From Muribaculaceae bacterium (GTDB lineage Bacteria > Bacteroidota > Bacteroidia > Bacteroidales > Muribaculaceae): a DNA stretch of 55,673 bases. The translations under genes and the position numbers were made by a program. Where the stretch lies: assembly GCA_022509065.1 (NCBI GenBank), contig JAFLTY010000013.1, positions 1 through 55,673 on the forward strand, written 5' to 3'. Shown here piece by piece: positions 1 through 55,673 of this stretch (within the stretch, counting starts at the first letter, position 1; the number at the start of each line of letters is the position of its first letter). The notes beneath the pieces are model-generated. The model saw only the letters and a program-made list of their open reading frames with translations, was not told the origin of the DNA and searched no databases.

Positions 1-84
1 GCCCGAATGGTGGAATGGTAGACACGAGGGACTTAAAATCCCTTGGCCATAACGGCTGTATGGGTTCGAGTCCCATTTCGGGTA
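1..84 (+). tRNA. tRNA-Leu (anticodon TAA)
   Basis: The acceptor stem GCCCGAA pairs with TTCGGGT (77-83), with a G1-U72 wobble that also occurs in the E. coli UAA isoacceptor. The anticodon loop reads ACTTAAAAT, giving anticodon TAA. The long variable arm is typical of leucine tRNAs, and the T arm contains GGTTCGAGTCC. The discriminator base is A84. CCA is not encoded, as is usual in Bacteroidetes. The gene begins at the first base of the window, so its promoter lies outside. Confidence 0.95.
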
Positions 85-92
85 CAAAGTTT

Positions 93-122
93 GCCCCTTG
101 ACTTTTTATAAGGTTAAGGGGC
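93..122 (+). terminator. Terminator hairpin after tRNA-Leu
   Basis: GCCCCTT at 93-99 pairs with AAGGGGC at 116-122. The stem extends inward through G-U and A-U pairs to a T-rich loop. It lies 9 nt after the tRNA 3' end and probably ends its transcript. Confidence 0.7.
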
Positions 123-145
123 TTTGTTGTGTTGTGTAGAAAGAT

Positions 146-182
146 AAAAAAGACAGTTTCCGGAATGGAAACTGTCTTTTTT
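146..182. terminator. Bidirectional terminator
   Basis: AAAAAAGACAGTTTCC on the left is perfectly complementary to GGAAACTGTCTTTTTT on the right across a 5-nt loop. The A tract on one side and T tract on the other make it work in both directions: for read-through from the tRNA and for the minus-strand OmpA gene that ends at 229. Confidence 0.9.
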
Positions 183-228
183 AGGGTTAAAGCTTAATTC
201 TATTTAAAGATAAGCTTTAGTATCGAGA

Positions 229-1392
229 TTATTTTTCTTCTGCGATACAGATAGCTACGCGGTTTTCAGCGGGAGTAGCATAGGGCTGTTCCATGCTGTC
301 GTCCATGCTTGCAACGTGGATGCGATCCTTAGCGATGCCATACTCGTTGACGAGAGCATTGTAAACGGCCTGAGCGCGCTGTTTCGAGAGACGAAGGTTG
401 ATGGCTTTTGTGCCGGTGCCTTTGTCAGCGTAACCGGTAACGTAAACTACCGATCCGGGGTGCTCTTTGAGGTAGTTGGCGATTTCGTCAACTTTATATT
501 TCTCAGAGTTAGCGATAACGGTGTTCGAAATTGTGAAGAAAATATCGCGACGGAGAGGCTCTTTTTGTTTAACTTCGGGTTGTTCAACGACAACGGGAAC
601 TTCAACAATTTTTTCGACGATTTTTTCAACGATGGTTTCTTCGCAGGGAGGACAAGCGGGCTCAATGATGCGTGTTGTCTTGGTGTATTTCTTACCGAAT
701 GTGTAGCGAACGCCCACCATTCCGTTGAAATACCAGTCGATGTTGTCAGCTTTCTTTGAGTTATACTTGTCGTTGAGCATGTTGGCATTGAGTTCGAGAC
801 CAACGGCAACGTGTTCGCTGCAGTTGAACCAGATGTCAGCACCAAAGTTGCCCATGAAGCGAGTTTTAGTACCGTCCCAGAGGTAAGCCTGGAGGGGGTT
901 GCCACCTGATACGGCACCGAATGTCTGCTGGTACTTCTGGTTCTGAGCCTGGGCTTCTTTGTTGTTCCAACCTACGTTAGCGCCAATACCGGCGAAAAGG
1001 TCAACGTCGACGAGGCGGTTGGGTTTGTATCCGCCAAGGATGTTGGTAAGGTTGAAAGTAACGTCGATGTTACCCGAAACGTAGTTCCATTTCCAACGGT
1101 ATGTTTCGTTGTGGCTGAGGGCGTTGATGGTTTCGCTTGCTTTGCTGCCCCAAGCGTTAACTGCGAGACGCATACCGATGTAGGGATTGAAGTTTACACC
1201 AGCGGCAATCTGGGCAGTGGGGGAGAGGAGTTTGCCAAATGATGTTTCGCCTAAAGTCTCCTGTCCGCCAAACTGGCCTTGGATATACCAGTTGGTTTTG
1301 TAGGCATATTCTGTTACTTCTTCTTGAGCGTTCATAGCAAACGCACCGCTCAGAAGAAGAGATGTTGCCAAGATTAATTTATTGAATTTCAT
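229..1392 (-). CDS. OmpA-family outer membrane protein
   Basis: Outer-membrane porin/tether of 387 residues. Residues 1-23 are a Sec signal peptide ending in NAQ. About 30-240 form the predicted beta-barrel. A Pro/Glu/Val-rich linker with the repeated IVEK element follows (about 245-280). The C-terminal third is an OmpA-like peptidoglycan-binding domain with GYADKGTG, an LSKQRA segment and a terminal NRVA, which are the family landmarks. Its start is 47 bp downstream of the stop of the large lipoprotein gene at 1440-4397 with no obvious promoter between, so the two are probably cotranscribed. The expected role is anchoring the outer membrane to peptidoglycan and possibly slow diffusion. The assignment to the OmpA superfamily is secure; the exact orthologue is not known. 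Confidence 0.92.
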   Translation of the reverse strand: MKFNKLILATSLLLSGAFAMNAQEEVTEYAYKTNWYIQGQFGGQETLGETSFGKLLSPTAQIAAGVNFNPYIGMRLAVNAWGSKASETINALSHNETYRWKWNYVSGNIDVTFNLTNILGGYKPNRLVDVDLFAGIGANVGWNNKEAQAQNQKYQQTFGAVSGGNPLQAYLWDGTKTRFMGNFGADIWFNCSEHVAVGLELNANMLNDKYNSKKADNIDWYFNGMVGVRYTFGKKYTKTTRIIEPACPPCEETIVEKIVEKIVEVPVVVEQPEVKQKEPLRRDIFFTISNTVIANSEKYKVDEIANYLKEHPGSVVYVTGYADKGTGTKAINLRLSKQRAQAVYNALVNEYGIAKDRIHVASMDDSMEQPYATPAENRVAICIAEEK

Positions 1393-1439
1393 AATTAGTC
1401 TGTTTTAAGTCGTTAAAAATGAATTGAGACTTATAGCGA

Positions 1440-4397
1440 TTATTTTACAATCTGGAAGTACATCTTACGAGTCGAGGTCACGCCATGGTAGTCGAGAGCC
1501 TGGTAAGTGAGTTCGTAAGTGTAGCCGGCTTCGAGCTGTGAGGTGGGAACAGCGAAACGTTTCTGACGGCCTTCGAGGACGGTGTTAAGTTCACCGGTGT
1601 TGAGGCTCTTGAGGCTGCAGTCAACGGCTTTACCGTTAGCGTCATACTTGCCGGTGATGGCAACGTATTTCTTGTAAGCGGGAGCCACGAGTTCGGCTGA
1701 GTAAGTGGTGAGGTAGATCATGAAACCGTTACCGTTACCTTTCTGGAATTTTGAGGGAACGCGGAGGCTGTTGGAGAGCTGGCTCAGCATACCGCTGTTG
1801 TTCTTATAGAGAGCAACAACCTGGAGGTAGTGGTTGGGGTGGTGGAAGATGTTGTTGACGCGAGCAGCGAATTCGTTGTAACGTTCGATGAAGTCATCGA
1901 TACGACCGAATCGGCCAGCGAGTTCATCCTTAACATCCTGGAGGATACCCTGGATCTGACCGTTGATGTCAGTTACGAAGCTATCCATTGTGTTGTTGAT
2001 GGATGTTTTGATGTTATTGATGTAGTTCTTTATATCCTCAGCGATCTTGTCAAGGTCCTCATTTACACTACCTACAACGGTCTGTAATGATTCGCGGATG
2101 GATTCGATGAGTTCGTTGATGTTATCCTGGTCAACATAAATCCACTGACCTTCGATTGTGCCAACAACATTACCCATATCATCTTTAATAACTGATTCGG
2201 GGAACCAAACTTTCAGACCACCGGTGTATTCAAGTTCGATGTCATCGATAGGAGTGATATTGAGTGTGAAGTCGCCAAAGTTGAAAGTAGGAGCTTGAAC
2301 TTCAAACTCGATATTCTTCAAGAAAGTGTCAAGGTATTCTGACAGGGGCGAAATTGTGGGAAGAACGTCGGTGCCGAATTCTTTACCGGCGAGGAAGCGG
2401 AACGAGAGGGGTTTAACGCAAGTAGCAGCAAAGTTGTACTGCGATGTTATGGTGCGGGGAACTTCGATGCCGTTAACTTCGATAGTGTTGTAAGTCTGAA
2501 GGGCATAAGCCTGGAGGCTGTTGTTGTACTGGTTGTAAAGAGTCTTGGCGATAGCAGCGATGTCACCGATGCCACGAGTCTGGAGTGCGTTTTTAACCTG
2601 TTCCTTGCTTATTTCGGGTTTAGCGAGGTGAAGAGCAGCGATACCTTCGGCGTCGATGGTGACGGGTACTTCATAGAAGTAGTTGGGAGCTTGGCTTGCA
2701 CGGCTGTAACCGAAAGCGAGAGTTTCGTCGCTGATGCGGAGGTCACCAACAGTAACGGGGCAAACTTCGCCCTGGCTGTTAACGATGTTGAGTTCAACGT
2801 CCTGCTGTGTGAAGTCAACGTTGCTGGGGTTGATTGTGAGATAGAGTTTACCCATGTTGCCTTCGCCACCGAGCATATAACCGTTGGGGAGTTCGTATGT
2901 TGTGGGGTTGAGTTCGTTGAGGACGTTCTGGCTGAAGATCTGGTCTTCGCTATCGGGAGCGATATATTCAACGTCAGTGTAGTTGGTGGGGAAGCTAACG
3001 GGAGTGTTGTTAGTGTTCCAACCGTAGTAGGTCATGAGAATGTTGCTCTGTACGCCGAGAGGAGTAGCGAAGCTTCCGAATACGGTGTTATAAACGTTCT
3101 GCACCAAGAGATTGGTGATGAGTTCGTCGACAACTTTTTGGATAGTAGTGAATACCTCTTCGATCTGAGTTTTGAGGTTTTCGATTTCGGTAGCGTTGTT
3201 GTTGACTTTAACTACAAGTGCTTTGTAGTCGTAAAGAGTAAGGTCGGTAGCTTCGAGGTCTTCAGTAGTAAGGCCGAAGAAATTGAGCAGTTTGTTGATC
3301 TGCTCGGTATTTGCAGCTATGTTGAGATTAGCATTGTGGAGGTCAGTTGACAGAGTTGTGAACTTACCGTACAGGTCATTATACTGGGTATAGAGGTCGT
3401 TGATGCTGTTCTGGAGATCGGTGGGATCGAAACCGGTGCATACGCAGTGCTTCATGAAGTCATCTTTGTGTTCGATGAGCCATTCGAGAACGTTCTTGTT
3501 CTGGTCTACCCAAGTAGCCTGTGTGATTGCGTCGAGAAGAGCTTGATTGGTGATACCGGCGAGGATTCCGTCAACGGTTTTTTGCCAAGTTTCAATACCC
3601 GTTTTCCAAGTGTTGATACCTGTTTGCCAAGTTTCCAATTCTGTTTTGAATGCTTCGAGAGCGCTTACACGGCTAGTGAGGTCGTTGATTGTTTCGGTAT
3701 AGTCGGGAATTACGGGACCCTGAGCGTTTTTGAGGTCGTCGATTTGTTCCTGCAGGCTTGTGAGAGTTGTGTTAACAACGTCGAGTTGACCCTGGAGACC
3801 ATCTATGGCTTCGTTGATAACAATCATCTGTGCGTTGAACTGCTGGAGAGCAGAGTTAATCATGAAGTTAACATATTCTTCGACAGTTTGACCCTGGAGG
3901 TCGCCGAACTGATTCTGTATAGCTTCGATCTGCCCCTTTACAGTAGCCATATCGGTGCTGAGAGCGTTGATGATGGGCTCGTACTTGGTCTGCCAAGCCT
4001 GGAGAGTGCTGTCGGCAGCCTGAAGTTTAGCGATTTCCTCGTTTACTGCGTTGATAGCAGAGATACGATCGTTGATTTCTTTCTGAATAGCAGCTGCGAG
4101 GGCTGAACTGTCGTTAGCCTGCGCTGTTTTGAGGGCATTGTAGAGCGAGTCGAGGTCGGCAAGCTGTTTGTTCAAAACAGCGAACTGAGCTGTGCAACTT
4201 GACTGACAGGCTTCCTGGGCGCTTTGCACTTTGGCGAGTGCTTCTTGGAGAGCTTGAATTTTTTGTGCAAGGTTCGCATCTTCGAGCGTAAGATCTTTGT
4301 GGAAGTCTTCAGCATCGTCTTTACACGAAGTAAACATGCCAATGCTCATAGAAGAGAAAAGGAGCATGAGCAGTCCAAACAATAGTTTGCGATTCAT
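1440..4397 (-). CDS. Very large coiled-coil lipoprotein, function unknown
   Basis: A 985-residue predicted lipoprotein. The signal peptide ends in the lipobox-like FTSC followed by KDD, so the mature N-terminus should be lipidated. About residues 30-440 are rich in Gln, Leu, Ala and Asn with heptad-type spacing and predict a long coiled coil. It includes a short internal heptad repeat (ETWQTGI, NTWKTGI, ETWQKTV). A globular beta-rich region follows (about 450-740), then a second helical stretch (about 750-860) and a beta-sandwich-like C-terminus. I recognise no enzymatic motif. The N-terminal coiled coil resembles the DUF4988-type region of Bacteroidetes surface lipoproteins, but this is a guess. 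Its own promoter lies at 4513-4543, and the OmpA gene follows in the same transcript, which suggests a structural or adhesive envelope role. Confidence 0.85.
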   Translation of the reverse strand: MNRKLLFGLLMLLFSSMSIGMFTSCKDDAEDFHKDLTLEDANLAQKIQALQEALAKVQSAQEACQSSCTAQFAVLNKQLADLDSLYNALKTAQANDSSALAAAIQKEINDRISAINAVNEEIAKLQAADSTLQAWQTKYEPIINALSTDMATVKGQIEAIQNQFGDLQGQTVEEYVNFMINSALQQFNAQMIVINEAIDGLQGQLDVVNTTLTSLQEQIDDLKNAQGPVIPDYTETINDLTSRVSALEAFKTELETWQTGINTWKTGIETWQKTVDGILAGITNQALLDAITQATWVDQNKNVLEWLIEHKDDFMKHCVCTGFDPTDLQNSINDLYTQYNDLYGKFTTLSTDLHNANLNIAANTEQINKLLNFFGLTTEDLEATDLTLYDYKALVVKVNNNATEIENLKTQIEEVFTTIQKVVDELITNLLVQNVYNTVFGSFATPLGVQSNILMTYYGWNTNNTPVSFPTNYTDVEYIAPDSEDQIFSQNVLNELNPTTYELPNGYMLGGEGNMGKLYLTINPSNVDFTQQDVELNIVNSQGEVCPVTVGDLRISDETLAFGYSRASQAPNYFYEVPVTIDAEGIAALHLAKPEISKEQVKNALQTRGIGDIAAIAKTLYNQYNNSLQAYALQTYNTIEVNGIEVPRTITSQYNFAATCVKPLSFRFLAGKEFGTDVLPTISPLSEYLDTFLKNIEFEVQAPTFNFGDFTLNITPIDDIELEYTGGLKVWFPESVIKDDMGNVVGTIEGQWIYVDQDNINELIESIRESLQTVVGSVNEDLDKIAEDIKNYINNIKTSINNTMDSFVTDINGQIQGILQDVKDELAGRFGRIDDFIERYNEFAARVNNIFHHPNHYLQVVALYKNNSGMLSQLSNSLRVPSKFQKGNGNGFMIYLTTYSAELVAPAYKKYVAITGKYDANGKAVDCSLKSLNTGELNTVLEGRQKRFAVPTSQLEAGYTYELTYQALDYHGVTSTRKMYFQIVK

Positions 4398-4512
4398 TTT
4401 TGATTAGTTTAAAAGTTATTATTAGAAATAGTTGATTCTGTATATATGGGTTAACATCCTCACACACAAACAATTGGAGCTGTGTGTGAGAGAATTGGCC
4501 ACATTTTGTGGG

Positions 4513-4543
4513 CAAATTTACAATACTTTGTTGAAATATGCAA
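4513..4543 (-). promoter_or_regulatory. Promoter of the lipoprotein-OmpA operon
   Basis: Read on the minus strand, the -7 element is TAAATTTG (4520-4513), preceded by TTG at 4543-4541 with a 20-bp spacer. This fits the Bacteroidetes sigma-ABfr pattern. Transcription would start near 4505, leaving a leader of about 108 nt. Confidence 0.65.
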
Positions 4544-4742
4544 CTTTTTATTAAAAAAAACTTAACGGAAAATTTTTCGAAATTTCTTTTGGATAGTGAG
4601 TATGGGGAGAAGGAGGATAAGTCGAACACACGGGAGTGCATCTCTTGCTACTTTGCCAGGGTGTGGTTCAAAAAGTGTGGGCAAAAGTAAAGGGAAAAAT
4701 GAGTTTTATATATAAAATGTATAGTTTTATAAAAAATAATTG

Positions 4743-4750
4743 TAACTTTG
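4743..4750 (+). promoter_or_regulatory. -7 promoter element of the barrel gene at 4792
   Basis: TAACTTTG matches the Bacteroidetes -7 consensus TAnnTTTG and lies 41 bp before the ATG. I see no clear -33 TTTG at the right distance, so this is a one-box call. Confidence 0.5.
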
Positions 4751-4791
4751 TGTCTTGAAATGCGATTTTTAATGAAAATGACGTATTGCCT

Positions 4792-5817
4792 ATGAAGTTA
4801 TCTCTACCGCTATTTTTTACACTTGCCGTGATGAGTGCCGGTTCTGTTTTTGCGCAGGTTAACTATAATGACGTAAAGCAAGACGAGTCGACACGGCCGA
4901 ATATCTTCCAGCGTATGAACGAGTCAGGAGTTTTGAATAATCTTGATTTGTCGTTAAACGCCGGAACGACCGGTCTTGGGTTAGAGGTGTCGTCACCAAT
5001 AACCGAATGGGCACGCGTTCGCGTAGGAGTGGACTGGATGCCTCGTTTTGACGTACCATTGTATTTTGATATACAATCGTACACAGACGACGGAAAGATT
5101 AATAGCTCGAACTTCTCTAAGGCTCAGGAACTGATGGAAAGTTTGACAGGTTTCGAGGTAGATGAGACTGTCGTGATGAACGGTACCCCTACAATGACTC
5201 AATTTAAGTTTCTTATAGATGTGTATCCGTTCCGGTCGAATCGTCACTGGCATTTCACAGCAGGTTTTTATGCAGGTTCGCGTCAGATAGCGAAGGCTTG
5301 CAACACCATAGAGGAGATGCCATCGCTGCTTGCGATAGGAATATATAACAGGGCCTATGAGTTTATAAAGAAAACAGATTTTGTGGACACTCCACTTGAT
5401 ATTCCCGGTTATGGAGATTTATATCTTGATCCTGACCTGGCTGATGTCCTGAAAGAAAAATTTGAGAGTTTCGGACGACTGGGAGTGCACATGGGAGACT
5501 ATAAAAACGGTACTCCTTATATCATGGAGCCCGACAAAGACGGCACTTTGCGTGCGCGCGCTTTGGTTAACGCGGTACGTCCCTACTTGGGTTTCGGTTA
5601 TGGCGGGGCGCTATCATCCGATAAGCGATGGACCGGCTCGTTCGATGTGGGAGCGATGATATGGGGCGGAAGTCCTGATGTCATTACTCATGACGGGGTC
5701 AACATGACAACAGAACTGGATAATGTGCGCGGGAAAGTCGGCACTTATCTCGGGTTGATAAAAACGATGAAGGTTTTCCCGGTTGTCAGTCTACGCATAG
5801 CCTACACTTTATTTTAA
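4792..5817 (+). CDS. Predicted outer-membrane beta-barrel protein, function unknown
   Basis: 341 residues from the ATG at 4792; a TTG two codons upstream is an unlikely start. Residues 1-22 form a signal peptide (MKLSLPLFF...VFAQ). The body has alternating aromatic/hydrophobic strands, Gly-rich turns and the C-terminal segment SLRIAYTLF. A terminal aromatic residue of this kind is typical of outer-membrane barrels. No domain name can be assigned. It is a single gene between its own promoter and a strong convergent terminator at 5944-5989. It may be a small porin or a structural barrel; there is no evidence for a substrate. Confidence 0.75.
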   Translation: MKLSLPLFFTLAVMSAGSVFAQVNYNDVKQDESTRPNIFQRMNESGVLNNLDLSLNAGTTGLGLEVSSPITEWARVRVGVDWMPRFDVPLYFDIQSYTDDGKINSSNFSKAQELMESLTGFEVDETVVMNGTPTMTQFKFLIDVYPFRSNRHWHFTAGFYAGSRQIAKACNTIEEMPSLLAIGIYNRAYEFIKKTDFVDTPLDIPGYGDLYLDPDLADVLKEKFESFGRLGVHMGDYKNGTPYIMEPDKDGTLRARALVNAVRPYLGFGYGGALSSDKRWTGSFDVGAMIWGGSPDVITHDGVNMTTELDNVRGKVGTYLGLIKTMKVFPVVSLRIAYTLF

Positions 5818-5943
5818 AGCTTGGTTGATGAGTTGTCTATCGACTCTAATTTTTGCCGTACAAGGAGGTATGACCGGCTCTAAATGGGAAACAGCCTTTA
5901 GCGAATTCGCCTATCACGAAAGCCTTATTTCAATCTGAATCAG

Positions 5944-5989
5944 AAAAATAACTGAGGACGCGCCAACGGTGCGTCCTCAGTTATTTTTC
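5944..5989. terminator. Strong bidirectional terminator
   Basis: AAAAATAACTGAGGACGC is perfectly complementary to GCGTCCTCAGTTATTTTT across a 10-nt loop, giving an 18-bp stem with A and T tracts at its ends. It separates the converging plus-strand barrel gene and minus-strand Ig-repeat gene. Confidence 0.9.
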
Positions 5990-6046
5990 TCCTATATGGA
6001 TGAAAGTACGGATGAAAGTGCGGTTTGCCTCACCGCTCCATAGGTT

Positions 6047-6069
6047 GACGCACCTTAATGCGGTGCGTC
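6047..6069 (-). terminator. Hairpin just after the Ig-repeat gene
   Basis: GACGCACC (6047-6054) and GGTGCGTC (6062-6069) form an 8-bp stem with a 7-nt loop, 10 nt beyond the stop codon at 6079. No T tract follows on the minus strand, so it may stabilise the transcript 3' end or be a weak terminator backed up by the one at 5944-5989. Confidence 0.45.
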
Positions 6070-6078
6070 ACGAGGGGG

Positions 6079-8505
6079 TTACTCGGGAAGATATACTTTG
6101 ATACGAGCGGTACCGGTTGAAATAATGTAAACACCGGGTTGGAGTGTGGCGATATAGGCGGCATCGGCATTATGTCGTAAAAGGTGACCTTGCAGCGAGT
6201 AGACATCAACGTAGGGATTGTCTGCCAAGATATCTTGTATGCCGGATGAGGTATTGAAACGGCAAGTAGCGGTGATATTCGTACCATCGAGAGTTGTTGC
6301 GGTAACATCGGCTGAACCTGCGCTAAGGATAGTCACGAATCCTTGGTTATCGACAACTGCCACAGTGGGGTTGGAGGATTTCCAACTGAGATTTTTATTG
6401 GTGGCATCGACTGGCAATATAGTAGGAATGAGCTGTATGACATCGCCTTCGTAGGCAGTGAGATACTTGGAATCGAAAGCAACAGATTCGACAAGGACTT
6501 TAACGTTTACTACGCAAGAGGCAGTGAGGCCATTAACAGTGGAGACTGTAATAGTAGCTGTGCCGCCGCCGAGTGCAGAGACGAAACCCGTGTTGTCGAC
6601 AGATGCTACCGCAGCGTCGTCGGTAGACCATGTGAGGGTCTTATTGTCGGCGTTGTCAGGTGTAACTATTGCGTTGAGCTGGATAGTTGCCCCCTTGATG
6701 AGTTCAACCTGGGTGTTATCGAGAGATATTTTCTCGGGGAGAACCTGAGGAACCGGTGTTACGGTAACATTGCATTCAGACTTGATGTTGCCGCTGGAGA
6801 CGGTGATGACAGCTTGTCCCGGCGCTATGGCTTTGACAACACCATTGGTTACGGTAGCGACCGAAGGGTCGGACGAAGCCCAAACGGGTGCGTAGTCGGT
6901 AGCATTAGCCGGAACCGGCGTAGCTGATAGTGTTACCGAGTTGTTTTCGATAAGAGAAACCGAAGATGAAGAGAGCGTGATGCTTTCAAGGGCTATAACG
7001 AGCGGCGTAACGGTTACTGTGCAAGATGCTGAGAGATTAGTGCCGATACGCGCTGTAACAACGGCTTGTCCCACGGCTTTAGCTGTAACATTTCCCTGAT
7101 TGTCGACAGCAGCGATATCGGGGGCTGACGACAGCCACTCAATAGTATATCCGGTAGCTGTTTCGGGAGTGACGGAAGCTATGAGTCTGTAAGAGTCGTT
7201 CTGCATGAGTTCGAGGTTGGCAACATTGAGAGACAGCCCCTTAGGTGTTTTGTCATCCTTGACGGTGACAGTGCAAGTGGTCTTAATGTTGCCAATGGAT
7301 GCTGTGATGACGGCTGTTCCTTCGGCCTGAGCGTGAACATTGGCGTCGGCGTCAACCCATGCCACGTTATTGTCTGATGAGGAATAACTTATAGTGTATC
7401 CCGTAGCGGTGGAAGGGGTAACGGTAGCTACAAATTGGAATACATCGCCAACTTGCATGTCGAGCGAAGAAACGTTTAATGAGATACCGGACGGTTGCGA
7501 GGCCATGATTTTGTCATATTCTTCCTGGGTGACTATCTTAAGTTCGGCAGGAGTGCCTGCGGGCACTTGGAGGTATGATTCGTTGGCGGGGAGGAAATCG
7601 AGTGATGGTGTGATATAGCCGAGTGAACCATCGGCAGTTATGCCGAGCACACGCATGGACGAAGCGTTAAAAGCCGTGCGGTTGAGGTGTTGTGAATTGG
7701 CGTTGTTGAAATAGACGCCAGAGAGTAGATTGCCGCCTACTACGGATCCGGAGCCTCCGACTTCGAGGCGGTTGTTTGCAGGTTCTGTATTAGAACATTC
7801 GATTAACACGGGTGTGGATTTTGGTACAACACCGTTTATCTCGCTTAAGACAGCCATCCCGTTAGCGACTGTTTTGATATAATATACCTTCATGCCCGTA
7901 GAGTATGTCGAGAATGGGAAATCGGCATAGAACGCGCGGTAGTGTTTACCTCCGACCGAAACAGTTGGCTTTACGCCCAGATAGTTATCGCCCGCAGCTG
8001 TGATGGGTGTTATATACCACTTGCGTCCATCGCCGGACACGTTACTGCTCATAACACCTTGGTCAGTGCTGTTGTTACGGGCGTCTCCGAGGTATTTGGT
8101 TAGGCCACTTTTGGTAGCATATATAAGATATGTGTTGTCGCCGTTGTCACGGAGTTTGACATACAAGTTAATAAATGAATAAACACCTGTGCCTTGAGCC
8201 TGTATGTCCCATCCAGACGAACCGTGGTTTTCGAAGTACATGACGGTTGCGGGATCGCAGGCAGCATTTTCGAAGCCGGCCCAAAGTTCGAGGGCTCCCA
8301 GTTCGATGTCGGCGGTACCGGCAATAATCCAGCTACGGTTGTCACGCAGGTAAGCGTAGCGCTGAGTCTTGAAGTTTTGTACTCTATAGTAACCGCTATC
8401 ATTAATTTGAGCGGAAGATGTCAAAGTAGACAAAGTAAGCACACCGGCGAGGAGAAATTTAAGTATTTTCCCACCAAAAACAGACATAAAGGAATTATTA
8501 TTCAT
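6079..8505 (-). CDS. Secreted protein with five bacterial Ig-like (BIG2) repeats and C-terminal sorting-like domain
   Basis: 808 residues. The N-terminus is hydrophobic and signal-like (about 1-32, ending SSAQ). About 35-330 is a beta-rich region of unknown function, starting with GYYRVQNF. Five consecutive BIG2-type Ig domains follow (about 338-750), each carrying the SS(D/N)xxVAxVDxxGxV and GxAxIT pattern. The last 50 residues contain VYSLQGHLL and LQPGVYIIS, the short C-terminal motif shared with four other secreted proteins in this window. BIG2 arrays usually act as surface stalks, so the N-terminal region is the probable functional head. It has its own promoter at 8556-8563 and is monocistronic. 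Confidence 0.85.
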   Translation of the reverse strand: MNNNSFMSVFGGKILKFLLAGVLTLSTLTSSAQINDSGYYRVQNFKTQRYAYLRDNRSWIIAGTADIELGALELWAGFENAACDPATVMYFENHGSSGWDIQAQGTGVYSFINLYVKLRDNGDNTYLIYATKSGLTKYLGDARNNSTDQGVMSSNVSGDGRKWYITPITAAGDNYLGVKPTVSVGGKHYRAFYADFPFSTYSTGMKVYYIKTVANGMAVLSEINGVVPKSTPVLIECSNTEPANNRLEVGGSGSVVGGNLLSGVYFNNANSQHLNRTAFNASSMRVLGITADGSLGYITPSLDFLPANESYLQVPAGTPAELKIVTQEEYDKIMASQPSGISLNVSSLDMQVGDVFQFVATVTPSTATGYTISYSSSDNNVAWVDADANVHAQAEGTAVITASIGNIKTTCTVTVKDDKTPKGLSLNVANLELMQNDSYRLIASVTPETATGYTIEWLSSAPDIAAVDNQGNVTAKAVGQAVVTARIGTNLSASCTVTVTPLVIALESITLSSSSVSLIENNSVTLSATPVPANATDYAPVWASSDPSVATVTNGVVKAIAPGQAVITVSSGNIKSECNVTVTPVPQVLPEKISLDNTQVELIKGATIQLNAIVTPDNADNKTLTWSTDDAAVASVDNTGFVSALGGGTATITVSTVNGLTASCVVNVKVLVESVAFDSKYLTAYEGDVIQLIPTILPVDATNKNLSWKSSNPTVAVVDNQGFVTILSAGSADVTATTLDGTNITATCRFNTSSGIQDILADNPYVDVYSLQGHLLRHNADAAYIATLQPGVYIISTGTARIKVYLPE

Positions 8506-8555
8506 AACGTAATTATGCGTTTTAACACAAGGATGTTATATTACAAAACAGAGCG

Positions 8556-8563
8556 CAAAGTTA
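8556..8563 (-). promoter_or_regulatory. -7 promoter element of the BIG2 protein gene
   Basis: Minus-strand TAACTTTG matches TAnnTTTG, 51 bp upstream of the start codon at 8505. No convincing -33 box is seen. Confidence 0.5.
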
Positions 8564-8698
8564 CAAATAATAGTGAAAGTAACTTGCATTTTGTCGTAAT
8601 TTTATGATTTTTTATAAAATATTGAAGTTTAATGTTAACTGGGAAATTAAATATGGAAGAAATTTTGGATTTTCGTATTTAAAATGCACAAAGAAGGA

Positions 8699-9901
8699 TT
8701 ATTGTCCTTCGGAAATTGTTACCGCACGGTCGAGAGCGACGTATTTAACACCCATGTCGCAAAGGTTGCCGTTGTTTACTGTAACGGAAATCTGCGATTG
8801 TGGCACTCCGAAACGGAAGAGTTGTTTTGCGACCCCGTTGACACGATTGTGACGCAGTCGGACGTTAAATTGCTCAGATCCGGTGTAATTATCAGCCCAA
8901 CCGGTCAGAACGTAGTGCTTGTCGGGATTAGCCTTCATGACATTTGCAATGGCTTGAAGCACATTTAAATCGCGGCTTGTCAGACTGTAAACATTGATGG
9001 GGTAATAGATGGTTGCGAGGGGACCAGGTTCTGCTTTTTCGACGATAACTTCAGCAGGATGCGCCAGAGCGTCTTTAAGCTGAGCCTCAAGGTCTGAGAT
9101 ACGACCTTCGGCAGCTTCGAGACGAGCTTTTATGGCATCGCAATCTTCCGGTTCGGGACAGACGGGTATGAGAGGTGTACTCCACTGACGTTTGTCGAAA
9201 AGATAAGTAATTGCGAAATAAGCCTGAACATCGCCGGCCATTTTGCGTGTAATCTGCGAAGCATCTCGGTGAGCGGACATGTAATCGTAACGTACGTCGA
9301 GTGATAAGGCGACTTGGCGGCTGACATTGAACGAGTTGATAAGTCCGATGCGTCCTGCAACTATATTATCGTGTTGATTGAACCATTTGGTATCTGCCGC
9401 ATCGCGTATGAAAGAGAAATAACCGCCTATGCCGGCATATAACATAGCGTTGTAGACTCGGGCAGGTCGATAACCGCACCACCAGTTGGTGAGGTTGAGC
9501 ATAGCATCGAACACGGGACCGATTTCATTGAATTTTTGTTTATAGAAGCCGTTCACAGTGGAAGTCGCCGGAACGTTGCCATTGAATTGACCGTCACTGA
9601 GGCCTTTTATCTCGAGCCAACTTGCACCGAGCCGTAATCCAAGCACAGGTGAGAACCACTTACCGACATATATTGCCCCACCCGGAGCTACCCTATCAAG
9701 TAGTTTTCGGTTGCTGTCAAACTGAGAGAAGTAGACACCCCCGCCACCTTCGATTGTTAAAAACCAGTTATCCTTGAATTTATTGAAGAGGTACCCTTGT
9801 GAAGAATCGTGTACAAAAGCAGCCTCTTTGGCTCCCTGTGCAGTCGAAGAGAAGGTAATCACGAGAGTCAAAATAAGGAGTAATGTAAGGTTTTTCTTCA
9901 T
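8699..9901 (-). CDS. OmpA-family outer membrane protein
   Basis: 400 residues: signal peptide 1-24, predicted barrel about 35-245, a short charged helix (RISDLEAQLKDAL, about 260-285), then an OmpA-like C-terminal domain. That domain has VLTGWADNYTG, a FNVRLRHNRVNGV segment and a terminal LDRAVTI. It is the second OmpA protein in the window and is clearly diverged from the one at 229-1392. In particular, its peptidoglycan-binding part has NVRLRHNR where canonical copies have LSxxRA. It stands alone between promoter-like and intergenic sequence. The expected role is outer membrane-peptidoglycan linkage. Confidence 0.9.
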   Translation of the reverse strand: MKKNLTLLLILTLVITFSSTAQGAKEAAFVHDSSQGYLFNKFKDNWFLTIEGGGGVYFSQFDSNRKLLDRVAPGGAIYVGKWFSPVLGLRLGASWLEIKGLSDGQFNGNVPATSTVNGFYKQKFNEIGPVFDAMLNLTNWWCGYRPARVYNAMLYAGIGGYFSFIRDAADTKWFNQHDNIVAGRIGLINSFNVSRQVALSLDVRYDYMSAHRDASQITRKMAGDVQAYFAITYLFDKRQWSTPLIPVCPEPEDCDAIKARLEAAEGRISDLEAQLKDALAHPAEVIVEKAEPGPLATIYYPINVYSLTSRDLNVLQAIANVMKANPDKHYVLTGWADNYTGSEQFNVRLRHNRVNGVAKQLFRFGVPQSQISVTVNNGNLCDMGVKYVALDRAVTISEGQ

Positions 9902-9951
9902 GTAAAACGATGGGTAATAGCGAATTAAATCGCATGGTGAAAGAGCCGTAA

Positions 9952-9959
9952 CAAAGTTA
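9952..9959 (-). promoter_or_regulatory. -7 promoter element of the second OmpA gene
   Basis: Minus-strand TAACTTTG (TAnnTTTG) lies 51 bp upstream of the ATG at 9901, the same distance as in the neighbouring BIG2 gene. No clear -33 element. Confidence 0.5.
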
Positions 9960-10000
9960 TGGCTCGAATTTGGGTGCTAAGTTACACATTTTTTGGCAAT

Positions 10001-10723
10001 TTACAATGATCTGGGGCCAAAAATAGCAGACCCTATTCTTATATGCGATGCACCGTGGTTGATTGCTAAAGGATAATCGTCGGACATCCCCATGGATAGG
10101 ATGTTGAATTCGGTTAGATCGTTAGCAATGGTGCCTATCTCGACAAACAGAGCCTGTAGCAAAGCAAAGTCGGCATCGATTCGCGAAATGTCATCGGTGT
10201 TTGTCGCCATTCCCATCAAACCGCGTATTCGGGTTGCGTGTAATGCTTTGTAAGCGCCACTGCGAAAAAAATCGAGCAACTCGTCCGGCGACCAGCCGAA
10301 TTTGGTATCTTCAGCTGCAACATGCACCTGCATGAGGACATCGGTGATGACATTCTTTTTGAGGGAAATGTCGTCAATGAGGTCGAGTAGACGCTGTGAG
10401 TCAACACTTTCTATGAGAGCGACATGCCCAACAAGTTGTTTTACCTTGTTGGTCTGGAGATGACCTATGAAATGCCACGCGATATTAGCCGGGAGAGTTT
10501 GAGCCTTATCGAGAAGTTCGGCCACCCTGCTCTCGCCAAACACCCTTTGTCCGGCATTGTAAGCTTCAAGGACAGCGTCAGCCGGATGAAACTTTGACAC
10601 TGCGACAAGTTGCACGGACGGAGGTAGTGAGGACTTGATGCGGTTCAGATTATCGGCGATGGTCTCGAACCGGCTCTTAGATTGTTTAGTCTTCAAATTT
10701 GTCAAGTTTGACCTTGAAGACAT
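10001..10723 (-). CDS. YggS/PROSC-family pyridoxal phosphate homeostasis protein
   Basis: 240 residues, the usual size for this single-domain TIM-barrel family. It binds PLP and buffers cellular vitamin B6 without a known catalytic reaction. The PLP-binding lysine is in LVAVSKFHP (Lys44). Other landmarks are FGESRVAEL, WHFIGHLQTNK, and the C-terminal LSMGMSDDYPLAI and RIGSAIFG. The ATG at 10723 lies inside the upstream DUF4494 gene and overlaps its end by 38 bp. Homologues usually begin nearer the RFETIADNL segment, so a TTG start a few codons downstream is possible. The overlap suggests translational coupling with the DUF4494 gene. Confidence 0.93.
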   Translation of the reverse strand: MSSRSNLTNLKTKQSKSRFETIADNLNRIKSSLPPSVQLVAVSKFHPADAVLEAYNAGQRVFGESRVAELLDKAQTLPANIAWHFIGHLQTNKVKQLVGHVALIESVDSQRLLDLIDDISLKKNVITDVLMQVHVAAEDTKFGWSPDELLDFFRSGAYKALHATRIRGLMGMATNTDDISRIDADFALLQALFVEIGTIANDLTEFNILSMGMSDDYPLAINHGASHIRIGSAIFGPRSL

Positions 10724-11129
10724 CCATGATAGGTGTCTCGTTGATGGATACTATGTCGTAGTCTGAGGCTGTGCCTTTCATTCCCGAAAGAACGTTATCG
10801 ACAGCTGTGCAGAAATCTTTGGCTTGAACAAGTATCTGGCTAATAGTTTTTTTCTCAGCGCCGGACTTCTCGTCGATAGTAGTAAAGGCAAGTTTGGCGA
10901 GATACCATTTATCGCCGGTCTCATCCCAGAAAATCTCGGAAATTTTAGTGCGTTTGACAGCAGCAACACTAAAATCACCGCTGATATAAGGAGTGAGTTC
11001 TTGAATGATACGAGCCTCGGCTTCGGTAAATGAAAGGGCGTCAACCAGATACGGCTCGTTCACTTTTTTTATCGCCCCATTTTCCTGTGTCTTGTCGTAA
11101 TACGCTTTACATTCAAACCAATTGGACAT
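10686..11129 (-). CDS. DUF4494 domain-containing protein
   Basis: 147 residues without signal peptide or membrane segment, so cytoplasmic. The opening MSNWFECKAYYDKTQENG and the following ...EPYLVDALSFTEAEARI are characteristic of the Bacteroidetes DUF4494 family, whose function is unknown. The C-terminal part ends in VKLDKFED. It directly precedes and overlaps the YggS gene, an association that may be functional or only economical packing. Confidence 0.85.
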   Translation of the reverse strand: MSNWFECKAYYDKTQENGAIKKVNEPYLVDALSFTEAEARIIQELTPYISGDFSVAAVKRTKISEIFWDETGDKWYLAKLAFTTIDEKSGAEKKTISQILVQAKDFCTAVDNVLSGMKGTASDYDIVSINETPIMDVFKVKLDKFED

Positions 11130-11162
11130 AAACTTAGAGTTTGATGGTTGATTTACAAATGT

Positions 11163-11942
11163 TTATTCTACGTTATACATTATTGACATATCGCCGAGTG
11201 CGAAGTAGGCCGGGACATTCATACCATACTGACCGGTATCCGAAGATCTCATGGTGAAATATATTTGTTGTACCTTGCCGAGAGGAGTGAGGTCAACTCT
11301 GTGCCAACCATCGATGGGTTCACCGTTTTGCGTCAACTGTACACTTAAGCCTAAAAAGGATTGTTTGTTATACACACCGTAGATGTCCAGAATGAGGTAA
11401 TCGTTTGAATCAAAAGGCTTTGAAAAAGCCGTGCCATTTTTCATGGCATAGTAAGCATAGGAGGTGTTACTGAAAGTCATAGACACTGGCTGAGTGGTAT
11501 AAATCAGGTCTATAAGGCACGAACGTTCTGCGAGCGGTGTCTGGTCGTTTTCGCGCACATCCCAATGGGCGATAAGGTATCCTTGGCCGGCTGAGTTAGC
11601 TATTGACGCGAACTGATGTTTTGTCCAGTCCTGTCCGGTATAGTCGGATGGATCAGTTACGATGGACGGGCAAAAACCGGTAAAAGATTTGTATTCTACT
11701 CCATCAAAAACGTCTACGCTGGCCTTATGGCTGAAAAGTGCCGCAGGTGCGATACCGAAAGGCCCCTGAGTGGGGTTGTAAACATCGTACCAATAGCCAT
11801 CCGCGTTATACAGTGAATTATCTATAGTGAAAGAATAGTTGATGAGCTGTGGTTCAGGGTCATCGGGTGTATTGTTCATACACGAGGTGGAAACCGAAAG
11901 TAATAATGCCACAGAGAGAATAGGCAATAAATCTTTTTTCAT
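11163..11942 (-). CDS. DUF4465-type lipoprotein
   Basis: 259 residues. The signal peptide ends at the lipobox VSTSC (about residue 21), so this is a surface or periplasmic lipoprotein. The body resembles DUF4465 proteins: a beta-sandwich with a FTGFCPS segment near residue 88, a TFSNTSYAYYAMKNG strand, and the terminal block SSDTGQYGMNVPAYFALGD, which is the family's most recognisable signature. Family function is unknown, although members often sit near TonB-dependent uptake genes; none is nearby here. It lies 33 bp upstream of DUF4494 on the same strand and may be cotranscribed with it. Confidence 0.8.
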   Translation of the reverse strand: MKKDLLPILSVALLLSVSTSCMNNTPDDPEPQLINYSFTIDNSLYNADGYWYDVYNPTQGPFGIAPAALFSHKASVDVFDGVEYKSFTGFCPSIVTDPSDYTGQDWTKHQFASIANSAGQGYLIAHWDVRENDQTPLAERSCLIDLIYTTQPVSMTFSNTSYAYYAMKNGTAFSKPFDSNDYLILDIYGVYNKQSFLGLSVQLTQNGEPIDGWHRVDLTPLGKVQQIYFTMRSSDTGQYGMNVPAYFALGDMSIMYNVE

Positions 11943-12004
11943 AATCGTATTGTAGTGTTTGGATTTATAATACTTTGATTGATAATATTCTAATGGTGGG
12001 ATGG

Positions 12005-12358
12005 CTATTTATTGTCCTTGCGTTGAACGTAAGGAATCATTATGGAGGTGTAAACCATTATTGCACCTCCGGCCAGGACGAAGGTTATCCAGTCCTTAGG
12101 GTCTAATGATGTGAACATGAAGAACGCAGCGACACAAAAGAACAGTCCGGCCCAGATCTCGATACGCAAAAGACGTTTTAGGCGCACGTTAGAACCCTCG
12201 TAGCCGTTGAAAAGTCTTCCCACAAGATTCAATGCGGCACCGACGGCAAAGATATATTTATACAGGCTGGCGTGAGGTCCGGTAGCCAAAGGAATAAACA
12301 CGCCGATAAGTATCAACGCGAGTCCTATCCAAGTAGCAAGTGTTGCAAGTTGCCTCAT
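12005..12358 (-). CDS. Small four-helix inner membrane protein, function unknown
   Basis: 117 residues with four predicted transmembrane segments (about 5-27, 34-52, 67-88, 92-112) and the short charged C-terminus QRKDNK. I do not recognise the family. It has a good promoter at 12398-12405 and is followed by the DUF4465 lipoprotein gene 62 bp downstream, so the two could form one transcript. Nothing in the sequence indicates transport or enzymatic activity. Confidence 0.7.
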   Translation of the reverse strand: MRQLATLATWIGLALILIGVFIPLATGPHASLYKYIFAVGAALNLVGRLFNGYEGSNVRLKRLLRIEIWAGLFFCVAAFFMFTSLDPKDWITFVLAGGAIMVYTSIMIPYVQRKDNK

Positions 12359-12397
12359 TAGGTCTGTCTTTTACTGTCGAGTTAATTATTTGTTTTG

Positions 12398-12405
12398 CAA
12401 AGGTA
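12398..12405 (-). promoter_or_regulatory. -7 promoter element of the small membrane protein
   Basis: Minus-strand TACCTTTG matches TAnnTTTG, 40 bp before the ATG at 12358. Confidence 0.5.
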
Positions 12406-12482
12406 CGCAAAAATTATGATACGAACGAACAGACGCCCGTGTCTCTTAGAAACTGTTTTGAATTTTAATATTTAAATAGTCT

Positions 12483-12518
12483 GTATGTTTGCATACAGGA
12501 GTGAGAATGCAAACATAC
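12483..12518. terminator. Inverted repeat after the methionine operon
   Basis: GTATGTTTGCAT (12483-12494) and ATGCAAACATAC (12507-12518) are perfect 12-bp inverted repeats around a 12-nt loop, 56 bp past the stop of the homoserine dehydrogenase gene. There is no T tract, but the position fits the 3' end of the operon. A protein-binding site is the alternative. Confidence 0.5.
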
Positions 12519-12573
12519 TAACTAACTGTTTCCCGATTCCTAAATTAGGTAACAAAAGGACCTAGGGGATACA

Positions 12574-13782
12574 TTATTCGTTGTCCTCGAAGAATGTTGG
12601 CAAGTTTACAAGGAAAACGTCATCGACATGAAGGACATTGCGGTTCTTGATAAGATCAGATAACGATATCTCGCCAATGACGTAATTGAATTTCTCGGAG
12701 TTGTATCTTTCATTGATTTTAGTGAAAGGCAGCAGCTCTATGATGGGTGTCATTTGATAACGGATATAGACTTTAAGCGACAAGTCGGTAGTGTACGAAG
12801 GTCGACCGGTATAGCTCATTTTTTTGTATTCATATCGATAATCGTGGAGGCGTGCCATTACGTCTGAAAGGATGGACGAAGCGGTAGGTAGCGATCCTGC
12901 TCCTTTCCCGAACATGAACTGTCTGTCGTAGCATTCACCCCTAATGACAATGCCGTTGTATTCGTCGTCCACACTGTATATATATCTTGAAGGGGCGACA
13001 AACTGTGGCATGACGAACATTGTGAACCGTGACTCGGAGATTTTAATGACTTGTGCGACAAGCTTGATTTTCATGCGTTTTTCTTTGGCATAACTTATGT
13101 CGCAATCGCTAATGTTGGAAATGCCATAGGTAAACACATCATCGGGAGATACATATACGCCCAACGCATGTACGGTGATTATGACAAGTTTGAAAAGCGA
13201 ATCGAAACCCTCTATGTCGAACGAAGGGTCGCTTTCGGCGAACCCCAGTTTCTGGGCACGCGCAAGCGCGTCGGCATAACTTTCGTTATGGTCGAAAACG
13301 CGTGAAAGAATATAGTTTGACGAGCCATTGAGAATACCCTTGACTTCGAGCAGAAGATCGTTGTCATAGTATTCCTCAAGATTGCGGATTACCGGAATAG
13401 AGCCGCAAGCCGATGCGTCGTAAAGCAATGCTGTGTCGTATTTTCTTTGGAGTTCGATTAGGTTAGGTAAATTTTTGGCAATCATTGCCTTGCTTCCGCT
13501 GACAACAGGGATGCGACGTTTAAGTGCTTCGCAAGCAATTTCGTAAGCGGCTTCGGGGTCGTCAATGACTTCGACAATGAGGTTTATTTCGGGGTCGTTG
13601 AAAACGTCTTCACGCCGGTCGGTGATGATTGTGGGATTGACATCAGTTTTGCGTTTTTTGTTTTTGTCACGAACGCATATACGTTTTATTTCTGCGTTTG
13701 CATTACGCGCTTTGGCGATGACTTCGACTATGCCGGCACCGACTGTGCCAAGACCGAAAAGACCTATTTTTATTGCTGACAT
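12574..13782 (-). CDS. hom: Homoserine dehydrogenase
   Basis: 402 residues. It reduces aspartate semialdehyde to homoserine, the branch point to methionine and threonine. The N-terminal Rossmann fold has GLFGLGTVGAG (residues 8-18) for NAD(P). The catalytic region includes GSKAMIAKN (about 97-105) and ILNGSSNYILSRV (about 150-162). The C-terminal part (about 310-400) is where many homologues carry an ACT domain for threonine feedback, but a canonical ACT is not obvious here. It is not fused to aspartokinase. The last gene of the methionine operon, it begins 3 bp after the metX stop. Cotranscription with metX suggests it is dedicated to methionine supply. Confidence 0.95.
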   Translation of the reverse strand: MSAIKIGLFGLGTVGAGIVEVIAKARNANAEIKRICVRDKNKKRKTDVNPTIITDRREDVFNDPEINLIVEVIDDPEAAYEIACEALKRRIPVVSGSKAMIAKNLPNLIELQRKYDTALLYDASACGSIPVIRNLEEYYDNDLLLEVKGILNGSSNYILSRVFDHNESYADALARAQKLGFAESDPSFDIEGFDSLFKLVIITVHALGVYVSPDDVFTYGISNISDCDISYAKEKRMKIKLVAQVIKISESRFTMFVMPQFVAPSRYIYSVDDEYNGIVIRGECYDRQFMFGKGAGSLPTASSILSDVMARLHDYRYEYKKMSYTGRPSYTTDLSLKVYIRYQMTPIIELLPFTKINERYNSEKFNYVIGEISLSDLIKNRNVLHVDDVFLVNLPTFFEDNE

Positions 13783-13785
13783 TGT

Positions 13786-14835
13786 TCAGATATTGTTTTT
13801 TTGAAAAAAGGCTGTTATGATTTTGTTAAGAATGGCATGTTCTACAAGAAATCCGTCATGTCCAAAAGCTGATTCAATTTCTTGATATTCAGCAAATGGA
13901 ATCATATCGGCCAAACGCTTCATCTCTGAAGGGGTGAAAATGATATCTGTCGTTATGCCGACAACGAGGACAGGCATGCTTAGACGTTCCAAAGCTTGAG
14001 GAATGTCCCCTCGACCGCGCCCGATATTATGAGTGTCAAAGGCGTTAAGGATAGTGACATAGGAATAAGCGTCGAAGCGCTGTGTCAGTTTTTTGCCTTG
14101 ATGGCGCTGGTAAGTGGCAGCTCGACGTGGTTGGTTGAGATAGGTGTTGTCGATGTCGACATCCTGTTGGGAGGCATTGTACCCCGAAGCCCCCCGATAA
14201 GTAAGCATGCCGATGGCTCGCGCGGCTGCCAGACCATCCGTTGCGGCATCGGGTCGTTGCTCCCCGTAAGTCTTGTCGGCAAAGATAGCCATACGTTGAG
14301 TCTCGTCAGCTGCCACAGTCCACGGCGAGGCGTACGCGTCGGTGGCGATGAGAACAACCGAACGAAAGCGTTCTGGTTGCATCACTGACCACTCGAGCGC
14401 TTGAAAACCACCAACGGAACTGCCGATAAGAGAAGCGAACAGTTTGATGCCCAAATGGTCGGCGAGCAAAATGTGTGCCTTTACGATGTCTCTTATCGTG
14501 AGTTTGGGAAAACGGTCATACCATGGCTGTCCCGTCTGCGGATTAACGAATAACGGGCCGGTAGAACCATAACATGAGCCAATGATATTGGCACATACGA
14601 TAAAATATTTTTCCGGGTCAAGGAAACAGTTTTTTTCGACGGTATGAGGCCACCAGTCGGCAACATCGCTGTTTGCGGTAAGGGCATGACAAACCCAGAT
14701 GCAGTTTGAGCGGTCGGGGTTGGGCTTACCGTAGGTGTGGTAAGCTATTTGCACCCCGGGGAGACTGTCGCCGCTTTCTAAAGTGAAAGGCGCGTGACTC
14801 TCAAAAATCTTTATTGATGATTTCAGACCTGACAT
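13786..14835 (-). CDS. metX: Homoserine O-acetyltransferase
   Basis: 349 residues from the ATG at 14835. A TTG at 14847 would overlap the metF stop as TTGA and is an alternative start. An alpha/beta hydrolase that transfers acetyl from acetyl-CoA to homoserine, activating it for sulfhydrylation. The nucleophile elbow is GSSVGG (Ser140). The acid lies in VVGITTDIIFTP, and the histidine in FGHDGFLVEH near the C-terminus completes the triad. The early blocks WVCHALTANSD and YFIVCANIIGSCYGSTGP are diagnostic for the MetX family. Acyl specificity (acetyl or succinyl) cannot be fixed from sequence alone, but acetyl is expected in Bacteroidetes. It sits between metF and hom with almost no intergenic sequence. 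Confidence 0.95.
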   Translation of the reverse strand: MSGLKSSIKIFESHAPFTLESGDSLPGVQIAYHTYGKPNPDRSNCIWVCHALTANSDVADWWPHTVEKNCFLDPEKYFIVCANIIGSCYGSTGPLFVNPQTGQPWYDRFPKLTIRDIVKAHILLADHLGIKLFASLIGSSVGGFQALEWSVMQPERFRSVVLIATDAYASPWTVAADETQRMAIFADKTYGEQRPDAATDGLAAARAIGMLTYRGASGYNASQQDVDIDNTYLNQPRRAATYQRHQGKKLTQRFDAYSYVTILNAFDTHNIGRGRGDIPQALERLSMPVLVVGITTDIIFTPSEMKRLADMIPFAEYQEIESAFGHDGFLVEHAILNKIITAFFQKNNI

Positions 14836-14843
14836 AGTTTCAA

Positions 14844-15809
14844 TCAAAACACTTCCTTAGCGATGCGTGCAATATTCTCTGTGCGACTCATGGTGTAGAA
14901 GTGAAGAACAGGTACTCCCGCAGCCTTAAGTTCCCGAGCCTGCGTAATTGTCCATTCAAGACCCACTTCTTTTACTTTTGACTTATCGCCCCCACATTTT
15001 GTTATTTCGTGCCGAAAAGCGTCTGGAATAGATATCGAAAAAATGTCCGGGAGCGATGACAGTTGCCTTTCGTTGACAAGAGGCTTGAGACCCGGTATAA
15101 TGGGGACGTTTATGCCTATTTGACGACACCGTTTCTCAAAGTCAAAGAATTTCGAATTATCGAAAAACATCTGTGTCACTATATATTCGGCTCCCGCATC
15201 AATTTTCTCTTTGAGCCTAAGGAGATCATCTTCGGCACTTATTGCATCGGCATGAACTTCGGGATAACCGGCGACTCCGATAGAGAATCGCGAATGATGA
15301 CAGATTTCGACTTCACCGTCCACAAACTCACCGCGATTCATTGCCGCTATTTGTCTTACCAGTTCGACAGCGTGCGAATGTCCTTGAGGGTGAGGCATAA
15401 AAACTTTTTCGTTCTGGGAACAATCCCCGCGGAGCGCCAACACATTCTGTAGTCCCAGAAAATCCATATCAATGAGGGCGTCTTCTATGTCATACTGTGA
15501 CAAACCTCCACAAATGAGATGTGGAACAGTCACTATGCCGTATTTTTTTTGGATAGCAGCTGCTATACCTACTGTACCCGGACGTCGACGTACCGAATGC
15601 CATTCCGTCCGTCCGTCAGGACGGATTGTCTGTTTGAGCCCTTCACGATGGTAAGTTATATTTATGTAGGCAGGGTCATAGGCTGTTACATTTTCCACGG
15701 CACGAAAGATGCCTTCTGTACCATCGCCTTTTAAAGGGGGCAGAAGCTCGAAGGCGAAACGGGTGGTGCCATCGTTAATTGCTTTATTTATAATATTGAC
15801 GACGTTCAT
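14844..15809 (-). CDS. metF: Methylenetetrahydrofolate reductase
   Basis: 321 residues starting at the ATG at 15809, which overlaps the metH TGA in an ATGA arrangement. A longer reading back to 15944 would run inside metH and lacks homology. The FAD-dependent TIM barrel makes 5-methyl-THF, the methyl donor for MetH. Landmarks are FAFELLPPLKG (catalytic Glu), YINITYHREG, VPHLICGG, LALRGD, VAGYPEVH, EYIVTQMFFD and GLKPL. Its coupling to metH matches the biochemistry, since the product of MetF is the substrate of MetH. Confidence 0.96.
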   Translation of the reverse strand: MNVVNIINKAINDGTTRFAFELLPPLKGDGTEGIFRAVENVTAYDPAYINITYHREGLKQTIRPDGRTEWHSVRRRPGTVGIAAAIQKKYGIVTVPHLICGGLSQYDIEDALIDMDFLGLQNVLALRGDCSQNEKVFMPHPQGHSHAVELVRQIAAMNRGEFVDGEVEICHHSRFSIGVAGYPEVHADAISAEDDLLRLKEKIDAGAEYIVTQMFFDNSKFFDFEKRCRQIGINVPIIPGLKPLVNERQLSSLPDIFSISIPDAFRHEITKCGGDKSKVKEVGLEWTITQARELKAAGVPVLHFYTMSRTENIARIAKEVF

Positions 15810-18800
15810 TGGATAAGGTGGAAAGGTAGTAGTTTCTTCATTTCTGAGACTGAGGTGCCGCGCGCCTGCGAATAAGCAGATAATTGGTTTGAATCTATCT
15901 TGTTCACTGACATATAGCTCCCTTCGTCGGTGATTATTCCACAAATAGACTCTTCAGGCGTTATCATGGCGTTGCCTGTGAGTCGCATGGAGGTATGTTT
16001 TTCGACATTGAGTAAGGCGAAGACCTCTCTTTTTAAAGTATGGTCGGGCAAAGAAGGATATCCGAACGCGAGGCGGCATCCTCGGAAGTTGCCTTTGTGA
16101 AGGGCTGTAATTGATGGTTCAAGACCGGACTCGAAGCCCCACAAGTGCCGGCGTACCATGGAATGAAGTTTTTCGGCGAAAGCTTCGGTTAGCCTGTCGG
16201 TAAGCAGTTTTGCCATGGTAGCCCGATAATCGTCACCTCGTTTACGGAATGTATCAATGATTTTCTTTAATCCCACTCCGGCAGTTAAGGCGAACAGACA
16301 TACGAAACCATTCTCGGCAGCAATAAAATCGGCGGCACATTGACCTTTGCGGGATGCGGACTGATCGCGCAGAGTAGGAATGACTACCGAGCCTGTAGCG
16401 AGATCTAAGACGATATTCTCATCATGTGAATGAGCGGGAAAAATCTGTGTTACAGCTTCGAGCCGCAACAAGTCGGCTCTCTTAATTTCGTCAAGCAGAA
16501 GTCTCGCATCATCGTATAGTTGCTTTTTTTCAAGGACGGTCTGCGGTGAGTCCGACTTTTTGTTAAGACCCCATCCCGCATAGAACGAATCCCAGTTGAT
16601 ATACTTCTCTACCTCGGAGATATCTATATTAGAGAGGATAATTTTCTCAGTTACTAATGGTTTGGGTGTGGGAGAAGTGCGTTTTGATGCACGTTCGCGT
16701 GCTTCTTCCAATGACAGAATGCCATCCTTTGCGTGGATGGAATTGTCGTAATCGGTGCGCATCTGTGCCTGCTTACGTTTAGTCTCGGCTATGAACTCTT
16801 CTCGTTTGTCAGATGTCAATGTGGCAAGCAAACGGCTGTTATAAGATGCGTCAGGTGCATGGAGAACCACTCCGCTATACACCGGCGATATCTTAAGAGC
16901 TGTGTGTAATGGAGAAGTTGTTGCCCCTCCTATGATGACCGGTACTGTAAGTCGACGGCGTTCGAGTTCCTTACATACTTCAACCATTTCGTTTAGCGAG
17001 GGTGTTATAAGACCGCTTAACATGACAGCCAGAGGCTTAGTCGCTTCGGCTTTGTCTGCTATAGTCTTCGCATCGGCCATCACACCCAGGTCTTCTACAT
17101 CGTAACCGTTACAGCCAACCACTAAAGACACTATATTTTTACCTATATCATGGATATCTCCTCTAACAGTGGCTATAAGTACTTTTCCACGATAATCAGC
17201 AGATAAGGTAGTCTTAATGTATGGGGCGAGATAAGAAATTGCCTCTTTAAGTACACGCGCACTTTTAATCACTTGTGGCAGGAACATTTTTCCATCTCCG
17301 AACAATTCACCGATTTTATCCATTGCCGGCATTAGAACCCCCTCTATTATGGCAAGTGGATCGGAATATTTTGCGCGTGCCTTTTCAAGACATTCTACAA
17401 GGCGGTCGGATGCCCCCTTTAAAAGCATCTCTCCAAGTTGTTCTTCGACCGAAATATTAGGGTCAACGATTTGGATTGCTGCGGTAGTGGTTTTTTCTTT
17501 ATCGACGTGCGCCGCATAATCAAGAAGGCGTTCTGTAGCATCTTTTTTGCGCATAAGAACTACATCCTCGGTGCGTTCAAGTAATCCGGGCTCGATATCG
17601 GTGTACACTTTAAGCATTTGAGAATTGACGATAGCCATATCCAAGCCTGCCTTTATGGCATGATAAAGGAAAACGGAGTGCATGGCCTCGCGAACCGGGT
17701 TATTACCACGGAATGCAAAAGAAAGGTTGCTTATACCGCCTGATACATGGCAATGTGGGAGGTTGTCTTTTATCCATTTAGTGGCTCGGATAAAATCGAG
17801 TGCATACGAATCGTGTTCTGGAATGCCGGTCGCTATGGTTAGGACATTAGGATCGAAAATTATATCATGGGGAGGAAATCCGGCAGCTATTAGAAGTTTA
17901 TATGAGCGCTCCGCAACCTGACACTTCCTTTCGAAAGTGTCTGCCTGTCCTTGTTCGTCAAAGAGCATCACCACGGCAGCCGCCCCATAACGGTGTATCA
18001 ACGAAGCTTTTTTAATAAAAGATGCCTCTCCTTCTTTAAGCGATATGGAGTTGACTATGCACTTGCCTTGACATACTTTCAAACCCGCTTCTATGACATT
18101 CCAGTCCGAAGAATCAATCATTATCGGCACTTTGGCAATGGCAGGTTCGGAAGCTATCAAGTTGAGAAAACGGGTCATGGCATGAGGCGCGTCAATCATA
18201 GCATCATCCATGCACACATCAATAATCTGAGCGCCTGCTTCAATCTGTTGGAATGCTACTTTAAGTGCCTCTGTGAAGTTTCCCTCGCGTATAAGACGCG
18301 CAAATTTTGCCGAACCCGCAACGTTGGTTCTTTCCCCTATGTTGATAAAATTGTTCGATTCGTTGACGGGCAGTGCTTCAAGATTGCTAAGCGATAAAAG
18401 ATGCTTAGGGGAGGGCTGAACTCCCGGTTTGAAATCATTGATAACATCGGCGATGGCTTTTATATGAGCAGGGGTGGTTCCGCAACAGCCTCCCACAATG
18501 TTTATACGATTGGTTTTGCACAGAATTTCCTGGATATGAGAAGCGAACGTATGTGGGGTCTCGTCATATTCGCCCATTTCGTTTGGTAAACCGGCGTTAG
18601 GATGGCAAGACATCCTAAACTCGGATATTTGTGCAAGCCGTTCAACAAAGGGCAGCAGTTGTTGCGGTCCGAAAGCACAGTTCAGACCCACAGTCAATAA
18701 ATCGGCATGACTTACCGATGCATAAAAAGCTTCGAGTGTTTGGCCGGAGAGTGTGCGACCGCTCGTGTCCGCAATAGTTGCCGACAGCATTATCGGGATT

Positions 18801-19438
18801 CTTGTTCCACGTCTTTCCGCCGATTCGCTTACAGCATAAAGGGCAGCTTTGGCGTTAAGAGTATCGAAAACAGTTTCAATGAGAATGATATCGCAACCCC
18901 CGTCAAGCAGTCCTTCGACTTGCTGAGAATAAGCCTCTTTTAGTTGATCAAATGTGATTGCTCGACTGTCGGGATTCATAATGTCAGCAGACATGGATGC
19001 CGTTTTGTTTGTAGGCCCCATGGTACCGGCCACGAAACGCGGTTTTGTGGTAACCTTTGCAATAAATTTGTCCGCCTCGCGACGAGCTATCGCGGCCGAT
19101 TGCAGATTGAGACGATAGGCAAAGTCGGAAAGCCGATAATCGCTTAACGAAATAGCATTTGCGTTGAAGGTGTTTGTAGTTATGATATCTGCTCCGGCCT
19201 CCAGATAACTACGGTGTATGGCAGCTATTACGTCAGGTCGGGTAAGCGACAGCAAGTCATGACAACCTTTATATTGAATGTCGGAGTCGTCAAAAAGATC
19301 ACCCCGATAATCGATTTCCGTCAACCCGTATGTTTGTATCATAGTACCCATCGCCCCATCGAGCAATAGTATACGGTTGTCCATTTGGGTTAACAGCCGT
19401 CTGTACAGGTCAGTTGTTTTCAGAGTTGTTGCCTTCAA
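15806..19438 (-). CDS. metH: Cobalamin-dependent methionine synthase
   Basis: 1210 residues, full length. It transfers methyl from methyl-THF through cobalamin to homocysteine. Order: homocysteine domain (about 20-330) with LLDGAMGTM, the zinc Cys in GLNCAFGP and the pair in GGCCGTTPAH; methyl-THF (pterin) domain (about 360-620) with NIGERTNVAGS and IMIDSSDW; cap and B12 domain (about 660-890) with the lower-ligand motif GDIHDIGKN; AdoMet reactivation domain (about 900-1210) with RLAFGYPSLPDH. The start is TTG at 19438, which leaves 19 residues before LLDGAMGTM, as in E. coli MetH. The next ATG at 19384 would remove the first helix. The enzyme implies a supply of vitamin B12; no B12 riboswitch is visible upstream. 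Confidence 0.97.
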   Translation of the reverse strand: MKATTLKTTDLYRRLLTQMDNRILLLDGAMGTMIQTYGLTEIDYRGDLFDDSDIQYKGCHDLLSLTRPDVIAAIHRSYLEAGADIITTNTFNANAISLSDYRLSDFAYRLNLQSAAIARREADKFIAKVTTKPRFVAGTMGPTNKTASMSADIMNPDSRAITFDQLKEAYSQQVEGLLDGGCDIILIETVFDTLNAKAALYAVSESAERRGTRIPIMLSATIADTSGRTLSGQTLEAFYASVSHADLLTVGLNCAFGPQQLLPFVERLAQISEFRMSCHPNAGLPNEMGEYDETPHTFASHIQEILCKTNRINIVGGCCGTTPAHIKAIADVINDFKPGVQPSPKHLLSLSNLEALPVNESNNFINIGERTNVAGSAKFARLIREGNFTEALKVAFQQIEAGAQIIDVCMDDAMIDAPHAMTRFLNLIASEPAIAKVPIMIDSSDWNVIEAGLKVCQGKCIVNSISLKEGEASFIKKASLIHRYGAAAVVMLFDEQGQADTFERKCQVAERSYKLLIAAGFPPHDIIFDPNVLTIATGIPEHDSYALDFIRATKWIKDNLPHCHVSGGISNLSFAFRGNNPVREAMHSVFLYHAIKAGLDMAIVNSQMLKVYTDIEPGLLERTEDVVLMRKKDATERLLDYAAHVDKEKTTTAAIQIVDPNISVEEQLGEMLLKGASDRLVECLEKARAKYSDPLAIIEGVLMPAMDKIGELFGDGKMFLPQVIKSARVLKEAISYLAPYIKTTLSADYRGKVLIATVRGDIHDIGKNIVSLVVGCNGYDVEDLGVMADAKTIADKAEATKPLAVMLSGLITPSLNEMVEVCKELERRRLTVPVIIGGATTSPLHTALKISPVYSGVVLHAPDASYNSRLLATLTSDKREEFIAETKRKQAQMRTDYDNSIHAKDGILSLEEARERASKRTSPTPKPLVTEKIILSNIDISEVEKYINWDSFYAGWGLNKKSDSPQTVLEKKQLYDDARLLLDEIKRADLLRLEAVTQIFPAHSHDENIVLDLATGSVVIPTLRDQSASRKGQCAADFIAAENGFVCLFALTAGVGLKKIIDTFRKRGDDYRATMAKLLTDRLTEAFAEKLHSMVRRHLWGFESGLEPSITALHKGNFRGCRLAFGYPSLPDHTLKREVFALLNVEKHTSMRLTGNAMITPEESICGIITDEGSYMSVNKIDSNQLSAYSQARGTSVSEMKKLLPFHLIQ

Positions 19439-19456
19439 ATCAGAGTGTCCTTAAAC

Positions 19457-19476
19457 TTATATAATATATTATATAA
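19457..19476. promoter_or_regulatory. 20-bp perfect AT palindrome in the metY-metH gap
   Basis: A fully self-complementary 20-bp A/T-only sequence, centred at 19466/19467, fills the middle of the 44-bp gap between the PLP enzyme gene and metH. It could be an RNA hairpin tuning expression within the operon or an operator. It is too AT-rich and lacks the T tract needed for a confident terminator. Confidence 0.45.
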
Positions 19477-19482
19477 TGTGTA

Positions 19483-20658
19483 TCAATTGTCCAATGCTTG
19501 CCTGATATCTTCGTATAGGTCTTCCACGTCTTCCAACCCTATTGACAGGCGGATAGTCGTATCGAGAACGTCCATATCGCGGCGTTGTTCATCGGTGAAC
19601 GGCCCAAAAATGGTACTGGCCGGATGTATGGCAAGAGATTTATTGTCAAATAGGTTGGTGGCTCTTCTAATCAATTTGAGACGATTGATAAATCTCTTAC
19701 ATTCATCGGCATCGGCAAGGTCGATGGTTATCATGGCACCGGAAGTGGGACCGAACTGTTTGCGCGAGATGGCATAATACGGGTTATCTTCAAGACCCAC
19801 ATAATTGACGCGCTTAATAGGCGCAAGACCTCGCAGTTTCTTTGCTAATGCGAGTGCTGTGGCCGCTTGTGCCTGATAGCGCACGGCCAATGTCTCCAAC
19901 CCCAGTGTCTGCATATAGGCTGCATGCGGTGTCATGTAGCCTCCAAGGTTGAATATCAGTTCAAAACGAATCCTGTGGTCAAATCCCGGGGTTGTACCGT
20001 AATCAATGATGAGGCCACCGAGTGATGTGGCGCCACCCGAAATGTATTTGGTACTTGACACCACTTCGATATCCACTCCAAGGGAATGTGCGTCAAACTC
20101 TGTAAACGGTATCATGGTAGTGTCGGCAATGAGCGGCACGTTGTGAGCGTGCGCTACGTTTGCAAGTACAGGAAGATCGGCCACCTCCATCTGAGGATTG
20201 GTGATGATTTCGAGAAAAACACAACATGTATTTTCGTCAAAGGCCTCCTTCACTTCGGCAATATTGGTAAGATCACACAGGCGTGTCTCTACACCGAACC
20301 GTTGCAGAGTGACTGTCAACAGCGAAAAAGTGTTTCCGAACAGATGACGAGATGTTATGATGTTTTTGCCCGATGCGGCCACAGCCATCAAAGCTGTGCT
20401 TATGGCGGCCATTCCCGATGTGAAGGCTATTACGTCATTAGCTCCCGTGAGAGCTTTCACCTTGTCTTCGAAAAACATGACCGTAGGATTCAGCACGCGA
20501 GAGTAATCGGGGGCTATGACGCGTCCGCAGAATGCGTCGGCCATTTCGTCGGCATCGTCAAACTCATAGGCGGCCGTATGATAGACTGGCATGCTTAGAG
20601 CCCCGTAGGTGTCGCGTCGGGGAAAGTCGGTATGTATAGCTCTGGTTTGTTTTTTCAT
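19483..20658 (-). CDS. O-acetylhomoserine sulfhydrylase-type PLP enzyme (Cys/Met metabolism family)
   Basis: 391 residues from the ATG at 20658; an upstream in-frame start at 20694 overlaps the promoter. It is a fold-type I PLP enzyme. The Schiff-base lysine is in SSTKYISGG (Lys204), phosphate binding uses FTSGMAAI, and YSRVLNPT contacts the neighbouring subunit's cofactor. The family includes MetB, MetC, MetY and methionine gamma-lyase. Because it leads an operon with hom and metX and no second family member is present, direct sulfhydrylation of O-acetylhomoserine to homocysteine (MetY-like) is the best inference. The length is nearer the MetB/MetZ class than the roughly 430-residue classical MetY. 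Its promoter is at 20692-20723. Confidence 0.85.
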   Translation of the reverse strand: MKKQTRAIHTDFPRRDTYGALSMPVYHTAAYEFDDADEMADAFCGRVIAPDYSRVLNPTVMFFEDKVKALTGANDVIAFTSGMAAISTALMAVAASGKNIITSRHLFGNTFSLLTVTLQRFGVETRLCDLTNIAEVKEAFDENTCCVFLEIITNPQMEVADLPVLANVAHAHNVPLIADTTMIPFTEFDAHSLGVDIEVVSSTKYISGGATSLGGLIIDYGTTPGFDHRIRFELIFNLGGYMTPHAAYMQTLGLETLAVRYQAQAATALALAKKLRGLAPIKRVNYVGLEDNPYYAISRKQFGPTSGAMITIDLADADECKRFINRLKLIRRATNLFDNKSLAIHPASTIFGPFTDEQRRDMDVLDTTIRLSIGLEDVEDLYEDIRQALDN

Positions 20659-20691
20659 AATGGAAATAGTTGTTTTTACGGTTTTTCTGTG

Positions 20692-20723
20692 CAAAGTTAG
20701 TTTTAATGAAATAAACCAACAAA
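20692..20723 (-). promoter_or_regulatory. Promoter of the methionine operon
   Basis: Minus strand: -33 TTTG (20723-20720), 20-bp spacer, -7 TAACTTTG (20699-20692). This is a near-perfect Bacteroidetes promoter with a start near 20685 and a leader of about 27 nt. That is too short for a riboswitch, so control by a protein is more likely. Confidence 0.75.
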
Positions 20724-20744
20724 TAATTTTACAAATTTGGAAAA

Positions 20745-20770
20745 ACTATCTATTTTTGCATAGTGTTTTA
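20745..20770. promoter_or_regulatory. Possible regulator site between the Lrp gene and the met operon
   Basis: An imperfect inverted repeat, AAACTA and TAGTGTTT about 12 bp apart, lies between the two divergent promoters. This is a natural place for the Lrp/AsnC protein to bind and control both directions. The match is weak and the call is an inference. Confidence 0.25.
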
Positions 20771-20781
20771 GAAAATTAAGG

Positions 20782-20789
20782 TAGTTTTG
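20782..20789 (+). promoter_or_regulatory. -7 promoter element of the Lrp/AsnC gene
   Basis: TAGTTTTG matches TAnnTTTG, 36 bp before the ATG at 20825. A TTTG at 20755-20758 lies 23 bp upstream, slightly further than the usual spacing. Confidence 0.5.
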
Positions 20790-20824
20790 TGCCTTTTTGC
20801 AATAACAAACCGAAATTTTTTCTT

Positions 20825-21286
20825 ATGGAGGCTCTTGATAAAATAGACATTGAGATATTGCGCATCTTGCAGGAAAATTCACGCCTGACAACCAAAGAAA
20901 TAGCTTCGCGAGTCAATTTATCTACAACTCCGGTGTTCGAACGCATAAAGCGTTTAGAGGAATCAGGCTATATTAAGAAATATATAGCGCTTCTCGATGC
21001 AGGCAAACTCAACAGGGGATTCAGTGTGTACTGTTGTGTTAAACTGCGTCGGTTGACTCGTGATATAGCTCACAACTTCAACTGTGTCATCAAGGAAATT
21101 CATGAGGTTGTTGAGTGCTATAATATCTCGGGCGAATATGACTTTTTGTTGAAAGTATGTGCTCCAGATATGAAATACTACCGTGAGTTTATCCTTAACG
21201 TGTTGGGCAGCATTGATGGCTTAGGCTCGCTTACAAGTATGTTCGTCATGGACGAAGTTAAACACGAACTCACTGTCCCCTTTTGA
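20825..21286 (+). CDS. Lrp/AsnC-family transcriptional regulator
   Basis: 153 residues from the ATG at 20825; the region upstream of this is promoter. The N-terminal winged helix (about 1-60) begins with LDKIDIEILRILQEN and contains the recognition segment STTPVFERIKRLEESG. The C-terminal RAM/ligand domain (about 65-150) has the GEYDFLLKV strand. Lrp/AsnC proteins form dimers to octamers and sense amino acids. Divergent placement, 166 bp from the methionine operon, suggests it controls that operon and itself, with methionine or a related amino acid as effector (inference). Confidence 0.93.
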   Translation: MEALDKIDIEILRILQENSRLTTKEIASRVNLSTTPVFERIKRLEESGYIKKYIALLDAGKLNRGFSVYCCVKLRRLTRDIAHNFNCVIKEIHEVVECYNISGEYDFLLKVCAPDMKYYREFILNVLGSIDGLGSLTSMFVMDEVKHELTVPF

Positions 21287-21434
21287 CCAAAGTCATTGAA
21301 ATACATTTTTTGTGTAATCGATTTTATGTTCGAATCAATCCGAAAATTGTTGCATAAACTTGTGTTTTTAAGGCGTTGAACAATTTGTTATAGTCGATGC
21401 ACTAAAATTTATATATATATTTAATAGGTTTAAG

Positions 21435-21442
21435 TAATTTTG
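21435..21442 (+). promoter_or_regulatory. -7 promoter element of the fructan module
   Basis: TAATTTTG matches TAnnTTTG and lies 31 bp before the GH32 ATG at 21473. The upstream sequence is an AT run without a clear -33 box, which would suit a promoter needing an activator. Confidence 0.5.
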
Positions 21443-21472
21443 TGGCTGTTACCAATCCTCACAATCAACACC

Positions 21473-23329
21473 ATGGACTTACTTAACAAAACAACAAAAA
21501 AGATATTATTAACATTTGCGGTAGCAGTATCCTCAATGACTGCGATTGCCACAGAAGGCGTTGAAGTTCACCATTTGGGTATCAACAACAGTCATGTCCG
21601 TGTAACCGGCGACGCTCGCTACGTTTTGTTCCCCGTTCAAGAAAGCATCGATGACGCGACAGTCAATGTAATAGTGGATGGTAAACTCGAAAAAACTTTT
21701 TATTTGCGTTTGGCAAAGAATAAAGTTGATTATATGGTGCCGTTCGATATTACTCCTTATCGCGGTCACAACATAATCTTCGATGTGGTTTCGCAACACG
21801 ACCGCACGACGGTTCGAGAGCCAAAAAACGAGGCTGGCTGGAGTCATATAGCGCTCTCGGACACTTTTAACACCGTTAATAGAGAAAAATATCGTCCGGT
21901 ATATCATCATACTCCCCTCTATGGTTGGATGAACGATCCCAACGGAATGTTCTACAAGGACGGAGTCTGGCATCTCTATTATCAATGGAATCCTTACGGT
22001 TCCAAATGGCAGAACATGACGTGGGGACATTCTACAAGTAAAGACCTGGTTAATTGGGAACATCATCCGGTTGCCATCGAACCTAACGGTTTGGGTACGG
22101 TGTTCAGCGGAAGCTGTGCCATAGACCATAATAATACGGCCGGTTACGGTAAAGATGCCATTATCGCCATGTACACTTCGGCCGGCGCCAGCCAGATGCA
22201 GAGTCTTGCACACAGCAACGACGATGGCGAGACATTTGAGATATATGCGGCCAATCCGGTTATCACGTTGGACAGTGAGGCGCGCGACCCTAATTTCTTT
22301 TTCAACGAGACTACCGGTGAATGGAATCTGGTACTCGCACATGCTCTCGAACATGAGGTGTTGGTGTTCTCGTCTCCCGACTTGAAACACTGGACGCAAA
22401 AAAGCGCTTTCGGCAAAGTTGGAGCATGCGAAGGCGTATGGGAATGCCCCGATTTGTTTGCCATCGATTTCGAGGGCGGCAAGAAATGGGTGCTTTTGGT
22501 CAATCTCAATCCCGGAGGACCATTTGGAGGAAGTGGAATACAATATTTCGTGGGTGATTTCGACGGTACAACGTTTACACCTGATACCGATGCCGACGGT
22601 ACAATACCCACCAAATGGCTCGACTACGGCAAAGATAACTATGCAGTGGTAAGTTGGAGTGATGCGCCATCTAACCGCCGTACTCTCATAGGGTGGATGA
22701 GCAATTGGCAGTATGCCGCCGACGTGCCTACAAAACAGTTCCGGAGCGCAAACACACTGCCTCGTGAGGTATTTCTCTTTGCCGGCAAGGATGGACGTGT
22801 ATATGCAGGTACGAAACCGTCGCCTGAACTCGATGCCATTACAGGTAAGCCGATAGCCAAGGCAATGAACTTCACTGTTGGTAATCCCGCCCGTACTTTC
22901 GCTCTCCCTGAAAAAAACGATGGGGTATGTCGTATAACTATGGACATTGATGCCCGTAAAGCTGCCGAAGTACGTATCGTCCTCACGACGACACCTGAAA
23001 AAGAAAAAGATACACCTGAAAAAGTTATCATGACATACGACCCCGAAGCACAGACTTTTGTTTTTGATCGTACAGAGAGCGGTCTGGATAATTTCAGCAT
23101 AGATTTCCCGGCTACAACCGTTGCTCCTACATTTTCGGATGGAGAGCGTTTGTCACTTGATATCTTTATCGACACGTCGAGCATAGAGGTTTTCGGCAAT
23201 GATGGACGTTTCGCCATGACAAATCTTGTTTTCCCGACTCAACCTTATGATACCATTGAGATAAGTGCTCCAAAAGGTTACGCTCGTATTGAAAACCTCA
23301 AAATCAGTCCAATTACAGTAAATAATTAA
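21473..23329 (+). CDS. Glycoside hydrolase family 32 (fructan/sucrose beta-fructosidase)
   Basis: 618 residues from the ATG at 21473. It releases fructose from fructans or sucrose. The signal peptide (about 1-27) has no lipobox cysteine, so periplasmic location is more likely than surface lipoprotein. An N-terminal beta domain of about 110 residues precedes the five-bladed propeller. The nucleophile is Asp155 in GWMNDPNG, the transition-state stabiliser Asp is in EARDPNFFF, and the acid/base Glu is in VWECPDLF. A C-terminal beta-sandwich (about 450-618) follows, with the motif IFIDTSSIEVFGNDG. First gene of a three-gene operon with an importer and fructokinase. Exo-inulinase, levanase and invertase specificities cannot be told apart by eye. 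Confidence 0.95.
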   Translation: MDLLNKTTKKILLTFAVAVSSMTAIATEGVEVHHLGINNSHVRVTGDARYVLFPVQESIDDATVNVIVDGKLEKTFYLRLAKNKVDYMVPFDITPYRGHNIIFDVVSQHDRTTVREPKNEAGWSHIALSDTFNTVNREKYRPVYHHTPLYGWMNDPNGMFYKDGVWHLYYQWNPYGSKWQNMTWGHSTSKDLVNWEHHPVAIEPNGLGTVFSGSCAIDHNNTAGYGKDAIIAMYTSAGASQMQSLAHSNDDGETFEIYAANPVITLDSEARDPNFFFNETTGEWNLVLAHALEHEVLVFSSPDLKHWTQKSAFGKVGACEGVWECPDLFAIDFEGGKKWVLLVNLNPGGPFGGSGIQYFVGDFDGTTFTPDTDADGTIPTKWLDYGKDNYAVVSWSDAPSNRRTLIGWMSNWQYAADVPTKQFRSANTLPREVFLFAGKDGRVYAGTKPSPELDAITGKPIAKAMNFTVGNPARTFALPEKNDGVCRITMDIDARKAAEVRIVLTTTPEKEKDTPEKVIMTYDPEAQTFVFDRTESGLDNFSIDFPATTVAPTFSDGERLSLDIFIDTSSIEVFGNDGRFAMTNLVFPTQPYDTIEISAPKGYARIENLKISPITVNN

Positions 23330-23362
23330 CTACTATATAAAAATCTTCTAAATCAATTAACA

Positions 23363-24544
23363 ATGGAACCAACTACCGCTGTTACGCGACGCACCTCACT
23401 GGCGCAGCTCATCCCCGTGATGTTATGTTTCTTCGCCATGGGCTTTGTCGACCTTGTAGGCACCGCGTCCAATTATGTGCAGAAAGACCTGGCACTCACC
23501 GATTCGCAAGCCAATCTTTTCCCTTCGCTTGTATTCTTCTGGTTTCTGATATTTTCGGTACCTACCGGAATGCTCATGAATCGTATCGGCCGTAAAAAGA
23601 CCGTGCTTTTGTCTCTGGTAGTTACCGCGTTGTCGCTCATTGTTCCCATCTTCGATAACGGTTACACCACAATGTTGCTCGCCTTCTCATTGCTTGGCAT
23701 TGGCAATGCTATCATGCAGACATCTCTTAACCCTTTGGTGTCAAACCTCATTTCGCCCGATAAACTGGCTTCAACACTTACTTTTGGTCAATTCGTAAAG
23801 GCCATAGCGTCCTTCCTCGCTCCCATCATAATAGCATGGGGCGCCACGACAATGCTTAGCACTTTCGAGCTTGGATGGCGTATCATCTTTGTCATATATG
23901 CAGTAGTCAGCGTATTGTCCATTGCTATGTTGGGTGCCACTCCCATCACGGAGGAACGTCCTGACAAGGCATCAGGCTTTATAGCTTGTCTGAAACTTCT
24001 CGGCCGTCCTTTCATATTGCTTTGTTTCCTTGGCATCATGTGTCATGTGGGCATTGACGTGGGAACCAATACAACAGCACCCAAACTGTTGATGGAACGC
24101 GCAGGCGTCATTTTGGAAGAGGCTACTTTCGCCACGACAGTTTATTTTATCGCACGTACAGCAGGTTGCTTCCTTGGCAGTATTATCCTTCGCATAATGT
24201 CGCCCAAAGCGTTCTTCTGCTTCAGCGTTATACTCATGTTGGCAGCCATGGTGATACTTTTCGGTGCTCACTCCCTTACAGCGTTATACATTGGTATCGC
24301 TCTTATAGGCTTTGGTAACTCAAACATATTCTCTATCATATTCTCGCAAGCGCTTATCCATTCTCCCAACGAAAAGAACGAAGTGTCCGGCCTGATGATC
24401 ATGGGTCTTTTCGGTGGCACTATCTTCCCCTTGGCAATGGGATATGCAAGCGATGCGTTTGGTCAGGTTGGCGCAGTCATCGTATTGACTATAGGTGTAA
24501 TTTACCTGTTAGGTTACACACTGAAAATACGTGCCGCTAAATAA
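23363..24544 (+). CDS. MFS sugar importer (FucP-like)
   Basis: 393 residues with 12 predicted transmembrane helices. The opening CFFAMGFVDLVG and the cytoplasmic loop NRIGRKKTV belong to the FucP/fucose-glucose permease branch of the major facilitator superfamily. The start is 33 bp after the GH32 stop. In this position it most likely brings fructose from periplasm to cytoplasm by proton symport, as the monosaccharide importer of Bacteroides fructan loci does. No signal peptide is present beyond the first helix. Confidence 0.9.
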   Translation: MEPTTAVTRRTSLAQLIPVMLCFFAMGFVDLVGTASNYVQKDLALTDSQANLFPSLVFFWFLIFSVPTGMLMNRIGRKKTVLLSLVVTALSLIVPIFDNGYTTMLLAFSLLGIGNAIMQTSLNPLVSNLISPDKLASTLTFGQFVKAIASFLAPIIIAWGATTMLSTFELGWRIIFVIYAVVSVLSIAMLGATPITEERPDKASGFIACLKLLGRPFILLCFLGIMCHVGIDVGTNTTAPKLLMERAGVILEEATFATTVYFIARTAGCFLGSIILRIMSPKAFFCFSVILMLAAMVILFGAHSLTALYIGIALIGFGNSNIFSIIFSQALIHSPNEKNEVSGLMIMGLFGGTIFPLAMGYASDAFGQVGAVIVLTIGVIYLLGYTLKIRAAK

Positions 24545-24580
24545 GCATTAAAGAATAAACTTACTCTTAAATCAACAGAT

Positions 24581-25465
24581 ATGGAAAAACAACTCGTTAT
24601 AGGAATGGGCGAGGTTCTGTGGGACGTATTGCCCGAAGGTAAAAAACTTGGAGGAGCTCCATGTAACTTTGCCTATCATGTCAGCCAATTTGGTCTTGAC
24701 TCGTGTGCTGTCAGCGCGATAGGCGACGATGCTCTCGGTCACGAAATAATAGCAAATCTCGACGAGAAAAAAGTGCGTTATCATATTGATACCGTGCCAT
24801 ATCCAACGGGAACAGTTCAAGTAGAACTTGATCAGGACGGTGTACCCCAATACGAGATAAAAGAGAATGTAGCATGGGACAATATCCCTTATACCGCGCC
24901 ACTCGAAAGGTTGGCAGAACAAACCCATGCCGTATGTTTCGGTTCGTTGGCTCAGCGCAACGTCGTGTCTCGCAACACTATAAACCGTTTTTTGGACGCA
25001 ATGCCCGACAATAAGGACACCTTAGTGGTTTTTGATGTCAACCTACGCCAAGGTTTCTATAACAAAGAAATACTTTGTAACTCGATGGAACGTTGCAACA
25101 TCCTTAAAATCAATGATGAAGAGTTGGTAACGGTGAGTCGTCTGTTTGGTTATCCCGGCATTGATCTTCAGGACAAGTGTTGGATATTGTTGGGTAAGTA
25201 TAACCTGAAAATGCTCATTCTCACCTGTGGCATCAATGGCAGTTATGTCTTCACCCCCGGTAATGTTTCGTTCCAGCCAACTCCCACCGTCGAAGTAGCT
25301 GATACGGTAGGTGCGGGTGATTCGTTCACTGCCGCATTCATCGCCTCGATACTTAAGGGTAAATCGGTAGGCGAAGCTCACCGCAAGGCTGTCGAAGTGT
25401 CGGCGTATGTCTGCACACAAAATGGGGCCATGCCTGTGCTCCCGAAGACCCTTGTAGAAGATTAG
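24581..25465 (+). CDS. Fructokinase, PfkB family carbohydrate kinase
   Basis: 294 residues, single ribokinase-like domain. Substrate side: GEVLWDVLPEGKKLGGAPCNFA near the N-terminus, which carries the family's GG signature. The catalytic base is Asp247 in DTVGAGDSF, the second PfkB signature. It should phosphorylate imported fructose for entry into glycolysis. Last gene of the GH32-importer-kinase operon (36 bp after the importer). There are no SusC/SusD-type genes and no hybrid two-component sensor next to it, so this is a minimal fructose/FOS module. Confidence 0.93.
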   Translation: MEKQLVIGMGEVLWDVLPEGKKLGGAPCNFAYHVSQFGLDSCAVSAIGDDALGHEIIANLDEKKVRYHIDTVPYPTGTVQVELDQDGVPQYEIKENVAWDNIPYTAPLERLAEQTHAVCFGSLAQRNVVSRNTINRFLDAMPDNKDTLVVFDVNLRQGFYNKEILCNSMERCNILKINDEELVTVSRLFGYPGIDLQDKCWILLGKYNLKMLILTCGINGSYVFTPGNVSFQPTPTVEVADTVGAGDSFTAAFIASILKGKSVGEAHRKAVEVSAYVCTQNGAMPVLPKTLVED

Positions 25466-25499
25466 GAATTTCTCATAAGACTGGTTTTTATTCATAAGC

Positions 25500-25531
25500 G
25501 AGGCTGCCTGACACTAACATCAGGCAGCCTC
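25500..25531. terminator. Convergent terminator hairpin
   Basis: GAGGCTGCCTGA and TCAGGCAGCCTC form a perfect 12-bp stem with an 8-nt loop between the fructokinase gene (plus) and the secreted protein gene (minus). T-rich sequence follows only loosely. Confidence 0.75.
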
Positions 25532-25572
25532 TCACTCATTCATTTTGCTCTTAATGGGCTTTAAGTTCTAAA

Positions 25573-27273
25573 TCAATTAAGGCGAAGCTTGCGACCGTTG
25601 ACTATATAGATGCCAGCTGGTAGATTATTCAGTGTCTCGGGCGTTGCGGCTTCATATAGTTTCATGCCTTGAAGGTTGTAAACTCCCTGAGGCTTGATGT
25701 CGGGTGTGATATCGCTGACACCGTCAAAATCTTTCGGAACTATGGTAGTAACACCGGTGATTATGTCATAAGTCAGAATATCACTTTCGGTAGTTACACC
25801 TTCATAAATATATACGGTCTGCACACCCACTGTCGTAAAGTCGGAGTTGTACAGTTCGACCATTCGTCGGGGCGTGTCGGCATATAGATAGATATCCTGC
25901 CAATTGGTGAAGTTATAAGGGATAAGGGTCGTAGGTTCGGTAAGACCAGGATAAAAATAAGCAGGGCGACCAACCCCCGGGTTCTTTTCTTCCTGGAAAG
26001 TCATGACCTGTCCGTCTGTGTAGATACGGTAATAAAGATCGTTCTTTTGGAGCAAAGTGCCATCCTCAGTAGTGTCCGGAATATAGAAAAAGTAAGTGCC
26101 TGTACCTCCCATAAAGAATTCGTCATACCAATAAGGACTATGCGGATTTTGCGGTGTGCCCACAAAGCTGTCCTGATAGTTAAATGAGATATTTTTATAA
26201 GCGGCCAGATAATAAAGACGGTTTAACGCTCCATTCAGACACAGAAAATAAGTGTCATCCTTCGATGTGATGGTTTTACGGTCGTTGCTTAAGACGAGTT
26301 CGTAAACAGCATCCTCGGGAGCGAAAAGGTACTCGGGACTGTAATCGTCGAAATAGTCGTAGTTGGGATTTTCGACAACACATTTTGTGTACATGAACAC
26401 ATCGTAGTAAGAGCCCATAATCTGATTCTGCCGGATGGTAGCTATGTCGCCGTCTATGTCGGCAATGATTATGCCGTCGGGCATATTGGGATTCAAACCA
26501 ACGATGTAAAGATGTGAATCGTCAAAGCCAATCTTGACAAAAATTCCGTAGCCGTCATATACAAAAGTGTAGTTTGTCAATTCCAAACCCTCGGGTAGTC
26601 GGTTGACGGCGCCTTCGATAGGCACTAAAATCTGAGCGAAGTCGCAAAAACCAGTCCATTGGTTTGTTTCTGTGTCAATATATCCGAAAGCATAGTCGGG
26701 AAGATTTTCATAGTCATAGGCGTTACCAGGCAAAACCATCGTGATGATACCATTTGCGTTAACAGTGTATTTCATCGTGGTAATGCTATTGTCGGGGATA
26801 TATTCGGCTGTGGGACGTCCGTATTCATCTGTATATTCATGTATTTTTAGCCCAACCAAGTCTATATTTGTGCCGTTTTCTGAATAGACATTCTGCGGAA
26901 GGTCGATGGTGATTTCATTTCCTGAAACTGTTCCCTTGACATAGGTAGGATATTCTGCCAGGGTCATAATATTATAGAAATACACTTCGTTATTGTCACC
27001 CCATACAACCTGGGTACCGAAGGTGTCCTCGTAATAATACGGATCCTGTTGAAATAGATAGAGGCCGGCGCATGTCTTGTTGTACAGAACTTCGTTACCG
27101 GGCACGTTGGTGATTGCCAACGGATTTATGGCTACTCTTTTTTTAGGAGCGTCAACACGGAAGTTCGAAAAAGATGCCGTTTGTGTCGGAAAATGTTGTT
27201 TAATCACTGAAGAAGCGTTGACACTAATCGTTCCGAGGAGCAATAAGGTTATCGCCAGATTGATTTTTTTCAT
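25573..27273 (-). CDS. Secreted protein of unknown function with C-terminal sorting-like domain
   Basis: 566 residues. Signal peptide about 1-20 (ending NASS). The body is Tyr/Asp/Pro-rich and beta-rich with no family I recognise; blocks such as GLYLFQQDPYYYED and LNRLYYLAAYKNISF look like carbohydrate- or surface-exposed loops. The last about 40 residues, with GVYNLQGMKL then LPAGIYIVNGRKL, are the C-terminal motif shared with the genes at 6079, 27374, 37257 and 51341. Similar position, strand and tail suggest it is in the same export class as the 27374-28657 product just upstream, 100 bp away across a terminator. Confidence 0.75.
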   Translation of the reverse strand: MKKINLAITLLLLGTISVNASSVIKQHFPTQTASFSNFRVDAPKKRVAINPLAITNVPGNEVLYNKTCAGLYLFQQDPYYYEDTFGTQVVWGDNNEVYFYNIMTLAEYPTYVKGTVSGNEITIDLPQNVYSENGTNIDLVGLKIHEYTDEYGRPTAEYIPDNSITTMKYTVNANGIITMVLPGNAYDYENLPDYAFGYIDTETNQWTGFCDFAQILVPIEGAVNRLPEGLELTNYTFVYDGYGIFVKIGFDDSHLYIVGLNPNMPDGIIIADIDGDIATIRQNQIMGSYYDVFMYTKCVVENPNYDYFDDYSPEYLFAPEDAVYELVLSNDRKTITSKDDTYFLCLNGALNRLYYLAAYKNISFNYQDSFVGTPQNPHSPYWYDEFFMGGTGTYFFYIPDTTEDGTLLQKNDLYYRIYTDGQVMTFQEEKNPGVGRPAYFYPGLTEPTTLIPYNFTNWQDIYLYADTPRRMVELYNSDFTTVGVQTVYIYEGVTTESDILTYDIITGVTTIVPKDFDGVSDITPDIKPQGVYNLQGMKLYEAATPETLNNLPAGIYIVNGRKLRLN

Positions 27274-27315
27274 CGGTGTAGCTGATAATTAGGATTAAGG
27301 TTTTAAATCAGCCGA

Positions 27316-27349
27316 AAAGTAGGTGCGCCAATGTTGGCACACCTACTTT
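27316..27349. terminator. Terminator hairpin between two secreted-protein genes
   Basis: AAAGTAGGTG pairs with CACCTACTTT. The inner bases GCCAA and TTGGC continue the stem after a one-base mismatch. It ends the 27374-28657 transcript. Confidence 0.75.
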
Positions 27350-27373
27350 GCAAGCTGTTGAAATATAGATGGG

Positions 27374-28657
27374 TTATTTTACAGAGATTTTCTTTCCGTT
27401 AACGATGTAGATGCCTTTGGTAAGGTTATTCTTCTCAACACGTACGCCGTTAAGGTTGTAGATAACTGCATCGGCAGCGTCAACAGCGATTTCGTTTACA
27501 CCTGTTGTAGTGTCTTTGCTGACAACTATAGAAAGATTGATAGATGTGGCATCAACAGGGACTTCGAAGTATAACACTCCATCGACTACACTGGGAGCGG
27601 GAGACATGGTAGTGCTACTGAAGCCTGAATCGGGAGTTCTATAGTTGCCCGAAACGGATTCAATTTTGTAACCCTTAGCGACAACAGCCGATGCAGTGGC
27701 TACCGAACCATGATAGTTGCTACCGTAGGTTATCGAAGCATAGTTGGATTCTACAGGATAAGCTTCTCCAAGGAACGACACTTCGCTGAACACGTCATAA
27801 TAACGTAAGTACTCCGAGTCCATGCAGTCAAGACTAACCATGATGTAAGTTGCTGGGGTGACAGCCTTTTCCTCAACGGCCACATCGATATCTACCGAGT
27901 ATGCGTTAACGGGGATGGTGACAACAAGAACGCCGTCGCTGATAGTAGGAGCCGGGTAGAGACTCATTGTCATACCGTTTTCAGATGTCTTATAGAAGCC
28001 CGTTACGGATTTAGCTTCATAGCCGGCATTGACGTTGGCTGTCAGTACGGATGCTTCGCCAGTATAGTTTTCACCGTAAGTGATTGAGCATGAACCGTCA
28101 GTTACAGGATAAGTTGCTCCGAGGAAAGAGACACTCGAGAAGACGCCATATACCGCATCACTACCGGGATTGTCATCGTCGGTAAGAGCGGGATTGTAAG
28201 CGTTAAGATTGACTGTGATGTAGTTGGGCTCTGCAGGAGTGGGATTTTCATCGCCGCTACCTTCGCCTTCGGCTGTAACAACAACGTCAAACACTGCTGC
28301 TGCCGACGCATCGCTAATACTCAAATTGATGTACCAATAATCACCTTCGTTACAGAAGTAATTGTTGGAAGTTCTTCCTTTTTGGTCAAGGACGCCTTCG
28401 GTAGGCGATGTGATGCTTACGGTGTATCCTTCTTTGGCGTATACATATACGTTGCGAACGTCATATACCGCTGTGTTTGATGTAGGGTTGGCTTGTGTGC
28501 CGCCAATCTGATCCTGAGGATAATCTTTCCATACTTCAACGCCTTGATAAGCGTTGTCGCCATCAGTACCGCTAAAGTTCAAGGTAATTTCGTAGGCATT
28601 AGCAGCGCCGATGCCAAAGAGTGCCGACAGGCAAAAAAGAGTAAAAAATTTCTTCAT
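27374..28657 (-). CDS. Secreted protein with two tandem internal repeats and C-terminal sorting-like domain
   Basis: 427 residues. Signal peptide about 1-21 (ending ANA). An N-terminal region (about 22-140) is followed by two copies of a roughly 120-residue unit (about 145-260 and 265-385). Both copies contain VSFLG(A/E)(T/A)YPV, SITYG(E/S)NY and a PVxAxSxxxxV strand. The tail with VIYNLNGVRV and KGIYIVNGKKI is the shared C-terminal motif. Function unknown; the repeats look like beta-sandwich modules, and a carbohydrate-binding role is possible but unproven. The promoter is at 28782-28813. Confidence 0.8.
   Translation of the reverse strand: MKKFFTLFCLSALFGIGAANAYEITLNFSGTDGDNAYQGVEVWKDYPQDQIGGTQANPTSNTAVYDVRNVYVYAKEGYTVSITSPTEGVLDQKGRTSNNYFCNEGDYWYINLSISDASAAAVFDVVVTAEGEGSGDENPTPAEPNYITVNLNAYNPALTDDDNPGSDAVYGVFSSVSFLGATYPVTDGSCSITYGENYTGEASVLTANVNAGYEAKSVTGFYKTSENGMTMSLYPAPTISDGVLVVTIPVNAYSVDIDVAVEEKAVTPATYIMVSLDCMDSEYLRYYDVFSEVSFLGEAYPVESNYASITYGSNYHGSVATASAVVAKGYKIESVSGNYRTPDSGFSSTTMSPAPSVVDGVLYFEVPVDATSINLSIVVSKDTTTGVNEIAVDAADAVIYNLNGVRVEKNNLTKGIYIVNGKKISVK
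27790..28230 (-). repeat. Internal two-copy protein repeat (about 120 residues)
   Basis: Approximate span of the duplicated module within the 427-residue secreted protein. Motif order (VSFLG, YPV, SITYG, NY, GY, TMS/PAP, DGVL) is conserved in both copies, but the DNA has diverged. Confidence 0.6.
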
Positions 28658-28781
28658 TTTTTTCTATCGATGTCTTCAAGCTCAAAAGACGTTTATGAAT
28701 AGACAAAAGCAAACGGGAGCTTAATATACGTCATCCTGCAAAAGGATAGACCGTAATACCATTTACTTATTATTATGCTCG

Positions 28782-28813
28782 CAAAATTAAATACGGTTAA
28801 GTGTATTGCCAAA
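28782..28813 (-). promoter_or_regulatory. Promoter of the 27374-28657 gene
   Basis: Minus strand: TTTG (28813-28810), 20-bp spacer, TAATTTTG (28789-28782). Both elements and the spacing match the Bacteroidetes consensus. The start would be near 28775, giving a leader of about 118 nt. Confidence 0.7.
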
Positions 28814-28918
28814 TTATGCTACAAAAAAATTGTTAAATTGTTAATTGTAGAAAAATGACCCATATTTTGGGGAAATAATAAGTTATGAACGCGAAAAAAA
28901 TTCTGTCGCAAGATAGCC

Positions 28919-29980
28919 TTAAAGTGTGCTTAATTCGAATTTTGTAGGATCTATTATTACCGGATGTATCTCAAAAGAGTCGGGAGTCGTTCCGGCCGTA
29001 ACAAAGACTGCGCCATATATAGCTGTTAAAGGATTGTCGGCGAGTCCCTCAATCAGACGTGTCGCTCTTTCGAGACCGAGAACCATGCAAGCTGTTGCGA
29101 GAGCGTCGGCAACAGCTGTACTTTGTGATATGACGGTGGCCGAAAGCACGTCGGAAAGTACCGGTCGCCCCGTAGTTGGCGATATGGTGTGGTAAACAGG
29201 TGTGCCGTCAGACAGAAAGCGGAAATTGCGGTAATTACCGCTGGTGGCTACAGCCGCATTGTTGAGACGCAGGAGCGCCAGTCGGGTATGAGAGCCTGTC
29301 CTATCGGGTATTGGTGCGTCAAGCTGTATAGTCCATGGTTCGCCCGAAGGATTATGACCGTGGGCACGCAGTTCGCCACCAATCTCGACTATATAATTGC
29401 GGATGTTGCACGAATCCATGGCCATAGCCACATAATCCACACCTAATCCTTTGGCTATGGCGCTGAAATCAAGTAGCATGCCCGGGTGACGAAAATACAC
29501 TCTGTCAGACGTAACCTCTACGTTTTGTAGGCCGGTGAGACAGAGTGCAGAATCAATTTCGTTTTGTGACGGATCCACTTCTCTTTTCTCCGGGCCGAAA
29601 CCCCATAGATTTACCAGCGGGGCTACTGTCGGGTCGAAAGCACCTCCGGTAAGATGATTGATTTCCTCGGAGAGATGAAGCAGGGAAAGTAGACAGGGGG
29701 TTGGATGCTCCAAAACACCGCAGTTATTTAGTTGAGCAATCTGTGACGAAGCGTCAAAGGTATTTGCGGAGACATCGACAATGTTGATGGCTTCTGCAAT
29801 GTCGTGGTCAATGTCTATAGTGTCTGAACATTGTGACATATCGTAGGTTATACTATATGATGTACCCCACACCACGCCCCCTATATGCCGGGGAGTGTAC
29901 TTAGTGTCGCTGTCGCAAGCTGTGACAACAACACATAAGATGTAGAAGAGTAGGGCGAATGAATATTTAAAGTTGTTCAT
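28919..29980 (-). CDS. apbE: FAD:protein FMN transferase (ApbE), lipoprotein
   Basis: 353 residues from the ATG at 29980; an upstream in-frame ATG at 30064 gives an unlikely N-terminus. The signal peptide ends at the lipobox VVVTAC. ApbE attaches FMN from FAD to threonine of NqrC/RnfG-type subunits on the periplasmic side. Conserved blocks seen: GGAFDPTVAPLVNLWGFG, DFSAIAKGLGVDYVA, ATSGNYRNF, and HTISPTTGRP (metal and FAD site). It stands alone, not beside nqr or rnf genes, as is often the case in Bacteroidales. It is divergent from the DJ-1 gene. Confidence 0.95.
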   Translation of the reverse strand: MNNFKYSFALLFYILCVVVTACDSDTKYTPRHIGGVVWGTSYSITYDMSQCSDTIDIDHDIAEAINIVDVSANTFDASSQIAQLNNCGVLEHPTPCLLSLLHLSEEINHLTGGAFDPTVAPLVNLWGFGPEKREVDPSQNEIDSALCLTGLQNVEVTSDRVYFRHPGMLLDFSAIAKGLGVDYVAMAMDSCNIRNYIVEIGGELRAHGHNPSGEPWTIQLDAPIPDRTGSHTRLALLRLNNAAVATSGNYRNFRFLSDGTPVYHTISPTTGRPVLSDVLSATVISQSTAVADALATACMVLGLERATRLIEGLADNPLTAIYGAVFVTAGTTPDSFEIHPVIIDPTKFELSTL

Positions 29981-30091
29981 AAAAAAGTCTGATTGATTTT
30001 TTTCGTGACAAAAATAATGTTTTTTCCTCAAAAATGACGATATTTGTCCTCTACAGTCAAACATGATATTACTAACTAAAAGATTAATGAT

Positions 30092-30640
30092 ATGTCAAAT
30101 TTTTTGTTTTTAGCCAATGGTTTTGAAGAGATAGAGGCTCTTGCAACCGTTGATGTTTTACGTCGCGCCGGCATGGAGGTGACAACGGTGTCTATCAACC
30201 ACGAACGTCTTGTAGCTGGAGCGCACGGCATAGAAGTACATGCCGACGTAACGTTTAAGGAAGCTGATTTCGCGGGTGCCGACTGGCTGATACTGCCCGG
30301 AGGAATGCCCGGAGCTACACATCTTCACAACCATCATGAACTTGACGCTCTATTGAAAGTGCATGCCGCAAAAGGACGCATAGCGGCAATTTGCGCATCG
30401 CCTGCCGTTGTGTTGGCTCCCACCGGATTGCTTAACGGTAAAAACGCTACATGCTATCCCGGTTTTGAGGATGCTCTTGTCGCCGGGGGAGCCAATCCTG
30501 TTAGTCGTCGCGTCGTAGTGGATGGTAATATTGTCACAGGCAATGGCCCGGCGTCAGCTATTCCTTTTGCACTCGAAATCGTACGACTCACTGTTGGCGA
30601 TGCCGCCGCAGATCAAGTCGCCGCCGGGATGCTTGTATAA
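30092..30640 (+). CDS. DJ-1/PfpI family protein
   Basis: 182 residues, single Rossmann-like domain. The reactive cysteine is Cys101 in AAICASPAVVLAPTGLL. A conserved acidic residue sits in NGFEEIEAL (about residues 9-17), and LILPGGMPGATHL precedes the nucleophile elbow. These match the YajL/DJ-1 subfamily, which is linked to protein or metabolite damage control (glyoxalase and chaperone activities have been reported). Single gene with its own downstream terminator at 30668-30716. Confidence 0.93.
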   Translation: MSNFLFLANGFEEIEALATVDVLRRAGMEVTTVSINHERLVAGAHGIEVHADVTFKEADFAGADWLILPGGMPGATHLHNHHELDALLKVHAAKGRIAAICASPAVVLAPTGLLNGKNATCYPGFEDALVAGGANPVSRRVVVDGNIVTGNGPASAIPFALEIVRLTVGDAAADQVAAGMLV

Positions 30641-30667
30641 CATCCCTCTGTATTTAGTTCGTATGTC

Positions 30668-30716
30668 CGCACCTCCACCCGATTCTGCGAAGAGTTAATG
30701 GAGGTGCGCATTTTTG
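30668..30716 (+). terminator. Rho-independent terminator after the DJ-1 gene
   Basis: CGCACCTCCA (30668-30677) pairs with TGGAGGTGCG (30699-30708), followed by CATTTTTG. The stem is 10 bp with a 21-nt loop. Confidence 0.85.
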
Positions 30717-30873
30717 TACGTGCATAATAGGTGGCGACCTCCTTACAGGTTTGAAGTGTCGTAAAGAAATTGACACACCAAACGAACAAAAACGGCTTAT
30801 GTTATGTTAGAATTATTAAACCTTTGGAAACATTTAATAAATCTATTTACTAACACACAAAAGCCAAATTACT

Positions 30874-32208
30874 GTGAAACACACATTGTTACTTCCCATG
30901 GCTATCTTACTGCCTGTAATAGCCGTATCAGCCGAGAATACCGACACATGCGACATCGCATCAGGTAAGAAACTGCGTCTTATCCGCACCACTCCGGAGG
31001 TTGCGGCCATTGTCAACGAGACGCGCCCCCATGAGGCGAAGGCAATACCCGCGCCTAAGTTTGCCATTACTTCGGATAATAATAATTTTATATTGACTAT
31101 CGGCGGTCAGATTAATGTAATCGCCGGTGGTGACATTGGTAACAACCTATACAATCAGTCGGGTGCTGGCATCAGTTTCGTCACCAGCCAGATTCCCGTT
31201 CCGGCAGTCAAGGGACAAAAGGGAGATTTCTATATAACGCCCCTTGACGGATCGGTTGATATGCAAGTTGTCGGTTTCGCCAATACCCCCAACGCTGTTA
31301 CAGGTTATTTGAAAGTAGGAACCAACGGAGTCAATACCAATGTGGTTCTACAGCGTGCCTATATATCTTGGCGCGGACTGACCGGAGGTATGAAACTGAC
31401 TTTGTTTCAGGACGATTATGCCTGTCAGCCGCCCACAATCGACCCCGAGGGCCCCAGTGGATGTATATCCAACGTGGCTTACGAATTGAGCTATAAATCC
31501 AAATCATACAGCGGTTTCCGCTTTGCCTTAGGCGTGGATGTTCCCACCTATTATACCTCTAACGGTTATTATCGCGGTCACGACTATGCCGAGTATGATA
31601 ACAAACAAGTCAGCACAACCAATTACGACCAGATTATCCCCGACATTCCTGCTTGGGTGGAATATTCCTTCTCTTCATGGAACCGTATACGTCTGTCGGG
31701 AGTGTTGCGTAACTTCCGTTATAAAGACAATGTGGCAGGGAAAGACCGCACGCTGACTGCATGGGGAGCCATGCTGTCAGGCAACATACAGCCCGCGTCG
31801 AAATGGATACTTTATTATCAGGCAGCCTACGGTAAAGGTATAGGTAGCTACATTCAGGATATCGCCGGCCACACCTACTCGTTCATTCCCGACGATGCCA
31901 ATCCCGGTCGCATGTCAGCCAGCCCAATGTTAGGAGCAAATATCGGCGTCACATTCAATCCTACCAGCAAACTGCAGTTTAACGCCATGTTCAGCGAAGC
32001 GCGCATTTGGGGTGTTAGCGATTATGCAAACGCAGGGGCAGAAGCCGACAACTACAAATATGCCCTGTATGGAGCGGTAAATTGTTTCTACAATATAAAC
32101 TCTTTCCTTCAGTTGGGTGTTGAATATTTATATGGTCACCGCCAGACATGGAATATGGGAGGCGCCAATGACAGTCGCGTTCAGGCTCAGTTGTCGTTTA
32201 CTTTCTGA
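30874..32208 (+). CDS. Outer-membrane porin-like protein (DcaP-like)
   Basis: 444 residues with a GTG start (30874). Signal peptide about 1-20 (ending VSA). The mature part has many short amphipathic strands, the opening NNFILTIGGQINV, and the C-terminal strand VQAQLSFTF ending in Phe. All point to a 16- to 18-strand porin. Similarity to DcaP/trimeric porins is suggested by the GYLKVGTNG and RAYISWRGLTGGMKLTLFQD blocks, but I cannot confirm it. It opens the cluster with an MFS transporter and two phospholipase B-like hydrolases, so it probably lets their substrate cross the outer membrane. TonB-dependent features are absent. Confidence 0.8.
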   Translation: MKHTLLLPMAILLPVIAVSAENTDTCDIASGKKLRLIRTTPEVAAIVNETRPHEAKAIPAPKFAITSDNNNFILTIGGQINVIAGGDIGNNLYNQSGAGISFVTSQIPVPAVKGQKGDFYITPLDGSVDMQVVGFANTPNAVTGYLKVGTNGVNTNVVLQRAYISWRGLTGGMKLTLFQDDYACQPPTIDPEGPSGCISNVAYELSYKSKSYSGFRFALGVDVPTYYTSNGYYRGHDYAEYDNKQVSTTNYDQIIPDIPAWVEYSFSSWNRIRLSGVLRNFRYKDNVAGKDRTLTAWGAMLSGNIQPASKWILYYQAAYGKGIGSYIQDIAGHTYSFIPDDANPGRMSASPMLGANIGVTFNPTSKLQFNAMFSEARIWGVSDYANAGAEADNYKYALYGAVNCFYNINSFLQLGVEYLYGHRQTWNMGGANDSRVQAQLSFTF

Positions 32209-32290
32209 AATTCAAGGCAGAACATAGCATAAAAGGTTAAAGCATTTAGATATCCTAAAATAATCATCACTTAAAACACACACCACCGCT

Positions 32291-33688
32291 ATGAAAAATA
32301 TTTTTAAAGGCATACAATCGGGCTACGGCACCAACGTGCTTCCCCTATGGGCCGTTTTCAATCTCTATGTCATTTTCATCTGTACATCGATACCGGGTCT
32401 GGCCATCTCGCCCATTATGGGTAAAATTACAGAGATTTTCCCCGGCACATCTCCTCTTGCGTCACAAATGCTTGAAATCGGGCCTAACCTTGCCGCTATC
32501 CCCTTTGTATTTCTTGGAGGTTGGATTGGCACTCGTTTCAACAACAACAAACTGACAGCTTGGACCTGTCTGTTCTTCAGCCTTTGCAGCGTATGTTTCT
32601 TCCTGATACCCTCAGGCAACTCGCACGGAATGCTTTTCCTCATCATACTTAGCTTCCTTATCGGTATCGCTGCAGGTGTACTCAGCCCTCTTTCGACAGC
32701 GTTTATCGCCGATATGTTCGGTGGCAAGAAAAGAACAGCACAGTATGGTTACACATCAGCTACCCTTAACCTTGTTCTGATGGGATGTACCATCGCCACA
32801 GGTTACCTTGCAAAAATCGACTGGCACTTGCCTTTCCTCATCTATCTTCTCCCCATCATACCTTTGTTCTTCGCAAAGAAGTTCAAAAAATACATAACTG
32901 ACCCCACTCAGATTCGTAAGACTGACGCCGCTGCCAACAACGGTCAAAAGGTGCACTACAAATTCTCTCAACAGGTCAATATCGGAATGTTGGTTCGTTA
33001 CTGTATCTTCTATTTCGTCATCACTTTCGTGATAGCTGCCATCAGCCTTTATCTGCCTTTCCGTTACACTGATTCTTCAACAGCCGGCGACCTCACCTCG
33101 ATACTTTTCTTTGGTATCATGCTTTCCGGTTATCTTCTCAACTACGTTTTGAGAATTCTCAAAAAAGGTGTTGCCATTTGGTGTATGATTGCCATTGCAG
33201 GGGGATTCTTCCTTATGTCCATCACCAGCGAAGTAGTCCTTGTCGGAGTAGGCATACTTATCGCCACATTCTTCTATGGTATAGCTCAGCCTTACTACTA
33301 CGACCGTTTGTCCATGGCCTCGAGCCGTATCGCCCTTACTCTTACATTGGCATGGTTCGCATCTATGGATTCAATAGGCAACGTTGTTGCAGCTCCTGTA
33401 ATCGATGTCATTGCCAAGATATTCCATCGTTCGACAACCACCGACCCCAATTTGGCTTTCTGGCTCTGCACAGCCCTTTCGATTGTAGGTCTCGTCATAG
33501 TTATCATCCGCAAAATCATTGTTGGTGTCAAAGACCATGAAGAAGTCGAGAAAACCAAAGCCACCCTTATGGATGTCACCAAACCGGCTCTCAACCCCGC
33601 CGGTCATGCAGCAGCCGCATCCGAAGCCGTCTCATCGACAACCCCTGCAACAACAGCACAAGCCTCAACAACAGCTTCGAAACAATAA
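32291..33688 (+). CDS. MFS transporter
   Basis: 465 residues with 12 predicted membrane helices. The N-half starts GTNVLPLWAVFNLY, and PLSTAFIADMFGGKKRTAQYG forms the conserved MFS loop. The last roughly 45 residues are a low-complexity Ala/Thr/Ser/Pro tail (ASEAVSSTTPATTAQAST) of unknown purpose, predicted cytoplasmic. Between the porin (82 bp upstream) and the first phospholipase B-like gene (50 bp downstream), it likely imports their common substrate. The family alone does not give specificity; the sequence is not the FucP-like type found at 23363. Confidence 0.85.
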   Translation: MKNIFKGIQSGYGTNVLPLWAVFNLYVIFICTSIPGLAISPIMGKITEIFPGTSPLASQMLEIGPNLAAIPFVFLGGWIGTRFNNNKLTAWTCLFFSLCSVCFFLIPSGNSHGMLFLIILSFLIGIAAGVLSPLSTAFIADMFGGKKRTAQYGYTSATLNLVLMGCTIATGYLAKIDWHLPFLIYLLPIIPLFFAKKFKKYITDPTQIRKTDAAANNGQKVHYKFSQQVNIGMLVRYCIFYFVITFVIAAISLYLPFRYTDSSTAGDLTSILFFGIMLSGYLLNYVLRILKKGVAIWCMIAIAGGFFLMSITSEVVLVGVGILIATFFYGIAQPYYYDRLSMASSRIALTLTLAWFASMDSIGNVVAAPVIDVIAKIFHRSTTTDPNLAFWLCTALSIVGLVIVIIRKIIVGVKDHEEVEKTKATLMDVTKPALNPAGHAAAASEAVSSTTPATTAQASTTASKQ

Positions 33689-33738
33689 ATATATTTCTCT
33701 CTTTATTAATTATCTAACTACTAAAAGTTTATTACACA

Positions 33739-35400
33739 ATGTACACGCCGAACTTGAAAAACACAGAACCGCGAGAATACGTACTTAACGAGTACACCCG
33801 CGCCTTCGCACAGTGCGTCGACAACAACTGGAACTATGCCGTTTATGCACAGGATCCCTCGGTAAGTATTTACCAAAATGAATATAACGCAGGTTATGTT
33901 CAAGGTAAAGTCCAGACAAATAAAGTAATCAAGGCCACTCGTAACAGCACATGGCGCTGGTATGTCCTTGACGAAGGTCCTGTACCCGATTCTGTAACCC
34001 CTCCTGCAGGTCTCCCCGAACTGGCTAACAAAGCGCTGGTAGAAAACTATAATTATCTGACAGCATGGGCCGAGAAGAACGCGTCGGATGTAAAGACGCA
34101 GAACATTATTCGCCTGATGTTCCGTATGCTTGGCATATATGATGGCGCCGCTGACAAGGAGGCTAAGAAAAACGTCACTTTCGAAGACCTTAAATTGTCA
34201 AATATGGATGCAACCGACAGTGAACTCCATGACGGCGACCAGCCTCTTACCTTTATTGATGTTTATTTCATCAACGCGCAGATGGATATTTGGGACGCCT
34301 TGTCAAAAGAGATAGCGGCTGCTTTCGAAGAACGTTTGAAGAATGATCATCCCGAAATAGCCTCAAAAGTGCGTCATGATGATTGTCACGAGCTGAAGAT
34401 TCACCTGGGTCACTGCTCGGGCTTTGTAAAGATGCTCGATAACGGCGAGATAGTTTGGACTCACACCTCGTGGTGCTGTCTGATGGCTATGACTTGTGCC
34501 ATGACATATGTCATCGGTGAAGACTTCCTCACACAGAACAGCTTCTGTCCCGGTCAGTTCGGATCGAACACCGACTTTGGATTTAATGGACACGGTATCG
34601 GTTTCAACGAAACGACAGAAACATATTTTTACATTGAACCCAAAATCGAGGGTATATGGATGACATGGCGTGCCGCAGCTGCCGAAATGTTCTCGAAATC
34701 GATTGAAGAGTTCTATGACTACTTGAAGATAGACAACACCAGTACCTATCTTAACACATACATGGTTGTTGACGCATATCGCAACACTTTCGGAGTCATT
34801 GATATGAGTTATGCCCGTTTCGCCCTGTTGCGCTGCGATGGCCAGACAGTAGACGTGTCCGACTCGACAGGTTACAAACCTACTTTCCTCGACTGGGACA
34901 ACCACATGGTATCGCCAACCCATGTTCTTGGATGTAACGTACCTGTATACAAACGTATTGGCCGTGACCTTATGTTTATTGACGGAGCGCCCAAACGTCG
35001 TTACCAGCTGTACCGTAACATAGCCAATGTTGATGGTATAGAAAGTGCCAAAGCTTTGGTGACCTATAACGAATCGCTCGAACCTATATCGATAGCCGGC
35101 CGTTGGGATCTTAATTACGGCACATCGGAATTCCTCCGCTATCAACCTCATGGCGCCATTGATGCCAAGACTTTCGGAACAGCCGAAATTCGCGAGGTTC
35201 TCGGTTCGCTGTCAATGCAACCTGACATTAACGGCACAAAGACCAGCTTCTGGATGAAATTCGGTTCGCCATATATTGACGGAGCACCCTTCGTATGGAG
35301 CAATTCGAAATTCGCCCAGTTCAAACAGCCCGAAGAAGTCGACGGAATACCCGATGCAATAGACGGCCGTTGGAACAGAGTTAAAATGTTTATGAAATAA
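33739..35400 (+). CDS. Phospholipase B-like Ntn hydrolase, paralogue 1
   Basis: 553 residues. Family PF04916 (phospholipase B-like, PLBD1/PLBD2 of lysosomes) is indicated by NEYNAGYVQG near residue 47, the nucleophile region HCSGFVKML (Cys226) followed by VWTHTSWCC, NTYMVVDA, the RWDLN motif, HGAIDAKTF and the C-terminal APFVWSNSKFA. In this family the cysteine is exposed by autocatalytic cleavage and acts as an N-terminal nucleophile on amide or ester bonds. Unlike eukaryotic members it has no signal peptide, so it should be cytoplasmic. It is followed 63 bp later by a close paralogue. Substrate is unknown: phospholipid, N-acyl amino acid or another acyl compound. A penicillin-acylase-like C45 peptidase is the alternative, but the C-terminal blocks favour PLB-like. 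Confidence 0.82.
   Translation: MYTPNLKNTEPREYVLNEYTRAFAQCVDNNWNYAVYAQDPSVSIYQNEYNAGYVQGKVQTNKVIKATRNSTWRWYVLDEGPVPDSVTPPAGLPELANKALVENYNYLTAWAEKNASDVKTQNIIRLMFRMLGIYDGAADKEAKKNVTFEDLKLSNMDATDSELHDGDQPLTFIDVYFINAQMDIWDALSKEIAAAFEERLKNDHPEIASKVRHDDCHELKIHLGHCSGFVKMLDNGEIVWTHTSWCCLMAMTCAMTYVIGEDFLTQNSFCPGQFGSNTDFGFNGHGIGFNETTETYFYIEPKIEGIWMTWRAAAAEMFSKSIEEFYDYLKIDNTSTYLNTYMVVDAYRNTFGVIDMSYARFALLRCDGQTVDVSDSTGYKPTFLDWDNHMVSPTHVLGCNVPVYKRIGRDLMFIDGAPKRRYQLYRNIANVDGIESAKALVTYNESLEPISIAGRWDLNYGTSEFLRYQPHGAIDAKTFGTAEIREVLGSLSMQPDINGTKTSFWMKFGSPYIDGAPFVWSNSKFAQFKQPEEVDGIPDAIDGRWNRVKMFMK
33801..33935 (+). repeat. DNA block duplicated at the N-terminus of the paralogues (copy 1)
   Basis: This stretch encoding the segment around QCVDNNWNYA to GYVQGKVQT is closely matched at 35526-35660, with mostly third-base changes. 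It records the gene duplication. Confidence 0.75.
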
Positions 35401-35463
35401 CTCATGGTCGCGTAATATCACATTAAACATTTATCATTAAACATTTTAGAAAGTCACAATACT

Positions 35464-37089
35464 ATGTATACGCCAAAATTTAAAAACACCGAAGCCACCC
35501 AATATACCCTTGATGAATACACTACCGGCTTCGCACAGTGCGTTGACAACAACTGGAACTACGCAATCTATGCCCAGAACCCCAACGTAAGCATTTACCA
35601 GAACGAATACAACGCCGGCTATGTCCAGGGTAAGGTTCAGACAGGGGATGTTATCCGCGCCACACGTAACAACTCTTGGAGTAACTTCCTTATTGGCTCG
35701 ACACCTCAGGACGCCTTGTCTATCGAAGTCAAGCCGGAATATCTCCAAGCCTGCGGAGCAGCCGTCATCCAGAACTACAACTACACATATAACTATGTGG
35801 CAGGTCGCACCGACGATACGAAAGTGCAGATGATTATCCGTCTGATGTTCCGTCAACTTGGCATCTATGACGGAGCAGCCGGTAACGAGGCCAAAAAGAA
35901 CGTTACTATCAACGACCTCGATCTTAACGCTTATCCCGAAAATCAAAGGGTACTTGCCTATGGCGATGCCCCCTTGACATTGCTCGATGTAATATTCATC
36001 AACTCGCAGTATGATTTGTTTGACTGCGTAGGCGACCAAATCGGTCTCGTGATGGGTTATGGAACTGCTCACAAAATAACGTCTAAAGACAAACCCGACC
36101 ACTGTACCGCATTTACAAAGATAATGCCTGACGGAAACGTCTTCTGGACACACAACTCGTGGTGTTGCTTCTGGGCTCAGTCTTGCGCCGTTACCTATTG
36201 CATCGGTGATGATTTTGTTACCCAAAACGCCAATTGCCAGGGTCAGTTCGGCTCGAATACCGACTTTGGATTCAATGGCAACGGTATCGGTTTCAACGAA
36301 ACCACGCACGTTGACCTTTACGACAAGACAAAAATCGATGGTATCTGGCTGACATATCGCTCGGCAGCTGCCGAACAATTCGCACACACTATAGATGAGT
36401 TCTACGAAATCATCAGCATGGACAATACAGGCTCTTACCTGAACGGTTATCATCTTGTTGACGCCAATACCGGTGAGATAGGTCTTGTAGAGATGAGTTA
36501 CAACCGTTTCGTGCTCTTCAAGTCAGACAGCAAGACTCTCACCCTCAAAGATTCCACAGGTTATGAACCCACACGTTTGGACTATGACCACCACTTGATT
36601 TCGCCTACACACATTTTCGGTGTTAACCAGCCTATATATTGGTGGGTAGGTTACGAACTCGAAAGCATGAACCTTCGACCGATGCGTCGTAACCAGCTTT
36701 GGGAACGTATTGACACAGTCACCGATATCGAATCGGCAAAAGATCTTATCACTTACACCGAAGACCGCGAACCTCTGTCAATCTACGGTCGCTGGGATCT
36801 TAACTACGGTACAACCGAAATGCCGCGTTGCCGTCCCGATGGGTCAATCGACGCAAAGGCTTTCTCACGCGACCTTATTAAAGAGGTATTGTCTAATCTG
36901 AGCCGTAAACCTTCGATCAACGGCGAAAAGACAAGTTTCTGGATGAAATTCGGTACGGCACATATCCGTCAGACACCGTTCATTTGGAGTCAGTCGCGTT
37001 TCGCCGATATGAAACAGGACGAAAGCGTTGATTTTGTACCGGATGCACTGGACGGACGCTGGAACCGCGTAAAAATGTTCATGGAATAA
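35464..37089 (+). CDS. Phospholipase B-like Ntn hydrolase, paralogue 2
   Basis: 541 residues and clearly homologous to the preceding gene: near-identical N-terminus (QCVDNNWNYA, SIYQNEYNAGYVQGKVQT), the nearly invariant FGSNTDFGFN(H/N)GIGFNETT block, and the same ending GRWNRVKMFM. The predicted nucleophile is Cys214 in DHCTAFTKI, followed by FWTHNSWCC. The region between 80 and 210 differs most, consistent with a shifted substrate pocket or a heteromeric pairing. It also lacks a signal peptide. It is the last gene of the cluster, before a terminator pair at 37116-37188. The substrate cannot be deduced; having two copies in one operon suggests two related substrates or a two-subunit enzyme. 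Confidence 0.82.
   Translation: MYTPKFKNTEATQYTLDEYTTGFAQCVDNNWNYAIYAQNPNVSIYQNEYNAGYVQGKVQTGDVIRATRNNSWSNFLIGSTPQDALSIEVKPEYLQACGAAVIQNYNYTYNYVAGRTDDTKVQMIIRLMFRQLGIYDGAAGNEAKKNVTINDLDLNAYPENQRVLAYGDAPLTLLDVIFINSQYDLFDCVGDQIGLVMGYGTAHKITSKDKPDHCTAFTKIMPDGNVFWTHNSWCCFWAQSCAVTYCIGDDFVTQNANCQGQFGSNTDFGFNGNGIGFNETTHVDLYDKTKIDGIWLTYRSAAAEQFAHTIDEFYEIISMDNTGSYLNGYHLVDANTGEIGLVEMSYNRFVLFKSDSKTLTLKDSTGYEPTRLDYDHHLISPTHIFGVNQPIYWWVGYELESMNLRPMRRNQLWERIDTVTDIESAKDLITYTEDREPLSIYGRWDLNYGTTEMPRCRPDGSIDAKAFSRDLIKEVLSNLSRKPSINGEKTSFWMKFGTAHIRQTPFIWSQSRFADMKQDESVDFVPDALDGRWNRVKMFME
35526..35660 (+). repeat. DNA block duplicated at the N-terminus of the paralogues (copy 2)
   Basis: Second copy of the block at 33801-33935. 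The rest of the two genes is alignable mainly at the protein level. Confidence 0.75.
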
Positions 37090-37115
37090 GCTTTGTTGTT
37101 ATAAAATAGATTTAT

Positions 37116-37188
37116 GAGGGGTGGCTCATTTTTGCGAGTCACCCCTCGTGACATAAAAAGAGACGCACCGTCCGATGCGCCTCTTTTT
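37116..37188. terminator. Double terminator between the PLB-like cluster and the amidase gene
   Basis: Two hairpins in tandem. GAGGGGTGGCTC/GAGTCACCCCTC (37116-37147) has 12 pairs. AAAAAGAG...CTCTTTTT with inner CGCA/TGCG (37155-37188) has A and T tracts for both directions. They insulate the converging plus and minus transcripts. Confidence 0.9.
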
Positions 37189-37256
37189 GTAGTATGATTA
37201 GGCTTAGGGTTCTCGTTTGTGTTTTAAGCTCGAACCCGGAACCTGTTTGTCAGAAC

Positions 37257-40200
37257 TTATTTAACGACAACTTTGGTAGCTTTGCCGTTAACAACTTTCA
37301 CGTAAACGCCGGGAACCATGTTTTCGCCCGAAACCAGTACACCGTTGAGGTTGTAGAATACGGGAGTACCTTCTGTAACATCGGTTACGATGCCGTTAAC
37401 GCCGGTTTCAGAAGTGTTGACAGAACCGGTGAACGAAACGACGTGACCTGCGTCGCGGAGGCCGTATACATGGTAACCACCGTTAGAGCGGCTGTAGATG
37501 TGGAGGTTGCCGGCTGCGTCGAAACGAGCGTGTGCCCAGCTTTCGGTAGCTGTCGGGATGGAGTAAGCCAAAGTAGCTTTGGGAGTGTTGCCGTCCCATT
37601 CTACATCCAAAACGGCGATGCTGCCTGCAAGGGGACAAGCAAGGGTCTTACCGTCGGTCGTGATGGCTATAGCACCAACGTTATTGTCGATACCGTCAAC
37701 GTTAGAGCTTTTCATTACCGGTGTAACATTGCCTTCCGCATCCATTTCGAAGTATGTGAACGAAGGATTGGCATCAATGTTGTTGCCGGCTCCACGAACC
37801 TGTGCTGCCCAGAAACCCTCGCCATAGCCGAGCAGGTCGACGTTGGTGTTAGCAAGCAAGCTTGCGTAGCCTAGTTCTACGGGAGCTTCGGTAATCAGTT
37901 CTTCGTTGCCAAGGTCATAGCGTACGATAGTATTTGTTGTGCCTGCGTGGTCTTCCGAGAATGTGAAGACTTTCTGGTTTTCACCTTCGCCAACTACGCA
38001 AACGCCCGATACGCCACCGCCTACATTTACACCATTGTACATGTAAGCGCCACTCGCTGTGATTTCACCTGCATAGAGGCTATAGGGCTCTTCTTTCTGC
38101 AACGGGTCAACTACTACGAGACCGCAAGCGGCGTCACCCCAAGCAGCAGCGATAACCTTACCGTTACGTTCGTGACCGCGGAACGGGTTGGACTGGTTGG
38201 TTGTGTTAACCTGCCAGAGTTCGTGCTGTTTCCATACTTTGTCACCAACTTTTACACCTGCGGGGTTGTAGATGTCAACACCATTGTTGAAACTGTTGAG
38301 AACTACTGTGAAGCCGTAAGATGCCTGTTTGGGATCGGTGATGGTTACAACACCGCCACGACCTGTAAGACCGTTGTTTTCGCTAAAGATTTCACCTGCC
38401 GCGGGACTTCCCTTGGTTGTGAAGTTGATAGCGAAGTCGTATGTTGCATCGGCTTCGATGTCGGTAGCGGGAACAGTGAATGTGTGTTCGCCGGTGGTTG
38501 CTTCGAGAGCGTAGGTAAGAGCTTCGCCTTCGGCGGGAGTGAGAACCAGTTCTGCTTCCTGACCGTCAGCTGTAACTTCGTAGTTGAATACCAAGTCGCC
38601 GCCTTCGCTGAGGCGTGTTTCAACGTTGTAAACCATACCGGCTTTGTAAACGGGCTGTGCTACGTTGTGTGTGGTGAACTTGGTGAGTTTGTTGTCACAA
38701 AGAACGTATAGGTTAAGCCAAGCATCGGTGTAAACTTCGTTTACTTTGTCATAGCTTGTGCCTGTTTCACCGGCAGTGGCGATGCTTGCAAACTCAGTAC
38801 CTTCGATAGAAGTGTTGCTTGTCGAAACCACTTTGGCTTTGTTAATATTTTCGCTAAGGTCAATAAGTTTCACGCCTGTCAGCTGACCTTCTTCAACATC
38901 GGGAACAACGAGATAGCTTGCTCCGGCAAACTTAAAGGCTGAAACTGCGCCGGGTGTCAAAGCCATAACTTCGTTACCGAGGCAGTTGGGAGCCAGACCG
39001 TCGCTTACAGCCATGGGGAATTCTGCCTGATAGTCGGGACCAACGAACATGACATTGTTTGTATTGAAGGGCGAAACGACCATACGGTAACCTTCGCCAA
39101 AACCGGGATTAGTACCACCGGCAATTTCGCAGATATTATTGGGCGTTGTATAGTCGCCTGCACTTGCCTGTACACCGTTTGCAACTACGATAGAGGTAGT
39201 ACGGAGAGTGTAGTAGGGAGCTGTGATGGTGGGTTGCGAAACAAGGAGCAGACCATCTACAGAAGTACCGGTATATGCGAATGTACCACCTACATACGAA
39301 CGATACCAACGACCTGTTCCATTGTGGCTCAACCATTGTTCGGGTTTTCCTGTGGGAAGACCGTTTTCATCGTTGCCCCATTTGTAAACATAGAGGGTTC
39401 CGCGAGGTTCTTTTGTTCCGTCAGGAAGATCCTCAAGATAGCTATTGTCGTACTGGTTCTTGGTTTGACATGTAGCGAGCAGATAACCGTCGTCGGTAAC
39501 CTGGATATCGGCTACGTCCTGAATTGTACCGTATGTGCCTTCGGTCGATACTTCGGCAACAACAGCCTTGTTAGCAAGGTCGTAAACCAATACTGTGGGT
39601 ACGGGTTTGTGTTCGGGAACCTGAGCCAGTTCGGGCAGACGGTCGATAGCGAGAATGTACATGAGACCCTTGCGGATAACGGTACGGCGAACAATCTTGC
39701 CTTCGAGAGCCGGAATTTCAACTTCGTAATCGGTTGCGAAAGTATATTCGCTGGCGGGAGCCATACCGGAGATTGTGGCGGCGGGGTCAGGATAGGTTTC
39801 GAAAATTTCTTTCGGAGGTTCGTAACCTACTGCTTCGAGAGCGAATTTGGGATATGTGTCAGCAGCAGCTTTTACAGTCACTGTCTGAATATTGTCCAGC
39901 TCCTTATAGTCGGGATGTGTAACAACGATGGTGTATTCGCCGGGTTCAACGCCGTCAAATACGAAAGCGCCGTTATAGTTTTCGTCGGTTGTATAGGTGG
40001 CGACAACGTCGTTACCTTTCTTCAGAGTGACTGTGGCACCGTTGATGGGCTTGTAGATGTCGTCCGAAGTGGGAGCGGGTTTGTACCATTGGTCTGTGAA
40101 TTTTTCGTGCAGGTCGCGAACGATACCGTAGATTGTACCGGTGCTTTCCTTGGTAAGACCGAAATAGTCGGCGATACCGCGGGCGTAAGCGTTACCTTCA

Positions 40201-41066
40201 ACACGGCATACGTCCCAGTTCATTGCACGGTGACGTGCGGGCTGATATGTGTGGAAGTAACCTTCTACGAGGAAACCGGGGGCAGTGTGTTTAAGTACGC
40301 CAAGGTAACCTTTGCAGGGTGTGCCATCGCTACGTGTGCTGGTTGAACTGTCATTGTAGAAGTTGATGTCACCACGAAGGTTCTTTGAGGTCTTATAGCT
40401 TGACCAATATGCATGGGGGTTAGCTATACCATAGCCCCAGCAAGCATCGGCCATTGCACGGCTTAAGGTCTGATGGTCGAGAGTCACGCCGGTTTCTTCC
40501 TTAGGAGTATCGTAACCGCGATAGAGATAAAGGGGATAGTTCACACCGTCGCCATCTTGATTAGCATTCGAGTGGATGGAGATGAACATATCGAAGTTGT
40601 TGGCCTGAACCTCTTCACAAATTTCGGAAAGGTTGCGGTTGAAGGCGTAAATATCTTCGGGAGTAGAGCTGCCGAGCTGGTTTTCGGTACCGTTGTCATC
40701 GTGATACGGGCCGTTCTTAACGCGCGACATAACGATGTTCTGCTCGAGGTCGCGGGCTGCGCCAACGTTTGCGGGATCGGGATTGTCCTGATTTTTAGTG
40801 CGGTCGAAAGGCACACCGTACTGGATAAGGCGTTCGAGAACGGCGAAACCTTTTTCGAGGTCGGTGTTCGATTCGAAGAACGAACAAGTATCGGTGTTTG
40901 TACGGCTATACGGGCCGGGGTGGTTAACAAGGTTACAGGGACGGTCGTTGGGAGTCCAGCCACCGTGTCCGGGATTGATGTAAATACGCAGTTCGTCAGC
41001 GGTCTTTGCGTTGACGGTCATTGCTGCAGCGACCGCCATAGCTGATAGAAGTATTATCTTTTTCAT
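37257..41066 (-). CDS. Giant secreted N-acetylmuramoyl-L-alanine amidase with propeller-like regions
   Basis: 1269 residues. Signal peptide about 1-20. Amidase_3 domain about 25-315: zinc-binding His34 in NPGHGG, a Glu in the following ESNTDLEKG stretch and His in ISIHSNANQ, then FLVEGYFH; the reaction is cleavage of the muramoyl-alanine bond of peptidoglycan. A CarboxypepD_reg-like beta domain follows (about 318-415; GTIYGIVRD to GEYTIVVTHPDY). Two long WD/propeller-like regions (about 430-800 and 930-1180) flank an Ig-like segment. The end carries VFYNLNGVLV and VPGVYVKVVNG, the shared C-terminal sorting-like motif. Single-domain amidases are usually 200-450 residues, so the size is unusual. 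It follows the small propeller gene by 19 bp. Cell-surface remodelling or attack on other cells is possible. Confidence 0.88.
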   Translation of the reverse strand: MKKIILLSAMAVAAAMTVNAKTADELRIYINPGHGGWTPNDRPCNLVNHPGPYSRTNTDTCSFFESNTDLEKGFAVLERLIQYGVPFDRTKNQDNPDPANVGAARDLEQNIVMSRVKNGPYHDDNGTENQLGSSTPEDIYAFNRNLSEICEEVQANNFDMFISIHSNANQDGDGVNYPLYLYRGYDTPKEETGVTLDHQTLSRAMADACWGYGIANPHAYWSSYKTSKNLRGDINFYNDSSTSTRSDGTPCKGYLGVLKHTAPGFLVEGYFHTYQPARHRAMNWDVCRVEGNAYARGIADYFGLTKESTGTIYGIVRDLHEKFTDQWYKPAPTSDDIYKPINGATVTLKKGNDVVATYTTDENYNGAFVFDGVEPGEYTIVVTHPDYKELDNIQTVTVKAAADTYPKFALEAVGYEPPKEIFETYPDPAATISGMAPASEYTFATDYEVEIPALEGKIVRRTVIRKGLMYILAIDRLPELAQVPEHKPVPTVLVYDLANKAVVAEVSTEGTYGTIQDVADIQVTDDGYLLATCQTKNQYDNSYLEDLPDGTKEPRGTLYVYKWGNDENGLPTGKPEQWLSHNGTGRWYRSYVGGTFAYTGTSVDGLLLVSQPTITAPYYTLRTTSIVVANGVQASAGDYTTPNNICEIAGGTNPGFGEGYRMVVSPFNTNNVMFVGPDYQAEFPMAVSDGLAPNCLGNEVMALTPGAVSAFKFAGASYLVVPDVEEGQLTGVKLIDLSENINKAKVVSTSNTSIEGTEFASIATAGETGTSYDKVNEVYTDAWLNLYVLCDNKLTKFTTHNVAQPVYKAGMVYNVETRLSEGGDLVFNYEVTADGQEAELVLTPAEGEALTYALEATTGEHTFTVPATDIEADATYDFAINFTTKGSPAAGEIFSENNGLTGRGGVVTITDPKQASYGFTVVLNSFNNGVDIYNPAGVKVGDKVWKQHELWQVNTTNQSNPFRGHERNGKVIAAAWGDAACGLVVVDPLQKEEPYSLYAGEITASGAYMYNGVNVGGGVSGVCVVGEGENQKVFTFSEDHAGTTNTIVRYDLGNEELITEAPVELGYASLLANTNVDLLGYGEGFWAAQVRGAGNNIDANPSFTYFEMDAEGNVTPVMKSSNVDGIDNNVGAIAITTDGKTLACPLAGSIAVLDVEWDGNTPKATLAYSIPTATESWAHARFDAAGNLHIYSRSNGGYHVYGLRDAGHVVSFTGSVNTSETGVNGIVTDVTEGTPVFYNLNGVLVSGENMVPGVYVKVVNGKATKVVVK

Positions 41067-41085
41067 AACAGTTTACGGTCTAATA

Positions 41086-41973
41086 TTATTTGTTAATATC
41101 CATGAAATAAAGGCTGCCGGCTTCGTCAACGAAAGCGATGCGGCTTGCTGTTGCGCTGGGATAAACGGCAATCATATTGTCTGAAGTGAGCACCTGGTTT
41201 TCGCCGTTAACAAGGCTATGAGCCACGATGCGACCTTCGGTTACATATTCGCCGTTGTCTTTTGTCTGCATGCCTACGAGAGCGTCGTTGCCTGCCCATA
41301 CAGCTGCCTGAAGATTGCCGACGGGTTGAACGTTGCTGCCGTCAAGGTTGCTTACGAAACAACCTTTGCCAACATACCAGTAAACGACCTTTGTTCCGTC
41401 GGGGCTGAGGCTGGGCCACAGATAGCTGCCTTTACCCTGGGGGTCGATAGCTTTGCCGTTGACCATAAGATGTCCCATGTTAATAGCTATAACGGGACGC
41501 TCTTCCTGTGCTACAGCTTGTTTGTTGATGGTCTTTTTAGCAATTTTGCCGTTATTGAGGGCTTTTACTCCCTGGTTGGTCACGGCTGTTCCGGATGCCA
41601 GGTTGCGGCTTGCCTTAACGACAACTTCGCTTTTCTTTGTGTCGACATTCACTGCCTCGAGTGCTGTGTAGCGCAGATGATCTTTGCCGTAGCTGGGGCG
41701 AGTGTAAGCGACTGTCTTGCCGTCGGCGCTGATGGTGATGTTGTAAAGGTCGTGACCTTTTACAAGCTGTTCAACCTTGCCTGTCGTCAAGTCGATTTTT
41801 TGCAGTCCGCTCGTTCCCTGAGCAACTACAAAACTTCCGTCGGCCGAAATAACCGGTTTGTCAATGCTACCGTTGCCATGGTTTACCTGGTGGATGTCAC
41901 CTACAGTAAACACCTTGGCATTGAGTGATAACACTGCCAATACCGCCACAGCCGAAATGAAAAACTTTTTCAT
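41086..41973 (-). CDS. Secreted TolB-like beta-propeller (PD40 repeats) protein
   Basis: 295 residues. Signal peptide about 1-20 (LSLNA). The rest has WD40-like/PD40 repeat strands of the type ISADGxFVV, ISADGKTVAYTRP, LSPDGTKVVYW and SRIAFVDEAGSLYFMD, as in the TolB C-terminal propeller, but no TolB N-terminal domain. It is located 19 bp upstream of the amidase gene in the same orientation, so the two are almost certainly cotranscribed; this protein may bind or regulate the amidase or its propeller regions (inference). No enzymatic residues seen. Confidence 0.8.
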   Translation of the reverse strand: MKKFFISAVAVLAVLSLNAKVFTVGDIHQVNHGNGSIDKPVISADGSFVVAQGTSGLQKIDLTTGKVEQLVKGHDLYNITISADGKTVAYTRPSYGKDHLRYTALEAVNVDTKKSEVVVKASRNLASGTAVTNQGVKALNNGKIAKKTINKQAVAQEERPVIAINMGHLMVNGKAIDPQGKGSYLWPSLSPDGTKVVYWYVGKGCFVSNLDGSNVQPVGNLQAAVWAGNDALVGMQTKDNGEYVTEGRIVAHSLVNGENQVLTSDNMIAVYPSATASRIAFVDEAGSLYFMDINK

Positions 41974-42308
41974 ACGTTGATTGGTTTTGAGGTTAATTAG
42001 GTAAAAGATTTAATATTAATGATTTATAAAAGAGTAGACGTCGCGAAATATGCTAACTTAAAGTTGATTTCATGGCGAAATAAGTCTATAAAGTTATCAA
42101 AATTACGATTTTTTCATTTTAAGCACAAAAAAATCTATCTTATTTTGATGAATTTTAACATTTGTAAAGTTTTTATGAAGTCAAAAATTCGTGTTAAATA
42201 CTGTTAATTTAAATAATAGCTGTTTTGTCAAACTTCAATAATCCGTTTTAAAATCTTAATTTTGCAAAAAAATTATTGCAAAAAATTTCAACCAAATTAA
42301 ATTACTTT
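41974..42308. other. Divergent AT-rich intergenic region
   Basis: This 335-bp gap between the propeller-amidase operon and the lipoprotein/DUF5723 pair is very AT-rich. It carries a -7 element for the plus-strand genes at 42257-42264. I see no clear promoter for the minus-strand operon and no gene, RNA or repeat. Confidence 0.5.
42257..42264 (+). promoter_or_regulatory. -7 promoter element of the lipoprotein/DUF5723 pair
   Basis: TAATTTTG matches TAnnTTTG, 45 bp before the ATG at 42309. The -33 box is not evident. Confidence 0.5.
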
Positions 42309-43979
42309 ATGAAATTAAAACTACTTGTCTGTACAACAGCTCTGGGTCTACTGACAGTGTCGTGTTTTGACGACAAATACGACTTGAGCGACATTGACAC
42401 AACTACAAGAATCGCCGTCAATGACCTGGTGATTCCGGTAAATATCGGCGAGGTTCTGCTTTCTGATGTTATCAAATTGGATGATGATTCGGATATCAAA
42501 GTAGGCACGTTTGTTCCGGGTTCGCCTGACGGTGAATGGTATTATATCGACCGTGAAGGAGATTTCAGCTCAGATCCCATATTCATCGCATCGCCCGCTT
42601 TCAAAGCACCCTCATTGTCCTCGAAGTCGGCCACTCTTGTAGCCATCAACGGGACTTTCCCCATTCCTCAGCTGGGCAATGATTTCACGCTGACATGTAA
42701 TACCGTCGACAACTCGTTGGTAGCTTTGGACAAGATGTATCTTTCAGGTTTGGATTTCACCATCACACTGAATACATTAGGTCTGACAGAAGGTGAGTAT
42801 CACAATATGAAAATTCAGCTTCCCAAGGGTCTTGGAGGGAATGCCTCGGTAGGCTCGTATGATTCTGAAAGTGGGATTTGGTCGATCTCTAGTCTTACCA
42901 TAGTCAACGGTGTTGCCACAGCAACGTTATCAACTAATGCCCTCGATTTGACAGTGAACGATTTTACCTACAATAACCCGACACTCAGTTTGTCATCATC
43001 ATTCGGTATTGTCGACGGCTCAATCACAGTGACAAACTCTGCAGGTAATCAAGTCACACTGTCAGTCGATTTCAAACTGAGCGATTTCTCGGTAGTGGCT
43101 TTCGACGGAACCATCAAATATGAGATCAACGGTATGGATGTCGAATCGGTAAGTCTGGCAAGCCTGCCCGATTTTTTGAAAGGTGACGAAACCAACCTTA
43201 CTCTCGCCAACCCGATGATTTGTTTGCAGACAAACAACCCGCTGGCATCTGACAATCTCGAATTTACCGCCGGACTGACACTTACAGCTCAGCGCAATGG
43301 CGAGGACGACGCCTCTTATTCGAGTTCGATGTTCACCGTAGGGTATGGTTCGTCTGACGGGTGGTATAACACCATACTGTCTCCCGAACAGCCAACTTAT
43401 GTCCCTGAAAAATTTGCTAATCATACTTGGTTTGCATACACCAGTTTACGCGATGTTCTGTCTGGAGCCGGTATTCCTAATGCTATAGGCATACACATCG
43501 ATGACCCCAAAATACCTCAGCAGCAGGTCAAAGGTTTTGAACTGGGACGTAATATAGAAGGCGTTGCCGGCAGTTATCAGCTATTCGCACCGCTTGCTCT
43601 CGGTGTTGGGTCGAAGATTGTTTACACCGATACCAAAACAGGATGGAACGAGGACGTTGAGGATCTCACTATCGAAACGTTGACTCTTACGGCACTTGCC
43701 ACCAACAATACTCCGCTGAGCGCACAACTGACAGTTTATCCTCTTGATGTGAACGGCGAACGCATTCAGGGAGTGACAGTAACATCCAACGAGTTGGCTT
43801 CGGGCAAACAGGACAGCGAATTGATTTTCACACTTTCGGGACAAATCAAGAATCTCGACGGCGTCGAATTTGTCGCTACAGTAGTTGCTGCAGACAGCAA
43901 ACCGCTGTCAGCCAAACAGTCAATTTCGCTCAAAAATATTCGAGCAAAGGTTAATGGATATTATACAAAAGAACTCTAA
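42309..43979 (+). CDS. Lipoprotein of unknown function paired with DUF5723 protein
   Basis: 556 residues from the ATG at 42309. A short signal peptide ends at the lipobox LTVSC, followed by FDDKYDLSDID. The body is a series of beta-sandwich-like segments rich in Thr, Ser and Asn; I do not recognise a catalytic motif. It ends 3 bp before the DUF5723 gene. A secreted lipoprotein beside a DUF5723 barrel is an arrangement I associate with Bacteroidales, so the two products probably act together at the outer membrane. Function unknown; structural or assembly role possible. Confidence 0.8.
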   Translation: MKLKLLVCTTALGLLTVSCFDDKYDLSDIDTTTRIAVNDLVIPVNIGEVLLSDVIKLDDDSDIKVGTFVPGSPDGEWYYIDREGDFSSDPIFIASPAFKAPSLSSKSATLVAINGTFPIPQLGNDFTLTCNTVDNSLVALDKMYLSGLDFTITLNTLGLTEGEYHNMKIQLPKGLGGNASVGSYDSESGIWSISSLTIVNGVATATLSTNALDLTVNDFTYNNPTLSLSSSFGIVDGSITVTNSAGNQVTLSVDFKLSDFSVVAFDGTIKYEINGMDVESVSLASLPDFLKGDETNLTLANPMICLQTNNPLASDNLEFTAGLTLTAQRNGEDDASYSSSMFTVGYGSSDGWYNTILSPEQPTYVPEKFANHTWFAYTSLRDVLSGAGIPNAIGIHIDDPKIPQQQVKGFELGRNIEGVAGSYQLFAPLALGVGSKIVYTDTKTGWNEDVEDLTIETLTLTALATNNTPLSAQLTVYPLDVNGERIQGVTVTSNELASGKQDSELIFTLSGQIKNLDGVEFVATVVAADSKPLSAKQSISLKNIRAKVNGYYTKEL

Positions 43980-43982
43980 AAC

Positions 43983-45359
43983 ATGAATGCCATTATGAAA
44001 AAAATAACTCGCGCTATCGCTTTCTGTGGCATCATGGCCACAACACTTGCCGCAACGGCACAAAATACCAATTCGGGCTATTTTGTAGATAACTACACAT
44101 ATCGTTTCCAATTGAACCCCGCCTACGAAAATGACAAGAGCTTTGTTTCGCTCCCGGCCTTAGGTAACTTTAATATGGGTACCAACGGTACACTTAACCT
44201 AACCGATGTCCTTTATGTGCATAATGGTAAAACGGTATTATTCTCCAATCCTAATATTCCCACCGCAGAAGTACTAAAAAATATCGGCGACAAGAACACC
44301 CTTGGTTTCAATATACGCGAAACTATACTTACAGCCGGTTTCAAAGCTCTCGGCGGTTACAATACAATTAGTATCGGGGCACGCGCTGATGTAGGTGTGT
44401 CGACTCCCGGTTCGCTTTTCCGACTGGTAAAGGAAGGTATATCCAACAAGACCTACGATTTGAGTAATATCAACGCCAATGCGATGGGTTATGCCGAAAT
44501 AGCCTTGAACCATTCGCACGACATCAAGGCTGTACCCGGACTGCGAGTGGGCGCAGCTGTTAAATTCCTTGTCGGTATGGCAAGTGTGGACGCCCGCTTC
44601 AATAAAGCTGATCTTACTTTAGGCACCGACGAATGGACTGTTACATCTGATGCGGACGTGTATGTAAACCTTGGCAAATTTCAGTTCAAACAGAAGTATA
44701 ACGATAAGACAGACCGGTACTATGTGTCGGGTGGCGACATGGACGGAAACGGAAGCATAGGTCCTAATGGTTTCGGTGTAGGTTTTGACCTGGGAGCCAC
44801 TTATAAATGGAATGATTTCACCTTCTCTTTAGCCGCTCTCGACCTTGGGTTCATTTCGTTCTCTGACACTAAATATGCCACAACAAATGGACCTCAGACT
44901 TTCAACACCGACGAACATATTTTCTATCCTTCGGATTTTGATAGCAGCTGGGATGACTTTATCGGTGATTTCGACAAGCTCTACCAACTTGAAGACCGCG
45001 GCAACATCGGTAGTCGATCACGTTCGCTGGCAACCACGGTAAACGTCGGCGTAGAGTATGCTTTCCCGTTGTATCGCAAACTGACTTTCGGCGCTCTGAG
45101 TTCGACCCGTATCAACGGCAAATACACTTGGACCGAAGCACGTATTTCGGCAAATGTACGTCCCGTTAAATGTTTGTCGGCAGGTGTCAATTTCGGTGTA
45201 GGTACCTATGGGGTGGCATTCGGCTGGCTGGTTAACTTCTCAACCACCGGCTTCAATCTATTCCTCGGTATGGACAATACTCATTGCAAGCTTGCCAAAC
45301 AGGGTGTGCCCCTCAATTCAAACATGAATGTTAACTTGGGTATTAATTTCCCCTTCTGA
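43983..45359 (+). CDS. DUF5723 family outer-membrane protein
   Basis: 458 residues; the ATG at 43983 is used, and the ATG at 43995 four codons later is equally good. Signal peptide about 1-27 (ending TAQ). The opening NSGYFVDNYTYRFQLNPAYENDKSFVSLP resembles the start of PorP/SprF-like and DUF5723 proteins, which are outer-membrane barrels. Many strand-like repeats follow, and the C-terminus MNVNLGINFPF ends in Phe. It may be an anchor for surface proteins, as PorP-type barrels are in type IX secretion, but that is only a family analogy. Partner of the lipoprotein 3 bp upstream; a terminator follows. Confidence 0.82.
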   Translation: MNAIMKKITRAIAFCGIMATTLAATAQNTNSGYFVDNYTYRFQLNPAYENDKSFVSLPALGNFNMGTNGTLNLTDVLYVHNGKTVLFSNPNIPTAEVLKNIGDKNTLGFNIRETILTAGFKALGGYNTISIGARADVGVSTPGSLFRLVKEGISNKTYDLSNINANAMGYAEIALNHSHDIKAVPGLRVGAAVKFLVGMASVDARFNKADLTLGTDEWTVTSDADVYVNLGKFQFKQKYNDKTDRYYVSGGDMDGNGSIGPNGFGVGFDLGATYKWNDFTFSLAALDLGFISFSDTKYATTNGPQTFNTDEHIFYPSDFDSSWDDFIGDFDKLYQLEDRGNIGSRSRSLATTVNVGVEYAFPLYRKLTFGALSSTRINGKYTWTEARISANVRPVKCLSAGVNFGVGTYGVAFGWLVNFSTTGFNLFLGMDNTHCKLAKQGVPLNSNMNVNLGINFPF

Positions 45360-45403
45360 TAAAAGCGCTACATTATTATCTGAATACATCGAAAAAACGA
45401 AAC

Positions 45404-45432
45404 GGTGCGGATGGTGACGTCCGCACCTCTTT
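45404..45432 (+). terminator. Terminator after the DUF5723 gene
   Basis: GGTGCGGA pairs with TCCGCACC across an 8-nt loop and is followed by TCTTTC. Confidence 0.7.
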
Positions 45433-45438
45433 CATAAC

Positions 45439-46062
45439 ATGAAGTACAAGGAATATTTACTCAGTGATGAAAAAATATTGATTCCTGAACCGACGGGATA
45501 CGCAGACTGTGTCGAATTGATAAAATCGGATTCATATAGACACAACGGACGTCATGACAGCCTTTTCCGAATATGGCTGAGTGGGTTCAGCCGTATAAGT
45601 ATCGGGTTTTCTTTTTGGTTCAGATTAGCTCAACACCGAAAAGGTTGGCTTTACCCATTAGCCAAAATGATGTGCGGCAGATACAAACGTCGTTATGGCT
45701 TGTTTATTCCTCCCAAGACCTTTATAGGCTATGGTATGTATATACAGCATTGTCAAGGATTGATTATTAATCCTACTGCGGTCATTGGAAATAATGTTGA
45801 TTTCGGGCAGTTCACCACCGTCGGAGCGTCCCAAGGCAATGCGGCGCTTATAGGCAATAACGTTTACATAGGTCCTTCTGTTTGTATCGTGGGCGATGTG
45901 CAGATAGGCAGTGGAGCATGTATTGGTGCAGGTGCGGTTGTCGTCAAGGACATACCGGCTGATGTTACAGTGGGCGGTGTGCCTGCAAAACCCATCGCCA
46001 ATACCCGACATGGCGATATGATAAGATACCCCTGGCCTTTGCCTCAGTATATCAAACCGTAA
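45439..46062 (+). CDS. Serine acetyltransferase-like hexapeptide-repeat enzyme
   Basis: 207 residues. The N-terminal part (about 1-90) is helical. The left-handed beta-helix (about 95-190) has the catalytic-type histidine His104 in [12 protein letters not shown], hexapeptides IGNNV, IGPSV and IGSGAC, and the loop [22 protein letters not shown]. This fits the CysE/LbH family, which makes O-acetylserine for cysteine synthesis. Members of similar size also act as polysaccharide O-acetyltransferases, so metabolic or glycan use is undecided. A single gene between a terminator and a converging gene, not in a cys cluster. Confidence 0.8.
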
Positions 46063-46068
46063 CAACAT

Positions 46069-46103
46069 TTATAGTCGAACCGGCTCTTATAGTCAAATCG
46101 GCT
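46069..46103. repeat. Short tandem repeat, period 18
   Basis: Two 17-bp units (TTATAGTCGAACCGGCT and TTATAGTCAAATCGGCT) agree at 15 of 17 positions, in the 74-bp gap between two converging genes. Meaning unknown. Confidence 0.5.
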
Positions 46104-46136
46104 ATATTAATTTGGAAGACTTGTAAATATTCGTTA

Positions 46137-46766
46137 CTAAAAATAGCGATAGACTTCAATTAATTGTTTGTCGCGGCTCATGTCCTGGGGGTTTGTCCCC
46201 CGTTCTCCTTGAGGAACGGGTTTTCCGGCGTCTTCAAAAAGTTTAATCCAGAAATCGGCTATTGTCCCGTCGGAAGATTTGAAATTCATTGGCACAGTGT
46301 TGAAAATATGGTCGCCCTCATTATTTAAGTATGACTCATAAATAAGTTCGGAACAATACATGCGCCCATTGTCAGGCTCGAAATACCAGTCGTAGGATTG
46401 TCCGAGATAGCGAAGGGCGTTCAGTACGGCGTCATCGGGAGAAAAATTGCCGGTAAGACGTTTCACCACCACTCCGGGACGACCCTTGAGGTGTGTGGCA
46501 CTCACAAGAAAACTGTCTAACGTAGTGATATGCACGACGTTCTGCGGAACTGCTTCGATGACGTTGAAAACGCTGTCGGCGGTAATCCACAACATAGCCA
46601 CGTGGTCAAATGCGAGAGAGTCCTCAGCGAATGCGGTGCTTTGAGATATCGCGTCGGAATAGGGGGATGTCCCCGATACGACAAAAAGCAAATCTCCTGT
46701 CTGAAGATTCTGTGCGTACATAGCATGTAGCGAGAGCAAAAATGATATGAGCCATACTTTTTTCAT
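46137..46766 (-). CDS. YiiX-type permuted NlpC/P60 cysteine hydrolase (C92)
   Basis: 209 residues. Signal peptide about 1-18. The permuted papain-like fold is shown by QTGDLLFV (residues 22-29), His55 in FDHVAMLW, the alternative acid region around VIEAVPQNVV, and the nucleophile Cys138 in YCSELIYESY. This family cleaves amide or thioester bonds in cell-wall or lipid contexts; the exact substrate is unknown. It starts 23 bp after the sodium symporter stop on the same strand and is probably cotranscribed, suggesting the enzyme releases something that the symporter takes up (inference). Confidence 0.85.
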   Translation of the reverse strand: MKKVWLISFLLSLHAMYAQNLQTGDLLFVVSGTSPYSDAISQSTAFAEDSLAFDHVAMLWITADSVFNVIEAVPQNVVHITTLDSFLVSATHLKGRPGVVVKRLTGNFSPDDAVLNALRYLGQSYDWYFEPDNGRMYCSELIYESYLNNEGDHIFNTVPMNFKSSDGTIADFWIKLFEDAGKPVPQGERGTNPQDMSRDKQLIEVYRYF

Positions 46767-46789
46767 GTGGCGCTTTTGTTTCTGAAGGA

Positions 46790-48286
46790 TTAGAGACGCT
46801 TCGGCAACTGACTTGTCGTGGTATCACATATTTCCTGGGGTGTGAAAACCGACACGATGTAGAGCCCGATGATAGTAAAGGCGGCATTGATAATCAATAG
46901 CTCGAATCCAATGTCATAATCAAAGAAATGCTTGTAACCCCACGACATAAACAGACAAAGTATCGGTGCTACCAAACATAATATCGGGATTAGATGCGAG
47001 TTTACTTTACGTTTGGTGAACAACCCAAAGGCAAACAAACCCAATATGGGTCCATATGTATATGACGCCAATGTAAACACTGCACTGATAGCGTCCTGAT
47101 GGCTGACATAATAGAAAACAACAATAATAAGAGCCATGATAGCGGCAATCACGGCGTGAATTATTTTACGTTGTGTTGCCAACCGGGAGCCTTCAAACCT
47201 GCGATCTGCATGGCATATATCCAATGTATAAGACGTGGTGAGAGAGGTCAAGGCTGACCCGGCCGAGGAATATGTGGCGGCAACCATTCCTAAAACAAAA
47301 AGAATCCCGAAAGCTAATGGTAAATCGTCGTGAAATGCCACAGTGGCAAAAAGGCTGTCGCTTTTTTCGGGCAATTGCAGACCTACATTTTCGGAATATA
47401 CGACCAAGAGAGTTCCTAAGAACAGAAACAACGCGATGACGACAAATTGCATCACACTGCTTGTAATCATGTTTTTTGCCGAACTGCGGGCATCCCGGCA
47501 TGAAAGAGCGTGCTGCATCATGTCTTGATCAAGGCCGGTCATTGCTACAACCATAAAAACACCGGCAATAAATTGCTTCCAAAAATATGATTCTTCGCGA
47601 GGCTGATTGAAGTTAAAAATATGTGCTGTGTGATGTTCGCCAAATAGTCCGGCAATATCAGACATGTTCAGCCCGAGGTTTTTTATCAGGCAGATTATAC
47701 AGAAGACCACCGTGCCAATAAGGCAAACGCATTTAAGCATGTCAGTCCAGATGACAGTTTTTACACCTCCCTTTACTGTGTAGAACCACACCAGAGTCAA
47801 GGTTAGGATTACCGTTACAGGAAAGGAGATGCCTACAGGCTCGAAAACCAAAACCTGAAGGACGGCGCATATAATAAATAACCGAACCGCGGTACCCAGA
47901 ACTTTGGAAATAAGAAACATCCAGGCTCCAGTACGGTGCGCCCCTTCGCCAAATCGCTTTCCCAGATAACTGTATACCGACACCACATTGTTACGGTAAA
48001 AAACAGGAAGAAGCACAGTGGCTATTACCATATAGCCTACTATGAACCCCAGACACATCTGTAGGTAACCGTAGCCCTTAGTAACCACCATACCGGGTAC
48101 CGAAATAAATGTCACCCCCGATATAGGCGCGCAAATCATTGCCATGGCAACTAACGGCCATGGCATTTTGCGATTTCCGGAAAAAAACGTTGAATTGTCG
48201 GCTTTTCGTGACACGATATGAGAGACACCCGCCATCAACAGGAAATAGCCAACTATTATCAACAATATGAGCAAGGGCTGTGCCAA
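46790..48286 (-). CDS. Sodium:solute symporter (SSS family)
   Basis: 498 residues with about 13 predicted membrane helices, typical of the SSS family (sodium-coupled uptake of sugars, amino acids, sialic acid and others). Sequence blocks: the FFSGNRKMPWPLVAMAMICA start of TM2, ISGVTFISVPG (sodium site region) and AATYSSAGSALTSLTTSYT. The substrate is not clear. It is followed by the YiiX-type hydrolase gene. A tRNA-Arg gene lies upstream on the same strand, with a hairpin between (48358-48391). Confidence 0.9.
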   Translation of the reverse strand: MAQPLLILLIIVGYFLLMAGVSHIVSRKADNSTFFSGNRKMPWPLVAMAMICAPISGVTFISVPGMVVTKGYGYLQMCLGFIVGYMVIATVLLPVFYRNNVVSVYSYLGKRFGEGAHRTGAWMFLISKVLGTAVRLFIICAVLQVLVFEPVGISFPVTVILTLTLVWFYTVKGGVKTVIWTDMLKCVCLIGTVVFCIICLIKNLGLNMSDIAGLFGEHHTAHIFNFNQPREESYFWKQFIAGVFMVVAMTGLDQDMMQHALSCRDARSSAKNMITSSVMQFVVIALFLFLGTLLVVYSENVGLQLPEKSDSLFATVAFHDDLPLAFGILFVLGMVAATYSSAGSALTSLTTSYTLDICHADRRFEGSRLATQRKIIHAVIAAIMALIIVVFYYVSHQDAISAVFTLASYTYGPILGLFAFGLFTKRKVNSHLIPILCLVAPILCLFMSWGYKHFFDYDIGFELLIINAAFTIIGLYIVSVFTPQEICDTTTSQLPKRL

Positions 48287-48357
48287 TCGGGATATTCCTT
48301 TCTATAATTATGTAATTAGTGTGTTTCCATCCTTTTCAGGAGATAAACAAACGCACT

Positions 48358-48391
48358 AAGACCCCGCGCTTAAATTTCTGGCCGGGGTCTT
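48358..48391 (-). terminator. Hairpin downstream of tRNA-Arg
   Basis: AAGACCCCG (48358-48366) and CGGGGTCTT (48383-48391) pair perfectly across a 16-nt loop, 13 nt after the tRNA end on the minus strand. Confidence 0.7.
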
Positions 48392-48403
48392 GATGTTTTA
48401 TGG

Positions 48404-48475
48404 TACCTCCGAGGGGAATCGAACCCCTATCTAAAGTTTAGGAAACTTCCATTCTATCCGTTGAACTACAGAGGC
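48404..48475 (-). tRNA. tRNA-Arg (anticodon CCT)
   Basis: 72 nt on the minus strand. Acceptor GCCTCTG pairs with CGGAGGT (G1-U72, T6-G67 wobbles). D arm GTTC...GAAT, anticodon stem GAAGT/ACTTT with loop TTCCTAA giving anticodon CCT, T arm AGGGG TTCGATT CCCCT. Discriminator A; CCA is not encoded as part of the gene. It reads the rare AGG codon. Confidence 0.93.
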
Positions 48476-48518
48476 TTTGCTTATTTATCCTTCACAAAGA
48501 CTGATGAACGAAGGTGTG

Positions 48519-48550
48519 CAAAATTAGTGATTATTTGCGGGACAAACAAA
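48519..48550 (-). promoter_or_regulatory. Promoter of tRNA-Arg
   Basis: Minus strand: TTTG (48550-48547), 20-bp spacer, TAATTTTG (48526-48519), a full consensus match. It overlaps the 3' end of folA. The start would be near 48512, about 37 nt before the mature tRNA. Confidence 0.75.
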
Positions 48551-49037
48551 CAAAACGGAAATTGACTCCGGTTTTTGGATCGGTAAGGGTCGGTGACGTG
48601 GGAGTTTCCTCGCGCCATTCGGTTGGATCAAGAGTCGGAAAGAAGGCATCGGCGTCGGTGACATTACTGTCGATAAGCGTAAGATAGAGTTTTGAGGCCA
48701 GGGGGAGCACTCCGGCATATATCTGCGCGCCACCTATGATGAAAGCCTCTTCGCAGTCTCTTACCAGTTCCAATGCTTTGTCAATCGAGTCGACAACTTC
48801 TGCGTTGTCGGCGATGAATGAGGGGTTGCGGCTAACGACTATATTGCGGCGCCCGGGAAGTGCACCTGCGGGTAACGACTCCCAGGTTTTACGTCCCATA
48901 ATGACCGGATGATCCATCGTCGTTTTACGAAAAAACTTCATGTCATCACTTAGGCGGAAAAGTAATTGCCCGTTACGTCCAATGGCGTTATTGGTCGTAA
49001 CGGCAACTATAATGCTGAGATTGGTCACTTTTTTCAT
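48531..49037 (-). CDS. folA: Dihydrofolate reductase
   Basis: 168 residues. It regenerates tetrahydrofolate for thymidylate and purine synthesis and is the trimethoprim target. Landmarks: [11 protein letters not shown], the catalytic Asp32 in [19 protein letters not shown] (NADPH and substrate contact) and [13 protein letters not shown]. The position of the usual conserved Trp (E. coli Trp22) is Phe27 here, in LLFRLSDD. The start ATG overlaps the thyA stop as ATGA, so translation is coupled to thyA. It completes the thyA-folA pair that recycles dihydrofolate made by ThyA. Confidence 0.96.
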
Positions 49038-49831
49038 ACAGATACCTGGCCTTTGATGTGTGGGTGAGGGTCATAACCTGTCAGAGTGAAGTCCTCGTAC
49101 CGGAAATCGTTTATATCCTTGATATCCGGGTTCAGAATCATCTTGGGTAATGATCGTGGTTCGCGTTCCAACTGTGTGCGCACCTGCTCGAAGTGGTTGT
49201 GGTAGATATGCGTGTCACCCAATGTGTATACAAAATCTCCGGCTTTCAGACCGGTGACCTGAGCCACCATCATTAATAAAAGAGCGTAAGACGCTATGTT
49301 GAACGGTACTCCAAGAAATGTGTCCGCGCTACGTTGGTAAAGTTGCAGCGACAGCCTTCCATCGGCTACATAAAACTGGAAGAAGGCGTGGCACGGAGGC
49401 AGGTTCATATTGTTGAGGTCGGCCACATTCCACGCGCTGACAATAATACGGCGCGAGTCGGGATTGGTGCGTATCGTATTTATGGCTTCGGCCAGCTGGT
49501 CGATAGAAGTGCCGTCGTATGCCGGCCAACTTCGCCATTGATATCCGTAAATATGGCCGAGGTTTCCTGTATCAGGGTCTGCCCACTCATTCCATATCCT
49601 GACTCCGTTTTCCTGAAGATAACGCACGTTGGTGTCACCTTTTATGAACCACAGTAGTTCGTGGATAACAGACTTAAGGTGTATTTTTTTTGTTGTCACC
49701 AACGGAAATCCATCGTCAAGGTTGAAGCGCATCTGATAGCCGAAGACGGACCGCGTGCCCGTCCCTGTACGGTCTGCGCGGTCGACTCCGTTGTCAAGTA
49801 TATGTTGGAGCAGATTAAGATATTGCTTCAT
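49034..49831 (-). CDS. thyA: Thymidylate synthase
   Basis: 265 residues from the ATG at 49831; an upstream in-frame start at 49858 adds nine poorly supported residues. It makes dTMP from dUMP using methylene-THF. Seen: [24 protein letters not shown], the catalytic Cys147 in [31 protein letters not shown] and GDTHIYHNH. It stops at 49034 in an ATGA overlap with folA and lies 80 bp downstream of recA with a large hairpin between. Confidence 0.97.
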
Positions 49832-49851
49832 GTGTAGATACTTTGAACTTA

Positions 49852-49902
49852 ATGCCACAACACTCGGCCGGGCATAATCCGGCTATCGTGTGTCTGTGGC
49901 AT
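49852..49902 (-). ncRNA. Structured linker between recA and thyA
   Basis: The 80-bp gap folds into one long imperfect hairpin: ATGCCACA (49852-49859) pairs with TGTGGCAT (49895-49902), ACAC with GTGT, and GCCGG (49867-49871) with CCGGC (49879-49883) around a 7-nt loop. No T tract follows, so it looks more like a processing or attenuation element than a simple terminator. It is listed as a structured RNA element; its function is unknown. Confidence 0.4.
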
Positions 49903-49911
49903 GGAGGTTTT

Positions 49912-51135
49912 TTAAAGGTCTTCTTCTATCGAGAACTCATCGTCGAGAGTGTCGTCAAAGAAATCATCTTCAGCTATTTGCTCTACGCCCGGTTTAACTT
50001 TTGCAGTGGTTTTGTCTGCTGCGTTGTTCGTCTGACCTTCGAGGCGTTCGCGAGTTGCTTTGGCTGCGGATGTTTCCGGCTGATGATTCTGAGCCTTCAT
50101 GGCTGCGAAAATTTTCTCGCTGAGCTCCTCTGCCAACTCGGGGTTATCCTCTATGATGGTTTTTGCGGCGTCGCGACCTTGTGCCAGCTTGGCGTCGTTA
50201 TAACTAAACCAAGAGCCTGACTTTTTGATTATACCATATTCAACACCCAAGTCGATAATTTCGCCGGAGCGAGATATCCCTGTACCGAACATAATGTCGA
50301 ATTCAGCGCGTCTGAAGGGAGGCGCCACTTTGTTCTTCACCACCTTGACGGCAGCGCGTTTGCCGAGTACTTCGTCATCTTTTTTGATAGAACTGCGAGG
50401 CCGGATGTCTATGCGTACCGAGGCGTAGAATTTAAGAGCGTTACCACCTGTCGTAGTCTCGGCAGGTCCGAACATCGAACCGATTTTTTCGCGTAATTGG
50501 TTGATGAAAATACACACAGTGTTTGTGCGCGAGATGGCTCCTGTGAGTTTGCGCATGGCCTGGCTCATCAGACGCGCCTGCAGACCCATGTTGCGGTCAC
50601 CCATTTCTCCTTCGATTTCGGTTTTTGGTGTGAGCGCTGCTACCGAGTCGATGACAATGATGTCGATGGCGCTTGAACGTATCAGTTGTTCGGCTATCTC
50701 AAGCGCCTGTTCGCCGTTGTCTGGTTGTGAGATAAGCAAGTTGTTGGTGTCGACTCCCAGATTCTGGGCATAAAAACGGTCGAAAGCGTGTTCAGCGTCT
50801 ATCAAAGCAGCAATGCCGCCTTTGCGCTGTGCTTCGGCTATGGCGTGCAGCGCCACGGTTGTTTTACCTGATGATTCGGGTCCGAATATTTCGCTTATTC
50901 GCCCCCGGGGAAAACCTCCAACTCCAAGAGCATAGTTTAGACCTATAGAGCCAGTGGGTATGACTTCAATATTTTCGATAGCCTCGTCGCCAAGTTTCAT
51001 GACAGCTCCGCGGCCATAATCTTTTTCTATTTTACCCAGAGCGGCCTGGAGGGCTTCAAGGCGTACGTCACGACTGTCGTTGGATGACAGTCCTTTTTTT
51101 GTAGTACCCTTTTTTGATGTTTCTGTCTTTGCCAT
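49912..51135 (-). CDS. recA: Recombinase RecA
   Basis: 407 residues, longer than E. coli RecA (353) because of a charged N-terminal extension (about 18 residues, Lys/Thr-rich) and a long acidic C-terminal tail ending in [10 protein letters not shown]. It is an ATPase that forms filaments on single-stranded DNA, pairs homologous strands and triggers SOS cleavage. Walker A is GPESSGKTT (85-93); Walker B is in [15 protein letters not shown]-like segments include [10 protein letters not shown] and [13 protein letters not shown]. The promoter is at 51175-51205. No clear LexA-type box is seen. Followed by thyA and folA in the same direction. Confidence 0.97.
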
Positions 51136-51174
51136 AATATTTGAGTTTTTGTATTATTCTTTTTTTTGACAATG

Positions 51175-51205
51175 CAAATTTACGCATTATCATGGGCATT
51201 GACAA
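51175..51205 (-). promoter_or_regulatory. Promoter of recA
   Basis: Minus strand: TTG (51205-51203), 20-bp spacer, TAAATTTG (51182-51175), about 40 bp before the start codon. Confidence 0.55.
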
Positions 51206-51258
51206 TACCCACCTAAGTTAAATAAATCAAAAGCACTAAGAGTCGGTTTGGAAATAGA

Positions 51259-51286
51259 GCAGGCAGGAAAGTGATTTCCTGCCTGC
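51259..51286. terminator. Terminator hairpin after the 51341 gene
   Basis: GCAGGCAGGAAA pairs perfectly with TTTCCTGCCTGC across a 4-nt loop. It lies between two minus-strand genes and isolates recA from the upstream transcript. Confidence 0.8.
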
Positions 51287-51340
51287 AAAGATTCTATTGA
51301 GAGTTAGACGACTTACTGGGCGGTCGTCGCTCATGTCAAT

Positions 51341-52783
51341 TTATCGAACAAGAGTTTTGCTGACTTTGTTGCCCTGGCGAACGATATAGAGGTTGCCGGC
51401 TTCGGGGTTAGCAACACGGACACCTTGCAGGTTGAAGTACTCTACCGGAGCGTTAACATTTTCGTTACCAAGTGTGTCAACAGCTGTGGTGTCATCGTAT
51501 TTTACTGTGATTGTCTTTACGGCTTTATTGGATGTGGCTGTATATGTGAAAGTAACGCTCTCAGCACTTCCTACCCATGTTGTTATGTTAGCGTCATTTT
51601 CATAACCTTCAACCATAAAGGTAGCTCCGGAAACTACAGTGAGGCTTACTTCGGTTACTTTATAACCGTTTGCTTCTGTAACTGTGAAGTAGGGGAACTT
51701 TTTGTTATAAGCGCGGAGTCCGTCAGTCCACATACGCCATGCGTCATCCTCTTCACCATTGAGTTCTATGTTTACAGAGCCGCTCTTTATTACTGTTCCG
51801 TTTGTAGTGTAGGTATCATTATCGTTGGGAAGTCCATAAGCGTCTTTTGTAAAGTCGAAGGTTACCTGATTGCCTTCGGGAGTGGGAGGAGTAACGGGGT
51901 CGTCGTCACCTGTACCGGGCTGGTCGCCACCGCCTTGGGGAGCTTCGTAGCTGAGAATGGTGTTACCAGAATCAAATTCGGGTGTTGATCCATAAAGAGT
52001 AAGTTTACCTTCCACAGTCACTATGCCACCAACTGCTAACTGGTCTTCAGCTGTGAATTTTTCGCCGTTAAGATAGAAACCGCGATAAACTTTCAGACCG
52101 TTTTCATCGGTGAGGGCATCTTTAATTACGTATGTGGCGTTACCGTACTGTGTGCTGATTTCGTCGATCTGCGATATGATACCCTTAACGGTAGCTTCGC
52201 CGCGGTAACCGTTTTCAATGTAAACGAGAGCTTCTGCGACTGTGATTGTGCCTTCCGGAGCATCGGGTTCCTCAGCTTCGATCTTTTCGTCAGAGTATGT
52301 AAACGAAGAGAACTGTGTGTTATAGCCCGTTGTGTTTGATTCTACCTTATAGACTGTACCGGCTTTCTGATATTCGGCGGGTATATCTACAATGTATGTC
52401 TGGCTCTGAGTGTTTACAGCAAAATTAGAAACGATGACATTGTCGTTAGCGTAGATGTTTACGGTGTTATTAGCATTTGTAGAACCGCCGGATGTTGTGG
52501 TCAAAGCGAGTTGAACGCAATCAAAGTCAAGCGACCACGAAATGTAAGCGCCGGCTACGGTCTTACCCGATATCATCAGGTAACCGCCAGTGTTGACATT
52601 TGTACCAAGAAGAGTGTATTCAATACCGGTGTCAGAAGCTTTAGCAGTGGTTGCTTCCGTGGGTACAGTTGCCGTGGTACCTTCGGGGAAACCTAAACCG
52701 GTTTTGAATTCCTGAGTCACGGTAGTAGCGCCGGCCGACATGATGCCAAATGCGCAGAACATTGAAAGTAAAAGTTTTTTCAT
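51341..52783 (-). CDS. Secreted multidomain protein with OB-fold-like module and C-terminal sorting-like domain
   Basis: 480 residues. Signal peptide about 1-19. An N-terminal beta-sandwich-like domain (about 20-165) is followed by an OB-fold-like module (about 170-290; ITVAEALVYIENGYRGEATVKGII, then TVEGKLTLYGSTPEF), as in DUF6359/YhcR-type nucleic-acid-binding folds. An acidic Gly/Pro linker, a second beta-sandwich (about 305-430) and the tail with YFNLQGVRV, GNLYIVRQG and KTLVR complete it. That tail matches the C-terminal motif found in four other secreted proteins here. Binding to a surface glycan or nucleic acid is possible but unproven; no catalytic motif is visible. Confidence 0.78.
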   Translation of the reverse strand: MKKLLLSMFCAFGIMSAGATTVTQEFKTGLGFPEGTTATVPTEATTAKASDTGIEYTLLGTNVNTGGYLMISGKTVAGAYISWSLDFDCVQLALTTTSGGSTNANNTVNIYANDNVIVSNFAVNTQSQTYIVDIPAEYQKAGTVYKVESNTTGYNTQFSSFTYSDEKIEAEEPDAPEGTITVAEALVYIENGYRGEATVKGIISQIDEISTQYGNATYVIKDALTDENGLKVYRGFYLNGEKFTAEDQLAVGGIVTVEGKLTLYGSTPEFDSGNTILSYEAPQGGGDQPGTGDDDPVTPPTPEGNQVTFDFTKDAYGLPNDNDTYTTNGTVIKSGSVNIELNGEEDDAWRMWTDGLRAYNKKFPYFTVTEANGYKVTEVSLTVVSGATFMVEGYENDANITTWVGSAESVTFTYTATSNKAVKTITVKYDDTTAVDTLGNENVNAPVEYFNLQGVRVANPEAGNLYIVRQGNKVSKTLVR

Positions 52784-52840
52784 CTGTTTGAAATTTTGGT
52801 TAATAATGAAAAATGATTGTATGTTGGTTTTACTATAAAT

Positions 52841-53392
52841 TTACGTGAAGGGTCCTGCCTCATAAGGCTTGGCATCCGGTTCGCCATACCATCGCGAGTA
52901 CATCAGATAGTTTCGGGCTATCTTTATGTTTATTTCGGCGGCTTGTGCGGGATCAACTTTCTTGACAAAGCGCGCAGGCGCTCCTGCCCACAGTTCGTGT
53001 GGGCCTATCACAGTCTTTGACAAGACGACAGAACCTGCAGCCACTATGGCGCCCTCGCCGACAACAGCATCGTCCATGACGACTGCACCCATGCCGATAA
53101 GTGCCAAGTCGTGAATCTTGGCTCCGTGTATGGTGACGTTATGACCGACTGACACATCGTCCCCGATTTCTATTACCGATTTGCCATACAAGGTGTGAAG
53201 CACGGAGCCGTCCTGGATGTTGACTCGGTTGCCGATCGTGATGGTGTTGACATCGCCGCGCACCACAACGTTAAACCATATCGAGCACTCGTCGCCTATG
53301 GTAGTGTCGCCAATAATAGTGGCGTTAGGGGCAAGGAAACATCCGTGTCCTATTTTGGGTGTGAACCCTCTAAGGGGTATGATCAGTGCCAT
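52841..53392 (-). CDS. Gamma-carbonic anhydrase family protein
   Basis: 183 residues, left-handed beta-helix of hexapeptide repeats (GDTTIGDECSIWFNVVVRGD is the canonical segment). The three metal-binding histidines are present at His66 (SVLHT), His84 and His89 (VGHNVTIHG). A trimeric zinc or iron enzyme interconverting CO2 and bicarbonate is expected, although some family members are not active. It begins 6 bp after the Xaa-Pro aminopeptidase stop, so it is cotranscribed with that gene. Confidence 0.93.
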   Translation of the reverse strand: MALIIPLRGFTPKIGHGCFLAPNATIIGDTTIGDECSIWFNVVVRGDVNTITIGNRVNIQDGSVLHTLYGKSVIEIGDDVSVGHNVTIHGAKIHDLALIGMGAVVMDDAVVGEGAIVAAGSVVLSKTVIGPHELWAGAPARFVKKVDPAQAAEINIKIARNYLMYSRWYGEPDAKPYEAGPFT

Positions 53393-53398
53393 AGGAAC

Positions 53399-55183
53399 TT
53401 ATTTGGTAAGAGGTTGAGTTTTTCTTTCAAGCCATGTGCGTTCGGCGCTGTTGAGCAACGGGGTAAGTCGCGATCTAACCAGTGTGTGATAGTTGTTAAC
53501 CCAGTCTATTTCTTCGTCTGTCATTATAGAAGTGTCGAACAGTGTCAGATCAAAGGGACACAAGGTTAGTGTCTCGAAGCGCAGGAAGTTGCCGAACTCT
53601 GTAGTCATGGCGTTTACGGTTAGTACGAGGTTTTCGCAGCGTATACCATGAATATTTTCACGGTAGAGTCCCGGTTCGTTTGATGTCACCATGCCGGGCT
53701 TCAACGGGGTAGGTACATGGTTTAGACGTATGCTTTGTGGCCCTTCGTGGACGCCCAGAAAATGACCTACGCCATGTCCGGTGCCGTGAAGGTAATTAAG
53801 CCCATTTTTCCACAGATACATACGCGCCAGCGCGTCGAGTTGGTGACCGGTGGTTCCTTCAGGGAAGATAGCCTTAGCCAATGCTATATGACCTTTCATG
53901 ACAAGGGTGAAATCGCGACGTTGGGCGCCCGTGGGTGCACCTATGCTTATGGTGCGGGTAATGTCGGTGGTGCCGTCCAAGTACTGCGCTCCGCTGTCAA
54001 TAAGAAGGAGATTGCCTGTTTTTATCACCGAAGAAGTCTCGGCAGTAGCCTCGTAATGCACTATGGCACCGTGGGGACCATAACCTGCTATCGTACCGAA
54101 ACTCTCGTCGAAATAAAGAGGCTGCTCTGATCGATAATGATGGAGTATGTCCGCTACGTCGAGCTCTGTTGTTGGTTCGTCGACTGCCATGCGTCGTTCT
54201 ATCTCCATAAAAGACTTTACGAGTGCTACACCGTCACGTTCCATGGCGGCGTGTATGCCTGCTATCTGGATGTCGTTCTTGCATGCTTTGTCTATAGCAA
54301 CCACTGACGAGCCGGCTACAGCGCGTTTGCCAAGAACGTCAAAGAAATACCTTGCGTTGCGGCCGGTCTCTATAAGGACGCGTTTGTCAACGGGCAATGC
54401 CGCTATGAAATCGCTCACGCCGGAGTAGGGGGCTGTTTCCACACCTTCGCGAGCAAGATAGTCGCGCGTTTGGTCGGTGAGTTTGGCGGGATTGATAAAC
54501 AGCGTGGATTTTTCTCTGTCTACAAACAGGAATGCAGTAGCCACCGGGTTGTATTTGACGTCGCGGCTACGTATGTTGAGTAGCCATGCTATCTCGTCAA
54601 GAGCAGAAATAAACACGGCGTCTGCGTCATAATCATCCGATGCTTTAGCTAAGGCTGTTTGCAGTTTCTCCTTGGCTCCCACTCCGGCATATTTTATGTC
54701 ATGAACAAAGACAGGTGCTCCGGGGAGTTCAGGGCGTTCCTCCCACACATCGGCCGCATCAAAATTGACTACATGGATGTCCTTACGTGCCAGACGATGC
54801 GTTAAATCTTCGTAGGCAACCGCGCTTATCACTTTGGTGTCAACCCCAACGGTGGCACCTTTGCGAAGGTTGTCGCATAGCCACTGGGCTTGTGAAGGAG
54901 TATCGGGTAGCCCGTCCTTCATTAGTATTATCTCGCTGCCTTTCAGTTGGTCGGCAGCTTGCAGGAAGTAGCGCGAATCTGTCCATAGCAGCGCACAGTC
55001 GGACGTTACTATGAGGTCACCGGCAGACCCGGTGAAATTGCTGAAATAACGGCGAACCTGCCAATGGTCTGCCAGATACTCGCTTTGATGAGGGTCGGTT
55101 TGGGGTATTATGACAGCATCGACTCCAGCGGCGCTCATTGCGGCGCGAAGTCGGGATAACCTGGGTTGTATGTCGAATTTCAT
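53399..55183 (-). CDS. Xaa-Pro aminopeptidase (M24B)
   Basis: 594 residues, about 150 longer than E. coli PepP, matching the aminopeptidase P-like type with two N-terminal creatinase-like domains (about 1-300) before the catalytic pita-bread domain (about 310-530) and a small C-terminal extension. Metal ligands: Asp in LLIDSGAQYLDGTTDITRT (two Asp), His in HGTGHGVGHFLGVHEGP, Glu in SNEPGLY, and Glu in IRCENLVL. It removes the N-terminal residue from peptides with Pro in second place. No signal peptide, so cytoplasmic. The first gene of a two-gene operon with the carbonic anhydrase; the promoter is at 55252-55282. Confidence 0.94.
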   Translation of the reverse strand: MKFDIQPRLSRLRAAMSAAGVDAVIIPQTDPHQSEYLADHWQVRRYFSNFTGSAGDLIVTSDCALLWTDSRYFLQAADQLKGSEIILMKDGLPDTPSQAQWLCDNLRKGATVGVDTKVISAVAYEDLTHRLARKDIHVVNFDAADVWEERPELPGAPVFVHDIKYAGVGAKEKLQTALAKASDDYDADAVFISALDEIAWLLNIRSRDVKYNPVATAFLFVDREKSTLFINPAKLTDQTRDYLAREGVETAPYSGVSDFIAALPVDKRVLIETGRNARYFFDVLGKRAVAGSSVVAIDKACKNDIQIAGIHAAMERDGVALVKSFMEIERRMAVDEPTTELDVADILHHYRSEQPLYFDESFGTIAGYGPHGAIVHYEATAETSSVIKTGNLLLIDSGAQYLDGTTDITRTISIGAPTGAQRRDFTLVMKGHIALAKAIFPEGTTGHQLDALARMYLWKNGLNYLHGTGHGVGHFLGVHEGPQSIRLNHVPTPLKPGMVTSNEPGLYRENIHGIRCENLVLTVNAMTTEFGNFLRFETLTLCPFDLTLFDTSIMTDEEIDWVNNYHTLVRSRLTPLLNSAERTWLERKTQPLTK

Positions 55184-55217
55184 GAGTGGATTAAAAAGAG
55201 ATGATTTTCGTGTGCTA

Positions 55218-55236
55218 ACGTTGGTATAACCAACGT
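55218..55236. promoter_or_regulatory. Palindrome in the aminopeptidase leader
   Basis: Two perfect 8-bp arms around ATA, lying 35-53 bp upstream of the start codon and downstream of the predicted transcription start. It may be an operator or a short RNA hairpin. Confidence 0.4.
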
Positions 55237-55251
55237 GTCGCCATAACGGGG

Positions 55252-55282
55252 CAAAATTACCAATTATATAAATAATGACAAA
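55252..55282 (-). promoter_or_regulatory. Promoter of the aminopeptidase-carbonic anhydrase operon
   Basis: Minus strand: TTTG (55282-55279), 19-bp spacer, TAATTTTG (55259-55252). The start would be near 55245. Confidence 0.7.
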
Positions 55283-55537
55283 AAATTTGAAGTTAAAAAG
55301 TTTAACACCTTTTTTAGCTCTTCTCCCGGTCTATTTAGCGGTGGGATTTCAAGGCATATTCGGATGTGTCGCCCACGAGATTCTCATTCACCTTAGTTTT
55401 TCTGAAAAGCTTCACTTTTCACGGAGTCTAAAATAGAGCGCAAGGTGCAAAAAAACGTAGTAGCTGTGATAATTAATAGAATATCAATTGCTTAAATGAG
55501 ATTCGTAAAAAATAATACGAAAAATATGTCGAAATAT

Positions 55538-55568
55538 TTTGTCAATATGAAAAAGTGTCGTAACTTTG
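55538..55568 (+). promoter_or_regulatory. Promoter of tRNA-Thr
   Basis: TTTG (55538-55541), 19-bp spacer, TAACTTTG (55561-55568), a full Bacteroidetes consensus match. The tRNA begins 52 bp downstream. Confidence 0.75.
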
Positions 55569-55620
55569 CAGTCGCAAACGGCAGAAGTGCTGTCTGAAGC
55601 AATAGAAAATTGAAACTTAC

Positions 55621-55673
55621 GCCTCTTTAGCTCAGTTGGCCAGAGCACGTGATTTGTAATCTCGGGGTCGTTG
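55621..55673 (+). tRNA. tRNA-Thr (anticodon TGT), 3' end cut by window
   Basis: Acceptor strand GCCTCTT, D arm GCTC...GAGC, anticodon stem CGTGA/TCTCG around loop TTTGTAA, anticodon TGT. The T arm and 3' acceptor are beyond the window edge, so the gene is partial here. The context suggests it may head a tRNA cluster. Confidence 0.9.

Follow-up and report, generated by a model that had tools for sequence, protein, structure and literature searches.

A porin, an MFS carrier and two phospholipase B-like proteins in Muribaculaceae: a putative cassette for uptake and cleavage of a small amide

What could two phospholipase B-like proteins be doing beside a porin and an MFS carrier in a Bacteroidota genome? 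The question is raised by a 55,673-nucleotide stretch of a Muribaculaceae bacterium (assembly GCA_022509065.1, contig JAFLTY010000013.1), hereafter the window. An earlier note, made from the letters alone, had inferred that four of its genes import an acylated small molecule and cleave it in the cell. The following features were considered.

30874..32208, plus strand: DcaP-like outer-membrane porin, 444 aa, GTG start, signal-like N-terminus
32291..33688, plus strand: MFS carrier, 465 aa; PF07690 at 5e-26; its relatives form one clade with support 100
33739..35400, plus strand: PLBA, PF04916 Ntn hydrolase without a signal peptide; candidate nucleophile Cys226
35464..37089, plus strand: PLBB, a second PF04916 Ntn hydrolase in tandem with its paralogue PLBA; Cys214 as candidate nucleophile
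37112..37193, plus strand: two hairpins 3′ of PLBB, −28.5 and −15.8 kcal/mol; the second is a candidate bidirectional terminator

The ORF coordinates bear out four plus-strand genes in series with gaps of 82, 50 and 63 bp, and from this spacing only we infer that the porin, MFS, PLBA and PLBB share a single transcript. The double terminator proposed for the end of the series was found in part: two strong hairpins do follow PLBB (−28.5 and −15.8 kcal/mol), and a plus-strand T run is present at the second only. A simple scan registered just a minus-strand site at these hairpins, and this terminator candidate could serve the convergent gene at 37257-41066 (minus strand). The latter encodes 1269 aa with a carboxypeptidase-regulatory-like domain and a match to N-acetylmuramoyl-L-alanine amidase below cut-off. 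Across the window, the simple scans gave no excess of terminator-like sites (6 against 6.2 expected from shuffles) or promoter-like sites (8 against 11.0 expected). The GC content of the cassette (46.8%) is close to that of the window (46.4%). Long frames antisense to PLBA and PLBB (34363-35151 and 35446-36453, both minus strand) are probably an effect of codon usage.

Both hydrolases are phospholipase B-like, scoring 71 bits (PLBA) and 48.3 bits (PLBB) against PF04916, for which the cut-off is 27, and they are 54% identical to each other. A structural match to Ntn hydrolases, anticipated from the sequence, was found for the predicted model of PLBA, whose fold is predicted to be of the Ntn type and nearest to PLBD2. 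Isopenicillin N acyltransferase, NAAA and acid ceramidase followed in the structure comparison, and bile salt hydrolases matched far more weakly than PLBD2, NAAA and acid ceramidase. The fold assignment is based on the model of PLBA, PLBB being placed by sequence. When solved structures were searched, the A1 profile recovered PLBD1 (4bwc, E 2.3e-4, 23.3 bits), and the single PLBA sequence gave chance matches only. The C45 and C59 families, which the earlier note had also considered, did not emerge. With the C45 profile NF040521, PLBB scored 30.4 bits against a cut-off of 85, and PLBA gave no row up to E 0.001; with the C59 profile PF02275 neither protein gave a row up to E 1, and the candidate nucleophiles lie at positions 226 and 214, not at residue 2.

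The candidate nucleophiles are as first proposed, Cys226 in PLBA and Cys214 in PLBB. The active-site residues of PLBD2 are named in PMC2739207. Counterparts of its Cys, His, Trp, Asn and Arg were invariant in all 38 aligned rows of PLBA-type (A) and PLBB-type (B) sequences, the equivalents in PLBB being His230, Trp233, Asn388 and Arg408/409. Cys, His and Trp were placed by profile alignment to 4bwc; Asn and Arg, taken to be the PLBD2 counterparts, were placed from the PLBD2 sequence and from a profile alignment with further bacterial proteins of the family. The nucleophile Cys itself was retained in 38/38 rows and is followed by Ser in 16 and Thr in 22. In addition, Cys26, Cys246, Cys247 and Cys253 are invariant in the A and B rows, which suits a reducing compartment.

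The claimed lack of a signal peptide was confirmed for both hydrolases, as the N-termini are not hydrophobic and in-frame stops precede the two starts by 8 and 17 codons. Among the 38 A and B rows, the highest mean hydropathy of any 15-residue segment near the N-terminus was 0.73, against at least 1.74 in 13/13 short bacterial members of the family. A cytoplasmic location of PLBA and PLBB is thus supported at the level of sequence. The secretory character of the known lysosomal members of PF04916 (MEROPS C95) was not found in PLBA and PLBB. We keep the family assignment nonetheless, because secretion is a trait of the known members and not of the fold.

How the pair relates to other family members was assessed in the phylum, where PF04916 was found in 18/395 genomes: the window's own and 17 others, which together have it at 22 places. 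At the 19 of these places that were fetched, neither the cassette porin nor the MFS was matched at E 1e-3. Of the proteins at these 19 places, 13 are short (about 460-495 aa), all with a hydrophobic, signal-like stretch near the N-terminus, and the remaining six (1048-1131 aa) were excluded from the alignments. One of these long proteins, L066:5120-8269, the only one scanned, has a CBM_4_9 match and a peptidase M1 match below cut-off; those of L068, L070, L072, L074 and L075 are of similar size. The other Bacteroidota proteins belong to the same family as the cassette pair (a profile match in which Cys, His and Asn line up, at a probability of 99.2%), but the L061 protein is only 20-23% identical to the cassette proteins. 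A tree built with a quick method put the 19 A rows and the 19 B rows on separate sides, with support of 92 and of only 54, and the 13 others stood apart at 100. This separation suggests that the A/B duplication predates the sampled species; the catalytic residues are retained in both copies. A recent eukaryotic origin by transfer was rejected on match scores: the other Bacteroidota members reach 58.3 bits with PLBD2, against 23.3 bits for the cassette proteins with PLBD1, which gives the latter proteins the appearance of a divergent branch.

To what extent do the four genes belong together? GTDB contigs were scanned with a single protein query, which reaches close relatives only, and yielded 35 stretches, 23 relatives and 20 loci; neighbourhoods were compared using frames of at least 90 aa and BLAST limits. 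A and B occur together in 19/20 loci, incompletely in L022 and L025, and the contig of the remaining locus (L026) starts inside B; the gap between A and B is 8-112 bp in the 12 loci measured. The porin and MFS do accompany the hydrolases, as the four-gene reading would have it: the MFS adjoins A in 17/17 loci with room for it and is 43-74% identical to that of the window, and the porin adjoins the MFS in 14/15 such loci (partial in L012 and L025). In L023, about 700 bp separate the MFS from a further gene, MFS2, and tblastn revealed no trace of a porin there. Beyond the cassette, only four gene clusters were shared, by two loci each, and three of these came from the near-identical pair L012/L013. 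The cassette is therefore located at many different sites, and its arrangement goes beyond chance, because the order is kept among almost wholly different other neighbours.

At the genome level, PF04916 was detected in 3/198 genomes of the family, within one of 30 genera, and the MFS at E 1e-50 in the same three. Within the genus, 6/49 genomes carry PF04916 and 8/49 an MFS at E 1e-50, namely the same six (at least 62% identity) and two with paralogues of 33-34%. An MFS of at least 62% identity was thus present in 6/6 PF04916-positive and 0/43 other genus genomes (Fisher 7e-8), a value that ignores kinship and overstates independence, since genomes of one genus are related to each other. A mobile element as the carrier of these genes was rejected, PLBB being unmatched in 72,556 plasmid and 50,697 phage records. 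In viral contigs, the A1 pattern gave 31 matches with 0 confirmed, and PHROG returned no row for PLBA, PLBB or the porin.

The comparison also revealed a partner overlooked by the earlier note. MFS2 is a divergently oriented gene upstream of the porin (of the MFS in L023), present in 10/11 loci with further room; it is absent at the locus in L010 and in the window. Contig C3 of the window's genome encodes an MFS2 that shares 71% identity with the L007 copy. Among the 20 locus genomes, MFS2 of at least 62% identity was found in 11, a best match of 46-51% in seven, and neither in two (G629 and G643). The MFS2 copies of L015, L023 and L024 are 46-47% identical to L007 MFS2 and belong to a second subclade, which also contains unlinked genes from two PF04916-negative genomes. 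At a threshold of at least 67% identity, MFS2 was found in 5/6 PF04916-positive and 1/43 other genus genomes (G596; p 2e-5). It should be noted that the genome of L026 (G644) holds three MFS2 copies of 62-72% identity.

What these proteins might transport was approached through the porin and the MFS carrier. The assignment of the first gene as a porin-like outer-membrane protein held, with a hydrophobic N-terminus and DcaP as the best solved match. DcaP of Acinetobacter was the top match among solved structures both by sequence and by structure, the predicted barrel lying closest to 6eus. The identity in the structural alignments is only 14-15%, and the score with the DcaP model PF19577 (14.4 bits) is under its cut-off of 27. 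The porin model is a monomer of modest confidence with a low-confidence N-terminus. DcaP itself is a trimer with an N-terminal coiled coil, and DcaP3 is required in Acinetobacter for growth on di- and tricarboxylic acids, according to PMC12338516. This role of DcaP3 hints at a small anionic substrate. However, the porin may be general, since relatives 45-54% identical stand elsewhere without the other cassette genes: the cassette MFS, MFS2 and hydrolases were unmatched at 15/15 such loci read. Porin relatives in other genera were consequently rejected as a clue to the substrate. Two sets of neighbours recur there, at four loci each, and appear housekeeping-like by eye. In L119, the genes at 3647-8811, beside a porin relative at 8910-10280, likewise judged by eye, look like uronate-type enzymes together with an MFS that is unrelated.

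The carrier belongs to the MFS (PF07690, 91.9 bits against a cut-off of 33.4); solved structures gave nothing at E 0.01, and NCBIfam subfamily models only weak rows, all below cut-off. In a quick MFS tree, with groups labelled beforehand by best identity and long frames trimmed to the last 520 residues, the cassette MFS formed a long branch (5.61), 27-34% identical to the paralogues of the genus. Some of these paralogues adjoin amide hydrolases. The order glutaminase-MFS-asparaginase was found in five loci of the genus (L082, L168, L171, L173 and L174), one of them in the window's genome:

G000:C78, L082:3473-6915: glutaminase-MFS-asparaginase

In L174, the contig start cuts the glutaminase, and two in-frame stops are reported. 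These cassettes resemble the one described here in that a related MFS lies between two amide hydrolases, with a divergent porin paralogue adjoining in L168 and L173, but their hydrolase families are unrelated to PF04916 and their MFS is 27-30% identical to that of the window. In two further loci, a glutaminase, a permease-like gene and an MFS stand in series (L175:6175-11548 and L176:6045-10104); the L175 permease and a pyridoxal-dependent decarboxylase were named by Pfam, the L176 permease by eye. These rows resemble a glutamate-dependent acid-resistance operon with an extra MFS. A stress regulon of Bacteroides thetaiotaomicron includes glutaminase, glutamate decarboxylase, permease and asparaginase, as reported in PMC12596196. 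Overall, 7/28 MFS places in the genus (E 1e-35; the 28 include cassette MFS2 copies) lie within 3 kb of a glutaminase. On C56 of the window's genome (L130:5914-8260), a porin paralogue lies beside a glutaminase-like gene that is divergent, with 32% identity to the other glutaminase, and by coordinates the same holds for a porin paralogue and a glutaminase-like gene in G151. Elsewhere, G608, itself a carrier of the cassette, encodes a choloylglycine hydrolase-family protein (PF02275; L170:2531-3580, minus strand) only a few genes away from an MFS paralogue. Given the low identity and long branch of the cassette MFS, a substrate class shared with the paralogues is weakly indicated.

Based on the above results, the cassette probably imports a small amide-linked compound and cleaves it in the cell. 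The simplest reading of a porin and an MFS next to two hydrolases without signal sequences is that a compound is taken up and then cleaved in the cell. An amidase is favoured over a phospholipase because the structurally related enzymes break or make amide bonds and the MFS paralogues accompany amide hydrolases; NAAA and acid ceramidase cleave fatty-acid amides, according to PMC9140057. The evidence thus leans towards an amidase with a small hydrophilic substrate. We infer the following route, from the direction of transport to the role of MFS2. The porin would let a small hydrophilic, probably anionic compound through the outer membrane, and the MFS carrier would move it over the inner membrane. 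PLBA and PLBB, each presumably autocleaved before the central cysteine, would then hydrolyze a non-peptide amide bond in the cytoplasm, and MFS2 may export the product or swap it for substrate. That the cassette is an uptake-and-amidase module, with N-acyl amino acids or similar small amides as the likeliest substrates, is a reading we hold with modest confidence; an N-acyl amino acid would fit the anionic hint and is a guess. More tentatively, and with somewhat greater doubt than belief, MFS2, porin, MFS, PLBA and PLBB could be an undescribed bacterial catabolic module of five genes, fixed in many relatives, in which the phospholipase B-like fold serves as a cytosolic amidase pair, possibly a heterodimer, for an N-acyl compound. 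The original interpretation is thus supported in part: the family, the Ntn match and the porin/MFS linkage have been retained and the cytoplasmic location is supported by sequence, with MFS2 as an added partner.

Other explanations have to be weighed. The two Ntn proteins might instead be acyltransferases, their N-acyl product being pumped out by the MFS. No gene other than MFS2 is common to more than two neighbourhoods, so the cassette has no acyl-activation or carrier gene, and a porin would be unusual in an export pathway, which makes this unlikely.

The cbsT1-cbsT2-cbsH system of Lactobacillus johnsonii, from a Gram-positive host and without a porin, raises a further possibility, the uptake and deconjugation of conjugated bile acids. 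In that operon, conjugated bile acid is swapped for the free form by MFS antiporters, and its amide bond is cut by an Ntn hydrolase, so that two MFS transporters go with an Ntn amidase. Unlike the cassette, it has one hydrolase, a bile salt hydrolase outside PF04916. The far weaker structural match of bile salt hydrolases, the internal nucleophile and the missing PF02275 row speak against such a substrate, which we regard as improbable. By analogy, this system is the closest working counterpart found, and the cassette may work alike without being a member.

It is also conceivable that the pair frees ammonia from an imported primary amide for acid resistance or nitrogen supply, as the glutaminase/asparaginase cassettes of the genus would. 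The five glutaminase-MFS-asparaginase loci and the two with a permease-like gene favour this, but the structural kin act on secondary amides, and we consider it quite improbable. We know of no simple deamidase of the PLBA/PLBB Ntn type. Finally, a true phospholipase B or lysophospholipase scavenging host or dietary phospholipids is very improbable: the family name and the activity reported for Dictyostelium and human members are in its favour, but that activity is disputed in PMC8053727, the paper that mentions it, a porin-MFS route suits small hydrophilic solutes, and the enzymes have no signal sequence.

As far as searched, a known enzyme family appears here in a setting for which no description was found in the open-licence literature, judged by title and the start of the abstract. 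Compared with the known PF04916/C95 members (PLBD1, PLBD2; p67), the pair agrees in its score, in the PLBD2-like fold predicted for PLBA, and in the central Cys with its His, Trp, Asn and Arg. It differs in lacking a signal sequence, in standing in tandem beside a porin and an MFS, in the four additional invariant cysteines, and in the Thr for Ser after the nucleophile in 22/38 rows. The substrates of PLBD1 and PLBD2 were called elusive in a 2022 review (PMC9140057), and whether the family is phospholipase or amidase in nature is called open in PMC8053727. With two family members linked to a dedicated porin and carrier in one bacterial cassette, genetics and metabolomics could be used to settle this question. 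If the proposal is true, the five-gene module would make the substrate class of PLBD1 and PLBD2 accessible to genetics, and the cassette would point to an uncharacterised compound taken up or released by some Muribaculaceae and their kin.
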